Assembly (NCBI RefSeq): GCF_000931935.2
Contig: NZ_AZAC01000029.1
Coordinates: forward strand, 62,001-126,000
DNA from: Dethiosulfatarculus sandiegensis
GTDB taxonomy: Bacteria; Desulfobacterota; Desulfarculia; Desulfarculales; Desulfarculaceae
Direction of reading: 5' to 3'
Length of the DNA: 64,000 nt
The notes under the pieces were generated by a model. It had not been told where the DNA came from. It made no database searches and saw only the letters and a program-made list of their open reading frames with translations. The position numbers and the translations under genes are program-made. This document shows positions 1 through 64,000 of this stretch, one piece after another (positions within the stretch are counted from its first letter, which is position 1; every line of letters begins with the position of its first letter).

Positions 1-1
1 C

Positions 2-337
2 TGGCTTAAGCGTAAAGATCCCAGTCAGAGCCCGCTTTTGCTGAAGATTCTGCCCTGGGCCATTCCCCTGCCTTATATAGCCATGCAGGCCGGTTGGGTA
101 TTGGCCGAGGTGGGGCGGCAACCCTGGATAGTCTGGGGGCTGATGCGCACCAGCGACGCGGTGAGTCCTGTGGCCGCCAGTCAGGTGGGGGTGTCCCTTG
201 TGGCCTTTATTGCCATATACGGCCTCTTGGGAGCAGCGGCTTTTTACCTGATCTTCAAACATGCCCGCAAGGGGCCGGAACCCCTAGCGGCTTCTAAAGT
301 GAATTCGTCAGAGGGAAAGGAGGCGGCCCATGCTTGA
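2..337 (+). CDS. cydA: cytochrome bd ubiquinol oxidase subunit I, C-terminal part (cut by window edge)
   Basis: The frame is open from base 2, so the start lies outside the window; 111 residues are visible. The stretch GWVLAEVGRQPWIVWGLMRT is the conserved C-terminal CydA segment (GW-x3-E-x-GRQPW), with one membrane segment before it and one after it (VSLVAFIAIYGLLGAAAFYL). CydA binds hemes b558, b595 and d and oxidises quinol while reducing O2 to water without proton pumping. In anaerobes it mainly removes oxygen. The last 8 bases overlap cydB, so the two are co-transcribed and translationally coupled. A TTG at 38 gives an apparent internal start, but the conserved protein clearly continues upstream of it. 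Confidence 0.93.
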   Translation, partial: WLKRKDPSQSPLLLKILPWAIPLPYIAMQAGWVLAEVGRQPWIVWGLMRTSDAVSPVAASQVGVSLVAFIAIYGLLGAAAFYLIFKHARKGPEPLAASKVNSSEGKEAAHA

Positions 338-1355
338 GTCAGTTTGGTTTTTCCTGTGGGGAGTGCTTTGGGCTGTTTATTTCATGCTCGACGGTTTTGA
401 TTTGGGCGCAGGTGCGCTGATGCCTTTTCTGGCCGGCGATGAAAGGGAAAAGCGCCTGGTCTATAACGCCATGGGACCCTTTTGGGACGGCAACGAGGTA
501 TGGCTCATAACCGCCGGTGGGGTGACCTTTGCCGCCTTTCCCACTGCCTACGCGGTTATGTTCAGTTCGCTTTATTCTGCGCTTTTGTTGCTTTTATTTG
601 CCTTGATACTGAGGGGAGTGGCCTTTGAGTTCCGCTCCAAAGTGGATTCGGACGCCTGGCGCAAGCTATGGGACATTTGCCTTTTTATCGGCAGCGCAGC
701 CCCGGCTTTACTCTTGGGGGTGGCTTTTGCCAATATCTTCACGGGCATACCCATTGATGCCGAAGGGGTCTACCATGGGACTCTTTTCACTCTGCTGAAT
801 CCCTATGGCCTTATGGGCGGAGTTTTGTTTGTAATGCTCTTTTTAGTGCACGGCGCTCTTTGGCTGGCGATAAAGACCCCCAATGGACTAGGGCAAAAGG
901 CCCAAAAAACCGCCAAGGTTTTATGGCCGGTAATGGTGGTCGTGGCGGTGGCCTTTTTGGCGGCAACCGCCTTTTACACCAGACTGTATGAGAATTATCT
1001 GGCCATGCCGGTTCTGTGGTTGATTCCCCTGGCCTCGGTGGCGGCCATGCTTGTAAGCAGGTGGATGATGACCCGGAAAAGTTGGTGGAAGGCGTGGTTC
1101 GCCTCCAGCGCAGCTATTTTGTTTTGTGCGCTTTTCGGGGTGACCGGCATGTATCCCAATCTTTTGGCTTCAAGCCTTGATCCGGCATATAGCTTAAATA
1201 TCACCAATGCCGCCTCCAGCCCACTCACCCTCAAGATCATGCTCGGGGTGGCGTTGGTCATGGTGCCTGTGGTGATCTGCTATCAGGCCTGGGCTTACCA
1301 TATGTTCAGGCATCGCTTGACTGATGAGGATCTGGCCGGGGAAGAGGCTTATTAG
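330..1355 (+). CDS. cydB: cytochrome bd ubiquinol oxidase subunit II
   Basis: This is a 341-aa polytopic membrane protein, normal length for CydB. The N-terminus has the family signature (FFLWGVLWAVYFMLDGFDLGAG, then GPFWDGNEVWLI), with about eight hydrophobic segments following. CydB is the structural partner of the heme-bearing CydA in the quinol oxidase. The ATG at 330 has an AAGGAGG ribosome site about 7 bases upstream, inside the end of cydA. A strong intrinsic terminator follows, closing the cyd operon. Confidence 0.96.
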   Translation: MLESVWFFLWGVLWAVYFMLDGFDLGAGALMPFLAGDEREKRLVYNAMGPFWDGNEVWLITAGGVTFAAFPTAYAVMFSSLYSALLLLLFALILRGVAFEFRSKVDSDAWRKLWDICLFIGSAAPALLLGVAFANIFTGIPIDAEGVYHGTLFTLLNPYGLMGGVLFVMLFLVHGALWLAIKTPNGLGQKAQKTAKVLWPVMVVVAVAFLAATAFYTRLYENYLAMPVLWLIPLASVAAMLVSRWMMTRKSWWKAWFASSAAILFCALFGVTGMYPNLLASSLDPAYSLNITNAASSPLTLKIMLGVALVMVPVVICYQAWAYHMFRHRLTDEDLAGEEAY

Positions 1356-1441
1356 GAGTCTGGAGAACGATTCCCTCCTTGATTTAGAGGAAGAGGCTAA
1401 GCCGTCCTACTTGACCCCTTTTGCGAGCCTGTTCTAACATG

Positions 1442-1482
1442 CGGGCTGAACGGTGAAATCAGATACCGTTCAGCCCGTTTTT
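1442..1482 (+). terminator. intrinsic terminator of cydAB
   Basis: A perfect 13-bp stem (1442-1454 with 1465-1477, CGGGCTGAACGGT and its complement) with a 10-base loop is followed by five T. It lies 87 bases after the cydB stop and before the next gene's ribosome site. Confidence 0.9.
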
Positions 1483-1509
1483 ATCATGCAAAAAAAGGGG
1501 GTATGATTC

Positions 1510-2232
1510 ATGTCTGAGCATTTTGTTTTGATCCACGGCGCTTGGCACGGCGGATGGTGTTGGGACAAGGTTGTCAAGGAGCTCGAGGCCAGGGGGCACA
1601 CCGCCAGCGCACCCACTTTGCCGGACCCGGCGCTGGGCCTGAATCCGGCGGATATAACCTTGGATGATTACGTCCAGAGCCTGGCCAAGGTTCTCAATGC
1701 CCAGGAGAAAAAGGTTGTTTTGCTGGGTCACTCCAGTGCGGGGATTATCATGCAGGCCGCCGCACCCTTGGCTGCCGACAAAATAAGCCATCTTATTTTT
1801 CATAACGCCTTTGTATTGCCCCACGGCATGTGTCAGTTTGACCTGGTCCCTCCGGAGGTGAGCCAGGGAATGACCCAGGCGGCCCAGGCCTCACCTGACG
1901 GGTGCGTGCCGATTATGGAGGACTTTGTAAGAACCGCCCTGATGCCGGAAGAGTCGAAAGAGGTTCAGGATGATCTTATCGGCCGCCTGAACACTCAGCC
2001 CTTGGGGCTTTTCCTCGGCAAAATCGATAAAAAGCCCTTTGACGAACTTTTGATCCCCAAAAGTGTACTTTTCTGCAAAGACGATGCTTCCCTGCCGCCC
2101 GGGGGATATCTTGATATGGCTAAAAATTTGGGGGAGTATAACCTGGTTGAACTCTCGGGAGGGCATGAGTCCTTGTGGAGCAACCCGGCCTTTTTGACAG
2201 ACGGCATTCTCAAGGCGTCTGGCCTGGCCTAG
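1510..2232 (+). CDS. alpha/beta hydrolase (esterase-like, EstC/pyrethroid-hydrolase type)
   Basis: A 240-aa cytoplasmic protein with no signal peptide. It begins FVLIHGAWHGGWCWD, giving the oxyanion-hole HG motif. The nucleophile elbow is GHSSAG at about residue 75, and a C-terminal histidine sits in SGGHESLWSNP at about residue 218. This arrangement is typical of the small hydrolase group that includes plant methylesterases, salicylate esterases and EstC. The substrate cannot be told. A G-rich ribosome site (AAGGGGG) precedes the ATG. The gene stands alone between two terminators, so context gives no role. Confidence 0.85.
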   Translation: MSEHFVLIHGAWHGGWCWDKVVKELEARGHTASAPTLPDPALGLNPADITLDDYVQSLAKVLNAQEKKVVLLGHSSAGIIMQAAAPLAADKISHLIFHNAFVLPHGMCQFDLVPPEVSQGMTQAAQASPDGCVPIMEDFVRTALMPEESKEVQDDLIGRLNTQPLGLFLGKIDKKPFDELLIPKSVLFCKDDASLPPGGYLDMAKNLGEYNLVELSGGHESLWSNPAFLTDGILKASGLA

Positions 2233-2299
2233 CGTTAGAAACAATTCGTCATGGATTACCTTGACTTTTTTTGTTAAGTTTTCAGGGTTATTATCGGAT

Positions 2300-2345
2300 G
2301 CCGGTTGGCAAAGGATTTAGTTTGCCAACCGGCTTAAATTTTTCG
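2300..2345 (+). terminator. intrinsic terminator after the hydrolase gene
   Basis: A perfect 13-bp stem (GCCGGTTGGCAAA, 2300-2312, with 2321-2333) with an 8-base loop is followed by an AT-rich tract ending in five or more T. It lies between convergent genes and may also stop the minus-strand operon that ends at 2419. Confidence 0.88.
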
Positions 2346-2418
2346 GGGTGGTGCACCCTTGCTGGTTTTGCAGGCATCATCTCTCCATCTGCTCCCACTG
2401 CCCGCCTGATCAGCAAGA

Positions 2419-3927
2419 CTAGAAACTGTATTTGAGTTTTACAAACACCCGGTCCTTGTCTCCCGCCGCTTCAAAAGGCCGGTGCTCGCCTGATTGATAC
2501 AAGACCAGCCCACCTATGAAATGCCAATGGCTGGTGAGTTCATATTCTCCTTCCAAACGCTGGAATCCCCCCTGGTCCAGGCCCAGGCCAAAGGCCGAGG
2601 CCAAAAAGGTCATGGTGAGCCGGTCGTGCATCAGGTCCCGGCTGATGCGCAACGCCCATTGGAAATCATCTTCCTTGGGGTTTTCCGGTGAATTTTCCAG
2701 GATCTGGTCAAAATCGAACATATGCCGGTTGGCTGCTTCCAGGGAAATTGTGGTCTCGTGAATGCCGGAATATTCCACTCCCAACAGCAGGTCCAGGCGG
2801 GATTTTTCCTCTTGGGGGAGGGCCAGGAATTTGAATCCCTCAAACCAGGCGGCCTCGCCTTTGAAAAGCCAGTTGCCCTTGACCAGGTTTACAGCCGCGC
2901 CGAGCATGTAAAGCCTTTCATGCTCCCGAACAATCCCCTGGTTGCCCCGGGCCAGATGACCGTTGTCATTGTAAAAATAGGCACCATACAGGGAGTAGTC
3001 CCAACCCGAGAAGTTCTGTTCCAGGCTGAGGGCAAACTCTGTGTTGTCCAGGTGGGAGCGGGGCTTGATATCTTCAGGCGGCCTTGATGGGGCCGAGTAG
3101 AAATTGCTGCCAAAGGCGGGATCCTTGTTAAAGCGGATCTCGTTCAACAAGATGGCCGAGAGATGCAGGCCTGCGGGATAATAGTCCAGTTTGGTCATGA
3201 CCACCGGCAGGCGCAGGTCTTCAATATCAGTCATGCCCGGCTCCCGGTAATCCATGGGGTTCAGCACATCCGTGACCCTTATGTTGTCCGAACGCCCCCA
3301 CACCACAATCTGACGCCCCAGCTTAAGGTCCAGGTTGGAAAGCAATGATCCCCTGAGCCAGAGCTCGTCAAATTCCACTTGGCTTTCACGGGAGGCCAGG
3401 TCCGGGCCGGTGTAGTCGTCTCTGCCGTTTATGCTGAAGGCGGCGTCATAAAAAGCGTCACCCGAGATCCTGAAATCCCAGTTTTGGGGCAGCTCCACAT
3501 CCGCCTGCAAGGAGATCTCTCCCCTTAAGCTGTCCAAGCCCCTGTGGTCGGTCTGACCCGGAGCCGGCGGGTTTGCGTCCAGGTTGGCCACGGACCTGAA
3601 GGTCAGGTCTCCTTCAATATCCAGCCATTGGGGCAGGCTAAAGGCCTGGTCCTGGGAAACGGATTCCTTGGGCGACGGGCTTTTTGTCTCTTCAAAGCCC
3701 TTTAAAACATCCAGAGAGTCCTGGGGCGGGTCGGCTTTTTTTTCTTCAAAACCCTGCAAAACCGAATCATAGGAACCTGTATTTTGAGGTTCTGGTTCGG
3801 AGTTGAATCCTTCGAGCATCTGATCCAGGGATTTCGTCTCCGCCCTGGCGGCATCCGGTCCTGTCAAGCCCCATAGACAAAACAGGGCCAGCAATAGGGG
3901 CATGATTTTTGCCCTGGTTCTGAACAC
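2419..3927 (-). CDS. DUF1302-type outer-membrane beta-barrel protein
   Basis: I chose the GTG at 3927: AAGGAG lies 9 bases upstream and the product (502 aa) then starts with a basic n-region, a hydrophobic core (MPLLLALFCLWGLTG) and an AxA-type cleavage site. Next comes a low-complexity linker with repeated Q/GFEE-K units (about residues 30-95). The rest is rich in alternating polar/aromatic strands and ends KLKYSF, a C-terminal aromatic typical of outer-membrane barrels. The segment VWGRSDNIRVTDVLNPMDYR resembles DUF1302 proteins. These often neighbour RND/MMPL exporters, as here, so it is probably the outer-membrane partner of the system encoded just upstream. The transported substrate is unknown. 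Confidence 0.75.
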   Translation of the reverse strand: MFRTRAKIMPLLLALFCLWGLTGPDAARAETKSLDQMLEGFNSEPEPQNTGSYDSVLQGFEEKKADPPQDSLDVLKGFEETKSPSPKESVSQDQAFSLPQWLDIEGDLTFRSVANLDANPPAPGQTDHRGLDSLRGEISLQADVELPQNWDFRISGDAFYDAAFSINGRDDYTGPDLASRESQVEFDELWLRGSLLSNLDLKLGRQIVVWGRSDNIRVTDVLNPMDYREPGMTDIEDLRLPVVMTKLDYYPAGLHLSAILLNEIRFNKDPAFGSNFYSAPSRPPEDIKPRSHLDNTEFALSLEQNFSGWDYSLYGAYFYNDNGHLARGNQGIVREHERLYMLGAAVNLVKGNWLFKGEAAWFEGFKFLALPQEEKSRLDLLLGVEYSGIHETTISLEAANRHMFDFDQILENSPENPKEDDFQWALRISRDLMHDRLTMTFLASAFGLGLDQGGFQRLEGEYELTSHWHFIGGLVLYQSGEHRPFEAAGDKDRVFVKLKYSF

Positions 3928-4011
3928 GTTTTCCTGCTCCTTGAGAAATAGCCTGTCACCAAAAATCACATCTAAAAAGAATTCCGATCCAACGGCCAAA
4001 GGCTTAAGGGC

Positions 4012-4047
4012 CGCCCGGCAGGTTACCTGAGAGCAGCCTGCCGGGCG
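4012..4047 (-). other. intercistronic hairpin
   Basis: A perfect 11-bp stem (CGCCCGGCAGG, 4012-4022, with 4037-4047) and 14-base loop lies about 20 bases after the stop of the LolA-like gene and before the outer-membrane protein gene. There is no T-run on the minus strand, so it more likely stabilises or processes the mRNA than terminates it. Confidence 0.6.
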
Positions 4048-4066
4048 CGGAGTTTAAAATCCCGGT

Positions 4067-4891
4067 TTATAGCCCCTTGGCCAAACGCCTCTTGGTAAAG
4101 ATGCTCCAATCCAGGTTTTGGTTGAATTTGACGTTGTCTCGCGTAAGCACTGTCTTGTGCAGGGTCTGTTTACCCCTGACCGTGCGCATGTTGACCTTGC
4201 TTGCCACCCAGATGCCGTCTATCTGCTTAAGCTCTTTGGTGTCGAAGTATTTCAGTTTCTTACCTTCGCGCACAAAGTTGATTCCCCTCACCACCATAAA
4301 GATGTCCTTGCGTACAATCAATATGCTCTTGGTGTAGCCATACATCATAACCACCCTGTCGGACTTGGGGATGGACTCGATAATCCAGCAGTCGTGACCC
4401 TGGACCTTGGTCTCTTTGAGGATTTTGTAGTTGTAGTTCTCAATATCCCTTTTGTTCATATCCGCATAGGAGAAGTCTGAGCCCATGAAAGGCTTGGACT
4501 GGTCCGAGCTGGCAATGCGCTTGATTTTTTTCAGGGCGGGCAGATACATCCACTGATCGTCATCCTTTTCCGGATTCCGGTAATCATAGGTTAAAAAGCC
4601 CGTGTCCTTAACATCCGCCGGTTCAGTGAAGAATATGATCTTCCAGGTGTCGCGGCCCTTGTCCCTGCTGAAGCTCTTCATGGACCGAGCCCTTTGGTTG
4701 CCGTTTTTATCGATCAGGATCATGCCCATATCGGCGGTCATATGGTCGCCGTCATCCCTGGCGTCGACCTTTTCCATTATCTGGTCTGCGCTGAGGCCGG
4801 CTGTGGCCTGGCCTGCTCCTGTCAGGAAGACAAGGGTCAGGGCCAGAGCGAAAAGCAGAAGCGGGTTTGGTTTGAATCTGGAAAACGGCAT
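4067..4891 (-). CDS. outer membrane lipoprotein-sorting protein (LolA-like periplasmic carrier)
   Basis: The ATG at 4891 has AAGGAG 8 bases upstream and gives a 274-aa protein with a signal peptide (hydrophobic core LLLFALALTLVFLTG). The mature part starts LSADQIMEKVDARDDGDHMTADM and carries motifs usual in the MMPL-associated LolA-like family (FLTYDYRNPEKDDDQWMYLP, SDFSYADM). The LolA fold is a half-barrel that carries a lipid chain across the periplasm. Its position between an RND exporter gene and an outer-membrane barrel gene suggests it shuttles a lipid or lipidated molecule between them. The cargo is inferred, not seen. Confidence 0.85.
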   Translation of the reverse strand: MPFSRFKPNPLLLFALALTLVFLTGAGQATAGLSADQIMEKVDARDDGDHMTADMGMILIDKNGNQRARSMKSFSRDKGRDTWKIIFFTEPADVKDTGFLTYDYRNPEKDDDQWMYLPALKKIKRIASSDQSKPFMGSDFSYADMNKRDIENYNYKILKETKVQGHDCWIIESIPKSDRVVMMYGYTKSILIVRKDIFMVVRGINFVREGKKLKYFDTKELKQIDGIWVASKVNMRTVRGKQTLHKTVLTRDNVKFNQNLDWSIFTKRRLAKGL

Positions 4892-4928
4892 CTTTATTCT
4901 CCTTGGTTGCTTAAGATTCATCATGAGA

Positions 4929-7382
4929 TTACTGGGCCGCAGCCTGGGCCGAAGCCTCGGGTTTGTCTTTTTTATGGGCCAGAACCATCAGGGCCGGAGC
5001 CAGGAAAAAGTCCGCGGCCAGGGCCAGAAGGATGGTTGTGCCGGTCAAGAGTCCGAAATGGAACAGGTTGTTCATGCTGGCAAACATGTAGAGGAAAAAA
5101 CCTGCGCAAAGCACGATGCTGGTTACCAGCATGGCCCTGCCGGTGGTGAAAAGGGTGAGCCTGATGGACTCGGCCACGTTATTGGTCTCAAAGTAATAGC
5201 GTCTGAAGTTGTGCATGAAGTGAACCGTATCATCCACCGCCAGGCCGATGGCAATGGAACCGATCAGCATGGTGTACATATCCAGGGGGATGTTAAACCA
5301 TCCCATGATGCCCATGGTGATAAAGATCGGCAACAGGTTGGGGAACATGGAAAGCACTCCTAAGCGGATGCTTCCAATTAAAAGGATCATCAGGAATGTG
5401 ATAACCATAAAGGCCAGGATGTAACTCTCGGCCGCGCTCATGACGCTGGCGTTCATGACCCTCACCAAAAGAGGGACCATGCCGGTGATGGTGACCTTGG
5501 CCTTGCCGTCAAAGGCCTCGTTAAAGTGTTTGGTCAGCCTGTCCAAAGCCGGGTTTTGGGCCACCGTGTCCATCCAGGGGCTAAGGATGCTGAAGCGGGC
5601 TACGCTGAAGCTGGTGTCGACCACATCCTCCAGGTCATCTGATCCACTGTTTTCAAAGAGCAAGAACTCCTGAGGTATCAGTGCCGGATTTTGGGGAACC
5701 TTGTATTTAGCCGGATTGTTTTCATTCAAGGCCTGGTTGATCTCCTTCAAAATGTCCACCAGGCTCAAGGTGTTGCCCACCCTGAATCTTCCGTGTTTAA
5801 AGGCCTCTACTTCCTTTTCCATGCGGTCCAGGGTGTTCAGCACGGCAAGATCGTATAGGCCGTTTTCCTTGCCTGTGTCGATAAGCACTTCCATGTTTAC
5901 CGAGCTGTCAAAGACCTGATTCAGAAATTCGGTGTCCAGGCGCACAGGGCTGTTTTCAGGCAGCCATATCAGGGGGTCGTGGCTTAAGGTCAAACGGCTG
6001 AATCCCGCCACCGAAGCCAGGGTCAAAACCAGGCACACCAGGACAATGGCCTTGGCCCTTTTGGCTGAAAAGATGGAGATCCAGTTCAAGATGCCGTCCA
6101 TGCGGGCGTGATGGTTTGCCTTTGCCTTTTTATGCTTGGGCTTGATCGGGATAATGGCCAAAAGGGTTGGCAGAAGCACTACGGTGTAAACCAGGGAGAG
6201 CATAACGCCTGTGGAGGCGAATATTCCAAGGGCTGATACCGGGGCGATTTCGGCCATGGCAAAAGAGGCCAGTCCCGCGGCAGTGGTGAGGCTGGTTATG
6301 ACAACCGCCAGGCCCGAGTGTCCCAGGGCATGCACTATGGATTCTTTTTTACCCATTCCCTGGTTTAAGGCCTGATAAAAAATTGAGAGTATGTGAACAC
6401 TTGCGCCCACTCCCACTGCCAGCAAAAAGGAAGGCAGGATCATGGTGGGAACGGAGAACGATGTGCCGCTTAAGGCCATGAGCCCCAGGGTGCTGATAAC
6501 CGAAAAAGCCACCACTAAAAGAGGCAACACCACACCTGTTATCCTGCGGAACAGGATGAACAAAAGGGTTCCAATGGCAATAAGGGCCAGGCGTACGAAG
6601 AAGGCGGTGTCTTGCTGGACTGCGCTGGAAAGAAAATGGGTGACGCTGGGAGAGCCGGCCATGCGGATGGGTAAGTCGGGGCCCCGATAGCGGTCTGCTA
6701 TATTCTTTATGGCTACAACCACTTCGCTGTTCTGGGCGCCGGTGATATAGGTGTGGCCTGAACGCCCATTTTCAAGGGGTTTGTCCTTAGTTTCGGGTTC
6801 GTCAAATCCCTCCAGCAGGCTTTGGGTGTCCTTCCTGGCCTCACTGACCCGGGCATAGGTCTTGATGGTGATATTGGTGGTCTTGCCGTCTTTGCTTATA
6901 AGCCGGTTCAAGTAAAGGGGATTTTGCATGACCCTTTGCTCAAGGGCCTGCATTTCCTCTTTGTTCCGGGGCATGTCCTCCAGCAGATCCTCCACAATGA
7001 GCCGGTCGCCCTCGCCCCTGGTGTTGCGGGCGTTGATCAGGCTGGTCACCTCGTCCACATAGGGAACTTTGTCTTCCAGCTCCCGGTGCATTTTCTTGAG
7101 CTTTTCCAAGAAGGCTTGATCAAATATTTTGGGAGGAGTGAGGGAGAGGATTACCGTTTCATCCCTGCCGAACTGGTCCCGGAAACGGTCATAGGTGACC
7201 AGGGCGGGGTCTGTTTTATGCAGAAAACCCTCGGTTGAGGTGTCCATGACCAGGTTGCGGGTAAATGAACCCAAACCCGCAACCAGGGCCAGCATTAAAA
7301 TGAGAACTATGAATCTGTACCTGATTAAAACACCGGCAAAAGATTCGAAACCCTTTTCAATATCTTTTCTGATCTGACTCAT
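4929..7382 (-). CDS. RND-superfamily exporter of the MMPL/HpnN type
   Basis: An 817-aa inner-membrane protein from ATG 7382 (GGAG about 11 bases upstream). It has the duplicated RND layout: TM1 near residue 25, a periplasmic domain to about 225, five TM segments to about 420, TM7 near 445, a second periplasmic domain to about 640 and five final TM segments. Motifs at equivalent places in the two halves are GASVHILSIFYQAL and DDTVHFMHNFRRYY; the acidic pair in the second is typical of proton relay. MMPL-type pumps move lipids or hydrophobic compounds out of the inner membrane. It is followed directly by the LolA-like and barrel genes and preceded by a TetR gene. The lysine-rich linker KPKHKKAKANHH is cytoplasmic. 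Confidence 0.92.
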   Translation of the reverse strand: MSQIRKDIEKGFESFAGVLIRYRFIVLILMLALVAGLGSFTRNLVMDTSTEGFLHKTDPALVTYDRFRDQFGRDETVILSLTPPKIFDQAFLEKLKKMHRELEDKVPYVDEVTSLINARNTRGEGDRLIVEDLLEDMPRNKEEMQALEQRVMQNPLYLNRLISKDGKTTNITIKTYARVSEARKDTQSLLEGFDEPETKDKPLENGRSGHTYITGAQNSEVVVAIKNIADRYRGPDLPIRMAGSPSVTHFLSSAVQQDTAFFVRLALIAIGTLLFILFRRITGVVLPLLVVAFSVISTLGLMALSGTSFSVPTMILPSFLLAVGVGASVHILSIFYQALNQGMGKKESIVHALGHSGLAVVITSLTTAAGLASFAMAEIAPVSALGIFASTGVMLSLVYTVVLLPTLLAIIPIKPKHKKAKANHHARMDGILNWISIFSAKRAKAIVLVCLVLTLASVAGFSRLTLSHDPLIWLPENSPVRLDTEFLNQVFDSSVNMEVLIDTGKENGLYDLAVLNTLDRMEKEVEAFKHGRFRVGNTLSLVDILKEINQALNENNPAKYKVPQNPALIPQEFLLFENSGSDDLEDVVDTSFSVARFSILSPWMDTVAQNPALDRLTKHFNEAFDGKAKVTITGMVPLLVRVMNASVMSAAESYILAFMVITFLMILLIGSIRLGVLSMFPNLLPIFITMGIMGWFNIPLDMYTMLIGSIAIGLAVDDTVHFMHNFRRYYFETNNVAESIRLTLFTTGRAMLVTSIVLCAGFFLYMFASMNNLFHFGLLTGTTILLALAADFFLAPALMVLAHKKDKPEASAQAAAQ

Positions 7383-7467
7383 TATTAAAATGGCTCCACT
7401 GTACAATTGGGTGATAGCTCGAGTTTTTAACCGGTTTTCACCTTGATCCGCTCTGAACCGGCCGCTT

Positions 7468-7686
7468 TCAGGCCTGTTCGAGGCAGGCGGTCAAAACCCG
7501 GCTGAACTCCACCTCTAAAAAAAATTGTTTAAGGGCAATAGTCTCGGCGATTCGATCCAACAAAGGGCAAGAAAGGAAAAAGATCATGATTGTGAGGCAA
7601 AGCAGCAGGACCAAACCTGGAGCGCCTACTAACCGGTCCGGGGTGCATAAAGCCGGGTTCTTTGTTAATGGTCGTACCTGTGCCAT
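7468..7686 (-). CDS. possible 72-aa single-pass membrane protein (uncertain)
   Basis: An ATG at 7686 has AAGG about 10 bases upstream and opens a 72-codon frame with one strong hydrophobic segment (residues about 23-43, APGLVLLLCLTIMIFFLSC). It would sit between the TetR gene and the exporter gene on the same strand. I recognise no family, and the 385-base gap could equally be an untranslated spacer. Conservation in relatives would decide. Confidence 0.28.
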   Translation of the reverse strand: MAQVRPLTKNPALCTPDRLVGAPGLVLLLCLTIMIFFLSCPLLDRIAETIALKQFFLEVEFSRVLTACLEQA

Positions 7687-7767
7687 CAAAGCACCTTGCT
7701 TCCCTTTCCAAAGACGTGAATTTTGAGCTGTCAGAAGCTTAAATCCTGTTTTGCTTTTGGATTCGCC

Positions 7768-8496
7768 TTAACCGGGGGGCGCCTGATCCCCCTTGTTACA
7801 GTACGGAGAGGTTTGGTCCTCAGCTGCTGACTGCGAGCAGAGAAGCTCGAAAACACCTGTGTAACCGTGCAGGCAAAATTCGGTCATCAGCTGGCAATAG
7901 CGATCAAAGAATTGCTCGTCTTTTCTTATGGCCCCTACTTTTTCGATTATAGGCATGAGTAGAAAATGCGATGCCGTGGCAGAGTTGAAGGCGGGGCCGA
8001 TTATACCAAAGGCCTCCAGGGTGCTCGGGTCCTGGGGAAGCAGATGCTCGGTGAGATTTGAGAAACGTTTCAAAACCTGTTTCCACCAGGCGGCTTTTAT
8101 CTCCGCGTTTCTGGGAGAATCAAGGGGCATCTCCATCATCACCACCCGCACCAGGTTGGGATTCTCAACATAAAAGCGTATCACTTTTTCAGTGAACTGC
8201 CTGAAATAAGAATCATAATCCTTTATGGATTCAATCTCCGCATCTCCAATAACTTCTTCGACTATGGCAGTGAACCGGATGAAATATTTCTCTAAAAGCG
8301 CCTCTAAGAGACCTTGCTTGGAGCCGTAGAAATAGCTGATCATGGCGACATTGACCCCAGCCTCTTTGGCTATTTCCCGAACTCCGGTGGCTGTTGAGCT
8401 TTTTTGCCCAAAGAGCTTTACCGCCGCCTCAAAAATGCGTTCCTTGGGGGTGGTTTCCGTTTGGTCTTGAGGCGCGTTTTTATTGTTCATAGCCAT
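7768..8496 (-). CDS. TetR/AcrR-family transcriptional repressor
   Basis: A 242-aa protein. The N-terminal TetR helix-turn-helix spans about residues 17-65 (RIFEAAVKLFGQKSSTATGV, AKEAGVNVAMISYFYGSKQ). The C-terminal ligand domain is of the TetR_C type seen in CecR/YbiH-like regulators, by my reading. It is the first gene of the minus-strand set leading into the exporter, LolA-like and outer-membrane genes. Three copies of one palindrome cover its promoter, so negative autoregulation and control of the export genes are likely. The inducer is unknown; a fatty-acyl or lipid signal would fit. Either ATG at 8496 or 8490 could start it. Confidence 0.92.
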   Translation of the reverse strand: MAMNNKNAPQDQTETTPKERIFEAAVKLFGQKSSTATGVREIAKEAGVNVAMISYFYGSKQGLLEALLEKYFIRFTAIVEEVIGDAEIESIKDYDSYFRQFTEKVIRFYVENPNLVRVVMMEMPLDSPRNAEIKAAWWKQVLKRFSNLTEHLLPQDPSTLEAFGIIGPAFNSATASHFLLMPIIEKVGAIRKDEQFFDRYCQLMTEFCLHGYTGVFELLCSQSAAEDQTSPYCNKGDQAPPG

Positions 8497-8524
8497 TTTG
8501 CGTACCTTTTGCTTGGTAGTTAAA

Positions 8525-8603
8525 CAAACGTTTGAGAATCAGAGTCTAGAAGTTAAACAAACGTTTGTCAAGTTTTTAGCTGGAAAAATTAAACAAACGT
8601 TTG
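8525..8603. promoter_or_regulatory. three identical TetR-type operator palindromes
   Basis: CAAACGTTTG occurs at 8525-8534, 8558-8567 and 8594-8603. On the minus strand each copy is followed by TTTAA, so the shared unit is CAAACGTTTGTTTAA. Start-to-start spacing is 33 and 36 bases, close to three and three and a half DNA turns. One copy lies just after the predicted start of transcription, one in the -35/-10 spacer and one upstream. They sit directly in front of a TetR-family gene, the usual place for autoregulatory operators. Confidence 0.85.
8543..8571 (-). promoter_or_regulatory. sigma-70-like promoter of the TetR gene
   Basis: On the minus strand TTGACA (8571-8566), a 17-base spacer and TAGACT (8548-8543) are followed by an expected start near 8536. 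The middle CAAACGTTTG copy overlaps the -35 edge and spacer, and the first copy sits at about +2 to +11, so repressor binding would block RNA polymerase. Confidence 0.75.
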
Positions 8604-8849
8604 ATGGTGTTGTTTGTAAGGCCGCCTTGCTCTGTGAAAACAATTAGATAAGCGATGTATAAGGATTAACTAATAACAGGTGATTGCTGTTGGGTGATTC
8701 CCGGCTGATTTGGTTTTTTTTACTCGGGAGAGTTTAAAAAAGGAAGTTGCCCGTAGACAGTGCTTTTCCGGAACAGGTCTTGGCTAAAACGGAATGACTT
8801 ATTTGAATATTAAGCAGGGGAAAGCCTTGGAAGGGCTTTCCCCGGAAGA

Positions 8850-9050
8850 TTACTTCAATATCTCCAGAGCTTTACGTAAGGCGTCAGTGCCCTGCGAGGT
8901 AAGCTCGGCAGCTTTGCGCACCATGTCGCCACATTCCTTTTTGCCCTCTTTGTCCAGCTGGTCGGCAAAAAGTTCGTATTCCTCCTGATGGTGCTCGTTA
9001 TGGTGAATCCAATGGTCCAGTCTGATAAGGGCCTTTTCCAGTGTATCCAT
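8850..9050 (-). CDS. small helical protein with a His/Glu-rich segment
   Basis: A 66-aa protein with a good start: GGAGG lies about 9 bases before the ATG. It is predicted to be almost all helix and carries DHWIHHNEHHQEEYE at about residues 12-26. Five of those residues are histidines mixed with acidic residues, a plausible metal-binding face. One Cys is present (KKECGDM). It resembles short uncharacterised His-containing proteins I have seen in sulfate reducers, but I cannot name the family with confidence. It is monocistronic. Confidence 0.7.
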   Translation of the reverse strand: MDTLEKALIRLDHWIHHNEHHQEEYELFADQLDKEGKKECGDMVRKAAELTSQGTDALRKALEILK

Positions 9051-9203
9051 TGATGTCAGCCTCCTTTTGGCGGCCTTTCAGTTGGCCGCAACGCTTATAG
9101 AGGTGGGATTCTCCCCCCGGGTAGTCAGGCTTTCCGGCCCGGATTAAGTTGTTCTAAGAAAAAGGGGCGTTCGACTTCCAGCAGGTGATTTCTGCTCTTA
9201 AGT

Positions 9204-10121
9204 CTATTCAGCCCAATAGCCCTGGCGCTCTTGCACCAGTGATTCCATCAATTCTTTGATGTCTCTCTTTTGTTCTTCATTTATACCTGTAAAGCGCAGA
9301 CAGGTAAAACGAGCTTGATCACCGCCTTGCGGGTCAAATTCGCCCCACCGTACCACAATACCTTCCAGTGATATATCTTTTTGTCCCATATTCAAGGCGA
9401 TTTTCAGGCGGGAGGCTACGGGGAATTCCCATTGATCGGTATGCACGAACCTGATGCCTCCCATGGAAAAATCCACGGTAGAGGCCTGAAGCGGGGCCTG
9501 TCCGGTCTTGAGTTCTTCCAGAAGGTGGTTGAAAGATTCGGTGAATTCCTTGATCAAAAGCGGCTCCCCCTTGGTGCCGGCCATCAGGCGGGTCCGCATC
9601 CCTTGGGAAAAACGGTCAACCAGGCCGTTTACCAGTTCTTGGCGGTTGACGGGGGCAATGAATACGGGAAGATTGTCACCGGTGGTTATGCGTACATGCA
9701 TGCGCAGATCAGTCTCTGTGAGCTCCGTGGGCCCTGGAACCAAAAGCGATTCCATAAAGCCGTATTCACCTTGAGGTCTTTTGCTTATTCCACTTAGCAC
9801 GGTTTTATATCCTGTACGTAACCAGCATGGGCCTTCTTGCCGGTCCAATGCAAACAGAAAAGTAACTTTGAGTGGTTTCCCTACTTGTTTTTCAGTCAAA
9901 GAGGGCCTGGTCTGGGCTAGGCAAAGGGTCCCGTCGGGATAGATTTTTTGCAGCTCAGATGCCCTGATGTCATGGGAGGCGCCGCTTTCATCACCAAGCA
10001 CAATATCCACTCTAACCCCTGGTCGAAGGCTTTGAGTTTTTAAGTCTGATGAGTTAGTGCTTGTGTGCGGGTCAATGCTTTTTGCGCGCAGAGCGCTGAA
10101 TGAACTCATTGAATGCGGCAT
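9204..10121 (-). CDS. PilZ-domain c-di-GMP-binding protein, YcgR-like
   Basis: A 305-aa cytoplasmic protein. Residues about 30-135 look like a YcgR-type N-terminal beta domain (RPGVRVDIVLGDESG), and the C-terminal part is PilZ-like. Both c-di-GMP-binding motifs can be read: RxxxR as RMHVR near residue 137 and DxSxxG as DFSMGG near residue 225. An unusually long insert of about 80 residues, containing a helical stretch (VNRQELVNGLVDRFSQGM), separates the two motifs. The start could be ATG 10121 (AGGA close upstream) or ATG 10109. Role: an effector reading c-di-GMP for motility or surface behaviour; the partner is unknown. Confidence 0.8.
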   Translation of the reverse strand: MPHSMSSFSALRAKSIDPHTSTNSSDLKTQSLRPGVRVDIVLGDESGASHDIRASELQKIYPDGTLCLAQTRPSLTEKQVGKPLKVTFLFALDRQEGPCWLRTGYKTVLSGISKRPQGEYGFMESLLVPGPTELTETDLRMHVRITTGDNLPVFIAPVNRQELVNGLVDRFSQGMRTRLMAGTKGEPLLIKEFTESFNHLLEELKTGQAPLQASTVDFSMGGIRFVHTDQWEFPVASRLKIALNMGQKDISLEGIVVRWGEFDPQGGDQARFTCLRFTGINEEQKRDIKELMESLVQERQGYWAE

Positions 10122-10724
10122 CCAGTCCTGGAATCATATTGCGTTTCGGTGTCGGGTAATGAGTTCGGCTCGGACAGGCTTTGCAAGGTCTGTACGGCTT
10201 TCCGTCAATACTCTTCCGCCAATATTTATAGGCCTGACCATAGTAGGCTTTTCCTTAGGTGAGCAGACCCTGTTTTAGGTTTACCAAAAGGATATTTATC
10301 TGCAAAGTTTGCTTTGCCCGACCTTTTAGCGCTCCATTACAATATTTGGAATATTGGCGCATATATCCGATTATCTCAAGTTAAATTTCTGACGGGAAAA
10401 ACCTGATTTGCTTTTACCCGAAGGTGGTGGATGGAACTGGGAAGGGCTGAAATGCTATAAATACAAATATGTTAAGGTTGTATTGATCTGTTTGAGGCTT
10501 TTTAGCACCATAAAAAAGATTGACTTTGCCTTAGGAAATGATAACCAGTCCTGAGCAGTCTCATTCAGTTAATTTGGGGTCTGCCTGTTTCTTTTGCATT
10601 ATGAAAAATAAATGACAGATGCGCGTTCTTTATTTATTTAATTAAAAAAAATTGAAAAAGTGGCAACTAGCTGCGTTTGGCTGATTAGTGGAGAATCGGC
10701 GCTTAAGTTTGGAGATCAAAGAGT
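10122..10724. other. 603-base intergenic region, AT-rich
   Basis: This lies between two divergent genes (PilZ protein on minus, exporter on plus). I find no convincing reading frame with a ribosome site and no clear hairpin terminator. The last 150 bases are very AT-rich (runs of A and T around 10630-10660) and probably hold the exporter promoter. Confidence 0.5.
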
Positions 10725-11357
10725 TTGATAATACCGGGCGTGGAAAATTTGCATGTTTTCATTCTGGCCGGGCTTGCCCTTAATTTAACTCCCGGTCCGG
10801 ATATGCTCTATGTGGCCGGAAGGGGGGCGGCTCAAGGCCGCCAGGCAGGAATTGTCTCCGCCTTGGCCATAACAACCGGCGGATTAGCCCATTTAGCCGG
10901 AGCAGTGGCAGGCATATCGGCCTTTATCCTATTGTCCGCCACTCTTTTTCAGGTTTTAAAGTGGGCCGGTGCGGGCTATCTGATTTATCTGGGCCTGAAA
11001 AATTTTTTAACCAGGCAGGAGGTGTTGAAAAAGCAGGCCTTTAAAAAACAGCCTTTGACCGAAATATACAAACAGGGGATGTTGGTCAGCGCCCTCAATC
11101 CCAAGGTTGCTTTGTTTTTTCTTTCTTTTCTTCCTCAATTTATTGATCCAAAAAGCCCGGACACCGCCTGGCAGTCCGCTTTTCTGGGGCTGATCTTCAT
11201 GACCACCGGCACCCTGGTCAATGTGCTGGTCGGTCTGTCTGCCGGGTATCTTGGTGAGCGTCTCAAAACTCCTAAAGCTCAAAAAATACGCCTGCGTTTC
11301 ACCGGGGGCCTGTTTGTCGCCCTGGGCTTGGGGCTGGCCCTTTCCGGCAGGGAATAA
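10725..11357 (+). CDS. LysE/RhtB-family amino-acid exporter
   Basis: A 210-aa inner-membrane protein with about six hydrophobic segments. It shows the RhtB N-terminal signature NLTPGPDMLYVAGRGAAQGR and the internal GMLVSALNPKVALFFLSFLP. Family members export amino acids or related small metabolites by proton antiport. The assigned start is TTG at 10725, with GGAG about 10 bases upstream; a GTG at 10740 is the alternative. The substrate cannot be inferred, and the gene stands alone. Confidence 0.9.
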   Translation: MIIPGVENLHVFILAGLALNLTPGPDMLYVAGRGAAQGRQAGIVSALAITTGGLAHLAGAVAGISAFILLSATLFQVLKWAGAGYLIYLGLKNFLTRQEVLKKQAFKKQPLTEIYKQGMLVSALNPKVALFFLSFLPQFIDPKSPDTAWQSAFLGLIFMTTGTLVNVLVGLSAGYLGERLKTPKAQKIRLRFTGGLFVALGLGLALSGRE

Positions 11358-11755
11358 GGGCTGTTTTAATTTGCCGGTAATAAAAATGCCCGGCATACGT
11401 CTTTTGATAAAACAGGTTTCTCGCCGTGCAAATAACCCGGTTGTTTCGGCCGGACAAGGCGGATGCCGTATAAAAATAATTTGGCTGTCCTATTGTTTTG
11501 ATACTATATATTTGTATGGCTAAAGATAGGTGATGTGGCGTAATTCAATAAGCTTCATAAACGATTTGACAGGCGCACAAAACCGTCTCGGGTGGTATGG
11601 TGAGGTTACTTTACAAACCTGGAAATAACCTGTCTTTACCAGGTTTGAATTGAAAAAGGCCAAGACGCCTTTTTCACTGTCCGTCCGGAAGACTGGAGCG
11701 AATCCCATGGGGGGAATTCCCTTGTTAATATGAATACTTTAAGCGGGGGGGCTAA
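11358..11755. other. intergenic region with an internal hairpin
   Basis: No reading frame with a good start is visible. The notable element is the hairpin at 11651-11676; the final 70 bases lead into the NfeD gene and hold its G-rich ribosome site. Confidence 0.45.
11651..11676 (+). terminator. terminator-like hairpin upstream of the NfeD gene
   Basis: A perfect 10-bp stem (TGAAAAAGGC, 11651-11660, with 11667-11676) and a 6-base loop, with five T on the 3' arm and five A on the 5' arm. It can act on either strand. It may end the exporter transcript about 300 bases downstream of that gene, or insulate the NfeD-flotillin pair. Confidence 0.5.
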
Positions 11756-12325
11756 ATGACCGGGTGGTGGCAAGCCTTAAGCGGCGCCGACCAGTTTTTA
11801 TGGGGTCTGGCTGTATTTTCCACGGTGTTTTTTCTTTTGCAGACAGTCTTTACTTTTTTGGGCCTTGACCAAGACGGTGATCTGGGAGAAGCCGATGCCG
11901 AAACGGAATCCCCTGATGATCTAACCGGTTTTCGCTATTTTTCGGTCCGCAACATGGTGGCGTTTTTCCTGGGCTTCTCCTGGGTGGCCTTGTCCTGTCG
12001 TCAATTTGGGATTCCCGTGTTTCTGGCTGCCTTGGCCGGAATGCTCGGGGGAATTGGCTTTTTGGCCGCTTCTTTTTATGTGATGCAAACCTTGGCCCGC
12101 CTTAAGTCCGATGGAACCCTGGTTTTGGAAAACGCAGTGGGAAAAGAGGCCAGGGTAAGCCTGACTGTGCCCGGCGAACGTCAGGGTAGGGGCAAGGTGA
12201 TGGTTGCCCTTCAGGGCAGGCTGGTGGAATTGGAGGCTGAAACCGAAGGCCCAGCCTTAAAACGCAACCAGCGTGTTTTTGTTTTGCAGATATTAGATGG
12301 AAATTCGCTTTTAGTGGGAGATTAA
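11756..12325 (+). CDS. NfeD-like membrane protein, flotillin partner
   Basis: A 189-aa protein with hydrophobic segments at about residues 12-35, 63-83 and 87-110, then a soluble C-terminal domain (about 125-189) of the OB-fold NfeD type (VGKEARVSLTVPGERQGRGK, ending VLQILDGNSLLVGD). Such short NfeD proteins are regularly encoded next to flotillins, as here, and act with them in membrane microdomain organisation. A six-G ribosome site precedes the ATG. It is in an operon with the next gene, 57 bases away. Confidence 0.82.
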   Translation: MTGWWQALSGADQFLWGLAVFSTVFFLLQTVFTFLGLDQDGDLGEADAETESPDDLTGFRYFSVRNMVAFFLGFSWVALSCRQFGIPVFLAALAGMLGGIGFLAASFYVMQTLARLKSDGTLVLENAVGKEARVSLTVPGERQGRGKVMVALQGRLVELEAETEGPALKRNQRVFVLQILDGNSLLVGD

Positions 12326-12382
12326 CCGCCGCTTTAAGCTTTTTTTTTGCCGTAAACCAACTTGAAATCGGGGGGAATTAAA

Positions 12383-13834
12383 ATGGCTGCTTTGGTCGCC
12401 TTAGGTATATTTGCATTATTTGTTTTTTCCATAATTTTAGCGGCATTGTCCCGTTATAAACGCTGCCCTTCCGATGAAGTGCTGGTGATCTACGGTAAAG
12501 TGGGCAAGGGGCGGGCAGCTAGATGCATCCATGGCGGGGCTTCCTTTGTCTGGCCTTTGATCCAGAACTACCGCTACCTCGACCTGGCTCCCATGACCAT
12601 TGACATAAGCCTCAGAAACGCCTTGAGTAAACAGAACATCAGGGTGAATGTGCCTTCCCGTTTTACCATTGGCATCTCAACCGAGCCCGATGTGATGAGC
12701 CTGGCTGCGGAAAGGCTTTTATCCATGGACAGGGAGCAGGTGGAGGATAACGCCAAGGATATTATCTTCGGTCAGCTCAGGGCCACCATCGCCACCATGG
12801 ATATTGAGGAAATCAATGCGGATCGGGAGAATTTCGAGCGCAAGGTGATGGACAATGTGGAGACCGAGCTCAAAAAAATCGGTCTCAAGCTCATCAATGT
12901 CAACATTACCGACATTACCGATGAATCCGGCTACATAGATGCCCTGGGTAAAAAGGCCGCAGCCGAGGCCACCAACCAGGCCAGGATCGAGGTGGCCGAG
13001 CAGGAGCGCAACGGCGCCGCCGGTGAGGCCGACGCCAGGCGGGAACAACGTATCCGGGTGGCCCAGGCCGATGCTATGGCCGTGGAAGGTGAGAACCACT
13101 CCAAGGTGGCCATAGCCAAGTCGGAGGCAGACCGCCGGGAAGCCGAGGCCGAGGCCAAGCGACGCAGTGAGGCTGCGGAGAAGATCAAGGCGGCCGAGGC
13201 CTTGCGGGCGGCCTATGAGGCAGAGCAAAAAGCCGAGCTGACCCGCCGGGAGCGTGAACAGGCAACCAAGGAAGCGGATATCATTGTTCAGGCCGAGATA
13301 GAGAAGAAACGGCAGATAATTCAGTCCGAAGCCTCCATGGAACAAGCCAGCCGGGATGCCAAGGCGCAAGTGACCATGGCCGAGGCGGAGAAACAAAAGG
13401 CGGTCTTGGCCGGTCAGGCCAAGGGTGAGGCCACCCGGGCGGAAATGGAGGGCCAGGCCGCGGGTATTGAGGCTACCTTGCAAAAGCAGGCCGAAGGCTT
13501 TAACCAGCTTATCAAGGCGGCGGGGGATAATCCCGATTTGGCCGTGCAACTTTTGATTGCCCAGAAGCTGGAGCAGTTGATGGAGATTCAGGTTCAGGCG
13601 ATCAAGGGAATCAGCATAGACAAGATAACCGTCTGGGAGTCGGGCAAGGGAGCAGACGGGCAGACCTCCACTGCCAATTTCCTCTCCGGCATGATGAACT
13701 CACTGCCCCCCATAAAGGATCTTTTGAATATGAGTGGCATGGAGTTGCCGGAATGGGTGGGTAAAGATACGGCTCTGCCTCAAAGAAGGGAAACGCCCAA
13801 ATCGGTTTCCACTCCCTCAAAAAAGCCTGAATAA
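12383..13834 (+). CDS. flotillin-family SPFH protein
   Basis: The ATG at 12383 has a GGGGG ribosome site and gives 483 aa. An N-terminal membrane anchor (residues about 4-24) is followed by the SPFH domain (about 30-205, SDEVLVIYGKVGKGRAARCI, GGASFVWPLIQ). A long Ala/Glu-rich coiled coil (about 205-385) has many AEA-type repeats, and the C-terminal region includes LLIAQKLEQLMEIQVQAIKG. This is the YuaG/FloT architecture. Flotillins form oligomers that organise membrane domains and affect envelope stress and fluidity. A terminator closes the pair. Confidence 0.95.
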   Translation: MAALVALGIFALFVFSIILAALSRYKRCPSDEVLVIYGKVGKGRAARCIHGGASFVWPLIQNYRYLDLAPMTIDISLRNALSKQNIRVNVPSRFTIGISTEPDVMSLAAERLLSMDREQVEDNAKDIIFGQLRATIATMDIEEINADRENFERKVMDNVETELKKIGLKLINVNITDITDESGYIDALGKKAAAEATNQARIEVAEQERNGAAGEADARREQRIRVAQADAMAVEGENHSKVAIAKSEADRREAEAEAKRRSEAAEKIKAAEALRAAYEAEQKAELTRREREQATKEADIIVQAEIEKKRQIIQSEASMEQASRDAKAQVTMAEAEKQKAVLAGQAKGEATRAEMEGQAAGIEATLQKQAEGFNQLIKAAGDNPDLAVQLLIAQKLEQLMEIQVQAIKGISIDKITVWESGKGADGQTSTANFLSGMMNSLPPIKDLLNMSGMELPEWVGKDTALPQRRETPKSVSTPSKKPE

Positions 13835-13890
13835 GGGCGAGAGGTTTATATTTTTTAAAACACCGGTTTTTAAAAAAAGTGAGATTAAAT

Positions 13891-13947
13891 AGCCGCCTTT
13901 TGACAGTATATTCTACATCACACCCTGTCGGAAGGCGGCTGTTTTTT
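13891..13947 (+). terminator. intrinsic terminator after the flotillin gene
   Basis: A 16-bp stem (13891-13906 with 13925-13940, two G-T pairs; arm AGCCGCCTTTTGACAG) is followed by G and six T. It lies 57 bases after the flotillin stop. Confidence 0.9.
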
Positions 13948-14166
13948 GAGGAATATAAAAAATCCGGGTTACATTATTGTTCGCCTCTTTACAATTATCA
14001 GAAGGGTTTTACTGTTGTCATGATGTTGACAATTGAACAGGCTTAAACCTTACCCTAGCCTGATTTTACGTTTGACTCCACCCACCCTGGCTGATTTTTT
14101 CTTAAACTATTTACTGAACTATCTTAATTGAAAACTAGTTTTCATCGCTTTCTTTTTGAGGGCTTT

Positions 14167-15387
14167 ATGTTATCTTTTATTAGTGAAAGAGCTGATTCTG
14201 ATATTTTTCTGAAATTATCCGGGCGTAGAGTGATGAAAATACGGGTTGGTTTTACTTTTTTTGTTTTTTATATTTTAAGTGGTTTTTTGGGTGTTTTTTG
14301 CGCCAACCTTCCGCCCGGCAATCTTACCGTAATTTGGTTGCCTGCGGGCATAGCCTTGGCCTTATTATTAAAAACAGGGGCCAAGGGATTGCCTTGGATC
14401 TTCATAGGCTCCTATCTGATAAATACCCCGTTTTTAATCAAAAATTACAATATGCTCGATGCCGTGAGACCTCTTTTGGCCGGTCTGTTTCTGGCGGGCG
14501 CGGATACTTTACAGGGGTATTTGGCCTTTAAAATATTCAAGCATTTAAAACTTTTGAATCCCTTTACCAGCGGCAGAGAAGTTTTGCGTTTCTTCTTTAT
14601 GGTGGCTTTTTTACCCTGTGCCTCAACCACCTGGATTTTGGTTGTTGTTCTTCATCTTTTTGGCATTTGCCATGAGCATGCAGCCGCCCATTTTTTTAAC
14701 CGCTCGGCTGTATTGGCATTGGCGGACACCCTTGGCATATCATTGGCCCTTCCTATTTATTTTTCATGTAAAGGGAAGGGGCTGCGCGCAATTTTGCGAA
14801 CCACCGATAAAAAGTTCTACGCCTGTCTGGGATTGCTGCTTTTTTTTCTTTTCGCAAGCAACGCCTGGCTGGGAGAAGTTCGTTTTTTAATTTTTCCCCT
14901 GTTGTTATATGTGGTCATTACCATGGACCTGAAGGCCATATCTGTCAGTCTTTTAATAACTGCGTTTTACAGCATTTGCGCCACAGCCATGGGATACGGC
15001 CCTTATGTGGGGGAATCAACCCTGGAATCATACACCACCATGGTGGCGCTGCTATTGTGCCTTTTCCTGGCTTTTATGTATACCCAGGGTCTTTTGAGCG
15101 AGCTGAAAAAAGAGCAAAGGCTTTTGGAAGGAAAGGTGCTGCAACGCACCAGGGATCTTGAGCAGTCCAACAGACGCTTGAACAAGACCTTGGAAGAGGT
15201 GAAAACCTTAAGCGGAATTTTACCCATCTGCGCCAACTGTCATAAAATCAGGGATGATAAAGGATATTGGCAAAGGGTTGAGTCTTATCTTGCCAAGCAC
15301 TCAGACGCCCAGTTTAGCCATGGCCTGTGCCCGGATTGCGCCAGAAAGTTATATCCAGACATGTTTGACGATGAAGACCTTGAGTAG
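14167..15387 (+). CDS. MASE1-type membrane sensor with a C-terminal Cys-rich (CxxC...CxxC) domain
   Basis: The ATG at 14167 has GAGGG 5 bases upstream (406 aa). Residues about 22-310 form eight to ten membrane segments with MASE1 features (NLTVIWLPAGIALALLL; ADTLGISLALPIYFS). A short coiled coil follows (SELKKEQRLLEGKV, about 318-350). The C-terminus at about 353-395 reads LSGILPICANCHKIRDDKGY, then ESYLAKHSDAQFSHGLCPDC, two CxxC pairs. I have seen this tail after PAS or receiver domains in Deltaproteobacteria. There is no kinase, GGDEF or EAL domain, so the usual output module is missing. Function unknown; possibly a metal- or redox-sensing output. Confidence 0.75.
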   Translation: MLSFISERADSDIFLKLSGRRVMKIRVGFTFFVFYILSGFLGVFCANLPPGNLTVIWLPAGIALALLLKTGAKGLPWIFIGSYLINTPFLIKNYNMLDAVRPLLAGLFLAGADTLQGYLAFKIFKHLKLLNPFTSGREVLRFFFMVAFLPCASTTWILVVVLHLFGICHEHAAAHFFNRSAVLALADTLGISLALPIYFSCKGKGLRAILRTTDKKFYACLGLLLFFLFASNAWLGEVRFLIFPLLLYVVITMDLKAISVSLLITAFYSICATAMGYGPYVGESTLESYTTMVALLLCLFLAFMYTQGLLSELKKEQRLLEGKVLQRTRDLEQSNRRLNKTLEEVKTLSGILPICANCHKIRDDKGYWQRVESYLAKHSDAQFSHGLCPDCARKLYPDMFDDEDLE

Positions 15388-15459
15388 GACAAGTGATTTC
15401 TAAATCTGTCTGAAGCCTGTAAAAGCAGTCACCCCGTTGCCCCACCTTGCGGCTAATGT

Positions 15460-16764
15460 TTATTGGTTCATTTTTCTTTTGCCGCCTGTCCTTTGCAGGG
15501 CGGTTTTCACATCGAGTTTGACCTCCCAAAAAGCCAAACCGCCCGCTCGCAGGGCCCTTGTCAGTGAGGGCAGGGCCTTGAGTTTGTGGCGCGCCTGTTG
15601 GATCAGGGTTTTATCCGAGGCGTCAAGTGCATACAACGTAATTAAGAGGCCTGGCCCCTCGGAGGTTCTACTATGGGAATAGGACGCATCCAACAGGTAG
15701 GGCAGGCTGAAAAGGGCCTCATCCAGGTCGGCCGGGTTGAGCGTTTCTCCCTGGTCAAGGGGAATAAGAGACCCAATGCGCCCTTTGATTTTGCTCAACC
15801 GTTTAAGCCTGCTGCCGCAGGGGCAGGGCAGAGGCGGAAATGCGGCCAGGTCTTTCGTACGGTAGCGGATAAGAGGCATGCCCTTTCTGGTAAGGGTGGT
15901 GAAGACCACCTCACCGGTCTCTCCAGGCTCAAGGGATGCATCGGTTTTCGGGTCAATCACTTCAAAATAAAAATCCGCCTCGCGCAGGTGATAGCCGGTT
16001 TTCGCTTTGCACTCCACCGCCCCGCCCAGCCCCATTTCGGTCATGCCGTAGTGGTCGAACACCTCGCATCCCAAACTTTTTTCTATAGTCCTTACCAGGG
16101 ATACAGGGGAGCGGTCCGCACTTAAAAGCACCTTTTTAACCGTTCCCTGCGGCAGGTCATTCAGACGGGCCAGGGTAAGCAGGTCTAGAGGAGTTCCCAC
16201 CAGGACCTCGGGCTTAAGTTCCTTTATTCCGGCCAAGGCGGCGATCGGGTCTTTGACAAAGCCATATTGAAAAGGCCTGGCCTTGATCCCCCAAAGCGCC
16301 TTTTCCAGAAGATCCCCCACACTACCCGGAGTATTCCCCGGCATGAGGATCAGCACCTTGTCTCCGGGTTCGGTAAAAGTGCTCATGCCCCGGCCAAAGA
16401 AATCCACAGTGCGCTTGAGGTCTTCTTCCGTGAAATAAAGCCGTTTGGCCCGGCCGGTGGTGCCGGAGGTGGGCAGAGTCACCACTCGGCTGAAATCGCT
16501 TTGGGAAAGGCAAAGGAGATCAAGGCCCTTGGCAGACAGATCCTGCGGCCGGGTAAAGGGCAGCCTTTCAAGATCAGCCGGACTGTTAAGGGAGAGACGT
16601 GAGGCGCCTCCAAGGTGCTTTCGGTAAAAAGGGCTGTTGGCGGCCGCCCAGGCCAGGGTCTGGTTCAACCTGGAAAGTTGATAACTCTCCAATAACTCGC
16701 GATCCAGCCTACCGGGTTTCCCGCTGATCCTGGCTTGAGTCCAGCTGTCCAAGGGCGTGATCAA
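15460..16764 (-). CDS. AMP-dependent CoA ligase (PaaK-like; DVU_1553-type)
   Basis: A 434-aa adenylate-forming enzyme, close to phenylacetate-CoA ligase in length and layout. Motifs: TLPTSGTTGRAKRLYFTEED (ATP-binding loop), DHYGMTEMG, LEPGETGEVVFTTL, LIRYRTKDLA, and a C-terminal LQRTGGKRKMN holding the likely catalytic lysine. A cysteine pair (PCPCGSRLKRL) is usual in this group. It is the last gene of the aldehyde-oxidoreductase operon, 7 bases after the radical SAM stop; the start is TTG 16764 with AAAGG upstream. The acid it activates is unknown. I recall this neighbourhood as DVU_1551-1559 of Desulfovibrio vulgaris, from memory only. Confidence 0.85.
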   Translation of the reverse strand: MITPLDSWTQARISGKPGRLDRELLESYQLSRLNQTLAWAAANSPFYRKHLGGASRLSLNSPADLERLPFTRPQDLSAKGLDLLCLSQSDFSRVVTLPTSGTTGRAKRLYFTEEDLKRTVDFFGRGMSTFTEPGDKVLILMPGNTPGSVGDLLEKALWGIKARPFQYGFVKDPIAALAGIKELKPEVLVGTPLDLLTLARLNDLPQGTVKKVLLSADRSPVSLVRTIEKSLGCEVFDHYGMTEMGLGGAVECKAKTGYHLREADFYFEVIDPKTDASLEPGETGEVVFTTLTRKGMPLIRYRTKDLAAFPPLPCPCGSRLKRLSKIKGRIGSLIPLDQGETLNPADLDEALFSLPYLLDASYSHSRTSEGPGLLITLYALDASDKTLIQQARHKLKALPSLTRALRAGGLAFWEVKLDVKTALQRTGGKRKMNQ

Positions 16765-16771
16765 AAAAAGC

Positions 16772-18148
16772 CTAAACCTTTCTGTACAGGGTCTTTCCCC
16801 GGATGTCCGTCAGATTGTAAAGGCAAAAGGGTATCAGCCTTTTATCTGGTGAAACCACATGGATACAGCAGTCCTTCACCCTTTCCAGGTCCAGGTTCCA
16901 GGCATCCTGAAAAGCCATGGCTGAGACAGTAAAGGTGTTTGTGCGGGCCATGCCCAGAAAATCGTCGAAACTTAAGTAATTCTGCACCTGGCTGCAACCG
17001 CATGCCCCCTGCGCAGGGGCGGACCACCTTTCAGCCACCAGGTCAACCGAACGCTGGGCCCCCAGGGCCGCCACTTCGGGTTCAGACTGACTGCAATTGC
17101 ATTGCCCGGTTTCCCCTCCCAGTCGGGTGAGGCTTTGGGAGCCTGTTTTTACATAGGCCGCGCTAAAGGAGCAGAGCGCGTTTTCACAGCCCGGAGGATG
17201 AAAATCCGTGATCTTTAATAGCCCTTTGGTCTGTTCATAAAGGCCCTGCATGATCTCCGGCAGGGTCAGGCGATCCCTGTCTGAAGGATCATGGGGAAAG
17301 CGGCCGAAATAGCTGACGGGTTGAAAATGCACTCCCCTTATGCCCGGGGCCAGGTCTAAGGCGAGTTCCATGATTTTCCCCAAGTCGTTTGTATTGATCC
17401 CGGGAATCAGGGTGGGCACCAAGACCACACCCAAACCGGCCTGTACGCTGTTTTCAATGGCCTTGAGTTTGATCCTGAGCAGATCCGCTCCCCTTATTTT
17501 GCGTTGGATTTTATCTGAGCATCCATCGAATTGCAGAAAGACGGAGGCCAGGCCTGCCTGTCGCAGTTCCTGCGCGTATCCCGGCCGTTGCCCCAGCTTT
17601 ATGCCGTTGGTGTTCAGCTGCACAAAGGAAAAGCCCTGGTTGCGCACCATTTCTATGATGGCGCTGAGATCCTTTCTCATGGTGGGCTCTCCGCCGGAGA
17701 GTTGAATGTTGCGGGGGCCGCTGGCCTGCATTACCGCCCGGCACCAGCCCATAATTTCTTTCAGCTCGGGATCGGGCAGGCTTTTTTTATCGGAAGAGGC
17801 AAAACAGACCGGACAGCCCAGGTCGCAGTTCTGGGTTATCTCCATAAGCGCGGTGCAGGTATGTTGCCTGTGTTCCGGGCATAGGCCGCAGTCAAAGGGA
17901 CAGCCCCGGTTGTAATCGGTTGCGGGATTTTGGGGGTAAGAGGGGATTTTGGGGCGCACCCAGGAGGTGAACTCCGGTTCACCCCGCCAGATCACAGTGC
18001 TGAAAACACCGTGCTCGGGACATTGTTTTTCCAGAAAAATTTCATTTCCCTTCAGGACCCTTTGGGCCTTGAGCAGGCGGAAGCAAACCGGGCAAAGACT
18101 CTGGGTTTGGGAGAGGATGCCGCCAGCGGTTATTTTGTTATTCGGCAT
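16772..18148 (-). CDS. trsS: radical SAM protein of the TrsS type (Tes/MJ0619-like)
   Basis: A 458-aa protein. An N-terminal zinc-ribbon-like part (LCPVCFRLL, QCPEHGVF, GCPFDCGLCPEHRQHTC) precedes the radical SAM site CDLGCPVC (CxxxCxxC) at about residue 110. The SAM-binding LSGGEPTMRKDL follows. Further cysteine groups lie toward the C-terminus (CENALC, CNC, CGC, DCCIH...LIPFC), enough for at least one extra Fe-S cluster. This resembles Tes/MJ0619-type enzymes, which act on unactivated C-H bonds. The family has selenoprotein members; here no in-frame TGA interrupts the gene. The ATG lies 11 bases inside the upstream gene with no clear ribosome site, so translation is probably coupled. Substrate unknown. 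Confidence 0.85.
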   Translation of the reverse strand: MPNNKITAGGILSQTQSLCPVCFRLLKAQRVLKGNEIFLEKQCPEHGVFSTVIWRGEPEFTSWVRPKIPSYPQNPATDYNRGCPFDCGLCPEHRQHTCTALMEITQNCDLGCPVCFASSDKKSLPDPELKEIMGWCRAVMQASGPRNIQLSGGEPTMRKDLSAIIEMVRNQGFSFVQLNTNGIKLGQRPGYAQELRQAGLASVFLQFDGCSDKIQRKIRGADLLRIKLKAIENSVQAGLGVVLVPTLIPGINTNDLGKIMELALDLAPGIRGVHFQPVSYFGRFPHDPSDRDRLTLPEIMQGLYEQTKGLLKITDFHPPGCENALCSFSAAYVKTGSQSLTRLGGETGQCNCSQSEPEVAALGAQRSVDLVAERWSAPAQGACGCSQVQNYLSFDDFLGMARTNTFTVSAMAFQDAWNLDLERVKDCCIHVVSPDKRLIPFCLYNLTDIRGKTLYRKV

Positions 18149-18584
18149 GGGGATCAATACCGTTCATTTCAAGAATTTCCATTACCTTGGAAAAGGTTTC
18201 AGCCACTATCTGACCACAGGCCTGCATCTTAGGCCCGGCTCCTTGCCGGTTATCCGTGATTTCCGCGCAGGTCACGCCGTCTTTATCTTTTGCGATTTTT
18301 TCCTTGAACCACAGGTTAAGCTGTTCCAGCATAAGGGGCAGTCTTTCATTTGCCTGTTCATTATCTTGGCCTTTGCCTGCGTAAAGTCCCAGCACGCAGG
18401 CTCCCCCTGTCAAGGCCCCGCAGGTTCCGCTTCCCTGGCCCAGGCCATAGGCAAGTCCCGAGAGCGCCTTGATCATCTGAGGATTTTCCCGCCCCCTTTG
18501 TTCAAGGGCCAGGAGCATGATTATCTGGGCGCAGGTATAGCCTTTTGCGGCCAGGGTTATCATTTCAAACATGGGGTCTGCCAT
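18138..18584 (-). CDS. C-GCAxxG-C-C family redox protein (DVU_1555-type)
   Basis: A 148-aa small cytoplasmic protein with the family pattern: an early Cys (GYTCAQIIMLLALEQ), GSGTCGALTGGACVLGLYAG, then single Cys residues at DGVTCAEI and MQACGQIV. Family members are thought to bind an Fe-S cluster or take part in electron transfer, but few are characterised. The ATG at 18584 has AAGGGGG upstream; a GTG at 18590 is the alternative. The upstream methyltransferase stop lies at this junction and the radical SAM gene starts inside its last codons, so it is tightly coupled to both. Confidence 0.85.
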   Translation of the reverse strand: MADPMFEMITLAAKGYTCAQIIMLLALEQRGRENPQMIKALSGLAYGLGQGSGTCGALTGGACVLGLYAGKGQDNEQANERLPLMLEQLNLWFKEKIAKDKDGVTCAEITDNRQGAGPKMQACGQIVAETFSKVMEILEMNGIDPHAE

Positions 18585-18586
18585 TT

Positions 18587-19312
18587 TCACCCCCTTGGTT
18601 TTGTTACTGGTTTTGCGATCATGAGGTGAAATCCCGGTTTGGCTTTTTTGATTTGGTCCTTGGCCTTTGGTTCTTCATTACTGAGAGCCAGGTCCCAAAA
18701 GGCGTTCATGGACCCGCATTCAAAGATCAATCTGGCTCCCAACTCGGCCAAAAGCCTGGAGTGGTCCTCATATCTGACCAGCTCAAAGCCCGTTTTCCTA
18801 AGGCGTTCCTGTCCGTTTTGGGGAGTCACCGCCCTGGTGAAACAACATTGTAAACTCAAGTTTTTGATTTCCGGTCCGGGATTATCAAGATGGAGATCCA
18901 TAATCAAAAGGAAGCCTGTGGGCTTTAGCACCCTGTGAAATTCAAGCAGGGCTTTTTCCGGGTCCTCGATCAGGCTTAAGACGCACTGGCAAAGGACCCC
19001 TTTAAGGGAATTGGCCTTTATGGGGAGGATTCTGCGGGCATTGGCTTGTATAAGAAAAAGGCCTGGATCCTGGGCTCTTGCCTGCTCAAGGTAATCAAGT
19101 CCCATATCCAGCCCCACTCCGGTCAAGGAAAATTCCCTGGTCAGAAGCCTTAAGGTGCTGCCTGTGCCGCAACCCACATCCAGGATTTTGTCCTGGGGCT
19201 TAAAACCGCAAAAAGAAAGGGCGTGGCGGGTCAACTCCGGGGTGCAGGGGCTCAGCCAGGGATGGGCCGCCTTTCTGAGGCAGGGCAGGCGATGCAGGGC
19301 AAAAGGGGGCAC
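18587..19312 (-). CDS. SAM-dependent methyltransferase (DVU_1556-type)
   Basis: A 241-aa class I methyltransferase. I place the start at GTG 19312: GGAGG lies 8 bases upstream, inside the previous gene, and its G is shared with that gene's TAG stop. The protein begins VPPFALHRLPCLRKAAHPW. SAM motif I is ILDVGCGTGSTLRLL, followed by an acidic residue near GVGLDMGLDYLEQA, and LDPEKALLEF-type motifs continue in VLKPTGFLLIMDLHLDN. Substrate unknown; the neighbours suggest it modifies the same molecule as the radical SAM protein and the ligase. A longer upstream frame to 19399 exists but overlaps the redox gene and lacks a ribosome site. Confidence 0.85.
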   Translation of the reverse strand: MPPFALHRLPCLRKAAHPWLSPCTPELTRHALSFCGFKPQDKILDVGCGTGSTLRLLTREFSLTGVGLDMGLDYLEQARAQDPGLFLIQANARRILPIKANSLKGVLCQCVLSLIEDPEKALLEFHRVLKPTGFLLIMDLHLDNPGPEIKNLSLQCCFTRAVTPQNGQERLRKTGFELVRYEDHSRLLAELGARLIFECGSMNAFWDLALSNEEPKAKDQIKKAKPGFHLMIAKPVTKPRG

Positions 19313-19524
19313 TATTTGTCCTCCAGAAGTTTTTCCACTTCCTGCATTTTGCCCCGGGCCAGGTCTTCCGGTATCAAGGTCAGGCCGCAGTTCGGACAAC
19401 AGGGCAACTCCACCTTAAAACGGCTGCCCATGTACTCAAGTTCCACATTTTTTAACTCAAGGGCCTTGCCGCACGCCGCGCAGGTCCAGGCCAGGTCCTT
19501 TTCCGTGGCATAAAGTCCGGCCAT
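19312..19524 (-). CDS. small zinc-ribbon / redox protein (DVU_1557-type)
   Basis: A 70-aa protein with two cysteine pairs, WTCAACGKALEL and LPCCPNCGLTLIPED, spaced like a zinc ribbon or rubredoxin-like site, then a short acidic helix. AAGGGGAG lies just before the ATG, and the previous stop TAA abuts the start. The stop overlaps the methyltransferase GTG by one base. It may carry electrons or a metal for the operon's enzymes. The family is known to me only as an uncharacterised companion of this gene set. Confidence 0.8.
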   Translation of the reverse strand: MAGLYATEKDLAWTCAACGKALELKNVELEYMGSRFKVELPCCPNCGLTLIPEDLARGKMQEVEKLLEDK

Positions 19525-21834
19525 TTAGACTCCCCTTTCAACGATGCTCATGCGATGGCAATAGGCATTGAAGATCTTAAACCCTGCGCCTTCCGGTAAA
19601 TATTCAACCCAAAAAGTAACATTAAGGGGTTTGAACCCGGCGAGAAGATGCCCGCTTTCCTGGTGCTTCAGCACCTGGCCGGTTTTTTCGGCGTTTAAAA
19701 GCACTTGTTTGACGTCCTGGTCCAGAATGCGCCTTTGGTCCAGTTTTTGCCTTACATCAGGAGCCATGGTTATCTCTATTTTTTGCCAATCCGCCATTTG
19801 TGGTCCGCTTTCATGCCAAAGTTCAGCCAGGATAAGGTTTTTTAGTTTGGCCCGGTTCTCCTGCCTGGCCGACCAGCCGGGCCAGGGCCTGGCAAAGGGG
19901 TCTCCTTCCGTGGCCCGGGAAAACAAAAGTTCCAGTATATGAGCCGTGGGTTTGCCGGTTGCGGCCAGGTTATCCCTGCACATGGCGCAGTAGGTGACAA
20001 AATCCAGTTTGCTTTGGCTTGCCCTTTGTTCACTTGTTTTTTGGGCCAGGGAAGGATTGGCGCTTTGCATCAATCCACCAAAGCCGCAGCATTGGGTGTA
20101 CTCGCCGCTCATCTCAAGTTCCCGGATTTTGAACCCGGCCTGGTCAAGAAGTTTTCTTACAGAATGCCTTAATTCCCGCATGTCCCTTGCGGTGCAGGGA
20201 TCATGCAGGGCTAGGTGTGCATCCTGCCTTTTCAGCGGGTTTGGCGGCGGCTCATTTTGGAGCATGATTTCCCAAAGGGAGACTATCTTGGCTTGGCGAA
20301 GCCCTTTGGGCAGGGTCTGGCTGCAGGTGGGACAGGCGGTTATCAAAGAAGGTTCGCCCAATTCCCGCCAGGTTTTTAGCCTTTGATCGGCATCGTTTTC
20401 AAATTTTTCTGTTCGCCCGGCCCAATGAGCGGGTGCTCCGCAACAGCCCAGCCACAGCCCCACTTCTCCGGGAAAAATTTGGCTTAAAAATTCATAGGCC
20501 GCCTTTACGGCCAGGGGGTTGGAGGCTGCCAACTGACAGCCCGGGAAAAATACATAAGTGCTGGTTTGGGCTCCCGGGTGATGCCTCACCAAAGAACAGC
20601 CATCGCTGTTGGCCTGATCCATGTCCAGCAAGGCGAATTCATGGGCCGAAGGAGGCATTTTGCCCTTTTTCACCATGGCCTGCCTGGCCCTGATGATGAT
20701 TTCGGCCATGGGAAATTCAGTGGGGCAAACCTTGGTGCAAAGCTCACACAAGGCGCAGGAGTTGATAAGGGTGTTGGCCTGGTGCTGGCCCATTACAATG
20801 GAATCGTTATTATAGATTTCCCTTAAATATTTTTTGGGATACGAGCCGAATTCCTTGAGAAAAAGACAGGATTTTACACACTCCAGGCATTGGCAGTCCA
20901 GGCAGCGGCCCGCCTCCCTTTTTGCGCCTTGCTCGTCTGTGATCTCCTGTTCCTTAACCAGGGCAGGCTTGTTTTCCTTAATCACCCTGGTCAGATTGGT
21001 GTAGAGCCTGGTTGGTATGGGACCTTGCCCGGAACGTCCGGCTGTGAGCGACACCTTTTGGGCATGCCGATCCAAGGAAACCGCGGCCCATCTTCCTTGA
21101 GCCGCCCTGAATATAAACGATTCATGATCACCTCCCGCAAACACTCCCGACTGTGTGGTGGCCCGGGTGAGCTGATCTGTGATCAGGCCGGTCTCCCGAA
21201 AAAGGTCTGCGCCCCAATCTTTCGGGTCGGATGAATCCAGGCCCAGGAAAACACCCTTGTGTTCAGTTGAAAGGCTCTGCAGGATTTCAGGCCCGGCCTG
21301 GCCCTGATCAATATGCGTGACCAGCCCCAGGCTGTTCAGGTTGTCGAGTTCATTTTCCAGGTATTGTTTCGGAAGCAGCGTCTGCTCCAGGCTGCGCAGA
21401 TAAGGGGCAATCCGGGGGCCGGGTTCATAGAGGTGCACTTCATAGCCCTTGATCAGAAGATCCCAGGCGGCACAAAGGCTGGATATCCCGCTGCCCCATA
21501 TGGCCAGGGAGAGTCCCTTATCCGGCAGTTTTGTCGGCGGACCGGTCCGGGGCAGGTTCTGAACCAGGTAGCGTTCCAATTTGCCAATGGCCAGGGGACT
21601 GTCCATTTCTTTGCGCAGGCAATTTTCACGGCAGGGCTCTTCGCAGATGAGCCCCAAAATCCCCGTCAAGGGCAGGGTCCGTTTTAAAAGGGCGTAGGCC
21701 TTGTCCCAATAACCCCTGGTTATGTTTTGTAAAAGTCCTCGGGCATCTACATGCAGGGGACAGGCGGCCTGACATTTGGGCGGCTCATCCTGAATGCAGA
21801 CACTTTCCAGTTGCTTTAGTTCTTTTTGCTCCAT
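19525..21834 (-). CDS. FAD/NAD- and dicluster-binding oxidoreductase with CCG domains (DVU_1558-type)
   Basis: A 769-aa protein with several modules. Residues about 20-80 hold a GltD-like Fe-S domain (CQAACPLHVDARG, CEEPCRENC). At about 108 comes a nucleotide-binding fold (LAIWGSGISSLCAAWDLL, third Gly replaced by Ser). Two ferredoxin-type clusters are at about 305 (CLDCQCLECVKSC) and 350 (CALCELCTKVCP). HdrB-like CCG domains at about 420-640 carry FFPGCQLA, WLGCCGAP, DPCTARD, CCGFGG and CAMC. The C-terminal 110 residues are unassigned. It looks like an electron-transfer hub taking electrons from, or giving them to, the aldehyde oxidoreductase encoded before it. The ribosome site is weak. Confidence 0.85.
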   Translation of the reverse strand: MEQKELKQLESVCIQDEPPKCQAACPLHVDARGLLQNITRGYWDKAYALLKRTLPLTGILGLICEEPCRENCLRKEMDSPLAIGKLERYLVQNLPRTGPPTKLPDKGLSLAIWGSGISSLCAAWDLLIKGYEVHLYEPGPRIAPYLRSLEQTLLPKQYLENELDNLNSLGLVTHIDQGQAGPEILQSLSTEHKGVFLGLDSSDPKDWGADLFRETGLITDQLTRATTQSGVFAGGDHESFIFRAAQGRWAAVSLDRHAQKVSLTAGRSGQGPIPTRLYTNLTRVIKENKPALVKEQEITDEQGAKREAGRCLDCQCLECVKSCLFLKEFGSYPKKYLREIYNNDSIVMGQHQANTLINSCALCELCTKVCPTEFPMAEIIIRARQAMVKKGKMPPSAHEFALLDMDQANSDGCSLVRHHPGAQTSTYVFFPGCQLAASNPLAVKAAYEFLSQIFPGEVGLWLGCCGAPAHWAGRTEKFENDADQRLKTWRELGEPSLITACPTCSQTLPKGLRQAKIVSLWEIMLQNEPPPNPLKRQDAHLALHDPCTARDMRELRHSVRKLLDQAGFKIRELEMSGEYTQCCGFGGLMQSANPSLAQKTSEQRASQSKLDFVTYCAMCRDNLAATGKPTAHILELLFSRATEGDPFARPWPGWSARQENRAKLKNLILAELWHESGPQMADWQKIEITMAPDVRQKLDQRRILDQDVKQVLLNAEKTGQVLKHQESGHLLAGFKPLNVTFWVEYLPEGAGFKIFNAYCHRMSIVERGV

Positions 21835-21907
21835 GTTTTGGAGACCTTGGAGTTAGTGATTTTTGCCCATGGCTTAGTCAAAGGCAAAAAGGTTTGCGGA
21901 ATAAATA

Positions 21908-21936
21908 CCCCTTACCCGGTGGACCGGGTAAGGGGG
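21908..21936 (-). other. intercistronic hairpin after the aldehyde oxidoreductase gene
   Basis: A 12-bp stem (CCCCTTACCCGG with CCGGGTAAGGGG) and a 4-base loop lie 22-50 bases downstream of the aldehyde oxidoreductase stop. Only a weak AT-rich stretch follows on the minus strand, so partial termination or 3'-end protection of the first cistron is likelier than full termination. Confidence 0.65.
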
Positions 21937-21957
21937 TTGTAAAAGCTTTCAAAAGTT

Positions 21958-24675
21958 TTATTTGGGCATCGCGGCCAGCACTTTTTCAGGCCTGGCAGGC
22001 AGTCTCTTGATTCTGGCCCCGCAGGCGTTGTAAATGGCGTTCGATATGGAGGCGTGGGGGCTGGTCAGCGGCAACTCGCCCACTCCGGCCGCGCCAAAGG
22101 GGCCGTCTTTCCTGGGAGTCTCCACATAGATAATTTCCATGTCGTCGGGTATGTCCTTGATGTAGGGAAGGCCCGCGCCCATAAGGGTGGAGTGCTTTTT
22201 GATATCCTCGAAATCCTCGGTCAGGGCCAGGCCGATGCCCTGGGCCAGGCCGCCGTAGATCTGGCCGTCCACAACCAGCTTGTTGTTGATTTTGCCAACG
22301 TCGGCCACTAAGGTCATTTTTTCAACCGTGGTTTTGCCCGTAGCTGTTTCCACTGCAACTTCGGCCATAAAGATGCCGTACATATATACGCTGAAGGGAC
22401 TGCCCTGACCGTTTTCATCGCAGTTGGTGGCCGGGGCGGTCCACTGACCCGTGATTTTGACCTCCAAGCCCGCTTTTTGCATTTCCTCATAGGAGCGGTA
22501 ACCGCCTTCGGGTTTGGCCATGGCCTCAAGCAGTTTTTCGCAGGCAACCTGAATGGCCTTGCCGGTCATGACCTGGGAGCGACTGCCGCCGGCAGGCCCT
22601 GAGTTGGGGGCCCGGCTGGTGTCGTTCATGACCAGGTTGATTTGTTCCGGAGCCAGGTTCAGTGGGCGCAGGGCTTGATGGGCTGTGCCGAGAACACCGG
22701 CGTCGGCGCCCTGTCCGTGGTCCTCCCAGCAGGAATAGATGGTCACCGTGTTGTCCGGCATAAGCTCGGCCCAGGCTTCGGAAGCGTCTGGTCCGTCCAA
22801 GCCGCAGCCATAGATGCCGATGGAGACCCCCACCCCGCGCTTGACGTCCTCGGTTGAATTCTCCTTGGCATTTTTAAGGGCATCCTGGTATTTGGGCCGC
22901 AATTTATCCACCATTTCCGGCAGGGAATAGACCTCCGGCTCTTGGCCGGTGGGGGTGGTGGAACCCTTGCGGTAAACGTTTTGATAGCGCAGCTCCAAGG
23001 GGTCCTGGCCCAGTTTTTCAGCCAGCTCATCCATTAAGACTTCAGAGGCAAACTCGCTTTGAGGGGCGCCGTAACCCCGGAAGGCCGAACCCCAGGCGTG
23101 GTTGGTGCAGACAGTGCGGCCCTTGCCCCGGATGGCCGGAATATCATAGCCTGCGCCGATAAATTGGGCGCCCCTTAAGGTGAGCAGATCTCCGAACTCG
23201 GAGTAGGGGCCGTGGTCCACTGACCAGTCGCTTTCCATGGCCAAAAGTTTGCCGTTTTCATCGCTGGCAAAACGCACCTTCATAAAGAAGGGTGAGCGCT
23301 TGCCGGTATAGGTCATCTGTTGCCGATAGCTGTAAAGCAGGGAAACCGGCTTGCCGGTGGCCAGGCAGGCCACGCCCAAAAGCGCCTCCATGGTGGGGCT
23401 GAACTTGTAGCCAAAGGTGCCGCCTGCCATGCTCTGCACCATGATCAGGTCTTCCAACTCCACGCCGATGCCCGGAGCTATCATGGCCTGGTGCAGGTGA
23501 AGGCCAATGGATTTGGAATGGATGTGGAGCTTGCCGTCGCCATCCTGATAGGCGAAACCCACGTCCGGCTCCATGGGCATGTGGGGCTGACGGCCTACAT
23601 AAAAATCACCTTCAATTACATTGGCCGCATTGTCAAAGATGGGAGCGGTATCCTCGCCCTTGGCCAGGTTCTGCTCGTAGTAGATGTTCGGGGTTCCGGG
23701 ATGGATCTCCATGGCGTCTTCGGCCATGGCCTCAGGCGCACTCATATAGGCCGGAAGCTCTTCCAGCTCAACCTTGACCTTTTCCGCGGCGGCCAGGGCC
23801 TGGTCCCTGGTGTCGGCGCAGACTATGGCCAGGGCGTCTCCGTATTGGAAAACCTTTTCCTCGCAAAGAATGGGACGGTCCCAGCCGTCGCCCTTGTTGT
23901 CCGGGAAGGTGATAAGGCCTGTTATGCGGTTTTTGCCTTTTACATCCTTGGCTGTCACCACTTTTTGCACTCCGGGCATGGCCTCTGCCTCGGAGGTGTC
24001 AATGGCGAGGATATTGGCGTGGGAAACCTCGGCCTGGACCAGGGCCAGGGAAAGGGCGTCCGGCGGCAGTTTCAGGCTGGAGTCGGCTCCGTAGTCGCAG
24101 GTGCCGTTTGCCTTGGCCAGGGCGCTGGGCCTGGGGATTTCACCTCCCCAGATAACACCGTCGTCAGGCAGTTTGTATTCCAGGTCGCTCGCCGCTTCTT
24201 CGCCTCTCACGACCTTGGCCGCCTCAATGACCGCGTCCACAATGGGTTTGTAGCCGGTGCAGCGGCAGGCGTTTCTGTGTTTCTGGAACCAGTCCCTCAC
24301 CTCTTCCCGGGAGGGATTGTCGTTTTGGTCCAAAAGGCCCTTGGCGCTGACAATAAAGCCGGGTGAACAGTAGCCGCACTGGGCCGCCCCGTGTTTCATC
24401 CAAGAGGACTGAAGGGGATGGGGCCCATCTTCGTGAGCTATGCCTTCAATGGTTGTGATGTCAGCCATATCGCTGACCTTGTCCATTTTAGTCACACAGG
24501 AGCGCACCACCTTGCCGTCCATGAGAACGCTGCAGCAGCCACACTGACCCTGGCCACAGCCGATTTTGGTGCCGGTGAGAAGAAGCTGTTCGCGCAGGAC
24601 ATTTACCAGCGGGGTCTTGGGATTTGCTATAACTTCGGTCGGTTTTTGGTTTATGATCAGCTTTTTTTTCAGCAT
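21958..24675 (-). CDS. mop: molybdopterin-dependent aldehyde oxidoreductase (Mop, xanthine oxidase family)
   Basis: The ATG at 24675 has AAGGAGG 8 bases upstream (905 aa). Two [2Fe-2S] domains: CGQGQCGCCSVLMDGKVVRSC-type cysteines starting at residue 40, then CGYCSPG and CRCTGY near 100-137. These positions coincide with those I recall for D. gigas Mop. The Mo domains follow, with RGYGAPQSEFASE and the catalytic glutamate in GVGELPLTSPH near the C-terminus. Mop oxidises aldehydes to carboxylic acids and passes electrons through its Fe-S clusters. There is no signal peptide, so it is cytoplasmic. It heads an operon that runs to 15460. Confidence 0.96.
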   Translation of the reverse strand: MLKKKLIINQKPTEVIANPKTPLVNVLREQLLLTGTKIGCGQGQCGCCSVLMDGKVVRSCVTKMDKVSDMADITTIEGIAHEDGPHPLQSSWMKHGAAQCGYCSPGFIVSAKGLLDQNDNPSREEVRDWFQKHRNACRCTGYKPIVDAVIEAAKVVRGEEAASDLEYKLPDDGVIWGGEIPRPSALAKANGTCDYGADSSLKLPPDALSLALVQAEVSHANILAIDTSEAEAMPGVQKVVTAKDVKGKNRITGLITFPDNKGDGWDRPILCEEKVFQYGDALAIVCADTRDQALAAAEKVKVELEELPAYMSAPEAMAEDAMEIHPGTPNIYYEQNLAKGEDTAPIFDNAANVIEGDFYVGRQPHMPMEPDVGFAYQDGDGKLHIHSKSIGLHLHQAMIAPGIGVELEDLIMVQSMAGGTFGYKFSPTMEALLGVACLATGKPVSLLYSYRQQMTYTGKRSPFFMKVRFASDENGKLLAMESDWSVDHGPYSEFGDLLTLRGAQFIGAGYDIPAIRGKGRTVCTNHAWGSAFRGYGAPQSEFASEVLMDELAEKLGQDPLELRYQNVYRKGSTTPTGQEPEVYSLPEMVDKLRPKYQDALKNAKENSTEDVKRGVGVSIGIYGCGLDGPDASEAWAELMPDNTVTIYSCWEDHGQGADAGVLGTAHQALRPLNLAPEQINLVMNDTSRAPNSGPAGGSRSQVMTGKAIQVACEKLLEAMAKPEGGYRSYEEMQKAGLEVKITGQWTAPATNCDENGQGSPFSVYMYGIFMAEVAVETATGKTTVEKMTLVADVGKINNKLVVDGQIYGGLAQGIGLALTEDFEDIKKHSTLMGAGLPYIKDIPDDMEIIYVETPRKDGPFGAAGVGELPLTSPHASISNAIYNACGARIKRLPARPEKVLAAMPK

Positions 24676-24860
24676 ATCCAAATCCTCCTTGGCGCTTTCC
24701 GCCTCCAGCCCGATTTACGGCAAAGGCTTTTCATTATTTGGGCCGGGTAAAAATCTTTTTCCGTTTCAATCCAAATTTCTTTTGGTTTTTTTCTCGGGCA
24801 AAACGGTTCGGGAGCCTTGGGGCGGCTATCAGCCCCATTGGAAAGGGATATGGGACCGGC

Positions 24861-24869
24861 AGTATAGCA
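24861..24869 (-). promoter_or_regulatory. candidate extended -10 promoter of mop
   Basis: On the minus strand TGCTATACT (24869-24861) matches an extended -10 (TGnTATAAT) with no good -35. The start would be near 24854, giving a leader of about 180 bases before the ATG at 24675. A weak -35 fits a promoter that needs an activator. Confidence 0.45.
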
Positions 24870-24940
24870 TTACTTAGTTGCTTTTTTAGTTACCGCCATG
24901 CTGTAATCCCTGCCCGGACTAAAACCATTGTAAATTAATA

Positions 24941-24978
24941 TGTCATAGATGACACAGATGGTTATGTCATTACTGACA
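24941..24978. promoter_or_regulatory. paired palindromes, probable regulator sites
   Basis: TGTCATAGATGACA (24941-24954) and TGTCATTACTGACA (24965-24978) share TGTCA-N4-TGACA, with centres 24 bases apart. They lie roughly 75-115 bases upstream of the candidate mop -10, a position suited to an activator. The regulator is unknown; a metal- or aldehyde-responsive one would fit. Confidence 0.65.
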
Positions 24979-25114
24979 CAAAAAGGCCAAGCTTGGCAAG
25001 GGGGAATTTTGCAGCCAAACCGGGCCGGATATGGATTCTTTTTCCAGGTTTTTTAGTAATGTTTAAAAGGTCTGTTTTATGGAGAAGTTAAGAGTTAAGC
25101 CGAGAGATTGTAAT

Positions 25115-25153
25115 TTGAATTTTTTTTAATATGTTAATATAAACATATTAAAA
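25115..25153 (+). promoter_or_regulatory. plus-strand promoter overlapped by an AT-rich inverted repeat
   Basis: TTGAAT (25115-25120), 17 bases, then TATAAA (25138-25143) reads as a good sigma-70 promoter. A perfect 12-base inverted repeat (TTTTAATATGTT, 25124-25135, with AACATATTAAAA, 25142-25153) covers the spacer, -10 and start region, as an operator would. Confidence 0.5.
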
Positions 25154-25265
25154 TACACAATAATTCTCCGCCCTGCAGAGGCATTTTCAGGAGTATCTGT
25201 TCAAAGAAAAGTTTTCCTTCCCTTGAATCTATCAGGCGCTCAAGGAGTCCACTCCTTTCTTTTTT
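25150..25265 (+). ncRNA. candidate small RNA of about 115 nt
   Basis: It runs from the expected start of the plus-strand promoter to an intrinsic terminator: stem AAGGAG (25242-25247) with CTCCTT (25252-25257), loop TCCA, then TCTTTTTT. No open frame with a start site lies inside, and no plus-strand gene lies upstream that would need this terminator. CU-rich stretches (TTCTCC, CCTTCCC, ACTCCTTTC) could pair with ribosome sites. There is no match to an RNA family I know. Confidence 0.4.
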
Positions 25266-25497
25266 ATCAATTTGCTATAAGAATTACTGTAACAGGAGGC
25301 CTGATAAGACACCCTCTGAGGGGGGGATGGATTTGAGCCCACGCTCCCGGGAATCCGGGCGTTTTACTTATGCAACTCTTGGAGAGAAAGTTTCCCCGAT
25401 TCTTTACTGAGGCAGCCGGGGCGCAAGGTGTCCTTAGTTTTTTGATTGCCGGAAGGGCGGCATCGGGCTCCTGGGATCGTTAAAGGAATGGCAGCTC

Positions 25498-25809
25498 CTA
25501 GCTTAAAAGCCGCAAAGCGGTTTTACGGCTCAGGTTGGCCTGGATCGAGACCGCTTCCCCGGCCCGGGTCAATAACTGGCTTTGAGCCAACAAGACCCTT
25601 TGCCGCGCCTCGTTTTCATCCCAAAGCCTGGCAACCTGTCCTCTGTCCATGAGGATAGGCGCGGTTGCCGAAAGGCTTACCCTGACCTCAGAACTCTTCT
25701 TTGGCGGCGGATTTTCCCTGGGCTGGTCTCTTTCCTGGATTGAATTGGTATTTTGCTTGCGGCCGGAAACACCGGACGGCGCATAGGGCAAAGTATGAAG
25801 TATCTTCAT
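25498..25809 (-). CDS. hypothetical protein, 103 aa
   Basis: The ATG has AGGGAG about 8 bases upstream. Residues 1-45 are polar and probably disordered (RKQNTNSIQERDQPRENPPP). The second half is helical, starting SSEVRVSLSATAPILMDRGQ and continuing AVSIQANLSRKTALRLLS. The V-x-LS-x-A pattern faintly recalls FlgM-type or scaffold-like proteins, but I do not recognise a family. It lies downstream of the activase and double-cubane genes on the same strand, about 145 bases away. Confidence 0.55.
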   Translation of the reverse strand: MKILHTLPYAPSGVSGRKQNTNSIQERDQPRENPPPKKSSEVRVSLSATAPILMDRGQVARLWDENEARQRVLLAQSQLLTRAGEAVSIQANLSRKTALRLLS

Positions 25810-25953
25810 GGCCCTGCTCCCTTAACACGCCGTCCCGTGGCTTTTCGGAGCCTTCCCTGGAAGGTTTATTTGACTGATATTCTAATTAATTTAGCATTTT
25901 TTCGAATAACAAGCAAGCTGCTCGGCATAATAGTGTAAGTATCCTTTTCGATT

Positions 25954-26730
25954 TTAAGAATTGGCGTCGGCCCAGGGCAGCCGGTTTTTTTGGGCCGCGA
26001 ACCAGGCCGCGCCCAATGCGCCCACCATCTCCGGAGCCTCGGCTATCAGGCAATTATCACCTAACGCCAGATTGATAAGCTGAACCATACAGGGATTTTT
26101 GGCCACCCCGCCTGAGAAGGCCAGGGGCAATTTGAGCCCCACTCTTTTAAGCATGGCGAGTGAACGCTTGGCCACTGAGTTGTGCAGGGCCAGGGCGATA
26201 TCCTGAGGGCGCTTGCCCTGGGCCATCAGAGAAGTGGCCTCGCTTTCGGCAAAGACTGTGCACATGCTGTTCACAGTCACCCCCGGCCTGCCGTCCAGGG
26301 CATAATTGCCAAACTCGTCCAAAGACATTTCCATGCCGCGGGCCATGAATTCCAGGAATTTTCCGGTTCCCGCGGCACAACGGTCGTTCATCTCGAACTT
26401 CAGCAAATTTCCGTTTTCATCCAGGGTCAGGGCCTTGGTGTCCTGGCCTCCAATGTCCAATATGGAGCGACAGTCCGGAAAAAGCCTGCGTGCGCCCAGG
26501 GCATGTGCCTTTATTTCGCTTACAGTCAAGGCCTCATGATCCCGGCTGTAAAGTTTTCTTCCGTAACCGGTGACAGCCATCTCATCCCAAGACCTTCCCC
26601 GCAGAAGCTTATGACATTGGGACAGGGGATCAAAGGTAGTAGGCGTTTCTTGGCTGAAGATGATTTTCCCCTTTTCCAAAATGAGCAGCTCAATACTGCG
26701 TGAGCCGATATCCAGACCAGCGACCAACAT
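25954..26730 (-). CDS. ATP-dependent activase of the BcrAD/BadFG/HgdC type (double-cubane reductase activator)
   Basis: A 258-aa ASKHA-fold ATPase; the ATG at 26730 has GGGGAG 6 bases upstream. Motifs: GLDIGSRSIELLIL (phosphate 1), LDIGGQDTKALTL, RCAAGTGKFLEFMA with the cluster cysteine, SMCTVFAESEATSLMAQG with the second, and FSGGVAKNP. As in HgdC, a homodimer bridges one [4Fe-4S] cluster and uses ATP to inject a low-potential electron into its partner. The partner gene lies immediately upstream, so this is the dedicated reductase component. Confidence 0.93.
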   Translation of the reverse strand: MLVAGLDIGSRSIELLILEKGKIIFSQETPTTFDPLSQCHKLLRGRSWDEMAVTGYGRKLYSRDHEALTVSEIKAHALGARRLFPDCRSILDIGGQDTKALTLDENGNLLKFEMNDRCAAGTGKFLEFMARGMEMSLDEFGNYALDGRPGVTVNSMCTVFAESEATSLMAQGKRPQDIALALHNSVAKRSLAMLKRVGLKLPLAFSGGVAKNPCMVQLINLALGDNCLIAEAPEMVGALGAAWFAAQKNRLPWADANS

Positions 26731-26775
26731 TAGCATCTCCCCTGTATTGTCCCGTAGGGTCTATCAAACTTTTTT

Positions 26776-26823
26776 GCCTGTCGGCAAAGTCCGCCCGGAC
26801 CCTGCCGACAGGCTTTTGACCGC
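26776..26823 (-). other. intercistronic hairpin between double-cubane protein and activase genes
   Basis: An 11-bp perfect stem (GCCTGTCGGCA, 26776-26786, with 26813-26823) closes an inner GC-rich stem (GTCCG/CGGAC). It lies 28 bases after the upstream stop. A-rich sequence follows on the minus strand, so it is not a standard terminator there; unequal expression of the two genes is likely. Confidence 0.6.
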
Positions 26824-26850
26824 CGCCTAAGGCGTGCGGATTCTCCTGAA

Positions 26851-28128
26851 TCAGGCGATCATCTCCACAAAGGCTTCCACTCTGGTTCTCAGCTGTTCAA
26901 TGTCTTCCTGGCTGTAGTCGGTCTCAAGGCGCAGGGTTTTTATCTTTTCATTTTCCAGGCTTTTCTCCAGGGGAATGGATTCTGTCTGATAGGGCTGGCA
27001 GAACTGCAGGGAATAGTGGATCACGCCCTGGGCGTTGTATCTGCCGGTCATCTCCTTTACGTGGTCCAGCCGTTCCGGATTGGGGGTGAAGATGGCGCAG
27101 TCAATTTTGAAATAGCGGTCCACCAGGGCTTCCATGAGTTCATCCAGGCTTTCCTCGCCATCTGAAACCAGGTTTCTGGTGCCCCTTTCGCCCACACAGG
27201 ATTCTTCTCCCACGATCACCGCGCCGGTGGACTCTATGATCATTGGGAGTTTCCAGTTGGGAACCGCCATGGGACATCCAGAGACCATCACCCTTGGCGT
27301 GCCTTTGGCAAAAGCTCCCTTGCCTTCAGCCACTCGGGTCTCCAGTTCATCGCAGAGTTTGTTGAGCGAGGCGGTGAACCGCACAGGGTCGTCATAAAAC
27401 TGCACCTGGTTGATCAAAAGGGCGTCTAAGCCCGAGATGGGGGCGGGGTCGTTTTTTCGGAGTTCATTTAAGCGGTGCAGGGCTTTTCTCTTTTCAGTAA
27501 CCAGCTGGATGCCTTTTTTAAGCCGGGCCGCATCGATTGTAACGCCTGAGATTTCTTCCATTTTATGGAAAAAGCGTTTCATCTCCGCCTGCATGAGCTC
27601 TCTGGCCCTCAAGGATTTGGTCTGGGGCAGATCCATGACATAAAGAGCCGGGACCAAACCCGCCAGGGTTTCATAGGATTTCTTTTTGCCGTCGCAGGTG
27701 TTTTCCCCCACGATCAGGTCCGCACTCTCCAGGTAGGGGCAGACCTTGCCCAATTTAAAGCCAAAGGCGCTTTTGATAAGCGCACAGGTGTTTCTGGGCA
27801 GGATTTTGTCCACTTCTTCGGTGGCGAAATCCGCTCCCGTGCAGAGCCCCACCAGGATGCCGTCCACGGCCAGCACTATCTCTTCGGGAACAAAAACACA
27901 GAAGGAACCCACCACCTTTCGGCCCTCGGCTTTGGCGTCCATGAGTTCCTTGATGCGAAGCCCGTGCACCTCGCTCATCACAAAGTCAAAATAGGCCATC
28001 CCTTCCGGCCGGTTGGCCTGGCTCATGAAGACCTGTTCATAACCTTGTCCTAAAACCTCGAGTAGTTGATCGTGGGCCTGTAAATCCAGGCCCAGATCGG
28101 TCCACATCTGGGTGTAGTCGTTTTGCAT
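26851..28128 (-). CDS. double-cubane-cluster anaerobic reductase (2-hydroxyacyl-CoA dehydratase family)
   Basis: A 425-aa protein, the HgdB-fold subunit. Candidate cluster cysteines lie in VGSFCVFVPEEIVLAVDG, GLCTGADFAT, GENTCDGKKKSYE, SGCPMAVPNW, GEESCVGERGTR and LQFCQPYQTE, enough for a linked double [4Fe-4S] cluster. GENTCDGKKK and the FCQPY motif are typical of the double-cubane proteins described from Carboxydothermus rather than of true dehydratases. There is no second dehydratase subunit nearby. These enzymes reduce small molecules at very low potential (acetylene and hydrazine shown in vitro); the physiological substrate is not known. GAGGAGG precedes the ATG. Confidence 0.9.
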   Translation of the reverse strand: MQNDYTQMWTDLGLDLQAHDQLLEVLGQGYEQVFMSQANRPEGMAYFDFVMSEVHGLRIKELMDAKAEGRKVVGSFCVFVPEEIVLAVDGILVGLCTGADFATEEVDKILPRNTCALIKSAFGFKLGKVCPYLESADLIVGENTCDGKKKSYETLAGLVPALYVMDLPQTKSLRARELMQAEMKRFFHKMEEISGVTIDAARLKKGIQLVTEKRKALHRLNELRKNDPAPISGLDALLINQVQFYDDPVRFTASLNKLCDELETRVAEGKGAFAKGTPRVMVSGCPMAVPNWKLPMIIESTGAVIVGEESCVGERGTRNLVSDGEESLDELMEALVDRYFKIDCAIFTPNPERLDHVKEMTGRYNAQGVIHYSLQFCQPYQTESIPLEKSLENEKIKTLRLETDYSQEDIEQLRTRVEAFVEMIA

Positions 28129-28463
28129 TTAATGCCTCCTCTTGAATATGCTGATTATTCGGCCAAAGGCATAGGCCCAGAGCCGTTTTGGTGAACTCCT
28201 GCCGACCGCAGGCGATAACCAGATCCGGATGAAGAGGATGCGAACTTTTAGGAAAAAAGACCTGAATTAAAGGGGAAGTGGCTTTCGGCCGTTTGTCCGC
28301 ACCTCATGAACCCGGGTGTGGTCCGCCTGGGTGCGTCAAGTAAAGCCAAAGAAAAAAGTCATAAAAAATCCTTTTCCGAGTATTGCTGAACAAGGCAAAC
28401 ATAACCTCAATATCAACCGGATGTCAAACTGCTATTAAGCGCATATGGAGCTGAAAAGCTTTT
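28129..28463 (-). promoter_or_regulatory. leader region of the double-cubane gene with a candidate promoter
   Basis: TTGACA (28427-28422), 18 bases, then TATGTT (28403-28398) on the minus strand would start transcription near 28391, leaving an unusually long leader of about 260 bases. I see no frame and no riboswitch I can name in it. Confidence 0.4.
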
Positions 28464-30344
28464 TCAGGGCTTTTTAACGGGTTTAGCCAAGGGAGGGGCG
28501 GTAAAGTGCGACCACAGCATCGCCAAAAGGGTAAGGCCAAGTCCGAGTAAAAGGGTGTATGTGCTTGGAAAAACGAGTAAACAACTGGAAGCTAAAAACG
28601 TCACCCTCATCAGCGGGTTAAGCGGCCTGGTAAATTGACCGATGACGCCTGCGGCCAGGCAGACCACCCCGATGCCTGTACTTGCCAGCCCGGCCAGGAT
28701 TTCAAGGGGGGTGCCCTTGAGTAAAAGCGCGGGCTGGAAAATAAAGGCAAAAGGCACCAGAAATCCGGCAATACCCAGACGAAAGCCTTCTATGCCGGTT
28801 GCCATGGGCTCTGAACCGGCCAGGTTGGCCGCGGCAAAGGAGGTGACCGCATCAGGCGGGGTCAGGTCTGCCAAGACAGCATAGTAAAAAACAAAAAGAT
28901 GGGCAGCCAGGAGGCTCACCTCAAAATTGCCCAGGGCCTGGGCCCCCACCGTGACCCCGATAATATAGGCGGCGGTGGTGGGGATGCCGGTTCCCAATAC
29001 GCTTACAATCACAAATATCAGAACCATGGCCAATAAAAGGTGTCCCTGGGAGGCGCTTACCAGGATAGATCCAAAGGAAAGGGCCACGCCGGTCCTGGTC
29101 AAGACCGCCACGATCATTCCGGCCCCGGCCAAAACCGCTGCGATAAGGGCGCAGTTGACCAGGGACTTGAAAAATATGCCCAGGATTTTGGTCCGGTTGA
29201 GCCAGGTTTTTTTATCCAGAAAACTGAGTAGGATGGTCACCCAGATGGTGTGGAAAGCGGATTTGCTCGGTGAGTAGCCGCAGGCCAGGAGACTCACTAT
29301 AAGCACGAAGGGCAGGATAAAATAAGACCTGCGCAAAAGGCTTTGTCCCTGGGGCCTTTGTTCTTTGTTAAGGGGGGTGATGCCCCTTTTAAGGGCGATA
29401 AAATGAACCATGCACATCACCCCGAGGTAGTAGAGCAAAGCCGGGATAACCGCCACCTTGATTATGGTGAAATAGGGCACGCCGGTGACCTCGGCCATGA
29501 TAAAAGAGCCCGCGCCCATGATAGGCGGCATGATCTGGCCGCCCACCCCGCTGATCGCCTCCACGGCGGCCGATTGTTTGGCGCTGTAGCCGCTTTTTTT
29601 CATGAGGGGGATGGTGAAGGAGCCCGTGGCATAGACATTGGCCACCGTGGAGCCGGATACTGTGCCGTACAAGGCCGAGGAGACAACTGATATCTTGGCG
29701 CTGCCCCCCCTGGCCCAACCAGCCAGCCAGGTGGCCAGGCGGATGAGGAAATCCCCTGCTCCGGTGGCGGTGAGCACTCCGGCAAAGAGTATGTAAATAT
29801 AAAGAATCTCAGCCGATATACCGGTCAAAAAGCCAAAGATGCCGTCGTCGCTGGGCAAATACAATATTTCTATGGCCCGGTCAAAGGAAAAGCCTTTAAA
29901 GTGAAACAGGCCGGGCCAGTACTGACAGGTGAAGAGATAGCCCATCACCAAAACCACAGTTGCCGCAAACCATTTGGAAAGGGCCCTGCGGCAAGCCTCG
30001 ATAACCGCCACCCCCAACAGGGCGCCTAAGACCACCTCAAGCGGCAAGACCTCGTGAAAACCCACGAACCTGGTGTTCAGCCGTTCCGCGTCGAAAACCG
30101 TGTAAAGAGTGGCTGCGATGCAGATCAGGGCGGCTGTGATATCCAGCCAGGTGGGCCTGTGTTTTGGTGAACGGCTGGTGGCCGGGTATAAAATGAAGAT
30201 TACCGGTAAGAGCAGGCACAGATGCACACCCCTGAAGATTCTGGGCTCGGGCGAACCAAATCCGGAGGTGTAGTAATGAAAAAAGCCCGCCCCCAGGGCC
30301 AGGAGATAAAGGGGGATCATCCAGTGGTTTTTAAGGGACCGCAT
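28464..30344 (-). CDS. TRAP transporter fused permease, TAXI type (DctQM fusion)
   Basis: A 626-aa inner-membrane protein with roughly 17 hydrophobic segments: an N-terminal four-helix DctQ-like part (to about 140) fused to a DctM-like part. Family motifs include GVGGQIMPPIMGAGSFIMAE and GTGIPTTAAYIIGV, and NCALIAAVLAGAGMIVAV precedes the second half. It uses an ion gradient to import a substrate delivered by the periplasmic protein encoded just upstream. Substrate unknown; TAXI systems handle carboxylates or amino acids. A hairpin separates the two genes. Confidence 0.93.
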   Translation of the reverse strand: MRSLKNHWMIPLYLLALGAGFFHYYTSGFGSPEPRIFRGVHLCLLLPVIFILYPATSRSPKHRPTWLDITAALICIAATLYTVFDAERLNTRFVGFHEVLPLEVVLGALLGVAVIEACRRALSKWFAATVVLVMGYLFTCQYWPGLFHFKGFSFDRAIEILYLPSDDGIFGFLTGISAEILYIYILFAGVLTATGAGDFLIRLATWLAGWARGGSAKISVVSSALYGTVSGSTVANVYATGSFTIPLMKKSGYSAKQSAAVEAISGVGGQIMPPIMGAGSFIMAEVTGVPYFTIIKVAVIPALLYYLGVMCMVHFIALKRGITPLNKEQRPQGQSLLRRSYFILPFVLIVSLLACGYSPSKSAFHTIWVTILLSFLDKKTWLNRTKILGIFFKSLVNCALIAAVLAGAGMIVAVLTRTGVALSFGSILVSASQGHLLLAMVLIFVIVSVLGTGIPTTAAYIIGVTVGAQALGNFEVSLLAAHLFVFYYAVLADLTPPDAVTSFAAANLAGSEPMATGIEGFRLGIAGFLVPFAFIFQPALLLKGTPLEILAGLASTGIGVVCLAAGVIGQFTRPLNPLMRVTFLASSCLLVFPSTYTLLLGLGLTLLAMLWSHFTAPPLAKPVKKP

Positions 30345-30388
30345 CTGATAACCAGCTTTGCTTTAGGGATAAAGATTAAAAAGAAACG

Positions 30389-30416
30389 CCCGCGAAAAGA
30401 AGTGACTTTTCGCGGG
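30389..30416 (-). other. attenuator-like hairpin between TAXI binding protein and permease genes
   Basis: An 11-bp perfect stem (CCCGCGAAAAG, 30389-30399, with 30406-30416) and a 6-base loop; on the minus strand it is followed by a T-rich stretch (CGTTTCTTTTT). It lies 21 bases after the binding-protein stop. Partial termination here would make binding protein in excess of permease. Confidence 0.7.
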
Positions 30417-30436
30417 GCTTTTGTCCTTTAAGCTGC

Positions 30437-31414
30437 CTATTTCAGGATTCCTTTTTCCTTGTAATATTTGATTGCCCCCGGATGCAGGGGAACTCCGCAG
30501 CCTGTCACGCCGTGGGCGGGTTTGTAATCCTTTAGGCTGGCGTGGACCTTGCTCACCTTGTCCACATTTTCATTGAAGGCCTTGGTCAGCCTGTAGGCCA
30601 GGTCATCGGACATATCGGCCGATACGGTGATCACGCTGCCCGAACGGGCGGTGACCACGTCGCTTTGATTTGCCGCCTTGGGATAGGTTCCTTGGGGAAT
30701 AGTTCCCTTCAGGATGCCGAACTTGGCCAGCGAGTTAAGCACGTCTTCGGGAAAGGCAACCAGCTTCAGGTCGCGTCCCACCGAGGCCTCGGTGACCGAA
30801 GCGCCGGGTAGGGCCAGGAAAGTCCAGACCGCATCCACATTGTTATCCTTGAACTGGTTGGCCTGGAAGCTGTAGTTGCCCCGGGCAAAGTGAAAGTCCT
30901 TGTCTTTTAAATCCTTGATGTTGGTGTCATAGTGCTCGAGCACCCGGTCAAAGACCCACACCTCGCTGCTGCCTGCCTGGGATATGGCCATGCGGATGGG
31001 TTTCTTTTGGCCGAATATCTGATCCAGGGATTTGACTCCGCTTTCCGCACCCACATAAAAGTGGAAGTAATTCATGCTCATGCCACCGGCAATGGCCCTT
31101 AAGTTTTTCAACTTTTGGCCAAAGGGAGCCATGCCCTCATAGGCCGCCGCATTCATAAAGGGCAGGCCCCAGCCAATATCCGCCGATCCCACCGAGATAA
31201 CAGCCGGGTTTTTAACTCCCCCGCCGGGGACCACTTTAATCACAATATCCGGGTCTGCCTGATGAATGATGGAGGCAATGCCGCCTGCCATGCCGTACCA
31301 GCCGCCGCCAGCCCCGCCCGCAGTCCAGGTCAGGGTTATCTGGTTTCCGGCCAGGGCGGGAGCGCAGCAAAGGATTACTCCCAATGCCAGGGTAAGGGCC
31401 AGTAATTTGCGCAT
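30437..31414 (-). CDS. TAXI-family TRAP transporter substrate-binding protein
   Basis: I chose ATG 31414, with GGAGG 8 bases upstream; the 325-aa product then starts with a clean signal peptide (MRKLLALTLALGVILCCAPA, cleavage after ALA-G). The mature part has TAXI features: GGAGGGWYGMAGGIASIIHQ, DIVIKVVPGGGVKNP, SQAGSSEVWVFDR. An in-frame upstream extension to 31483 lacks a ribosome site and would bury the signal peptide. It binds substrate in the periplasm and delivers it to the fused permease encoded downstream. Confidence 0.93.
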   Translation of the reverse strand: MRKLLALTLALGVILCCAPALAGNQITLTWTAGGAGGGWYGMAGGIASIIHQADPDIVIKVVPGGGVKNPAVISVGSADIGWGLPFMNAAAYEGMAPFGQKLKNLRAIAGGMSMNYFHFYVGAESGVKSLDQIFGQKKPIRMAISQAGSSEVWVFDRVLEHYDTNIKDLKDKDFHFARGNYSFQANQFKDNNVDAVWTFLALPGASVTEASVGRDLKLVAFPEDVLNSLAKFGILKGTIPQGTYPKAANQSDVVTARSGSVITVSADMSDDLAYRLTKAFNENVDKVSKVHASLKDYKPAHGVTGCGVPLHPGAIKYYKEKGILK

Positions 31415-31490
31415 GTGTTTTCCTCCCTCAGAAGGCCTCTTGCCGGCGGCCTTTTTGCAAAGATGTTTAAGGTTCATAGCCAAATATACA

Positions 31491-31520
31491 TACTTAGCAA
31501 CCCAGTTTGGCAGGTGTCAA
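31491..31520 (-). promoter_or_regulatory. sigma-70-like promoter of the TAXI transporter
   Basis: TTGACA (31520-31515), an 18-base spacer and TAAGTA (31496-31491) on the minus strand put the start near 31484, about 70 bases before the ATG at 31414. Confidence 0.5.
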
Positions 31521-32199
31521 GAAACAGTCCGTATTTTAAAGGGCTTGGAAGTAAATGAACGATTCTCGCAAGCTGGGCTTCGCCTTTTTTGAGTAATGCA
31601 ACAGACTAAAATGACACGGTAAATGGGAGTTGATTTTTTGTTTTTGGCAGATTCGGGTGAAAAAATTCAAAGAGCGCCCTGCCGGGCGTCCGATAGAGCA
31701 GTTAAAAGGCGGGGAAGGTGAAAATAAATTTCCTCATAACTCAACCCTATTATCCAGCACGGGAAAAAATACTCTTAAATACCTCGATTTTTTCGGATCG
31801 GTCAGAGGAGCCTTTTTTGTTAAATTTTCTAAATTAAATAAAAGTAATTAGTTTACATTGCTTTGGTTTTGATCCGTCGGCATCAGCCTCGGTAAAACCT
31901 ATCGAAAAAATCGGGGAATCTTTTTAGTTAATTAGACTTAACTATCTGATTGCAGCTGGGAAAAATGACGCATTCAATTAACCTAATCGTAACATTTGTG
32001 AGCGTTGCCTGTCACACAGCCGGGGTACACTCCTGCCATCTGAAAAAAGGGGAAGCATAAGTTTTTGAACCTGCCACAGGCAGGTCACAGGTAGGCAAAA
32101 TGGTCTCACTTTTGCCTGGATTCAGGGCGGAATCAGGTTTTCTCAACATGTTACCAGGACCGCCGCCGATTTGCGGTCCAACTCCGGCGCTGGTGTGAA
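31521..32199. other. 679-base intergenic region
   Basis: This lies between divergent genes. No believable coding frame was found. Small hairpins occur at 31677-31688 (GCCC-TGCC-GGGC), near 32070 (CCTGCC-ACA-GGCAGG) and at about 32093-32119 (AGGCAAAA paired with TTTTGCCT), the last two in the presumed leader of the GGDEF/EAL gene. I could not match them to a known riboswitch. Confidence 0.4.
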
Positions 32200-34521
32200 A
32201 TGGCTCTTATCCAAGATCAAACAGAACAATTCCCCATGGTCCATATGGGTTGGGATAATGCCTTGAAAAACGGCTTTTCCGGTTCAAAAGATGCGCCGAA
32301 CGCCCTGCCCAAACGCCTGGAAAAACTGATCTCACCCTCTCACCCCTTGGCCCTTTTCTGGATCAGTGTCAAGTCGTTTGCCCTTTTTGAAAGGCTTTAC
32401 GGCCCGGATGCAGGCGAACAGGTCATGTTGAGCCTGGAAAATATCCTGGGCCGGATCATTCAGGATATCCTTTCAGGCACCCGCTTGGTGGTTATGGAGA
32501 GGATGGATCGGGAGTCATTGATAATCCTTTTCCAAAACGGTGATCACACCCTGGACCAGATGATGGATAAGGCCATCAACCTGCGCATGACCGCCAAGAG
32601 CATGCTGAATGAAAAGGTGGTCGGTTTGACCGGCAACGGCCTTAACCTGGATGTGGGCTGCTCTGAGGTGGAGTTTGACGCTCATGACAACCTTTTCAAA
32701 AAAATTTTTCAGGCTGCCGACGATGCCAAGCAAATGGCCAGGGGCATATTGGATGAAAAGAGCCTGCCCCTTATGGCAGAGTTTCGGGCCCTGCTGAAGG
32801 ATTCCGGGCTTTATGCGGTTTATCAGCCCATTGTTAATTTGCAGTCCGGGGGTGTTCTGGGCTGGGAGTCGCTGGCCAGGGGGCCGCGCAGGGGTTTTTT
32901 CAGATCCCCTGCGGTTATGTTTGATTTTGCCGAGGAGGTGGGCCAGCTCTTTCCCCTGGAAAGGACCTGTCGCAAAAGAGGCATCCAAGGCCTTGGCGGA
33001 CTGGCGGCCGGGCAGAAGCTTTTTCTGAATATTCATCCCAAGACCATGGCTGACCCGGATTTCCGCCGGGGTGAAACAAAGATGATCCTGGATAAACTCG
33101 GCATAAGCCCCACTGATGTGGTCTTTGAGATTACAGAACGCCATTCTATTAAAGATTTCGGGCTGTTTTACCGCACCTTGCAGCATTATCGCTCCCAGGG
33201 ATTCAAGGTGGCCATAGATGACGCAGGCACTGGTTTCTCAGGCTTGAACCGCATAGCCAGACTGAAGCCGGATTTTCTGAAAACCGATATGAGCCTGGTC
33301 AGGGGCATTGACTCAAACCCCGTGCAAAGGGCCTTGATGGAAACCTTTGTCACCTTTGCCGATAAGATAGGTTGCTCTGTCATAGCGGAGGGTATTGAGA
33401 GCGAGGCCGAGTTGTCCTGCCTGGCCTCCATGGGGGTTCATTACGGTCAGGGGTTTTATATCGCCCGTCCGGCCACACCCAAACCCCGGATCGAATTCAT
33501 CCCGCCGCCTACCGCGGCTTCTCTGCACCAGGGAGGCTGGAAATGTTCCATCCCCCTTTTCGAGTTAATGGAACCCGCGCCTTTTGCCCATCCCAAGAGC
33601 ACGGTGCGGGAGGTAAAGGTCTTGATGGACCGTCATCCCATGACGGGAGTGGTGGTTGTAAAGGATGAAAGGCCGGTGGGGCTGGCCATGAGTCACACCC
33701 TGGACCGCCAACTCGGCACCCAATACGGCACAGCCCTTTATTACGACCGTCCGGTATCGGCTGTAATGGATTCCTCGCCCCTGGTGGCCGAAGGCAGCAT
33801 GCCGGTTGAATCGGTGGCGACCAAGGCCATGGCCAGGGAGCGTTTCAAGCTCTATGACCACATTGTGGTTACCGGCGGGGGCAAGTTCAAGGGCGTGGTA
33901 AGCGTGCAGAAGATGCTAGACGCCCTGGCCAGGGTTCAGGTGGAGATGGCCAAAGGCGCCAATCCGCTTACCGGCCTGCCGGGCAACCTGGCCCTGGAGG
34001 CTGAGATTGAAAAAAGATGCCGGAGCCGGGAACTCACCAGCATTGTTTATGTGGATCTGGATAACTTCAAGATCTTTAACGATACCTATGGCTTTGAATC
34101 CGGGGACAAGGTCTTGCGCCTTTTGTCGGATATCCTGAGTTGGGCCTGCCGCCGTCATGGTCGGGGCTACACCTTTGTGGGCCACATCGGGGGGGATGAC
34201 TTTGTGATCATGAGTGAAGCCCGCAGTGTGGAGAGAATCTGCCGGGGCGTGGTGCGTTGCTTTAAACGGCTGGTGAAAAAGCTTTACAGCCCCCAGGATG
34301 CCAGGCTGGGCTATGTGAAAGCCAAGGGCCGGGACGGCAGGGAAGGCAGATTCCCCCTGGTTTCCGTCTCCATGGGCATCATGGATATATCGGGCAAAGG
34401 CACCTGTGATCTGGCCGCCATAAGTCACCGGGCGGCAGAGGTTAAAAAATACGCCAAATCCAAAAAGGGAAGCGTCTACGTAAGAGACCGCAGAAAACCC
34501 TTGGGTGAGCCGGACGCCTAG
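32200..34521 (+). CDS. EAL-CBS-GGDEF protein, c-di-GMP turnover or sensing
   Basis: A 773-aa soluble protein. Residues 1-200 look like a degenerate GGDEF-like domain. An EAL domain spans about 205-445 with GWESLARG (ESL in place of EAL), FLNIHPKT, FEITER, DDAGTGFSGLN, KTDMSL and AEGIES, so the metal-binding residues appear kept. A CBS pair lies at about 460-590 (a possible nucleotide sensor). A GGDEF domain spans about 587-760, starting NPLTGLPGN, with active-site motif GGDDF (Glu to Asp). Both activities are possible; which dominates cannot be told. The ribosome site is weak. The following operon starts 207 bases away and is probably separate. Confidence 0.9.
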   Translation: MALIQDQTEQFPMVHMGWDNALKNGFSGSKDAPNALPKRLEKLISPSHPLALFWISVKSFALFERLYGPDAGEQVMLSLENILGRIIQDILSGTRLVVMERMDRESLIILFQNGDHTLDQMMDKAINLRMTAKSMLNEKVVGLTGNGLNLDVGCSEVEFDAHDNLFKKIFQAADDAKQMARGILDEKSLPLMAEFRALLKDSGLYAVYQPIVNLQSGGVLGWESLARGPRRGFFRSPAVMFDFAEEVGQLFPLERTCRKRGIQGLGGLAAGQKLFLNIHPKTMADPDFRRGETKMILDKLGISPTDVVFEITERHSIKDFGLFYRTLQHYRSQGFKVAIDDAGTGFSGLNRIARLKPDFLKTDMSLVRGIDSNPVQRALMETFVTFADKIGCSVIAEGIESEAELSCLASMGVHYGQGFYIARPATPKPRIEFIPPPTAASLHQGGWKCSIPLFELMEPAPFAHPKSTVREVKVLMDRHPMTGVVVVKDERPVGLAMSHTLDRQLGTQYGTALYYDRPVSAVMDSSPLVAEGSMPVESVATKAMARERFKLYDHIVVTGGGKFKGVVSVQKMLDALARVQVEMAKGANPLTGLPGNLALEAEIEKRCRSRELTSIVYVDLDNFKIFNDTYGFESGDKVLRLLSDILSWACRRHGRGYTFVGHIGGDDFVIMSEARSVERICRGVVRCFKRLVKKLYSPQDARLGYVKAKGRDGREGRFPLVSVSMGIMDISGKGTCDLAAISHRAAEVKKYAKSKKGSVYVRDRRKPLGEPDA

Positions 34522-34727
34522 GCAGATCCCGTTTTCCTTGGTTTTTCACCTTCCATTCATAAGATGAGCCACTGCCTTTGACTTAACTTGAGCGCTTCTT
34601 ATTCCTTTTCCCATTTTATCGACACCTTTTCGTTGCAAAGTCTTCACCCTTTGGAAACCCAAAAAAATAGTCACGGAAGTAGGATTCCCCCAGATTGCTT
34701 TTTGGCTTTTTAACGGGGAGAGATGAC

Positions 34728-37184
34728 ATGAATGCAATTCCCTTGAGGGGCTGGCCCTATGGGGGGAAAAGATCACCAGTGAGACTGCTGGCTGATCTGG
34801 GGGTGAATGCGAAAAGTGATGCAACTCTCGCTGAAACCCTTCCCTTTACGGCAGAAGACACCACCTGCGGGGTGGAAAACGAACTACAGGCCGGGGTCTG
34901 CGGCAAAAGGGAAGATGTGGACCTCCCCCGGGCCATCCTGAATTCCAATTACTATCAAAACCTGCAGAAAAGGCGGCAAAGGGGCGAACTGCCCAAAAGG
35001 GCGGTTTCCGTTCTGGATGAGTGGCTTAAGGAAAACCCAAACCAGATTTGGGATAATTCCTGGGTAAGGGTGCCGATGCGCCTTTTGTCTCCCTTGGCCA
35101 GGCGGATTCTGGAGCAGGATCTACTGGCCGACAAGTCTGATCCGGATAAGGGGACCAGAAGCGACGCCGGGCGATTCCTGGATCGAGAAGCCAATGAACG
35201 CATATTAAGGATGCCTGTGAGCTATCTTTTAAAGCTCAGCCTGGCCGATAGCGTGGGGAGTCAGCCCGGCCTTTCGCCCCTGGTTCGCGAGGCCGGGCTC
35301 AAATACATGGGCCATTATTTAAGCGACAACACCTCGCCTGAGCTCTATTCCTTTCATACCGTAAAGCTCAGTAAAAAAACCGGCATGGGAGCCGAGATCG
35401 CCAAGGAGACGGCCCGCCGCTTTGTTCTGACCCAGCTTTTGGTTCAATACGCAGAGTCCGCGCTCGGTCTGGCTGCTTCCGGACAAAAGGTGGATGTTTA
35501 TTTCGCCCCCCATCCTCCGGTGCGCCAGAAAAGGCTTTCCGAAACCATACCGGATGCCTTTTATCGGGAACTGTTCATGAATCCCTGCCTGTCCGGCTGG
35601 GATGAAGGCGAGAAAAAACATCATTACATGCACCTTTGCCACCAGGTGCTCTCCCGGGCCCAGTTCAATTCCCTGGGCAGGTTGAAAGACGCCGGAGTCA
35701 TCACCAACAACCTGGTGGTGATGCCGAGCGCCTCCAATATAAGCCTGGCCAATAACGGCACCCATATCTCCCTGGGCAGTCGCAGGCTCACCAGCGCCCT
35801 GGCCGATTCCGGGTCCGGCTTTTCAGCCAGCCATGAAAAATACCTGGGCGACCTGGCCATCAAGATGAGCGAGCATTTTCTGTCCCTTTTTGTTGGCAAC
35901 TACAGCGCCGCGCCCTACAGGCTATGCTTTAGCGATTTTCAACCGGAAAAACTGCTGACATTTTTGCCATATCAGCTTGATTACACCCATTTGCGCATGA
36001 TCTGGCGCAGGTGGAAGAAAAAGGCCCGCTTAAAGACCCGTTTCCTGGGTTTGAGACTGACACCCTTTGGCCCGCCCTGGCTCGATGAGCCCATAAGCCG
36101 GATATTCGGTTTAAAAGGCGATTATGTGCCTGATTTCAGGCTGCTTGACTATCTGGTGGCCTTGATGAGCACAGACCGCAGCCCGGCCCTGAACGGATCG
36201 GCGGGCAACCAGGAACTCCTGAAAAAAGACCTGGCTCAAATGGGAGTTTTCGATACGCACATGCCGGTTTACATGGCCCTGCGCCAGAGGCATTTCAGCC
36301 AGATGGGCTTCAGTGGTTTTGAAGGCCGCCACTACAGCCTTTTTTACAAGTTCAGCGAGGACCTGGGCCGGGCCGCGGACCTTCAGACCCTGGTGACCGC
36401 AGTTGCCTTCAAGCTTATAGCCAAAGGTGAATTAACCCATTCCCATATTCCCGATGATCCCCAGACCGAGAGCGAAAGGCGTCAGATTTTTTTTGGCGCG
36501 GCCATTGGCCTGCCCACCTTTTTTGTGCGGGCGGATACTGGAAACCTTTTTCTGAGGCAGATACTGGAACAGACCCGCAACCTGCGCTTCAGCCGACGTT
36601 ACCCCGGCTATCTGCGGGTGATAAGGGCTGAATTCCAACAGGCTGCGGCCAGATGGCTATGCATCCAGGGCAGGGAGATCATAGCCTCGCTGGGTTTGGA
36701 AGAAACAGTCCAGGATCTGATTTGGCGGCTGGAGCACCCTGAATCACGTTCCGCCGCAGGCAGGCTCACCAGGGAGATCAACCGTAAATTGAATGTAAAG
36801 TCCCCTTGTTCTGTAAAGGCTGAAGAATTCAACCAGGCGTGCGAGGCCTATTACAGAGATGAGCTTTGCCAAAAACACCTCAAGGAATCCTGGCTGGTAT
36901 TGGAGGATGACTTGAGCGGGATGATACGCGACCCGCAGAAGATTGGCCCCCGTTTTAAAAAGGCCCTGCAAGAGCTTTTGGGCTCTCAAGACGCCCTGGA
37001 CTTTGTTCAGAGTATGCAAAAACCGGTATTGAGACGCAGCTTGCGGACCGTCGAGATCTTGAAGCTTATCAATTTGGTTTTATTGAATATACACATGAAA
37101 GATTGTCAGGTCTCTAAGAGTGAGGGTCCTGAGAGGTCGGAGAATTTGGAAAATGAAACAACCAGGCAGGCATCAGTATATTGA
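34728..37184 (+). CDS. unrecognised 818-aa protein, first gene of a lipid-type operon
   Basis: The ATG at 34728 follows a GGGGAG ribosome site. I do not recognise the family. It is soluble-looking, with no signal peptide or membrane segment. Conserved-looking patches are SYLLKLSLADSVG (about 155), SNISLANNGTHISLGSRR (about 335-352), a basic cluster RMIWRRWKKKARLKTRF (about 422-438), FEGRHYSLFYKFSEDLG (about 525), and HSHIPDDPQTESERRQIFFG followed by PTFFVRADTGN (about 567-600). These read like an enzyme core rather than repeats. It overlaps the decarboxylase-like gene by 32 bases and is co-transcribed with it and an Lgt-like gene, so lipid or lipoprotein chemistry is inferred. Confidence 0.8.
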   Translation: MNAIPLRGWPYGGKRSPVRLLADLGVNAKSDATLAETLPFTAEDTTCGVENELQAGVCGKREDVDLPRAILNSNYYQNLQKRRQRGELPKRAVSVLDEWLKENPNQIWDNSWVRVPMRLLSPLARRILEQDLLADKSDPDKGTRSDAGRFLDREANERILRMPVSYLLKLSLADSVGSQPGLSPLVREAGLKYMGHYLSDNTSPELYSFHTVKLSKKTGMGAEIAKETARRFVLTQLLVQYAESALGLAASGQKVDVYFAPHPPVRQKRLSETIPDAFYRELFMNPCLSGWDEGEKKHHYMHLCHQVLSRAQFNSLGRLKDAGVITNNLVVMPSASNISLANNGTHISLGSRRLTSALADSGSGFSASHEKYLGDLAIKMSEHFLSLFVGNYSAAPYRLCFSDFQPEKLLTFLPYQLDYTHLRMIWRRWKKKARLKTRFLGLRLTPFGPPWLDEPISRIFGLKGDYVPDFRLLDYLVALMSTDRSPALNGSAGNQELLKKDLAQMGVFDTHMPVYMALRQRHFSQMGFSGFEGRHYSLFYKFSEDLGRAADLQTLVTAVAFKLIAKGELTHSHIPDDPQTESERRQIFFGAAIGLPTFFVRADTGNLFLRQILEQTRNLRFSRRYPGYLRVIRAEFQQAAARWLCIQGREIIASLGLEETVQDLIWRLEHPESRSAAGRLTREINRKLNVKSPCSVKAEEFNQACEAYYRDELCQKHLKESWLVLEDDLSGMIRDPQKIGPRFKKALQELLGSQDALDFVQSMQKPVLRRSLRTVEILKLINLVLLNIHMKDCQVSKSEGPERSENLENETTRQASVY

Positions 37185-38169
37185 CCGGCGCACCGGTAAG
37201 GTCTGCGACGAAAAACTTTTTGCCGACAAGATGGTGAACTTCCTTTATTCCGAGGTGCGTGAAAACGCGCCCTTTGTATTCAAATCCCTTACCAGCTCCC
37301 GCGCTTCCAGCTTTTTGGGATACCTTAATTTTGAGGCCCTGTTGGGAACCAGGCTTGCAACGCCCAAGCGCCTTTTACGGCAATGGGGGGTGGATACGGC
37401 CGAGTGCCTGGACGACCCGGCATCCCTTAATTCACCGGAAAAGGTATTCACCAGAAAAATATGTTATTGGGAATGCCGCCCCATGCCCTCTGAGCCGGGC
37501 CTGGTGGTGTCACCGGCGGATTCCCGGGTGCTTTTAGGCTCTTTTAAGGATGATTCCCTTTTATTTGTGAAAGATAAATTCTTTTCCATAAACGAGCTGT
37601 TGGGGGAGTTGAAAGGGAGATGGATCAAGGCCTTTGATCAGGGGGATTTCGCGGTGTTCCGTCTCACCCCGGATAAGTACCACTATGTGCACACCCCTGT
37701 GGCCGGCAGGGTGGTTGATATATACGAGGTGGAAGGAGCCTATCATTCCTGCAATCCCGCGGCCGTGGTCAACCTGGTCACTCCCTATTCCAAGAATAAA
37801 AGGGTGGTGACAGTTATTGACACCGATGTGCCCGGCGGCACGGGTGTGGGCCTGGTGGCCATGGTGGAGGTGGTGGCCTTGATGGTTGGCGAGGTCCTTC
37901 AGTGCTACAGCAGGCAGGCCTATGATGATCCCTGGCCGGTTGTCCCCGGAAGTTTTCTGCTAAAAGGACGCCCCAAAAGCCTGTTCAAGCCGGGATCCAG
38001 CACTGTGATTGTTATCTGCCAGAAAGACCGGGTCAGGTTTGACCAGGACCTGATCGACAATCTCAACAAGCCTTCCACGGTAAGCCGTTTTTCCCATGGT
38101 TTTGGCAAGCCCCTGGTGGAGACCGATATAAAGGTGCGGGCCAGGGTGGGGTCAAGTGTTTTGGCTTGA
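37153..38169 (+). CDS. phosphatidylserine decarboxylase-like pyruvoyl enzyme
   Basis: A 338-aa protein; the ATG at 37153 has GGAG about 10 bases upstream, inside the previous gene. PSD motifs: VVSPADSRVLLG (SPADG-type), YHYVHTPVAGRV (catalytic His), GTGVGLVAMVEVVALMVGEV, and PGSSTVIVI near residue 290, where the serine forms the pyruvoyl group by self-cleavage. All expected catalytic positions seem present. The N-terminal 110 residues are an extra region. PSD converts phosphatidylserine to phosphatidylethanolamine, but no phosphatidylserine synthase gene is near. The flanking unknown and Lgt-like genes suggest either a specialised lipid route or a changed substrate. Confidence 0.83.
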   Translation: MKQPGRHQYIDRRTGKVCDEKLFADKMVNFLYSEVRENAPFVFKSLTSSRASSFLGYLNFEALLGTRLATPKRLLRQWGVDTAECLDDPASLNSPEKVFTRKICYWECRPMPSEPGLVVSPADSRVLLGSFKDDSLLFVKDKFFSINELLGELKGRWIKAFDQGDFAVFRLTPDKYHYVHTPVAGRVVDIYEVEGAYHSCNPAAVVNLVTPYSKNKRVVTVIDTDVPGGTGVGLVAMVEVVALMVGEVLQCYSRQAYDDPWPVVPGSFLLKGRPKSLFKPGSSTVIVICQKDRVRFDQDLIDNLNKPSTVSRFSHGFGKPLVETDIKVRARVGSSVLA

Positions 38170-38190
38170 GCTTTTCAGGGGGAGAGAGAA

Positions 38191-39246
38191 ATGATAAATG
38201 AAATTTTTGTGCTGGGCCTGGCAGGGGTCTACGGAGTGCTGCTCTTTTGGGCCTGTCGCAGCCTTCCCGGCGAGAAATGGCAGATCGCCTGCGCCATTCC
38301 CACTAAAAAAGATGAAACCGGCCATTGGCAGGGGCGCAATGTCACCTATTACGGCATATTCTCAGCCAATGCCCTGGCTTTATCTTTGGCCATGATCTTC
38401 ATGATGCTGGGTTCGCTAAGGGTGAGCGCAGGTAAAACCCTTTTGTTCATGGCCCCGCTCCTTTTGGTCTGTATCCCGGCCTCCAGCCTGGTGGCCCGCT
38501 GGGTGGAGAAAAAACCCGCCACCCTGACCATCGGCGGGGCCTCTTTTGTGGGGCTTATCCTGGCCCCCTGGCTGGTCCTGGCCACCCGGGCCATATTGGG
38601 TGATCAGGCCGGAGCGGGGCTCAGGGTGCTGCCTGTCATGGCCTGCCTGACGGTGTGCTATGCCTTTGGCGAAGGCTTGGGGCGCTTGGCCTGTGTCAGC
38701 TTCGGCTGCTGTTACGGAAAGCCCATCTCGGAATGCCCCGCCTTGATTCAAAAACTTTTCGGTGGCCTGGCCTTCAGGTTTGAGGGGCATACCAAAAAAA
38801 TAGCCTATGAAAGCGGCTGGGAAGGCAGACCGGTTTTACCTGTACAGGCCATTACCTCGGTGATCTATGTCGGCACCGGTCTTTTGGGGCTTTATCTGTT
38901 TCTTTTGGATTATTTCAGCGCGGCTTTTTATGTGAGCCTTTTGATAACCGGCCTGTGGCGGGCTTATTCCGAGACCCTGCGGGCCGATTACCGGGGCAAG
39001 GGCAAATTGAGCGCCTACCAGTGGATGGCCTTGGCCTCCATACCTTATGGCGTGTGTGTGGGGCTATTGTTTCCTGTGCATGGACTTTTGAATCCGCCGG
39101 ACGCGGAGCTTGGCTTCCTGGCTTTGTGGAATCCCTGGGTCTTGATTCTTTTACAGGCCCTTTGGCTGGCCATTTTGGTTCATTCCGGAGCCAGCAAGGT
39201 CACCGCTTCCACCATAAGCTTCCACGTAGTCAAGGATAAGACCTGA
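38191..39246 (+). CDS. prolipoprotein diacylglyceryl transferase-like membrane protein
   Basis: A 351-aa inner-membrane protein with about eight hydrophobic segments. The Lgt-like signature is GEGLGRLACVSFGCCYGKP (about 158-176), in place of GRxGNFxNxE of true Lgt, and RPVLPVQAITSVIY stands for the PxHPSQxYE region. This GCCYG-bearing variant occurs in Lgt homologues of uncertain function; true Lgt moves diacylglyceryl from phosphatidylglycerol to a lipoprotein cysteine. It lies 21 bases after the decarboxylase-like gene, has a GGGGAGAG ribosome site and is last in the operon. It probably transfers a lipid part to or from the molecule handled by its neighbours. Confidence 0.75.
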   Translation: MINEIFVLGLAGVYGVLLFWACRSLPGEKWQIACAIPTKKDETGHWQGRNVTYYGIFSANALALSLAMIFMMLGSLRVSAGKTLLFMAPLLLVCIPASSLVARWVEKKPATLTIGGASFVGLILAPWLVLATRAILGDQAGAGLRVLPVMACLTVCYAFGEGLGRLACVSFGCCYGKPISECPALIQKLFGGLAFRFEGHTKKIAYESGWEGRPVLPVQAITSVIYVGTGLLGLYLFLLDYFSAAFYVSLLITGLWRAYSETLRADYRGKGKLSAYQWMALASIPYGVCVGLLFPVHGLLNPPDAELGFLALWNPWVLILLQALWLAILVHSGASKVTASTISFHVVKDKT

Positions 39247-39273
39247 TAGCTTCGAGTTTTTGAATGCTTGAAA

Positions 39274-39309
39274 CCGGAGCCCCCGGCTAAAAGGGCTCCG
39301 GCTTTTTTT
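39274..39309 (+). terminator. intrinsic terminator of the three-gene operon
   Basis: A 9-bp GC-rich stem (CCGGAGCCC, 39274-39282, with 39293-39301) is followed by C and seven T. It runs into the stop region of the convergent gene. Confidence 0.9.
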
Positions 39310-41284
39310 ATTGGCCCACCGGGGTGAACTCGACCTGGTCGATCAGCTCGAGCGTCAGGGAGTCGACCACCTCCAGGTTAATATTTTTTCCGTTTACATG
39401 GAAAAAGGCCAGCGCTTTTCGGGGAGAAAAGGCCTTTAGGTAATCTGTGTTGGCCGGATAGTCAAGGTTCCAGGGGGCGTCGACCTTGGCGTAATAAGGA
39501 GCCCCCACCGTGCCTATGGTTATGTGCCAAAAGGATTTGGTGATTTTAAGGGGGTCTTTGGGCTGATACTTGGCCGGGTCGTAAAGGGGGATGCCTTCTT
39601 TAACCAAAAGCCTGGAGTAATTGTGCTCATCTCCGCAGAGAACCCCCCTGAGCTTTTGGGCGGACATGAGGATTTTCAGGTACTGGTCCCTGCGCTCCAG
39701 GCAACCCGGTATTTTTTGTTTGGCATCCGGTTTAACCGAATTGAAGACCGGTTTGAATTTGTTGCTGCCGCCAAACCACATGCTCCTGGCCCCGCGCCCA
39801 TGGCCTCCGTTGGGAAAAACAGGGGTGTGCTGGGTGATGAAGATATGGTCTATCTTGGGGTTTTTTTCCAGGTCGGCCAGGGTCTTGGCAAGCCAGGCAA
39901 TCTGGTTGTCCAAAAGATAGCCCCACAGGTTTCCGCCCACGGTCTTGTCCTTGGGGAGGGAAGGACCCATCAGGTAATGGGTGTTAAGCACCACCATGGC
40001 CGTGTTGCCCCAGATATAGTAGAAAACGTTTCCCTTGTAAGTGGGGAAATCGCCGTCAGTATGGGGGTTGGGGTCATACCAGGCGCCGTCCTCGCTTATG
40101 GGGCCGTTTTCCGGCATGACAAATTCCGAGGCGAATATCGCCTCGGCCGATTGGTCGGCAAAGGGAAAGCGGTCGCAGGAAAGGCCGTATTCGCTGCCGT
40201 CGTCCCAAGCCCAGACCAGGGATTCATGGTTGCCCATGCCCACAAAAACCGGCATGCGGCTGGCCCAGGGCAGAATGGCCCTTTTAAAGGCCGTCATCTG
40301 CACCTTTTGATCATGGATATTGGCCTTGTAGCCGGTCATGGTGTCGCCTGTGAACTGTAAAAAGGCCGCGTTTTTAAAGCTGGCCAACACCATGGCCCTT
40401 CTAAGCACATAGGCGTTCACCCCGTTCATGTTGCGTTCGCCCGAATTAATGGAATTGCGGCTGTCACTGCCAAAGCAAAAGGTAAAGGGTTTTTGAGAAC
40501 CCTGGGCAGGGGCCGTGGCCAGGGAGTAGGTCTCAATATGCCCGCCCGCCGCCACCGTATAGGTGTAGGAGCGCCCCGGCTCAAGCATGTCTATGGGGAT
40601 TTTGTGGGCAAAGGCCGGGTTGGGTGAATCAAAGCCCCTTTTGTCCAGGATTATTTTCACCGGGGCCTTCCGGTTTAGTTTAAGGGCAATAACTGCCGAA
40701 GAATCGGTTACTTTTACGACAAAAGGCCCTTCCGCCACACTGACATCGACCTTAAAGGGTCCGTTGCCGGAAAAGGCGAATCTTCCTTCATAGAGGATGC
40801 GGCCCCTGCCGTCCGCCACTCGGTAGTAAATCATGCCCTTTTTTTGTTTTTCCCAACCAATAAAATCAAATTTCCCTTTAAGGTCATCCATGTCCAGGCG
40901 GGCAAAGCCATTTTTTATGGGGGTGTCAAAACGGTATTTAGGCAGGGGAAAACGCCCCTCGGCAGGCTGCCAAAGGGAATAGAAAAGCGTGCCCTGGTTA
41001 AGGTTGAGCCCGAATTCCCGGTCTGCGAAAAGAAAGTCAAAACCTTTTGCCGTGCCCTTGGGCGAGCCTTGCAGCATTGTTATGGTGTATTTCGGCCGCA
41101 GTGAGGAGGGCAGGGGGTGCAGGATTTTTTCACCCTTTTTGACCAGGGGAATGCCGTTTTGCACAAATATGTTCTTGTAGATTGCCGGGACTTGTCCCTG
41201 GTCCAGGGCCCGGGCGGGAGTAAGGGTCAAGAAGATGCCGAGTCCGGCGGCTAACAACACCCAGGCGAATCTTGAGGTTTTCAT
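39308..41284 (-). CDS. secreted metallophosphoesterase
   Basis: A 658-aa protein with a signal peptide (FAWVLLAAGLGIFLTLTPARA). Residues about 30-255 form beta-rich N-terminal domains. The calcineurin-like phosphoesterase domain follows with GSDSR (about 268), FTGDT (about 315), GNHES (about 350), TQHTP (about 490) and CGDEHN (about 550), giving the set of two-metal ligands. It is similar in layout to purple-acid-phosphatase-like exported proteins. It probably hydrolyses a phosphomono- or diester in the periplasm; the substrate is not apparent. GGAGG precedes the ATG. Single gene. Confidence 0.88.
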   Translation of the reverse strand: MKTSRFAWVLLAAGLGIFLTLTPARALDQGQVPAIYKNIFVQNGIPLVKKGEKILHPLPSSLRPKYTITMLQGSPKGTAKGFDFLFADREFGLNLNQGTLFYSLWQPAEGRFPLPKYRFDTPIKNGFARLDMDDLKGKFDFIGWEKQKKGMIYYRVADGRGRILYEGRFAFSGNGPFKVDVSVAEGPFVVKVTDSSAVIALKLNRKAPVKIILDKRGFDSPNPAFAHKIPIDMLEPGRSYTYTVAAGGHIETYSLATAPAQGSQKPFTFCFGSDSRNSINSGERNMNGVNAYVLRRAMVLASFKNAAFLQFTGDTMTGYKANIHDQKVQMTAFKRAILPWASRMPVFVGMGNHESLVWAWDDGSEYGLSCDRFPFADQSAEAIFASEFVMPENGPISEDGAWYDPNPHTDGDFPTYKGNVFYYIWGNTAMVVLNTHYLMGPSLPKDKTVGGNLWGYLLDNQIAWLAKTLADLEKNPKIDHIFITQHTPVFPNGGHGRGARSMWFGGSNKFKPVFNSVKPDAKQKIPGCLERRDQYLKILMSAQKLRGVLCGDEHNYSRLLVKEGIPLYDPAKYQPKDPLKITKSFWHITIGTVGAPYYAKVDAPWNLDYPANTDYLKAFSPRKALAFFHVNGKNINLEVVDSLTLELIDQVEFTPVGQ

Positions 41285-41525
41285 TGGTTTGCCTCCAGTC
41301 CGGAAAAAACTTGGCCCCGGCAGGCAATTATCTGCCAGGGGGCGTTCTCAAAGAGGGTTAGGCATAGGGCGAAGATGAGGACGGTATTTAGCTTTTGAAC
41401 AGGAATATGAAGTAATTGCCTTGTGATTACGTTAGACGCTCGTAAAAAGGGTGGCAAGAAAAAAGAAGCAGTAGAAAGGTGAACAAGGCCTTTTAGGTCT
41501 TTAAATTAAATACGAATGGCTGATT

Positions 41526-41549
41526 CCGCCCCGGCGGGGACCGGGGCGG
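41526..41549 (-). terminator. hairpin after the chemoreceptor gene
   Basis: A perfect 9-bp stem (CCGCCCCGG, 41526-41534, with 41541-41549) and a 6-base loop, 10 bases after the chemoreceptor stop, without a T-run. It probably marks the 3' end. Confidence 0.55.
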
Positions 41550-41558
41550 TTGCTATTT

Positions 41559-44360
41559 CTAGGAGGCCTTGCGGGTGAGCTCCAACTCCACCGGATCTTC
41601 ATAGGGGAGTTCCTTGTTAGGTAAACTGAGCAAAACAACCTCTTTTTTGGGTGGCGTTTTTGTGCCGGTGACGGCTTTTGTGTGCCTCTCACTCAAAAGG
41701 GTCTGAAGCCGGGCGATTATCTCATCCGAGCCGACAACCTGTTGGTCAAGCTCTCCGGCAGTCTCAGAGATGTTGATTGCATTTTCAGTGCTTTCCCGGA
41801 CCAGGAGGTCCAGTTCGGCTACAGTTTGATTAAGGCTTTTCAAGTCTTCAGCCTGGGTCAGCCCCGCCTGGGCCGCCAGGCTGACCAGCTGCGCCGCCTT
41901 TTGCGAAGAAAAATCCACCTTACTAATATTTTCCTTGGTCAGCTTTACAAAATGATCGCTGTTTTGAATCCTTTCCACTGTGATGCCAACCAACTCCTGA
42001 GTCTTGCCAGCTGCGCTGGCGGTCTTTTGGGCCAGTCTGCGCACCTCGTCGGCAACCACTGCGAAACCCGCTCCGGCCGAGCCCGCCCTGGCCGCCTCCA
42101 CCGCGGCGTTTAGGGCCAGGATATTGGTTTGAAAAGCTATCTCATCAATGGATTTCACGATGTTTTGAATTTCGCCTCCCACCTGGGTCATCTCCGCCAT
42201 GGCTCGGGCCATCTTTTCCATGGCCTGATCAGCGGATTGAATCTGGCTGCGGGAGTCGTTCATAAGCGAGTCGGCCTTGGTCAGATTTTGAGCCGAGTCT
42301 TTGGTCCTTTGGGTCATTTCTTCCAGGCCCTCTGAACTATGCCGCAGGGATTCCGCTTGCGTTTTTGCGTTTTCAGCCATCTCCCGTGAAGAAAGGAGCA
42401 TCTTGGAAGATATTCCCCCCAGTTCACGCGACCCAAGGGCCAGGCGTTTAACCACCTTTTGAATGGGCTTGGTCACCGATCCGGTGAGGAAACGGCCTCC
42501 GGCCAGGGCGCTTGCGATTACAAAGCATAAGACCAAAAGGATAGTCACGATAACCGTGTTGGTGAGGTCGTCGACCGCGGCCAGGGCCTGTTTGCGTGGG
42601 ATTTCAGCCACAATGGCCCAGTTGGCCTGTCCTATTTTGACCGGGGCAAAAGCGGTTAAAAATGCCCGGTTGTTTTGGTTAATGGTTTTTTCGCCGGTGA
42701 GCCCTTGACTAGCCTTCCTTAGCGGGGAGTAATCCTTGAGGTCAGAGTCCCGGCCCATATCGCTGCGGGGTTTGAAATCGCTTCCCGCTAAAAAGACCCT
42801 ACCTTTGTTGCCGAGTTTCTGGTCATGGGCCAAAAGGGCGTTAAGGGGCTTTTGGGCAAGTTTCAACACCGCCACCAGTTCCAGGCTCCGGCCGGTCATT
42901 ACAGGCGCCGACAAAAAGGCCCTTGGTTTGCCATCCTGAGGAGGATAGGGGCTGAAATCCGTGAAAACTTCGCTTTTCGCATCCCTGGCCCGGGAAAAGG
43001 CCTTATTGAGGCCGCTTTGGGCCAGATCGCCGGTAAAGACATCTTGGTCCAGGTCCGAGCCTCGGGCGGCTGTGTAAAAAATGTGGCCTTCGGGTGAGAG
43101 CAGTAAAATATCCTCGCATTGGATGCGGCTGCAAAAGGTTTGAAAATAGTCCCTTTTGTCTGCGTTTGTTTTGGGGACAATAGCCTCGCCCAATTCTATG
43201 CTGGAGACAAGCCCCCAGTTGAGTCCCGGAAGTATAAGCGGGTCCCAGGCCACCAGCCTCAGTTTGCCGTCATCTCCCGTGAACATGCCGAGCCCCTTTT
43301 TGCCTTTTAACACCTGGGCGAGATAAGCGGGCATTTTGGAAAAAGTGGCTGCGGCCGGGACAATTCCGGGCAAGGTTGCTTTAGTTGGGGAAGAGCCGGA
43401 CTTGCCGGAAGCGGAATCCGGCGGCTTGGTTTGTCCAGGTGTTTTTGAGGCCTCGGCCTCAGCCAAAGAGGAGCGCAGGCTGATTTGCCCCGCTTTTTTA
43501 CCCACAATGTAAGTAAGCCCGCTTTTGCCCATGCCCTGGCGGCGGGCAACTGTCCGGTTCAGTTTTTCAAGACCCAGCTGTACTGCCACCACTGCCTTGA
43601 GACGGCCAAAATAATCCCTGACCGGCGCGCCGACAAAGGCAGCCTGAATTCCTTTTTTGGGTGTATAGGAGCTGAAATCCTCCACAGACAGGGATTTTGT
43701 TTTAACCACCCGTTTCCAGAGCCTGGTAAGGCCGGTGTCTTTGAATCTTCCCTTGCCCAAAAAGGCCCCCAGGTCCAAGGCCTTGGCCTGGCTGAACATA
43801 ACCAGCCCCGATTCCGCGTCAATGATGTAAATATCCGGGTAATCCTTATCTTTGGCGAATTTGTCAAAAAAAGGCGCCAGGAATTTATGCAGGTCCTGAT
43901 AACCCGGGTCTTTGACAGTAAAGGAATCGTCAAAGGAATTTAAGTTTTCATTGTCTTCGTTATAGGCCTCTTCAAAAGTGAGCACCTTGACATAGGCCTG
44001 CAAAGCATCCTGCCCGGCAGCCAGGGCTTTTACATCGGAAACGATGTTTTGAAAAAGTTGTTCAATATCCGCTTTTTTCAGCTCCTGGGCTACATTCAGT
44101 TTGGCAAAGGCCTTTTTTCTAAGCACGCCCACCATCTCAACCAGGGAGGATAGATTCTGTTCCTTTTCTTGAAAATAGTTTTCCACCTGGCGCTTTTTGG
44201 CGTCCCTCACACTGGTGAGGTGGTTGCGGCTGTTCTTTATCAGGGCTTCTGTGGATTGTTGCAATGAAAAATGGGCCATGATTCCCAGAGGTAAAAGCCC
44301 CACCAATAGAAAACACAAGATAAGTTTGCTGCGCAGGTTTATGGATTTGAAGTTTTTCAT
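41559..44360 (-). CDS. methyl-accepting chemotaxis protein with a large periplasmic sensor
   Basis: A 933-aa protein. TM1 lies at about residues 12-30, then a periplasmic region of about 565 residues with two dCache-like halves separated by a Gly/Ser/Lys linker, and TM2 at about 600-625. The cytoplasmic coiled coil has the signalling tip [20 protein letters not shown] near residue 740. The C-terminal tail is short and ends [11 protein letters not shown], with no CheR-binding pentapeptide. The doubled sensor is longer than in most receptors and may read two ligands. It is divergent from a large hybrid kinase gene, with a 675-base gap. No che genes are in the window. Confidence 0.93.
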
Positions 44361-45035
44361 AAACAGTACCTCGGCTTAGTGTCCCTGTTCAGGGGGCGAT
44401 CATGTTAAGGGCGTTTTTGTGATCAGGTAGTGGGCAGTTTATCGGGCAGAGGCAGCTTTTTTGAGGGGCTTGTGTGACGGTTTGGTTAAGGTTGATTTTT
44501 AAAAATACCAACTATTATAGGGCGTTTGCTGCGTTAACCGGGAGCCATGGTCTTTATGGATGGAAACCGGGTTGAGCATCACCTTTGGATCAAGCTTTTA
44601 GAACTAGGAGCTAACTTGAGTTTTGGGAATTTTTATGACCATAATTGACCTGCCGGTGTGGATTATTGCCTTGTCTTAGTTTTGCTTTTCTTGGTTTTTT
44701 GATAGTTACGTGGAGTTTTTCCTCCTGTCGGGCCAGAGTCCTTATCTTGAATTCCCTTAAATAAAGAGCTGCTTTACCGGGAAAAACCTGTTTCAGACAG
44801 AGAATTAAAAAAGCTATGACAGTAATTAATACTTTATTAATCCCATTGGAAAATGGAAAATATGCCATAAGCTGGGAAAATACGTTTAGCGCTTTTTAGT
44901 GTTCTCCTTGCTATTGCCTTTAACCAGGGCTCCTTTTTGCATCAGGAGTGGATTGTTAATCCATGGCCCCTGCTCTGATGCCAGGCGCCCGGCTTAAAAA
45001 AGCAACATGGATTCTTTTGGGTAAAGGACAGTTGT
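44361..45035. other. 675-base intergenic region between chemoreceptor and kinase genes
   Basis: AT-rich divergent control region. A possible plus-strand promoter is TTGATT with TATTAT 15 bases on (44492-44518). An 85-codon minus-strand frame at 44611-44868 starts with a hydrophobic stretch but ends in a basic, low-complexity tail and has no ribosome site, so I did not call it. Confidence 0.4.
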
Positions 45036-48000
45036 TTGTTGAAAAAGCAGGGACAAAATCTGACAAGCCGGATAATGGTTCCCCTTATTTTGGGCGTGGG
45101 ACTGGGGCTGGTTGTTGCGGCATGGGGAGCGCTTTGGCTTCAGCAGCGGGATATCAACGGCATGATCGCTGTCAGGCTGGCCGGAGCCGAGCGGATTCTG
45201 GGCACAATGCTTAATAATCAGGCAGGCGTCATGAGCGCTGTCTTGGGTCGGCTTGTAGATGATTCCTCAATGCAAAAGGCCCTTTCAGGCAAAGACCGTG
45301 AGGCTCTTCGTCAAGCTGCAAAACCTCTTTTTACGGAAATTGAAAAGAGATATTCCATTTCCCGCCTTAGTTTTTACAAGCCGGACCAAACCTGTTTGCT
45401 GGCCTTGTCCGATGCCCGAATTGAGGGGCTTAAGTGCGAGGGCCAGGTTCTCAAAAAGGCTGCCAAGACCTTGAGAATTACCTGGGGGGTGGAGCTGAAT
45501 GAAGGGGAAAAACCTTACTTAAGCCTGGTTTATCCCTGGATTGTAAAGCAGAAAATCATTGGCTTTGCCTCCCTGGGTATGAACCTTAGCCATATCACTG
45601 GAATTATTCGTGACAACCTCGGCCTTGATCTGGTTCCGTTGCTGTATAAAAAATTTTTAGACCGAAAAGATTGGGGGAAAGGCCAAACCAGAGGCAACTG
45701 GAATGACTTCAAGGCCCTGGTTCCCCTGGATGACACCTGGAAACTGCCGCCTGCCTTATTTGATTACCTGAGTGAGTTGGGAGATAAGGTCCCTACGGGC
45801 GTGACTGGAATAATGTCCGGTGATCGGGACCTGCGGGGCGGGTTTGTGGGGGTGCGGGACTTTGAGAATAAAAAGATCGGCGAACTTTTTTTGCTCTATG
45901 ACGTTACGGCTCAAAGCAATGCCTTGCGGCAACTTTGGGCCGGTCTGGGGGGAATAAGCGTTTTTTTAGCCGCCTTTTTATTGTTTTTGTTTCGCAGCTA
46001 TCTCAGAAGGGTGGAGAAAAACCTGGATCGGACCCGACAGGCCCTGGTCAAGGAAGAGGTTCAGCGCAGGCGGATTCAACAATCCCTGAAATATGAGGAA
46101 CAGCGCTTTTTGGATATTGCCGCCGTGACCGGCGAATGGGTCTGGGAGGTGGATGAAAAGGGCCTATTCACCTACGTCAGCCGTCGGGTGGAGGAGGTTT
46201 TAGGTTATAAGCCTTCTGAGATGCTCGGCAGGCATTTCAGTGAATTATTTATTGATTCGGAAAGGGAGCGTCTTTTCCCGCTTATTGATGAATTGTTCGA
46301 GGAGAAAAGGTCCTTAATCAATCTGATCAACCGGAATCAGCATAAGAACGGTGAAGAAGTCATCATAGAGACCAGCGGTGTGCCGGTTCTGGACTCCCGC
46401 GGGGATCTTCTAGGCTATCGGGGCACGGACCGGAATGTAACTGAACGTGAAAAGCGCAAGGCGGCCTTGGGCAGGGCCTTGGGACAATTGCAGAGTATTT
46501 TGGCCAGCGCCACCCAGATGGCCATAATCGGCATGGATCTGACCGGCCTCATCACGGTCTTTAACACGGGTGCCGAGCGTATCCTGGGTTATTCAGCCGA
46601 GGAGATGATCGGCCGGACCACTCCTGAAATTTTGTTTTTACCGTCCGAACTCAAGGCCGGGGCAGGTCAATCGAGCCAAACAGCGGATGGTGAACATCAG
46701 GGGTTTGACGATCTGCTCAAGGCTACTTTGAAAAGCGGCTATGAACAAGGGGAATGGACCCTGGTCCGCAAAAACAAAGAGACCCTTATCGCGGACGTCA
46801 TTTTGACTCCTCAATACACCGAAAACGGGGGCCTGACAGGATATCTGGCAGTGGCCCTGGATATCACAGTCAAAAAACGCATGGCCCAACATTTAACCCG
46901 GCTTAATCTTTTGAAAGAAAAGCTGCTGGCTCCAGGTGACTTGGAGCAGAAACTGAATTTGATGGGCCAGAGCATGGTCAGGATGTTCGATGCCCATTGG
47001 GGCGGGATATGGGTCATGTACTCCAATGATCCGGATGAACAGGATCGTGAACAATCCTGGCAGCAAAGAATGGATGAAACCGGCCAATCCTTACGTTTGG
47101 CGGCAGGAGCCGGACCAGGCTCTGAATTCTGGAATAAAAAATGCGAAAAAATGCCTCTTCCAGATTACCTGATTGGCCGAATGACTAAAGGCGGTGAGGA
47201 TTTGTTTGTCACTAACAACCCTTGGCCCCTCCCTGAAATGGAAGATCTGAAATGGATGGAGCAGGAGGGAATCAGCTCACTTGCCGCCCTGCGCCTGGTG
47301 AATCTTGCCAATCAAACCATAGGCGTGATGGCCTTTTTCACCAAGATGCCCATAGCTGACGAAGATAAAGCCTTTTTTGAAAATATGGGGGCCACCGCCA
47401 GTCAGGTTATCCGGACCGCTCGGGCGGAAGAGGCAAGGGCGGAATTTGAGGCAAGATACCGCCGTATTTTTGAAAACATAAGCGATGTTGTCTATACCCT
47501 GGATCATGAGAGGCGTTTTCTCACCATAAATCCCGCGGTAAAGAAGTGCCTGGGGTATACCCCAAGCGAAATGCTGGACCGCAAATTGGAAGAATTCATG
47601 CTGCCCAGATACAGGCTGGCATTTTTGGATAAATATCAAAATGAAATTGAGGAAAAAGGTTTTTCCGCCGGGGTGGGGGCCTTTGTCTCCAAATCCGGGG
47701 AGACCCATTACATTGAATTTAAAAACAGCCTGACTGAGAGATCCGGGGAACAGGGGCACATCACCGGCTCCGGCCGGGATATAACCGAAAAAATGCAGGC
47801 CGAGATACAACTCAAGGAAGCCAAGCTGGCGGCGGAAGCGGCGAATCAGGCCAAAAGTGACTTTTTGGCCAATATGAGCCACGAAATACGCACCCCGTTA
47901 AACGGCGTTTTGGGCATGGCCAGTCTATTGGCCGGGACAAAGCTGGATTCCGAACAAAGGGATTATATTGAAACCATCTGCTCCAGCGCAGACGCCCTGC

Positions 48001-49814
48001 TGGTCATTATCAACGATATTCTTGATTTTTCCAAAATAGAGGCGGGCAAGCTTGATATTGAGGCCAGGGATTTTGATCTGAACGCTCTCCTGGAAGAACT
48101 GGGTGATTTCATGGGGGTGAGGGCCCAGGAAAAGGAAGTTGAGTTTATCTGCCATCTGGCCCCCAAAGCCCCCTCCCTGGTAAGGGGAGACCCGGGCCGC
48201 CTGCGTCAGATTCTGATCAACCTTTTGGGCAATGCGGTCAAGTTTACAAATAAGGGCGAGGTGTGCCTGGAAGTTTCGACCCTGAAGCAAGATCAAAATG
48301 GGGCTGAGTTCTTATTTGAGGTGAGGGACACCGGCCTGGGTATGGATGACAATGAACTGGCCGAAGCCTTTCAGGCCTTTACCCAGGCTGATTCATCCTT
48401 TACCAGGCAGTACGGCGGCACTGGCCTGGGGCTGGCCATCTCCCAAAGGCTGGCTGATCTTATGGACGGCAGCTTGGGCGCTGAAAGTAAAAAGGGAGAA
48501 GGCTCCACCTTTTGGCTAAGGCTTTTTCTGGAAAAACAACCCATGACCCCTAAAGGCCGGGGGGAGCCGGCGCCGGACCTTGCCGGGCAAAGAATAATGG
48601 TGATCATTCAAAACCGGACCGCAAGTCAACTTCTCAAAGAGACGCTTTCCTTTTGGGGGGGGAGGGTTGATTTGTTGAGCCAGGCGGAAAGCGCTTTGAG
48701 CCGGCTGCAAAAGGCGGCCACCAGCGAAGATCCTTACCATTTGGTCCTGGCTGACGCCTCTGCTCCGGCAGTCGATGGGGTCAAGTTGGCTGAGAAAATA
48801 GAGCAAGATAAGGTTCTTGCCCAAACACCGGTGATTTTGCTCAGCCTTTTGACCGGAGACAAAAACGGGTGGCAAAAAAAGCATGCCAATGTGGCCGCTG
48901 TATTGACCAAGCCTCTTAAAAGAAGCAAGTTGGCTGGCGCCCTTAAATACCTGCCCCTTAAACCGCAGGCAACAGGCATAAAGACCCAAAGGCGCATTCT
49001 TACCAGATACAGCCTGGAGAACCTGAAAAAACAGGGGCTTAACGCCCTGGTGGTGGAAGATAACCTGGTTAATCAAAAGGTTGCCACCACTTTTTTATCC
49101 AAATTGGGTTTTAAAACCAAGGTGGCGGGAAACGGTCAAGAGGCCGTGGAAATTCTGGCTGAGGAAACCTTTGATATTGTTTTCATGGATATCCAGATGC
49201 CGGTAATGGATGGTTTCAGAGCCACCCGGCATATTCGGGATCCCAACTCACCGGTCCTGGAACATGAAGTGCCGATAATCGCCATGACGGCTCATGCCAT
49301 GAAAGGCGACCGCAAGCGCTGCCTGGATCAGGGAATGGATGCCTATGTGGCAAAGCCCATAGATATGAATTCCCTGGCCGAAGTCATTGAGCAGGTGACC
49401 ATGTCCTCCGGCCCGGAACCCCCTGATTCGGTGCAAAAGGCTTTTCAAAAAGTGCGTCCCAGCTTCGGGGCCCGGAATCTGGATCTGGAGCTTTTGCTCA
49501 ACAGGCATGGCGACACTTTTCATTCTTTAGTGGGAGGTTTTGTCGAGAATTCCCAAAACCAGGTTTCTGGCATGGAAAAGGCGCTTAATAAAGGAGACGC
49601 CAAGGACCTGGCCCGACGCGCGCAGGTTCTTAAGGGCATGATCGCCAACTTTGCCCTGGGTGGAGCCCATAACGTAGCCGAGGAGATGGAAAACCTGGCC
49701 CGGAGCGGGGAGCTGGACCAGGCGGCTTTTTTGCTGGACGAACTGAAGCACAAAGTGGGTGAACTGGCGGAGCGGCTGATCGCCATAACCAGCCGGGAAT
49801 CAGACCCTGACTAA
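45036..49814 (+). CDS. hybrid sensor histidine kinase with PAS, GAF, two receiver domains and an HPt-like domain
   Basis: A 1592-aa membrane protein. TM segments at about 14-34 and 305-325 flank a periplasmic sensor. Then come PAS (about 355-465), PAS (488-610), GAF (620-800), PAS (805-925), HisKA with [11 protein letters not shown] (His about 949), HATPase (about 1055-1165: [38 protein letters not shown]). Receiver 1 (about 1185-1300) has lost the usual acidic pocket (IIQNR). Receiver 2 (about 1335-1455) is complete with [11 protein letters not shown]. The HPt-like end (about 1475-1585) has AQVLKG where AHxLKG is expected, so residue 1530 is Gln, not the phosphorylated His. The start is TTG 45036 with AAAGGA upstream. 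Target regulator unknown. Confidence 0.93.
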
Positions 49815-49944
49815 CAGCTGGTGATTGTAAAGACTCCTTGAACCCTGCCGCCTTTAAAAAACTGTCTGTTTTTGTGCTTAAGCGACCTGTAAACAGGATC
49901 AACCCCGGATTTATAATACGCTGTTTCCGAAAGGAGAAAAAAAG

Positions 49945-51063
49945 GTGCTAAAACGGTTTTTGCTTTTTAGCTGTGCGGTTGTTTTGGGGCTTGGTTTTCC
50001 TGTTCTTTCCTCGGTCATGGCGGCTGAATCACCTGCCCCGGCCATTGTTTTGGGAGCCAGGGTGCAGCAACATCTGGCCTGGCTTGAGCAATCCAAGGAA
50101 CTCACCCTTAATCAAAATGATGACATAAGTGGATCTCAGACGGGCCTTATGAGCAACAGTTACTTCAGGGCCAAGTTCACCAGCGCCGATAAAAAGGTGG
50201 GAGCCCATGTGGAGATAGGGCTTAAGTCAACAGTGGGCTATCGCCATGTATACGGATGGTGGAAAGATGGTCCTTTTAAGTTGCTGGCGGGAAATACAGA
50301 CAACTGGCATGGCGCGGCCTATTGGAATAACCAGAAAATGGGGGTTTCTTCGTCTTGGGACCTCAAGGGGTGGGGAAAATTGTGGGCCCCGCGCAGAAGC
50401 CAGGTTCAGATTAACTGGAATCAGGAAAACTGGGGTGTGCAGTTTGCCCTGGAACAGGCGGCAGGCCTTGGGGCCCCTGCTGGAGTTGATGTTTATCAGC
50501 CTTTTCCCAGGGCTTCTTTCTCAGTTCAATTCAACACAAAACATTTCTCCACCACCCCCTCTTTGGCCTTTGTGCGTTACGACCTGGAGGGCATGCCCCC
50601 TTCCGGTGATGACTCCCTGGATGTCTGGGCAGTTATCCTGCCCCTTAAATTCAGCTTTGAAAGTTGGGAGGTTATAGGGGAGTTGCATCATGGGCAGAAC
50701 GTGGGCCTGGGCTATTCGGGCTATCCTTCCCTGGCCGGGCCGGTTTTGCTGTCAACTTCCAAATATGAAGACACCACGGTGACAGGCGGTTATCTGGACT
50801 TGGCCTATAAACTGAAGTCATTGACCCTTGCCCTTGGCCTGGGGTTTGAAACCTTTGAAAACGATGCCTGGAAAAACCGCCTGGGTTATTCAGACGACAC
50901 AAATACCAGGAAAGTTGTTTACCTGGCTTTTCCCTATAAACTGCATCGCTATCTCACCCTGCATCCTGAAATTGATTTTCTGGACCATGGTGACAACCCG
51001 GTGGATGGCGGGGATCTGGGCACCGAGATTATGGCCGGTATTCTGTTCAGGTTTGTTTTTTAA
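49945..51063 (+). CDS. porin-like outer-membrane protein
   Basis: A 372-aa protein with a signal peptide (FLLFSCAVVLGLGFPVLSSV, cleavage after VMA). The mature part is rich in aromatic, Gly and alternating strands (GVQFALEQAAGLGAP, FSVQFNTKHFSTTP) and ends ILFRFVF, the C-terminal Phe signal of barrel proteins. It resembles uncharacterised porin-like proteins of sulfate reducers, but I cannot name a family. It follows the hybrid kinase gene by 130 bases and may be independently transcribed; AAAGGAG precedes the start codon (TTG/GTG region near 49945). Confidence 0.72.
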   Translation: MLKRFLLFSCAVVLGLGFPVLSSVMAAESPAPAIVLGARVQQHLAWLEQSKELTLNQNDDISGSQTGLMSNSYFRAKFTSADKKVGAHVEIGLKSTVGYRHVYGWWKDGPFKLLAGNTDNWHGAAYWNNQKMGVSSSWDLKGWGKLWAPRRSQVQINWNQENWGVQFALEQAAGLGAPAGVDVYQPFPRASFSVQFNTKHFSTTPSLAFVRYDLEGMPPSGDDSLDVWAVILPLKFSFESWEVIGELHHGQNVGLGYSGYPSLAGPVLLSTSKYEDTTVTGGYLDLAYKLKSLTLALGLGFETFENDAWKNRLGYSDDTNTRKVVYLAFPYKLHRYLTLHPEIDFLDHGDNPVDGGDLGTEIMAGILFRFVF

Positions 51064-51155
51064 GGCGAATACCTTGCGGGGGGTAACGGGGAATACAGGT
51101 TAAGGTACTTTAGTTTGTCGTTTTTTCAGTAAAATTCGGAAGGATTTTTGGTTAA

Positions 51156-51190
51156 GCCCGGGCGGCCCTTAGAAGGCCGCCCGGGCTTCA
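51156..51190. terminator. strong bidirectional terminator hairpin
   Basis: A perfect 12-bp GC-rich stem (GCCCGGGCGGCC, 51156-51167, with 51175-51186) and a 7-base loop between the convergent porin and alanine dehydrogenase genes. Only short T runs follow. Confidence 0.75.
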
Positions 51191-51212
51191 ATCGGTATGG
51201 GACTTATTTTTT

Positions 51213-52325
51213 CTAGAGCAAATCGCTTACTTCCGTGTAATCAAGCCCAAAGGCTTCGGCCACGGCCCGGAAGGTTACCTTTCCCTTGACCACGTTGGCG
51301 CCCAATTTGATTTCGTTGTTTTCCTGCATGGCCTTTTTCCAGCCCTTGTTGGCAATTTCCACTGCATAGGGCAGGGTGGCGTTGGTAAGGGCCTGGGTGG
51401 ATGTCTTGGCTACTGCGCCGGGCATGTTGGCCACGCAGTAGTGCACCACTCCGTCGACCATAAAGATGGGGTCTCCGTGGGTTGTGGCCTTGGAGGTTTC
51501 AAAGCAGCCGCCCTGGTCAATAGCCACATCAACCAGCACCGAACCTTTTTTCATGGTGGCGATCATTTCCTTGGTGACCAGTTTGGGCGCCTTGGCTCCG
51601 GTGACCAGCACCGCGCCGACCACAACATCGGCTTCCTTGACCAGTTTTCTGGTAGTGGCCGGGGTTGCCATCAGGGGGATGCAGTTGGCCGGCATAACGT
51701 CGCTCAAATAGCGCAGCCGCTCCAGGTCCAGATCCAGGATGTAAACCTTGGCTCCCAGGCCGCAGGCCATCTTGGCCGCGTTGGTTCCCACCACGCCGCC
51801 GCCGATAACCACAACCGTACCCGGGTCCACACCCGGAACACCGCCCAAAAGCACACCGTGTCCGCCCTGGGCCATCTCCAGGTATTTGGCGCCCTGCTGA
51901 ATGGCCATACGGCCAGCCACTTCACTCATGGGGGTCAAAAGGGGAAGAGAGCCGTCGGCTTTTTGGATAGTCTCATAGGCAATGTCTATGGAATCACTTT
52001 TGATCAGGGCGTGGGTCAGTTCCTCGGCCGCAGCCAGGTGCAGATAGGTGAATACAATCTGATCTTTTCTGATCATGTCATACTCAGAGGCCAGGGGCTC
52101 CTTGACGTGCATAACCATATCGGCGCGTTTATAGATCTCTTTGGCTGTGGCGACCATCTCCGCCCCGGCCCGCTCATAGGCTTCGTCAGCGTATCCGCTG
52201 CCATTACCCGCCGCCTTTTCAACCAACAACTGATGGCCGTTTTGCTTCATAACCTCCACCCCGGCAGGGGTCATGGAAACACGATTCTCTTCAGCTTTGA
52301 TTTCTTTAAGGATACCGACGATCAT
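51213..52325 (-). CDS. ald: alanine dehydrogenase
   Basis: A 370-aa protein. The ATG at 52325 has GGGAG 6 bases upstream; a longer frame to 52346 lacks support. It begins MIVGILKEIKAEENRVSMTP, the family's N-terminal signature. MHVKEPLASEYDMI holds the pyruvate-binding Lys, YLHLAAAEELT the catalytic His, and VVIGGGVVGTNAAKMACGLG the NAD fold. The length matches hexameric bacterial Ald, which interconverts L-alanine and pyruvate plus ammonia with NAD. A near-perfect sigma-54 promoter lies upstream, and the gene before it encodes a sigma-54 activator with an ACT domain, so amino-acid-responsive control is likely. Confidence 0.97.
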   Translation of the reverse strand: MIVGILKEIKAEENRVSMTPAGVEVMKQNGHQLLVEKAAGNGSGYADEAYERAGAEMVATAKEIYKRADMVMHVKEPLASEYDMIRKDQIVFTYLHLAAAEELTHALIKSDSIDIAYETIQKADGSLPLLTPMSEVAGRMAIQQGAKYLEMAQGGHGVLLGGVPGVDPGTVVVIGGGVVGTNAAKMACGLGAKVYILDLDLERLRYLSDVMPANCIPLMATPATTRKLVKEADVVVGAVLVTGAKAPKLVTKEMIATMKKGSVLVDVAIDQGGCFETSKATTHGDPIFMVDGVVHYCVANMPGAVAKTSTQALTNATLPYAVEIANKGWKKAMQENNEIKLGANVVKGKVTFRAVAEAFGLDYTEVSDLL

Positions 52326-52402
52326 GATTTCTCCCAATCTAGGCATTTAAAAGAGGAAAGGCTCGCGCCGGGTGGTTTTTCCCCACGCACGCGTCCTTAC
52401 TT

Positions 52403-52418
52403 TGCAAGTAATTTGCCA
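52403..52418 (-). promoter_or_regulatory. sigma-54 promoter of ald
   Basis: On the minus strand TGGCAAATTACTTGCA (52418-52403) fits the -24/-12 consensus TGGCAC-N5-TTGC with one mismatch, and the GG and GC cores are intact at the right spacing. The start would be near 52392, about 67 bases before the ald ATG. Confidence 0.82.
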
Positions 52419-52701
52419 TTTCCCCGGAATTTATGAATTTTTTATCGTCGGATTGATGATTTGAATGCCTTTGGTTTATGTTTTGGGGAAAAGAATTGTA
52501 TTATTAAATAGATGTCTATGTGCAAAGAATTTTAATTCGGCGGGTTTGGCAAAAACCGCTAATTCAGATTTATTTGACGGTTCATAGTCAATATGGTAAG
52601 AAAACTTTCCACTCCTTCTGAATAATCCCCGGAACATATTGATATAAATGTCTATATGAATTTTGGAAATATTTCGAACCACTGGTGCAAAATGTTTCCA
52701 T
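52419..52701. promoter_or_regulatory. upstream region of ald with a direct repeat
   Basis: ATGTCTATGTG (52512-52522) and ATGTCTATATG (52648-52658) are near-identical direct repeats on the plus strand, 136 bases apart. They lie 94 to 240 bases upstream of the sigma-54 promoter, where enhancer sites normally are. Assignment to the neighbouring activator is a guess. Confidence 0.3.
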
Positions 52702-54282
52702 CTAGAGACCGTGCTTTTTAATTTTGTTTAGCAAAGTGGTGTGCGATATCCCCAGATTAGTTGCCGCTGTTCTGATGCTGGTTTTCCGCTTCAGGATCTG
52801 GGTGAGAATGGCTTTTTCATATTCAGCCAGCATTTGCTTTAAGTTTGCCTCCTGTTTCGTTGTTTGGGGCAGGGAATTGCCAAGGCGGCGGTTGGGGGTG
52901 GCCAACTCAAAACTGAACAGGATATTTTCCGCGGCCACCGGCCCGGCTTCACCCAGAATGGCCGCCCTTTCTATGACATTTTTCAATTCTCTCACATTCC
53001 CGGGCCAGTCGTGGTTTTTCAACTTAAACATGGCCTGTTTCGTAAGCTCCCTGGCGGGCCGGTTAAGTCTGGAAGTGAGCTGGAACAGAAAATGTTCCGC
53101 TAAAAGCGGGATGTCCTCCCGACGCTCCCTCAAAGGGGGAATGTGAATGGGCAATACATTGATGCGGTAATAAAGGTCCTGGCGGAATTCTTTTTGTTCC
53201 ACCATCTGCTCCAAGCTTCGGTTGGTGGCGGTGATAACCCGGGCTGTTATGGGGATCTCTTTACTGCCGCCTATACGGCGGACCAGTTTATCTTGAATAG
53301 CTCGCAGTAGTTTGGCCTGGGGGCCAAGGGGAAGATCGCCAATCTCATCTAAAAAAATGGTTCCGTCCGCAGCCTGTTCAAACAGACCGGGTTTGCCATG
53401 TTTCTGGGCGCCGGTAAAGGCTCCGCCCGCATAGCCAAACAGCTCGCTTTCCAAAAGCGACTCCGGCAGGGCTGCGCAGTTTATCGGCACAAAGTTGCCT
53501 CCCCGGTTGCTGGCCTGGTGAATGGCCTTGGCAAAGAGTTCCTTGCCGGTTCCGCTTTCCCCTCTGAGAGAGATGATGGAGTCTGTGCCCGCTATTTTCT
53601 GGGCAAAGGATATGGCCTGTTTCAAGGCCGGATGTTCGCCGATGACATCACCAAAGGTGATTTGCGTGGGGTCTGAGATGGAGCGGGCCAGTTTTTTGAT
53701 TTCCTGCATATCCTTGGCTATTTCAACCGCCCCCACTATGTTGCCTGAAAAATCTCTGATCGGCTTTTGGGTGGTGAAGTATTGAAAACGTCCGTTTGGG
53801 GTGTTGAAGCTTTTTTTCTGGTTGGAGATTTCCTCACCGGCAAGGCATTTGAGCAGATGATAGTCCGGCAGGAGCATATTGGTCAGCGGTTTGCCTATCA
53901 GGTTCTTGCCTTTTGCGTCCAGGGTTTTGCGCGCCATGCTGTTCAGTATGGTTATGTTGCCCTTTTGATCTATGGCAATGACCCCGTCGCTCATGTTGTC
54001 CAAGACGACCTTGAAGCTGTTTTCCCTGGCCTCGTGGGGCAGGATTTCCATGAAGGTGATGTTCTGAAGGTCTGGAATCTGGTTCAATATGCGGATCAGG
54101 CTGGTTTTTTCCGGGCTCTTTTCACCCGACGCCACCTCAAAGAAAATATTGGTGCGGCGGTTTTCCCTCTTAACCTCCATGGTGTTTATATTTATGCCGT
54201 TTTGAGCTAAAAGAGAAGATATGTCCGCTATTATGCCCACCCGATCCTTGAATACCAGTTTCAATTTGAGTATTTGCTTCAT
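52702..54282 (-). CDS. sigma-54-dependent activator with ACT and PAS domains (TyrR-like)
   Basis: A 526-aa protein from ATG 54282. An N-terminal ACT domain (about 1-75, FKDRVGIIADISSLLAQNGI) points to amino-acid binding. A PAS domain spans about 90-200, and the AAA+ domain about 215-440 has GESGTGKE (Walker A), GGAFTGAQ (sigma-54 contact loop), FLDEIGDLPL (Walker B) and RELKNVIERA. A Fis-type HTH ends it (SIRTAATNLGISHTTLLNKI). The GAFTGA loop means it can open sigma-54 promoters, unlike E. coli TyrR. It is directly upstream of ald on the same strand, and ald has a sigma-54 promoter, so ald is the probable target. An upstream frame to 54324 is possible but unsupported. Confidence 0.94.
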   Translation of the reverse strand: MKQILKLKLVFKDRVGIIADISSLLAQNGININTMEVKRENRRTNIFFEVASGEKSPEKTSLIRILNQIPDLQNITFMEILPHEARENSFKVVLDNMSDGVIAIDQKGNITILNSMARKTLDAKGKNLIGKPLTNMLLPDYHLLKCLAGEEISNQKKSFNTPNGRFQYFTTQKPIRDFSGNIVGAVEIAKDMQEIKKLARSISDPTQITFGDVIGEHPALKQAISFAQKIAGTDSIISLRGESGTGKELFAKAIHQASNRGGNFVPINCAALPESLLESELFGYAGGAFTGAQKHGKPGLFEQAADGTIFLDEIGDLPLGPQAKLLRAIQDKLVRRIGGSKEIPITARVITATNRSLEQMVEQKEFRQDLYYRINVLPIHIPPLRERREDIPLLAEHFLFQLTSRLNRPARELTKQAMFKLKNHDWPGNVRELKNVIERAAILGEAGPVAAENILFSFELATPNRRLGNSLPQTTKQEANLKQMLAEYEKAILTQILKRKTSIRTAATNLGISHTTLLNKIKKHGL

Positions 54283-54441
54283 GGTTCGTCCGTTTTGGCT
54301 TAGTGGTCTGATTCCGGACCACAAGTTTAAAATAAATTGCTCCCGAATGGCAAGTTTTTAGACCAAGGTGGCATCGGCGGGGTTGTGGACTTACATTTTC
54401 AATGACTAGTAAAGTGGTAGTTTTGGGCAAAGGGAAAAACC

Positions 54442-55497
54442 ATGAATCTAAATCAGGTATACCAAGAAAATTTGGCCAGAAGGGTGAGATCACTTTATCA
54501 AAATGATGATTTCAGCAGAAAAGATGAAGCCATAGACAGCAAGTTCTATGAAAAGCCCCGCTTTGTAGAACACCTTGACTCAACTGCCCTGGCCGCAGTC
54601 ACCAAGGTGATAGATAAACTGGTGGTGGAAAAGAATCCGGTCGTTTTAGACCTCATGGCGTCCTGGGACAGTCACCTGCCTTTTTCCCTCGACCCGGCCG
54701 AGGTTGTGGGGTTGGGAATGAATGCGGAGGAGCTCAAGACAAACCAGGCCCTGGATCGCTATGTAGTCCAGGACCTGAATGAGAAAAATATACTGCCGTT
54801 TAATGATGCTTGTTTTAATCTGGTTCTGAATACAGTCTCCGTGGATTATCTTACCAATCCGGAAGCGGTTTTCGCCGAGGTGGCCAGGGTGTTGAAACCA
54901 GGTGGTCTTTTTTTGGTTTTTTTCTCAAATCGTTTTTTTGAGCCCAAGGTGACCAGGATATGGCGCAACGCCTCTGAGAGCGAGCGTATTTGCCTGGTGG
55001 AACAGTGGTTGGCGGATTCCGGCCTTTTTACCGGCACTAAAGTTTTTGTGCAAAAGGGGCTTAAAAGGCCGGAAGACGATAAATACGCCCACACGGGCCT
55101 GCCTTCCGATCCGGTGATAGCTGTCTGGGCTGAGCGTAAAGGCGGTCTTGCAAACAAACCCCCCAGGCCCAGACCGGCGCCCCGTCCCCGGTCACTGACC
55201 CCGGCTGAGTTGAGGGCCCAGGCTAAGGAAGTGGCCAGGACCCTTAAATGCCCCTATTGCGGGGAGCGCCTGGTCAAGTGGCAGGTCCCCCAGACCCCCT
55301 TTACGGAATGGGATGCACCCTTTATGCATCTTTGTGCTAATGATCAGTGCTCATACTTGCAGGCCGGTTTTGAGGTGATGAGTGAGCAGGGAAACACCGG
55401 TGTGAGTTACAGGTTTGTCTTTAATCCGCAAAATAACTCTGTGATCTCGTTGCCGGTGCACAGTTTGTCCACTTTAAAGGATGGGATCGTGGAGTGA
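54442..55497 (+). CDS. class I methyltransferase with a C-terminal zinc-ribbon-like region
   Basis: A 351-aa protein. Residues about 35-215 form a methyltransferase-like domain (PVVLDLMASWDSHLPFSLDP, motif I degenerate; FAEVARVLKPGGLFLVFFSN). A Pro/Arg linker (RPRPAPRPRSLTP) follows, then a cysteine part with CPYCGERL and LCANDQCSYLQAG, which could bind zinc. Motif I lacks the usual GxGxG, so activity is uncertain. It is divergent from the sigma-54 activator gene, with 159 bases between, and ends at a terminator. Role unknown. Confidence 0.75.
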   Translation: MNLNQVYQENLARRVRSLYQNDDFSRKDEAIDSKFYEKPRFVEHLDSTALAAVTKVIDKLVVEKNPVVLDLMASWDSHLPFSLDPAEVVGLGMNAEELKTNQALDRYVVQDLNEKNILPFNDACFNLVLNTVSVDYLTNPEAVFAEVARVLKPGGLFLVFFSNRFFEPKVTRIWRNASESERICLVEQWLADSGLFTGTKVFVQKGLKRPEDDKYAHTGLPSDPVIAVWAERKGGLANKPPRPRPAPRPRSLTPAELRAQAKEVARTLKCPYCGERLVKWQVPQTPFTEWDAPFMHLCANDQCSYLQAGFEVMSEQGNTGVSYRFVFNPQNNSVISLPVHSLSTLKDGIVE

Positions 55498-55541
55498 TTT
55501 TCCGGCTGTTTTTCCGAACCGATTATTGGCTCGAAAGAAAA

Positions 55542-55581
55542 GCGGTTGAAGGCGTTTGGAACTGAAAATGCCTTCAACCGC
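55542..55581. terminator. bidirectional terminator hairpin
   Basis: A 16-bp stem with one G-T pair (GCGGTTGAAGGCGTTT, 55542-55557, with 55566-55581) between convergent genes. A weak T-rich stretch follows on the plus side and an A/T-rich one on the minus side. Confidence 0.75.
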
Positions 55582-55606
55582 GCTTGATTTGGGACAAGGA
55601 GGTTTT

Positions 55607-57718
55607 TTATTTCACCGAAACCAAAGCATCCAGCGCCATGACGCCTTTGCCTTTTTCAAATACCAACAAGGGGTTGATATCCAGTTCACTTATCCTGTCG
55701 GATAAACTCATGGCCAGGGTGGAGGTCTTTAGAAGCACCTCCACCAGGGCGTCAATATCCCTTGGCGCGCCGCCCCTGGCCCCCTTGAGCAGTTTGTAGG
55801 CCTTCAGCTCTTTTAACATATCTTTGGCCTCGAACGCCGTTATGGGTAAAACCCTGGTGGAGACATCCTTGAATATCTCCACATAGGACCCGCCCAAGCC
55901 CGCCATCAGGACCGGACCGAATACAGGGTCGTTTTTTATGCCCACCAGCATTTCCAGCCCGTTTCGAACCATGGGGGAGATCATCACTCCTTTAAGCCTC
56001 GCCTGTGGCCTGGCCCGGCTCACACCTTGCATTATGCTTTCAAATGCCTGTGTTGCCTGGTCTTTGTCTTTGATATCAAGGATAACGCCTCCCACATCGG
56101 CCTTGTGGGCAACCTCCGGGGACACGATCTTCATAACCACCGGAAAGCCGATTTCCGCTGCCTTTTCGCCTGCCTCGCTTTTATCAGTCACCAAAACATC
56201 TTTGGTGGCGGGTATGCCAAAGGCCTGAATAAGCTCCTTGGAGGTCATTTCATCAAGCTCTTTGCTGTCTCCGTCAAGGAGCTGCGATACTTTGGCGGTC
56301 AGAGACTGGTCTGGCGCCACGGTGGGCTGCTTTTTGCGCTCTGACTGATGGGCGAGCGCCTTGCGGAACCGGTTCAGTTGTCCCAGGGCATAGATGCACC
56401 TGGTTGGCTCTTCATAAAGGGGAATCCCATATTTCTTAAAATCTTTTCTGATGGGATCGTCACAGGCCATCCAGGTTACCAGTATTGGTTTTTCGGTCTC
56501 CTTTTCCAGCCTGGCTATCGGGGGAACCAGGATATCCTTCATGTGCTCAAGCAGCCCGATAAAGACCACAATGGCGTCTGTGTTGGGGTCGTCCGCCACG
56601 CATTTCAGGCAATCGTAAAATTTTTCAGAGGCAGTGAGCACTTGAGCCGTTAAGTCAACCGGGTTTTTGGCAGATCCGAAATAAGGTAGCTTTTGGGTGA
56701 GGTTTTCCTCGGTTTCAGGGGCAAAGGTCACCACATTCAAACCGAATCTTTCACAGTCATCGGCCATCACCACACCGGCTCCGCCTGAGATGGAGACAAT
56801 GCCCACATTGTCGCCCTTCAGGCGTTTGGGATTGCTGAAGACCTTGAACAGGTCAAAGAACTGGCCCACGCTGTCCACCCTGAGGATTCCGTTTTGCTCA
56901 AGAAAGGTGTCTGCAATACGGTCTTCTCCGGCGATTGATCCGGTGTGGCTGCTGGCCGCCTGACTCCCGGCCATGGAACGCCCCACCTTCATAACCAGAA
57001 GGGGCTTTTGTTTTTTAAAGGCCAGGTCGGCGCATCGAGCCAGTTGATCAGGGTCATTGATGGCTTCCATGTAAGAGGCAACCAGGCCCGTATTCTCATC
57101 ATCCAGGGCGTAGCGCAGAAAGTCGCTGGTGGTCAGGACCGCTTCATTGCCGGTTGAGACCATATAACTGAAACCAAGCCCCATGCGCTGGGCCATGCCG
57201 TAAAAATGGTAGCCCATGGCCCCGCTTTGAGAGCAAAAAGCCACCGGCCCCTTGTTAAAGTCGCCGTTAACCAATGATCCCGTGAAGGTCGCGGTCACTT
57301 GGTTGAAATGATCGATAAAACCCTGGCAGTTGGGTCCGCAGACCGGCATGTTGTATTCGCGTGCGACATCCTGGATGCGCCTTTGCATGGCCTTTCCCTC
57401 TTCGCCCGCCTCGGCAAATCCGGAAGAAAAGATCATGACCGATTTTATGCCCTTTTGCGCCGCTTGCAATACAGCGTCCGCCACCAGTTCGGCCCGCACC
57501 ACCACCATCAAGTGGTCAACCGCTTCAGGTAAGGCCGTGATGTTTGGATAGCACTTAAGGCCCTGACATTCTTTATATTTGGGGTTGATCGGGTAAATGG
57601 CTCCCTGATAACCGTATTCCTTGAGGAACCTTATGGGCCTGCCTCCAATGGTGTTGCCATTTTGAGACGCCCCTAAAACGGCTATGCTCTTTGGTTTGAA
57701 AAGAGGGGTAAGATCCAT
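55607..57718 (-). CDS. ADP-forming acyl-CoA synthetase (NDP-forming, fused alpha-beta)
   Basis: A 703-aa protein. The CoA-binding domain (about 1-130, KSIAVLGASQNGNTIGGRPI) is followed by two ligase/flavodoxin-like domains (about 145-460, FCSQSGAMGYHFYGMAQ; ASSHTGSIAGEDRIAD, which holds the candidate phospho-His). An ATP-grasp domain (about 480-700) contains FPVVMKIVSPEVAHKADVGG and LDINPLLVFEKG. The enzyme interconverts acyl-CoA plus ADP and phosphate with acid, CoA and ATP. It is the last gene of a cluster with a TRAP importer and an epimerase-like protein, so it probably activates the imported acid or conserves energy from its CoA ester. Which acid is not evident. Confidence 0.93.
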   Translation of the reverse strand: MDLTPLFKPKSIAVLGASQNGNTIGGRPIRFLKEYGYQGAIYPINPKYKECQGLKCYPNITALPEAVDHLMVVVRAELVADAVLQAAQKGIKSVMIFSSGFAEAGEEGKAMQRRIQDVAREYNMPVCGPNCQGFIDHFNQVTATFTGSLVNGDFNKGPVAFCSQSGAMGYHFYGMAQRMGLGFSYMVSTGNEAVLTTSDFLRYALDDENTGLVASYMEAINDPDQLARCADLAFKKQKPLLVMKVGRSMAGSQAASSHTGSIAGEDRIADTFLEQNGILRVDSVGQFFDLFKVFSNPKRLKGDNVGIVSISGGAGVVMADDCERFGLNVVTFAPETEENLTQKLPYFGSAKNPVDLTAQVLTASEKFYDCLKCVADDPNTDAIVVFIGLLEHMKDILVPPIARLEKETEKPILVTWMACDDPIRKDFKKYGIPLYEEPTRCIYALGQLNRFRKALAHQSERKKQPTVAPDQSLTAKVSQLLDGDSKELDEMTSKELIQAFGIPATKDVLVTDKSEAGEKAAEIGFPVVMKIVSPEVAHKADVGGVILDIKDKDQATQAFESIMQGVSRARPQARLKGVMISPMVRNGLEMLVGIKNDPVFGPVLMAGLGGSYVEIFKDVSTRVLPITAFEAKDMLKELKAYKLLKGARGGAPRDIDALVEVLLKTSTLAMSLSDRISELDINPLLVFEKGKGVMALDALVSVK

Positions 57719-57799
57719 TGCTCGTTTTTTTCTCCTCTATTGGTGGGCCGCGCCTTGGGAAAGGCCCAAAGGCATTTTTCCTTGCCTGTTGCCTCGGCC

Positions 57800-58255
57800 T
57801 TATTCCAGGTTCCAGGCTTTGCGCATGCGTTCGGCGCTTCCGGCTTCCTTGTATTCACCAAGCCATTCTTGAACTTGAAGCACCGCCCCAAAGCCGCCCT
57901 TGGGCCCCACCAGCACCTCCCGGCGGATGCCTTCTATTTCCTTGAAGTTGGAGTAGCGAATACCTTTTTCATCAAATTCAGCCCTGGCCTTATCCAGGTC
58001 TTCCACATCAATACCTATGTGCTGCAGGCTTTGGCCTCTGGCTTCAATATGTTTGGCCACAAAACTGTCCGGTTCCGTTGCCTCTAAAAATCCTATGATC
58101 ATGTCGCCACCGACTATGTAGGCGTCGGAGCGGTATTTTTGTTCCGGGTTTTCCACCTGCATCAACAGCTCGGCTCCGTAGACCTCCATGAGCCTTTTGC
58201 CGACCTCTGCCATATCTTTTACCGCAAACGTGATGTGATCTACTCTCTTTAACAT
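57800..58255 (-). CDS. VOC-family protein, methylmalonyl-CoA epimerase-like
   Basis: A 151-aa protein of the glyoxalase/VOC superfamily with two beta-alpha-beta repeats. Metal-site candidates are His in RVDHITFAVKDM, His in LQHIGIDVEDLD and acidic residues near MIIGFLEATEPDS and the C-terminus. Length and spacing resemble methylmalonyl-CoA epimerase. It lies between the TRAP permease (23 bases) and the acyl-CoA synthetase, which suggests epimerisation of an acyl-CoA made from the imported acid. No mutase gene is in the window, so the exact substrate is open. Confidence 0.85.
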   Translation of the reverse strand: MLKRVDHITFAVKDMAEVGKRLMEVYGAELLMQVENPEQKYRSDAYIVGGDMIIGFLEATEPDSFVAKHIEARGQSLQHIGIDVEDLDKARAEFDEKGIRYSNFKEIEGIRREVLVGPKGGFGAVLQVQEWLGEYKEAGSAERMRKAWNLE

Positions 58256-58278
58256 TTTTTCTCCTTTTGCAAGGCAGC

Positions 58279-59595
58279 CTAAAAACCGGCCGACATGGTG
58301 TTGGGTAAAAACATGGTTATCTGGGGGAATGCAATGAGAATGACCAGGGTCAGGATGTCCATGGCCACAAACCAGGCAATGCCTTTGAAAATGGTTTCCA
58401 GTTCTATCTGATCTCCGACCACTCCCTTGATTACATAGACGCTTAATCCCACCGGTGGCGTGATAAGCCCTATCTCCAGATATTTGATCATGATGATGCC
58501 GAACCAGACCATATTGAAGCCCAGGCCTTCCATCACCGGGAACACCACCGGCAGGGTGAGGAGCATGACTCCCACCGGATCCAGGAACATCCCCAGGAAC
58601 ACATAGACAATCGAAAGTCCGGCCAGGATGGCGACAGGGTGAATATCCAGGGTGAGGACAAATTCGCAGATCACATTCGGCAGGTCGCTCACAGCCATGA
58701 ACTTGGTGAAAATTGTGGCCCCTAAGGCTATGGCAAATATCTGGGAGGTGCTGCGCACGGTATCGCTCAAGGATTCCCAGAAATTTGTCAACTTGAGCTT
58801 GCCGGTGAGCGCGGCTATGAGAAAGGCTCCGGAAGCTCCCACTCCGCCCGCCTCGGTGGGGGTGAAAAAGCCGAAGTAGATTCCGCCTATCACCAAAATG
58901 AATAAAACGAAAATTCCCCAGGTGTACTTAAGGGCCTTGAACCTTTCACCCCAACCGACCTTTTCTTCGGAGACCGGTCCCAGGGCCTTGTTTCTTAGGC
59001 TCCGTAAAAAGATCATCCCCATGTAGATCAGGGCCGAGAGCACCCCGGGAATAAACCCGGCTATCAAAAGCAAGCCGATTGAAGTTTCGGTAAGTGCGCC
59101 AAAGAGAATCAAAAGGATGCTGGGCGGTATCAAAGAGCCGATGGTTCCGGCAGCGGCAACTGTGCCTGTGGCCAGGCCGGCATCATATTTATGGCGTATC
59201 ATTTCCGGTATGGAAACGCGCCCCATCATGGCTGCGGTGGCCAGGGAAGATCCACAGGCCGCGGCAAAGGCCGCGCAACCCGCCACCGAGGCTATGGCCA
59301 GGCCCCCGGGAATATTGGAGAGCCAAAGCCTGGCGGTGTGATAAACATCCTTGGTCAGGCCCGCGTGGTGGGCCAGATACCCCATCAGCAGGAACAAGGG
59401 AACCGTGGTCAATACGAAGTTTGCAATAAAGGTGTAGGGTTCCAAACCCAGAAGGCCGGAGGTGGGGCGCCAACCTAAGATGGCGAAATACCCGGCCGCT
59501 CCCACCACGGCCAAAGCAAAGGCAACATGAGTCCTCAGGGCGATAAGCACCAGAAGTACGCCTATTCCGATGAGTCCGATAATCCAGGCTTCCAT
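58279..59595 (-). CDS. dctM: TRAP transporter large permease DctM
   Basis: A 438-aa inner-membrane protein with about twelve hydrophobic segments. Typical DctM motifs: VPLFLLMGYLAHHAGLTKDV, GTIGSLIPPSILLILFG, FFTPTEAGGVGASGAF and a C-terminal GLITPPVGLSVYVIKG. It forms the ion-coupled channel with DctQ, encoded 3 bases upstream. Part of the GntR-DctPQM-epimerase-synthetase cluster. Confidence 0.95.
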   Translation of the reverse strand: MEAWIIGLIGIGVLLVLIALRTHVAFALAVVGAAGYFAILGWRPTSGLLGLEPYTFIANFVLTTVPLFLLMGYLAHHAGLTKDVYHTARLWLSNIPGGLAIASVAGCAAFAAACGSSLATAAMMGRVSIPEMIRHKYDAGLATGTVAAAGTIGSLIPPSILLILFGALTETSIGLLLIAGFIPGVLSALIYMGMIFLRSLRNKALGPVSEEKVGWGERFKALKYTWGIFVLFILVIGGIYFGFFTPTEAGGVGASGAFLIAALTGKLKLTNFWESLSDTVRSTSQIFAIALGATIFTKFMAVSDLPNVICEFVLTLDIHPVAILAGLSIVYVFLGMFLDPVGVMLLTLPVVFPVMEGLGFNMVWFGIIMIKYLEIGLITPPVGLSVYVIKGVVGDQIELETIFKGIAWFVAMDILTLVILIAFPQITMFLPNTMSAGF

Positions 59596-59598
59596 GTC

Positions 59599-60117
59599 TC
59601 AAGCTTCCCTGTCTTGTTTTGCGTTGAGATTTGCCGCGCGACTGAGCCCGTCCCTTAAAAGCTCCAGGCAAAAGGCCAGGCATCCTATGGGAATGAACCA
59701 CTTGCTGATCCAGATGGGGAGGTTGATTATGCCGGAGACATATTCCCTTACCTTTGTGGACTCAATGGCTATCTCCAGGCCAAACCAGCCGATAAGGGCG
59801 TAGGCAACAATGCCCAGAACCAGGCTGAACAGGTCCAAAATGTTTTTCAGCTTGTCGGGGAGCTTCCTTGTAAAGAGGTTTACATAGATATGGCCGCGTT
59901 TTTGGTGGACAAAGGCCAGGGGGAAAAACACCACAGCCACCATGAGAAAGGAGGCATTGATCTCAAATACCGCTGGAATTGGAGTTTTAAAGATATATCG
60001 CCCAATTACATCGGCAGGAACCAGGAACATCATGGGGATTAACAAGAGTATTGAAAAGATGGTAAGGGCCTTTATGAACCAGTCCAGAGATGTTTGGCAG
60101 GTTTTTTTCATACTCAT
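59599..60117 (-). CDS. dctQ: TRAP transporter small permease DctQ
   Basis: A 172-aa protein with four hydrophobic segments and the conserved DctQ pattern (VPADVIGRYIF; FVHQKRGHIYVNLFTRKLP; a charged loop; ISKWFIPIGCLAFCLELLRDG). It pairs with DctM. It starts ATG-AGT-ATG, so two starts are possible. A GC-rich hairpin separates it from the binding-protein gene upstream. Confidence 0.93.
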   Translation of the reverse strand: MSMKKTCQTSLDWFIKALTIFSILLLIPMMFLVPADVIGRYIFKTPIPAVFEINASFLMVAVVFFPLAFVHQKRGHIYVNLFTRKLPDKLKNILDLFSLVLGIVAYALIGWFGLEIAIESTKVREYVSGIINLPIWISKWFIPIGCLAFCLELLRDGLSRAANLNAKQDREA

Positions 60118-60138
60118 GACGGCACCTTTTACCGGAGT

Positions 60139-60177
60139 CTCCCCTCCACCGGGCCTGTTGCCCGGCGGAGAGGGGAG
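60139..60177 (-). other. intercistronic hairpin between dctP and dctQ
   Basis: An inner 6-bp stem (CCGGGC, 60149-60154, with 60160-60165) extends, with a mismatch and a small bulge, to outer pairs 60139-60147 with 60167-60177. It sits right after the dctP stop without a T-run, suiting 3'-end protection of dctP mRNA or partial read-through. Confidence 0.65.
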
Positions 60178-60183
60178 GGCTCA

Positions 60184-61263
60184 TTATTTGGAATCCCAGG
60201 GGTAGCCTTTTTCAGCAATCTCGGCTGCGTATTTGTCTCTCAGTTTGATGAACATGGCCTGGGTCTCAGCGCCGGGAAGTCCCTTTTCTTTCATGAATTC
60301 AACCCATTTGGCCATCAAAGGAGCTGCCTTTTCCTGCCATTTGGCCATTTGTTCCTTGGTCAGGTCATGAAAAACCATTCCCTTTTCCCTGCCCAATTTG
60401 CGTATGCGTTTTCTGTTGTCAATGAGACCCTTGGCGTATTTCAGCACAAACTCATCGCTGACTTTGGTGAAGATCTTTTGTAACTCGGGTGAGAGCTCCT
60501 TCCAGTCGTCCAGGTTAATGATCAGTCCGTAAGAGCAGAGCTCGCCTGCGTTTACTACGCTGTAATTTTTGATTACATCCCAGTGTTTATAAGCTTCCAA
60601 GATGAAGAAGTAAGATTGGGTGGCATCGACCGTGCCCCTCATAAGGCCTTCATAGACCTCGCCCTGGGTGAGCTTTACCGGCACGGCCTGGCAGGATTGC
60701 CAGAATTTGGCCCACTGACCGCCGGCGAAACGGACCTTGAGGCCATTGGCATCTTTCGGCGTCAGGATAGGGTTCACCCCCTTGCCGGTGCCGAGCTGGG
60801 TCATGCCGCTTGCAAAAGGCGCGAGGAGCTTGACGTTGTATTTTGTAAGCTCATCCTGCATCGGCTCATAGGTTTTGTACATTTCCTGCATGGTCTTCAA
60901 ACCCACATAAGGGTCGGAATGGGAAAAGGGTGGGTCTGCCACTGTCCATAAAGGGGTTTTGGCAGGGTGATATATGCCCCATCCTCCGCCTACATTGGCC
61001 GTGCCGCGGCCAATTCCCTCCATGGCGTCACCGGGTTTGAGAAGGGACCCGGACCAGAAAAATTTGATTTTAATTTTTCCCCGAGTCTGTTTTTCGATCT
61101 CTTTTGCCCACCATTTAACCGCATCGGCCCTTACACCCTTGGGTGAACCATGGGCTGCGTAGCGGAAGGTTTTTGCCTGTGTGGCATCGGCAAAACCAAA
61201 AAGGCTTAAACAAAAGACACCCAGGGCATAGATCAAGGTCAATCCCATACTTGTTTTTTTCAT
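60184..61263 (-). CDS. dctP: TRAP transporter substrate-binding protein DctP
   Basis: I chose ATG 61263, with AAGGG upstream; 359 aa with a signal peptide (MKKTSMGLTLIYALGVFCLS, cleavage after TQA). The mature protein has the DctP fold: FRYAAHGSPKGVRADAVKWW, KIKFFWSGSLLKPGDAMEG, and GLKVRFAGG with the Arg that normally anchors a substrate carboxylate. QGEVYEGLMRGTVDATQSYF is also typical. It binds an organic acid in the periplasm for DctQM. The downstream acyl-CoA synthetase fits a carboxylate substrate. Confidence 0.94.
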   Translation of the reverse strand: MKKTSMGLTLIYALGVFCLSLFGFADATQAKTFRYAAHGSPKGVRADAVKWWAKEIEKQTRGKIKIKFFWSGSLLKPGDAMEGIGRGTANVGGGWGIYHPAKTPLWTVADPPFSHSDPYVGLKTMQEMYKTYEPMQDELTKYNVKLLAPFASGMTQLGTGKGVNPILTPKDANGLKVRFAGGQWAKFWQSCQAVPVKLTQGEVYEGLMRGTVDATQSYFFILEAYKHWDVIKNYSVVNAGELCSYGLIINLDDWKELSPELQKIFTKVSDEFVLKYAKGLIDNRKRIRKLGREKGMVFHDLTKEQMAKWQEKAAPLMAKWVEFMKEKGLPGAETQAMFIKLRDKYAAEIAEKGYPWDSK

Positions 61264-61322
61264 GGTCACCCTTCCCTTTTGATGCGTGAACCTTTTGGGG
61301 GCCAAGGGTACAGCTCTCCTGT

Positions 61323-61339
61323 ATCAGGCCCGGCCTGAT
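61323..61339 (-). other. short palindromic hairpin between regulator and dctP genes
   Basis: ATCAGGCC-C-GGCCTGAT, perfect 8-base arms, 32-48 bases after the regulator stop. It could be a weak processing hairpin or a protein site; there is no T-run. Confidence 0.4.
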
Positions 61340-61370
61340 TATTCTTTAGTTAATTATTTTAGTTGCTTAT

Positions 61371-62102
61371 CTAGTCGACTTGCTTTTTTCTCCCAGCGGA
61401 TAAAAGCCGCTTTTCCACATCCAGAAGGTGTTCGGAGATAAGCTCATGGGCGCTGGGCCCATTTTTTTGTTCAATTGCCTCTAGAAGGTCCTGGTGTGAT
61501 TGAACCACCCTGGCCGAGGTCTCCAGGGTGACTCCGCCTTTGCTCAGTATCTTGGCGTTGGCAGCCATGAGGCATTCCATGATGATCACATAGACAAAGT
61601 TTTGCGAAGCAGCGGCAAAGATGCGGTGGAACTCCACATTTTCCTCGGTGGCCATCTCCCCCTGATCTATCCTGGCTTTGGCCTGGGCCACATTCTTCTT
61701 TAGTCTGGCCAGGTCATTTTCCTGGATTCTTTCCAATACGTGATCCAGGACCAACTTTTCCACTTCCATGCGGGCTTCGGTCAGATCTTTCAAGGTGACT
61801 TTATGCATCCTGTAGGCGTCAAGGAATAGGTCGCTTATGGTGTAATGGATGGCGTCATTGATAAAAGCGCCGCCTCCACCGCCTTTGTGGATGGTGATGA
61901 GGCCGGACATTTCCAGCAGGCGCAAGGCTTCCCGCATTGTCTGGCGTCCGACTTGAAATTGAGAAGCCATCTGGGTTTCCGGAGGCAGCCTGTCCCCGGG
62001 ATTTAAAACCCGGTCAAAAATTTGTTTTTTTATCCTCTCGGCCACCTCTTCAAAGGCTCTTGCCCCTTTGATGGGCTCAAACATGTTTTTATTTGTCCCC
62101 AT
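61371..62102 (-). CDS. GntR/FadR-family transcriptional regulator
   Basis: A 243-aa protein. An N-terminal winged helix (about 12-80: FEEVAERIKKQIFDRVLNPG, LPPETQMASQFQVGRQTMRE, ALRLLEMSGLITIHKGGGGG) is followed by an all-helical FCD ligand domain with conserved Asp/His positions (ARMEVEKLVLDH, EFHRIFAAAS, SHQDLLEAIE). FCD regulators bind organic acids or their CoA esters. It is encoded just upstream of dctPQM on the same strand, so it probably controls uptake in response to the transported acid or its product. A matching palindrome lies 24 bases before its start. Confidence 0.94.
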   Translation of the reverse strand: MGTNKNMFEPIKGARAFEEVAERIKKQIFDRVLNPGDRLPPETQMASQFQVGRQTMREALRLLEMSGLITIHKGGGGGAFINDAIHYTISDLFLDAYRMHKVTLKDLTEARMEVEKLVLDHVLERIQENDLARLKKNVAQAKARIDQGEMATEENVEFHRIFAAASQNFVYVIIMECLMAANAKILSKGGVTLETSARVVQSHQDLLEAIEQKNGPSAHELISEHLLDVEKRLLSAGRKKQVD

Positions 62103-62125
62103 ATTATCCCGAATAAGTTAAGTAT

Positions 62126-62140
62126 GAATGTCTGACATTC
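62126..62140. promoter_or_regulatory. GntR-type operator palindrome
   Basis: GAATGTCTGACATTC is a perfect 7+1+7 palindrome with the GT-N3-AC core typical of FadR-subfamily sites. It lies 24 bases upstream of the regulator start, so autoregulation is likely. Confidence 0.75.
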
Positions 62141-62399
62141 AGCCTTTCATATTGACTTGTTCGGTGTCAAGCCCTTTTTGGGACTATGCCATATTATTTT
62201 AGTTACAATAATTGAATATTTAATTAGAATAGATTTATCTATATAAAATTATTGGCTTTTACCTGCAATACAGCTTTGCTCGTTTGTTTGAGGAAGGGTC
62301 GGGCTTGGAATTAGTAAAACTAAAATGATAAATTAAATAGGCTTGCCGGGTTAAAATGTTGGTAATCACTTAATCTACCCACCAGCCAAAGGCGGAAAA
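62141..62399. other. divergent control region, regulator / cupin genes
   Basis: Strongly AT-rich, with no coding frame. A TTGACA on the minus strand (about 62157-62152) lies near the operator but has no well-spaced -10. The last 20 bases carry the cupin ribosome site. Confidence 0.4.
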
Positions 62400-62762
62400 A
62401 TGGAAAAGCAGGCCTTGCTCAAGAATATCGATTTCGCCAAGCCGCAGGATCTGGGCTCCATGGTGGAATACAAGGAAGGGCAGGTGGTGAGCCGGACCCT
62501 GTGCCAGACGCCCGGATTGAGCATCACCCTTTTTGCCTTTGCCAAAGGAGAGGGCCTCAGTGCTCACACAGTTGAGGCCGATGCCCTGGTTCAGGTTTTG
62601 GATGGGATGGCTGAGATAACCATTGGCAATGAAACCATGACCGCTTCAGCCGGAGAATTGGTGGCCATGCCCCAAGGACTCCCCCATGGCCTGGATGCAA
62701 AAGAGCGCTTCAAGATGCTTCTGACTGTGGTCAGGGCGCCCCAGATGCCGGGGATTACCTGA
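62400..62762 (+). CDS. single-domain cupin protein
   Basis: A 120-aa protein with a cupin_2-like core: LFAFAKGEGLSAHTVEADAL (first motif, one His kept), VQVLDGMAEITIGNE, AGELVAMPQGLPHGLDAKE (second motif with His). The metal ligands are fewer than in classical cupins. Similar small cupins occur as uncharacterised proteins in anaerobes. AAGGCGG precedes the ATG. It is divergent from the GntR gene and might share its control; function unknown. Confidence 0.82.
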   Translation: MEKQALLKNIDFAKPQDLGSMVEYKEGQVVSRTLCQTPGLSITLFAFAKGEGLSAHTVEADALVQVLDGMAEITIGNETMTASAGELVAMPQGLPHGLDAKERFKMLLTVVRAPQMPGIT

Positions 62763-62870
62763 CAATAGGCCGGAAAGAACGGATTTGGTCAAGGTCGGGA
62801 TTTTTCTTCGAACGGCTTTGTATAATTGAAGTGTATTCAGGAGTTTAAAGAAGGGGAAAAACAGCCTGAA

Positions 62871-62902
62871 ACGGGCCCGGGGCTTTACCCGGGCCCGTTT
62901 TA
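62871..62902. terminator. bidirectional terminator
   Basis: A perfect 11-bp stem (ACGGGCCCGGG, 62871-62881, with 62888-62898) and a 6-base loop. TTTTAT follows on the plus strand and a short A-tract lies on the other side. It lies between the convergent cupin and secreted-protein genes. Confidence 0.88.
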
Positions 62903-62906
62903 TAGC

Positions 62907-63680
62907 TTATTCAAAATCAAGCTTATCCAGGGTTACCTTTTTATAACTCTTGGGCACCTCAAAGTACTCAGCGGGGATATCCTTTTTAAGCACCTTGCCT
63001 GCCCTTTCGGTCTCATTCTGGTCGCCGTCTTCATATTCCACCACCCTCAAAGGATAGCCTTCTTCAAAAAGAGCCAGGACCTGGTCGGAAGAAGCATAAT
63101 CAACCTCAATGGACAAGGCATTGGTCATTTTCTGCATGGCCTTTATATTCACCTCATCGCCCAGCTTTACATCCGGAGTCAGCCACATTTCGGCAACCAG
63201 TTTCCCCTTCAGGAAAACCTGGTGCTTTTGGGTGGCTTTTCCGGCGATCTCCATGCTTTGGCCGGTTTTTTTGACCTGGGTCACAGGTTTGGGGCCTTTG
63301 GATTTGCTCTGGTTGGCCTTTTGTATCTGTTTGATTCTGGCCTTGACCATCTCCTTTTGTTCCGGGGGAACCTGCTCCAGGTATTTTTTCATGGCAGCTT
63401 CGGTGGCCCTTGCCCTGGCCTTGGAGAATTCTTCAGGCGTGCCGGACCAGAAGGCCTTTTGTTCCGGATTCACGAAAAATATTTTAGAGTTATTCACATC
63501 AAAGATAACCTTGAGCCCCTGGTTGGGATTGCCTGCCATGGCCTTGCCGTCCTGGACGTAAAGGGCCTGGGTCGCGCCTGTGTCCGGGTCTGCATCCTGG
63601 TTTTCTATGATCCAGCCTGCCCAGGTAATAGTGGGCAGAGACAAGGCAATGACTGCCAGGCAGGTGAGCATCTTTTTCAT
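62907..63680 (-). CDS. secreted DUF4412-like protein
   Basis: The ATG at 63680 has AAGGAG 9 bases upstream; 257 aa with a signal peptide (MLTCLAVIALSLPTITWA). The mature part has the motif I associate with DUF4412 proteins (LKVIFDVNNSKIFFVNPEQK), then a helical Lys/Gln-rich middle (AMKKYLEQVPPEQKEMVKAR) and a LolA-like-looking beta part with FLKGKLVAEMWLTPDV. It is periplasmic or exported. Function unknown; the fold may bind a lipid or cofactor. It stands alone. Confidence 0.72.
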   Translation of the reverse strand: MKKMLTCLAVIALSLPTITWAGWIIENQDADPDTGATQALYVQDGKAMAGNPNQGLKVIFDVNNSKIFFVNPEQKAFWSGTPEEFSKARARATEAAMKKYLEQVPPEQKEMVKARIKQIQKANQSKSKGPKPVTQVKKTGQSMEIAGKATQKHQVFLKGKLVAEMWLTPDVKLGDEVNIKAMQKMTNALSIEVDYASSDQVLALFEEGYPLRVVEYEDGDQNETERAGKVLKKDIPAEYFEVPKSYKKVTLDKLDFE

Positions 63681-64000
63681 CTGAAAATTCTCCTTCAAAC
63701 AATTTGTTCTAACGGCACTTCATTTGCCTGACTGCCTGAATTGCCAGTTATTCCCTTTGGTTGTCTGAGCCAGGGTACAGGCTGAACAACGCCTGATCTG
63801 GTTATCGGATAAGCCCGGGCCTAAAAAGAACAACCTTTATTCAAAACAGCTTTGCTTCCAAACCGTTAATGTAATTGATAAACAGCGCTCGGCCTGAGCC
63901 AGGCCTAAGGGTGGAATCACCCTTTGGTAACCCCCAATAGAGAAACCTATCCTATAGGAATTCATCAAATCTCGCCACATTGGCTCAACGTTTTACAATA
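63681..64000. other. intergenic end of window
   Basis: No coding frame was seen. Hairpins AAGGGTG-GAAT-CACCCTT (63907-63924) and GGCCT-GAGCC-AGGCC (63893-63907 region) lie side by side and could belong to a leader or small RNA reading out of the window. I match them to no known family. Confidence 0.35.

Follow-up and report, generated by a model that had tools for sequence, protein, structure and literature searches.

What do six partner genes do for a molybdenum aldehyde oxidoreductase? In Dethiosulfatarculus sandiegensis the gene for this enzyme begins a run of seven consecutive open reading frames, all on the minus strand, within the 64-kb stretch of DNA analysed here (the window). Mop, the molybdopterin-dependent aldehyde oxidoreductase (21958..24675), is followed by a diclust protein with FAD, Fe-S and CCG parts (19525..21834), a 70-residue DUF7479 protein (19312..19524; Pfam PF24292), a class I SAM methyltransferase of the DVU_1556 family (18587..19399), a C-GCAxxG-C-C protein of the DVU_1555 family (18138..18590; Pfam C_GCAxxG_C_C), the radical SAM protein TrsS, a relative of tetraether lipid synthase (16772..18157), and a PaaK-like adenylate-forming ligase of the DVU_1553 family (15460..16764). 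Each of the NCBIfam families concerned has a curated cut-off, and all seven proteins scored above the one that applies to them: NF045668 for Mop (1677 bits, cut-off 1100), NF045663 for diclust (990 bits, cut-off 530), NF045645 for DUF7479 (100 bits, cut-off 60), NF045667 for the methyltransferase (210 bits, cut-off 155), NF045669 for the C-GCAxxG-C-C protein (174 bits, cut-off 103), NF045646 for TrsS (665 bits, cut-off 490) and NF045666 for the ligase (453 bits, cut-off 300). These dedicated families, DVU_1553-1559, belong to the DVU_1551-1559 gene set (NF045663-NF045669, NF045645 and NF045646), and their order is that of the relatives examined. The initial annotation had described this gene order on one strand, with the last six genes nearly contiguous, and had identified it as a conserved DVU_1551-1559-type set; the reading frames, coordinates and family matches bear out both statements. 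A literature search found no described function for the set.

Mop and diclust are separated by 123 bp, and the remaining five junctions overlap or are 0-7 bp apart. Translation of Mop is better started at ATG 24675, which follows AAGGAGG, than at the mechanically called TTG 24681; the methyltransferase probably starts downstream of 19399, and ATG 18148 is the probable start of TrsS. Two palindromes TGTCA-N4-TGACA, 24 nt apart, lie upstream of Mop (24941..24978). They are the only two in the window, where a motif count gives 0.04 expected, and probably form an operator. Between Mop and diclust, a G+C-rich hairpin of 12 pairs with a T-rich tail (21908..21935, minus strand) is a possible attenuator; the pattern scan that found it gives many chance matches, among which this is the strongest stem of the region. 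An Rfam scan of the operon returned no match. The ligase gene is followed by a convergent plus-strand gene (14128-15387) and has beside it in the window neither the XdhC-like maturation factor nor the DVU_1551 NTP transferase that adjoin it, along with a molybdopterin-binding protein, in many relatives but not at all loci. On the minus strand 1.3 kb upstream of Mop lies a BadF/HgdC-type activase gene (25954..26736; TIGR00241, 197 bits), possibly a second associated redox module, since three other TrsS sets (L053, L175 and L112) have activase and HGD-D genes next to them. The neighboring minus-strand gene for a double-cubane-cluster-containing anaerobic reductase of the HGD-D family (26851..28128; NF040772, 466 bits) is tied to the operon by proximity only.

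The gene order is common to Desulfobacterota, Chloroflexota and Bacillota and recurs in almost all of the 80 TrsS loci from named genomes with sufficiently long flanks; chance is excluded as its explanation. TrsS, the PaaK-like ligase, the methyltransferase and DUF7479 occur in the identical 20 of 198 phylum genomes. Out of sample, all 24 additional genomes with TrsS had DUF7479, as did one of 56 genomes lacking TrsS. Mop is a client rather than part of the core, because it is present in 14 of the 20 TrsS genomes and in none of the other 178. The partners were thus not found mostly apart from Mop, the outcome that would have told against the initial annotation, and every Mop genome among the 198 carried TrsS. 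One genome, G519, has Mop, DUF7479, the methyltransferase and the ligase with TrsS not detected, perhaps through an incomplete draft. What does not stand is Mop as the center of the set: the remaining six TrsS genomes lack it, and several Mop-less loci have other redox enzymes beside the set, namely BamB-type benzoyl-CoA reductase, HGD-D/activase or fumarate-reductase-like (Frd-like) genes. The two BamB cases are nested separately within the Mop-associated part of the tree. Their AFOR Pfam matches had suggested a W-type aldehyde oxidoreductase in place of Mop, and aldehyde oxidation as a common theme; both ideas were dropped once the proteins proved far closer to BamB (1003 and 815 bits) than to aldehyde enzymes (about 218 bits).

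Mop itself carries two 2Fe-2S and the Mo-cofactor domains on one chain (Pfam Fer2, Fer2_2, Ald_Xan_dh_C, MoCoBD_1/2) and has no FAD domain. It is a Desulfovibrio-type Mop (NF045668), the well-known Mo aldehyde oxidase of sulfate reducers, and aligns over its full length with the enzymes of D. gigas and D. desulfuricans, both of known structure. The D. gigas aldehyde oxidoreductase (PDB 1sij, 1vlb), the first crystal structure of the xanthine oxidase family, is its orthologue, and its gene lies in the same operon type (L162). Genome G281 is that of D. gigas: compared over 392 residues, its Mop and the protein in the crystal are 100% identical, and the gene set is complete. The D. gigas protein has been studied as an isolated enzyme, in contrast to the operon view taken here; its review mentions no operon or gene cluster, names no more than a putative partner, flavodoxin, and reports electron transfer to flavodoxin in vitro without the module (PMC10223205). 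In a D. vulgaris fitness paper, ‘Aor’ denotes the tungsten enzyme DVU1179, not DVU1559.

DUF7479 is the proposed carrier of the core. Its CxxC...CxxC ‘zinc ribbon’ marks it as a putative metal-binding protein, with Zn or Fe, and it is predicted to fold, without a significant PDB match, as a four-Cys hairpin and a C-terminal helix, which in the window protein ends in EVEKLLEDK. The only invariant residues of the family are the four Cys and a Lys at the C-terminus or at most two residues from it. The chain ends in EDK in 100 of 108 proteins, and Lys is within the last three residues in 108 of 108; divergent members extend one to two residues past it. In the window this is Lys70, the last residue (codon 19315..19317, minus strand) and our proposed attachment site. 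Two fusions are joined at the N-terminal side, leaving the EDK end free. The four-Cys domain is conserved as strongly as the tail, and the whole helix GKMxEVEKxLEDK is conserved. Copy number follows the clients: extra client operons have their own DUF7479, with a CCG/Fe-S protein, and no TrsS, and at L187, L188, L123 and L126 extra copies lie beside extra Mop operons where there is one TrsS only. A Pfam search gave no lipoyl-domain match, and a profile search against PDB sequences found nothing beyond generic zinc fingers and MasE, the latter a weak match (E 0.008). NCBI names the family ‘redox protein’.

The closest solved structure to TrsS is Tes (MJ0619, PDB 7tol; 430 bits), which is homologous and has the same four metal-site motifs. 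In the window protein these are a rubredoxin-type site (C22/C25/C46/H49), the N-cluster (C86/C90/C93/H96), the radical SAM site (C111/C115/C118) and Met414, the counterpart of the labile Met in the Tes C-cluster. By pattern, the first two occur in 112 of 112 family members, the rubredoxin-type site with looser spacing, and Met414 is invariant in a 15-row alignment. Tes makes a carbon-sulfur bond to its C-cluster (PMC9433317). TrsS differs from Tes in lacking Tyr459, in a further invariant Cys101 and in its gene neighbors; the window protein scores 356 against NF045702, under the cut-off of 450. Selenocysteine as a pointer to a catalytic Cys was sought and gave nothing: an in-frame TGA occurred in none of the 80 TrsS loci, and none of the TrsS matches screened for it had an internal stop. 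The invariants of the methyltransferase family are Pro51, Gly78, Gly80, Cys139 and Asp168, and Gly52-Gly53 of the family is replaced by Cys-Thr in the window member.

Diclust combines a DPD-like Fe-S domain, a degenerate FAD-type Rossmann part, a 4Fe-4S dicluster, two CCG domains and a C-terminal domain of about 90 residues (19528..19812, minus strand; Pfam Fer4_20, the Fe-S domain, Fer4_17 and CCG twice). The CCG domains are of the HdrB/TfrB type, with the TfrB type among the nearest characterised relatives. LdhH and GlpC, proteins without thiol substrates, contain CCG domains too. At Mop-less loci the CCG half and the 90-residue domain are separate ORFs, and the domain is elsewhere free-standing or fused to DUF7479. 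A model of one such fusion (L149; pLDDT 86.6, pTM 0.80) had no significant match among PDB folds (best E 0.1), with a weak RelE-type similarity.

The reading we favor, while giving it rather less than an even chance, is that DUF7479, the ligase, TrsS and the methyltransferase form the core of a portable maturation-and-redox module built round a modified carrier and joined here to the client Mop. DUF7479 would be the carrier protein. The ligase would convert an acid to its acyl-AMP and transfer it to the invariant C-terminal Lys; TrsS, via an auxiliary [4Fe-4S] cluster, would then functionalise an unactivated C-H of the Lys-bound group, either inserting sulfur or coupling C to C, and the group would be completed by the methyltransferase. 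The resulting redox-active arm, probably thiol-based, would shuttle between the 2Fe-2S face of the client and the CCG centers of diclust, with the C-GCAxxG-C-C protein as its thiol partner, and would give Mop, lacking a FAD domain, its electron acceptor. The modification of DUF7479 is itself an inference. That it amounts to a new protein-bound redox prosthetic group, serving Mop, BamB-type, HGD-D-type and Frd-like enzymes in at least three phyla, we rate slightly less likely still. Co-occurrence, the DUF7479 tail, carrier copy number, client swaps, the Tes motifs, the CCG domains and the truncated ligases were counted in favor. Counted against were the conservation of the whole helix, which would also suit a tail that serves for docking, ligases without a GK motif or C-terminal subdomain, the CCG domains of LdhH and GlpC, the flavodoxin result with D. 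gigas Mop, and G519.

The degradation route offered by the initial annotation remains a candidate, although an unlikely one. The ligase, TrsS and methyltransferase would take a free acid, aromatic or fatty, as substrate, C-H activation would yield an aldehyde for Mop, and electrons would pass to the CCG protein; at other loci BamB or HGD-D would provide alternative ring-reducing or dehydrating steps. The PaaK-like ligase does belong to an aryl-acid ligase family, aromatic degradation is a known setting for BamB and HGD-D/BadF enzymes, some Mop-less sets have TRAP transporters next to them, and L188 has a Zn-alcohol dehydrogenase between Mop and diclust. However, clients ranging from Mop to Frd-like enzymes are too diverse for a single pathway, and the route does not explain the invariant Lys or the extra DUF7479 copies beside clients. 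A plain CoA ligase also fits poorly, because 11 of 112 family members lack the C-terminal subdomain on which thioester formation depends in the superfamily; the window protein has it (105 residues past R329). Most ligases have no obvious GK motif near the end.

We consider it similarly improbable that DUF7479 carries electrons in the manner of a rubredoxin and docks by its tail, while the clients use a diffusible product of TrsS, the ligase and the methyltransferase, either a small molecule or a lipid. Its small size, CxxC...CxxC pattern and database name are compatible with this, TrsS has a rubredoxin-type site itself, and the conserved C-terminal helix could be an interface. Yet a carrier for TrsS should track TrsS, whereas the extra copies track clients without it, and a docking helix has no need for a fixed chain-end residue; both fusions leave that end free. 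Very unlikely is a third possibility, that the C-terminus is made into a small cofactor and cleaved, as PQQ and mycofactocin are from ribosomal peptides. A small protein with a strictly conserved C-terminus, encoded together with a radical SAM enzyme, would suit it, but the list of neighboring genes contains no conserved peptidase, divergent members continue past the Lys, and the four-Cys domain is equally conserved. The initial annotation had also proposed a modified cofactor used by Mop. As an altered Mo cofactor this is hardly credible because the Mop of D. gigas, a species with the full set, shows ordinary MCD at 1.28 A (PMC10223205); the XdhC-like factor, NTP transferase and molybdopterin-binding protein beside many sets speak for it, but the set also accompanies BamB, HGD-D and Frd-like enzymes and occurs in Mop-less genomes, and we rejected the idea as nearly refuted. 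Synthesis of membrane-spanning or ether lipids by TrsS is about as improbable, despite its match to Tes and the presence of all metal-ligand motifs compared, since Tyr459, fixed in 1,000 archaeal homologues of Tes, is never Tyr in the 103 TrsS members where the motif is readable (Val in the window; mostly Val, Thr, Ile or Gln in the family), the other bacterial Tes-like proteins of the phylum (L064-L075) are on separate branches without these partners, the CCG protein by L074 excepted, and no lipid enzyme is in the set except possibly the ligase.

New here are the four-family co-occurrence with Mop as client, the alternative clients, the terminal Lys of DUF7479, the extra carriers, the D. gigas argument and the lack of Tyr459 in TrsS. 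The D. gigas enzyme's own operon carries a conserved module, found in every Mop genome sampled and also next to other enzymes where Mop is absent. Should DUF7479 prove to be a modified carrier, it would bear a new protein-bound cofactor, and TrsS, a bacterial tetraether synthase relative without a known reaction, would gain a substrate. Among known carriers, the amino-group carrier protein LysW is likewise small, with four Cys and a fixed, functional C-terminus; LysW ends in Glu, not Lys, and has no radical SAM partner, and no sequence link between the two is shown. A precedent for a modified DUF7479 is the lipoate assembly by sLpl(AB), LipS1/LipS2 and LbpA with an Hdr-like complex in sulfur oxidisers (PMC10332631, PMC6067878). 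Both combine a dedicated ligase, a radical SAM component and a small carrier, putative in the case of DUF7479, with a fixed Lys; in both there is a single assembly set, and the carrier lies beside CCG-containing redox proteins. The parts differ: LbpA is a GcvH-like lipoyl domain, its ligase is LplA-like and its radical SAM enzymes are LipS1/LipS2 or LipA, whereas here the proposed carrier is DUF7479, the ligase PaaK-like and the radical SAM protein Tes-like, a methyltransferase is added, and the client is Mop or one of its replacements. By this analogy, the DUF7479 system would work as the LbpA and Hdr-like system does, from unrelated parts.

The seven genes proposed in the initial annotation are open reading frames on the minus strand, running from 24675 to 15460 in the order given there: molybdopterin-dependent aldehyde oxidoreductase (Mop), an Fe-S/CCG protein with a C-terminal domain of about 90 aa (diclust), the 70-aa CxxC...CxxC protein DUF7479, a methyltransferase, a C-GCAxxG-C-C protein, the Tes-like radical SAM protein TrsS and a ligase. 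Each protein exceeded the curated threshold of the corresponding NCBIfam family, with concordant Pfam matches, and the last six genes are near-contiguous or overlapping, as had been noticed. The likeness to DVU_1551-1559 was borne out, in that the family names derive from D. vulgaris DVU_1553-1559 and no function was assigned to this type of set in the literature searched; the gene families themselves are catalogued. A 2026 review mentions TrsS solely as a radical SAM selenoprotein. The best start for Mop is the ATG at 24675, which is preceded by AAGGAGG. Mop and the next gene are 123 bp apart, and a 12-pair hairpin lies in this interval. Two TGTCA-N4-TGACA palindromes, 24 nt apart, are located upstream of Mop (24941-24978) and are the sole two in the 64-kb window, where 0.04 are expected; a single similar site lies upstream of Mop in locus L112. 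In the window methyltransferase (18587-19399), Cys-Thr replaces the Gly-Gly that nearly all relatives carry in the N-terminal P-G-G motif, and the remaining family invariants are kept.

A TrsS profile search of genome contigs identified at least 570 relatives, and the best 80 are mostly from Desulfobacterota, Chloroflexota (Anaerolineae) and Bacillota (Clostridium, Acetobacterium, Desulfosporosinus). The order Mop - diclust - DUF7479 - methyltransferase - C-GCAxxG-C-C - TrsS - ligase is kept in nearly all of these 80 loci, counting those with sufficiently long flanks. Next in frequency among the neighbours come an XdhC-like maturation factor (NF045664), the DVU_1551 NTP transferase (NF045665, MocA-like), a histidine phosphatase, a molybdopterin-binding protein and a sigma-54 activator; none of the five adjoins the window operon. 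A TGGCAC-N5-TTGC-type promoter occurs in 10 of the 67 regions upstream of Mop, against an average of 0.2 for shuffled sequence. In locus L169, a cysteine-desulfurase-family protein and a 97-aa protein are encoded between TrsS and the C-GCAxxG-C-C gene (8118-9529), which might indicate a donor of sulfur or selenium at this single locus.

Among 198 genomes of the phylum, TrsS was found in 20 (19 above cut-off and one split gene), DUF7479 in 20, the ligase above cut-off in 20 listed genomes (tally 21, one unlisted) and the methyltransferase in 20 (18 above cut-off and two at 144-148 bits, the next match down being at 106), and these are the identical 20 genomes. Outside this sample, all 24 further TrsS genomes have DUF7479, as does 1 of 56 genomes that lack TrsS. 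Mop was detected in 14 of the 20 TrsS genomes (13 above cut-off and one split across two contigs) and in 0 of the 178 genomes without TrsS, and a genome-wide search of the six remaining TrsS genomes gave no Mop match anywhere. The chance of all 14 Mop genomes falling within the 20 is ~4e-17 if genomes are independent, a value that is too small owing to genome relatedness, although the pattern itself remains. Because Mop is confined to TrsS genomes and six of the 20 lack it, the dependence runs one way, from Mop to the module. Our confidence is high that the set consists of a core and its clients, the redox enzymes encoded beside it.

Several Mop-less TrsS sets adjoin other candidate clients. 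BamB-type tungsten enzymes with Fe-S partners occur in L171 and L149 (815 and 1003 bits against benzoyl-CoA reductase BamB), HGD-D proteins with a BadF-type activase in L053, L175 and the second set of L112, and RACo and TRAP transporter genes in L059 and L062, joined in L176 and L177 by fumarate-reductase-like (Frd-like) flavoproteins. No recognisable client was found near the Mop-less sets of L052, L055 and L063. In the TrsS tree, the two BamB-linked proteins occupy separate positions among the Mop-associated ones; a distinct branch (support 100/96) unites the HGD-D, Frd/RACo and unlinked types. In the window, a BadF/HgdC-type activase and a double-cubane-cluster reductase (25954-28128) are encoded 1.3 kb upstream of Mop, linked to it by proximity only. 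Genes of a similar kind stand next to TrsS sets without Mop in other loci, so this pair may represent a further client close to the operon.

By its conservation, DUF7479 resembles a carrier. The only exceptionless residues in 105 aligned proteins are the four Cys and the end Lys (Lys70 in the window). The chain ends exactly in Glu-Asp-Lys in 100 of 108 proteins and in Glu-Glu-Lys in two; the remaining six all belong to Mop-less sets and carry a Lys among their final three residues. Two natural fusions, diclust-DUF7479 (L163) and 90-aa domain-DUF7479 (L149), place DUF7479 C-terminally and still end in EDK. The end Lys is probably functionally important, and its side chain is more likely to be used than the terminal carboxylate, since divergent members carry one or two residues past it. 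The predicted model places this Lys at the tip of the final helix, in a region of declining confidence. Conservation spans the entire helix GKMxEVEKxLEDK and not Lys alone, so the helix could serve as a docking element instead. The DUF7479 profile matched PDB 9o8u chain D (MasE), the small subunit of 1-methylalkyl succinate synthase, weakly (E 0.008) and no better than generic zinc fingers.

Copy numbers bear on the carrier reading. The genome of L171, whose TrsS set found there adjoins bamB, also contains L187, with Mop - diclust - DUF7479 - XdhC - NTP transferase and neither TrsS, ligase nor methyltransferase. L188 (genome G423) has Mop - alcohol dehydrogenase - diclust - DUF7479 - C-GCAxxG-C-C - ligase without TrsS, and L123 and L126 have a single TrsS, with a separate DUF7479 accompanying each of the two Mop paralogues. 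Such a pattern fits a carrier that each client owns and that a single assembly set matures in trans, and speaks against an electron donor reserved for TrsS. As an exception, the draft genome G519 (L186) contains Mop, diclust, DUF7479, methyltransferase, C-GCAxxG-C-C protein and ligase, with TrsS undetected. The zinc alcohol dehydrogenase of L188 (12229-13335), between Mop and diclust, suggests an alcohol-to-acid route for that Mop.

The ligase is PaaK-like by family match. In its superfamily, the C-terminal subdomain is required for the thioester step. This subdomain is absent in 11 of 112 ligases, including the Desulfovibrio types of the phylum sample, and ordinary CoA ligation by the family is therefore doubtful. 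The closest solved relative of TrsS is tetraether lipid synthase (Tes; 7tol, 430 bits), whose ligands are C9-x2-C12-x20-C33-x2-H36, C73, C77 and C80 with a His, CxxxCxxC and the labile Met439 (PMC9433317). These map to C22, C25, C46 and H49; C86, C90, C93 and H96; C111, C115 and C118; and M414 of the window TrsS. All 112 TrsS proteins have the first two metal sites together with an additional Cys101. The position of Tes Tyr459 is mainly Val, Thr, Ile or Gln in TrsS and never Tyr; on its sequence, TrsS is not a Tes. Because the Tes intermediate has a carbon-sulfur bond to its own C-terminal cluster (PMC9433317), it is a reasonable guess that TrsS attaches sulfur or carbon to an unactivated carbon. 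Other bacterial Tes-like radical SAM proteins of the phylum (L064-L075) are without TrsS partners, except that a CCG protein gene adjoins the one in L074.

A modified Mo cofactor, one sense of the cofactor reading in the initial annotation, is unlikely, since D. gigas (G281) has a complete set (L162, DUF7479 ending in EDK) and a Mop identical across 392 compared residues to the crystallised enzyme, whose 1.28 A structure contains ordinary molybdopterin cytosine dinucleotide and two 2Fe-2S centres (PMC10223205). Flavodoxin is named in that review as a putative partner of Mop, in place of the absent FAD domain (PMC10223205), and diclust is a candidate partner of equal or better genetic standing. 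In L162, Mop and diclust are separated by a nitroreductase-family gene (9418-10071).

We propose that the ligase would convert an acid and ATP to an acyl-AMP and transfer the acyl group onto Lys70 of DUF7479, that TrsS would functionalise a C-H bond of the bound group, a type of chemistry supported by homology, and that the methyltransferase would add a single methyl group. The CCG centres and the C-GCAxxG-C-C protein would act on a thiol/disulfide or similar group of the resulting arm, which would connect Mop with cellular electron carriers. Covalent modification of DUF7479 by the ligase and TrsS is a tentative proposal, falling slightly short of an even chance, and a thiol nature of the arm is rather unlikely. 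If true, the set would work like known carrier-assembly systems. By its gene content, the locus belongs with the TrsS-type sets, whose families are catalogued but unexplained, and is not a lipoate system; the closest working precedent is sLpl(AB)-LipS1/S2-LbpA, which assembles lipoate on a carrier in sulfur oxidisers (PMC10332631) and has parts unrelated to those of the TrsS set.
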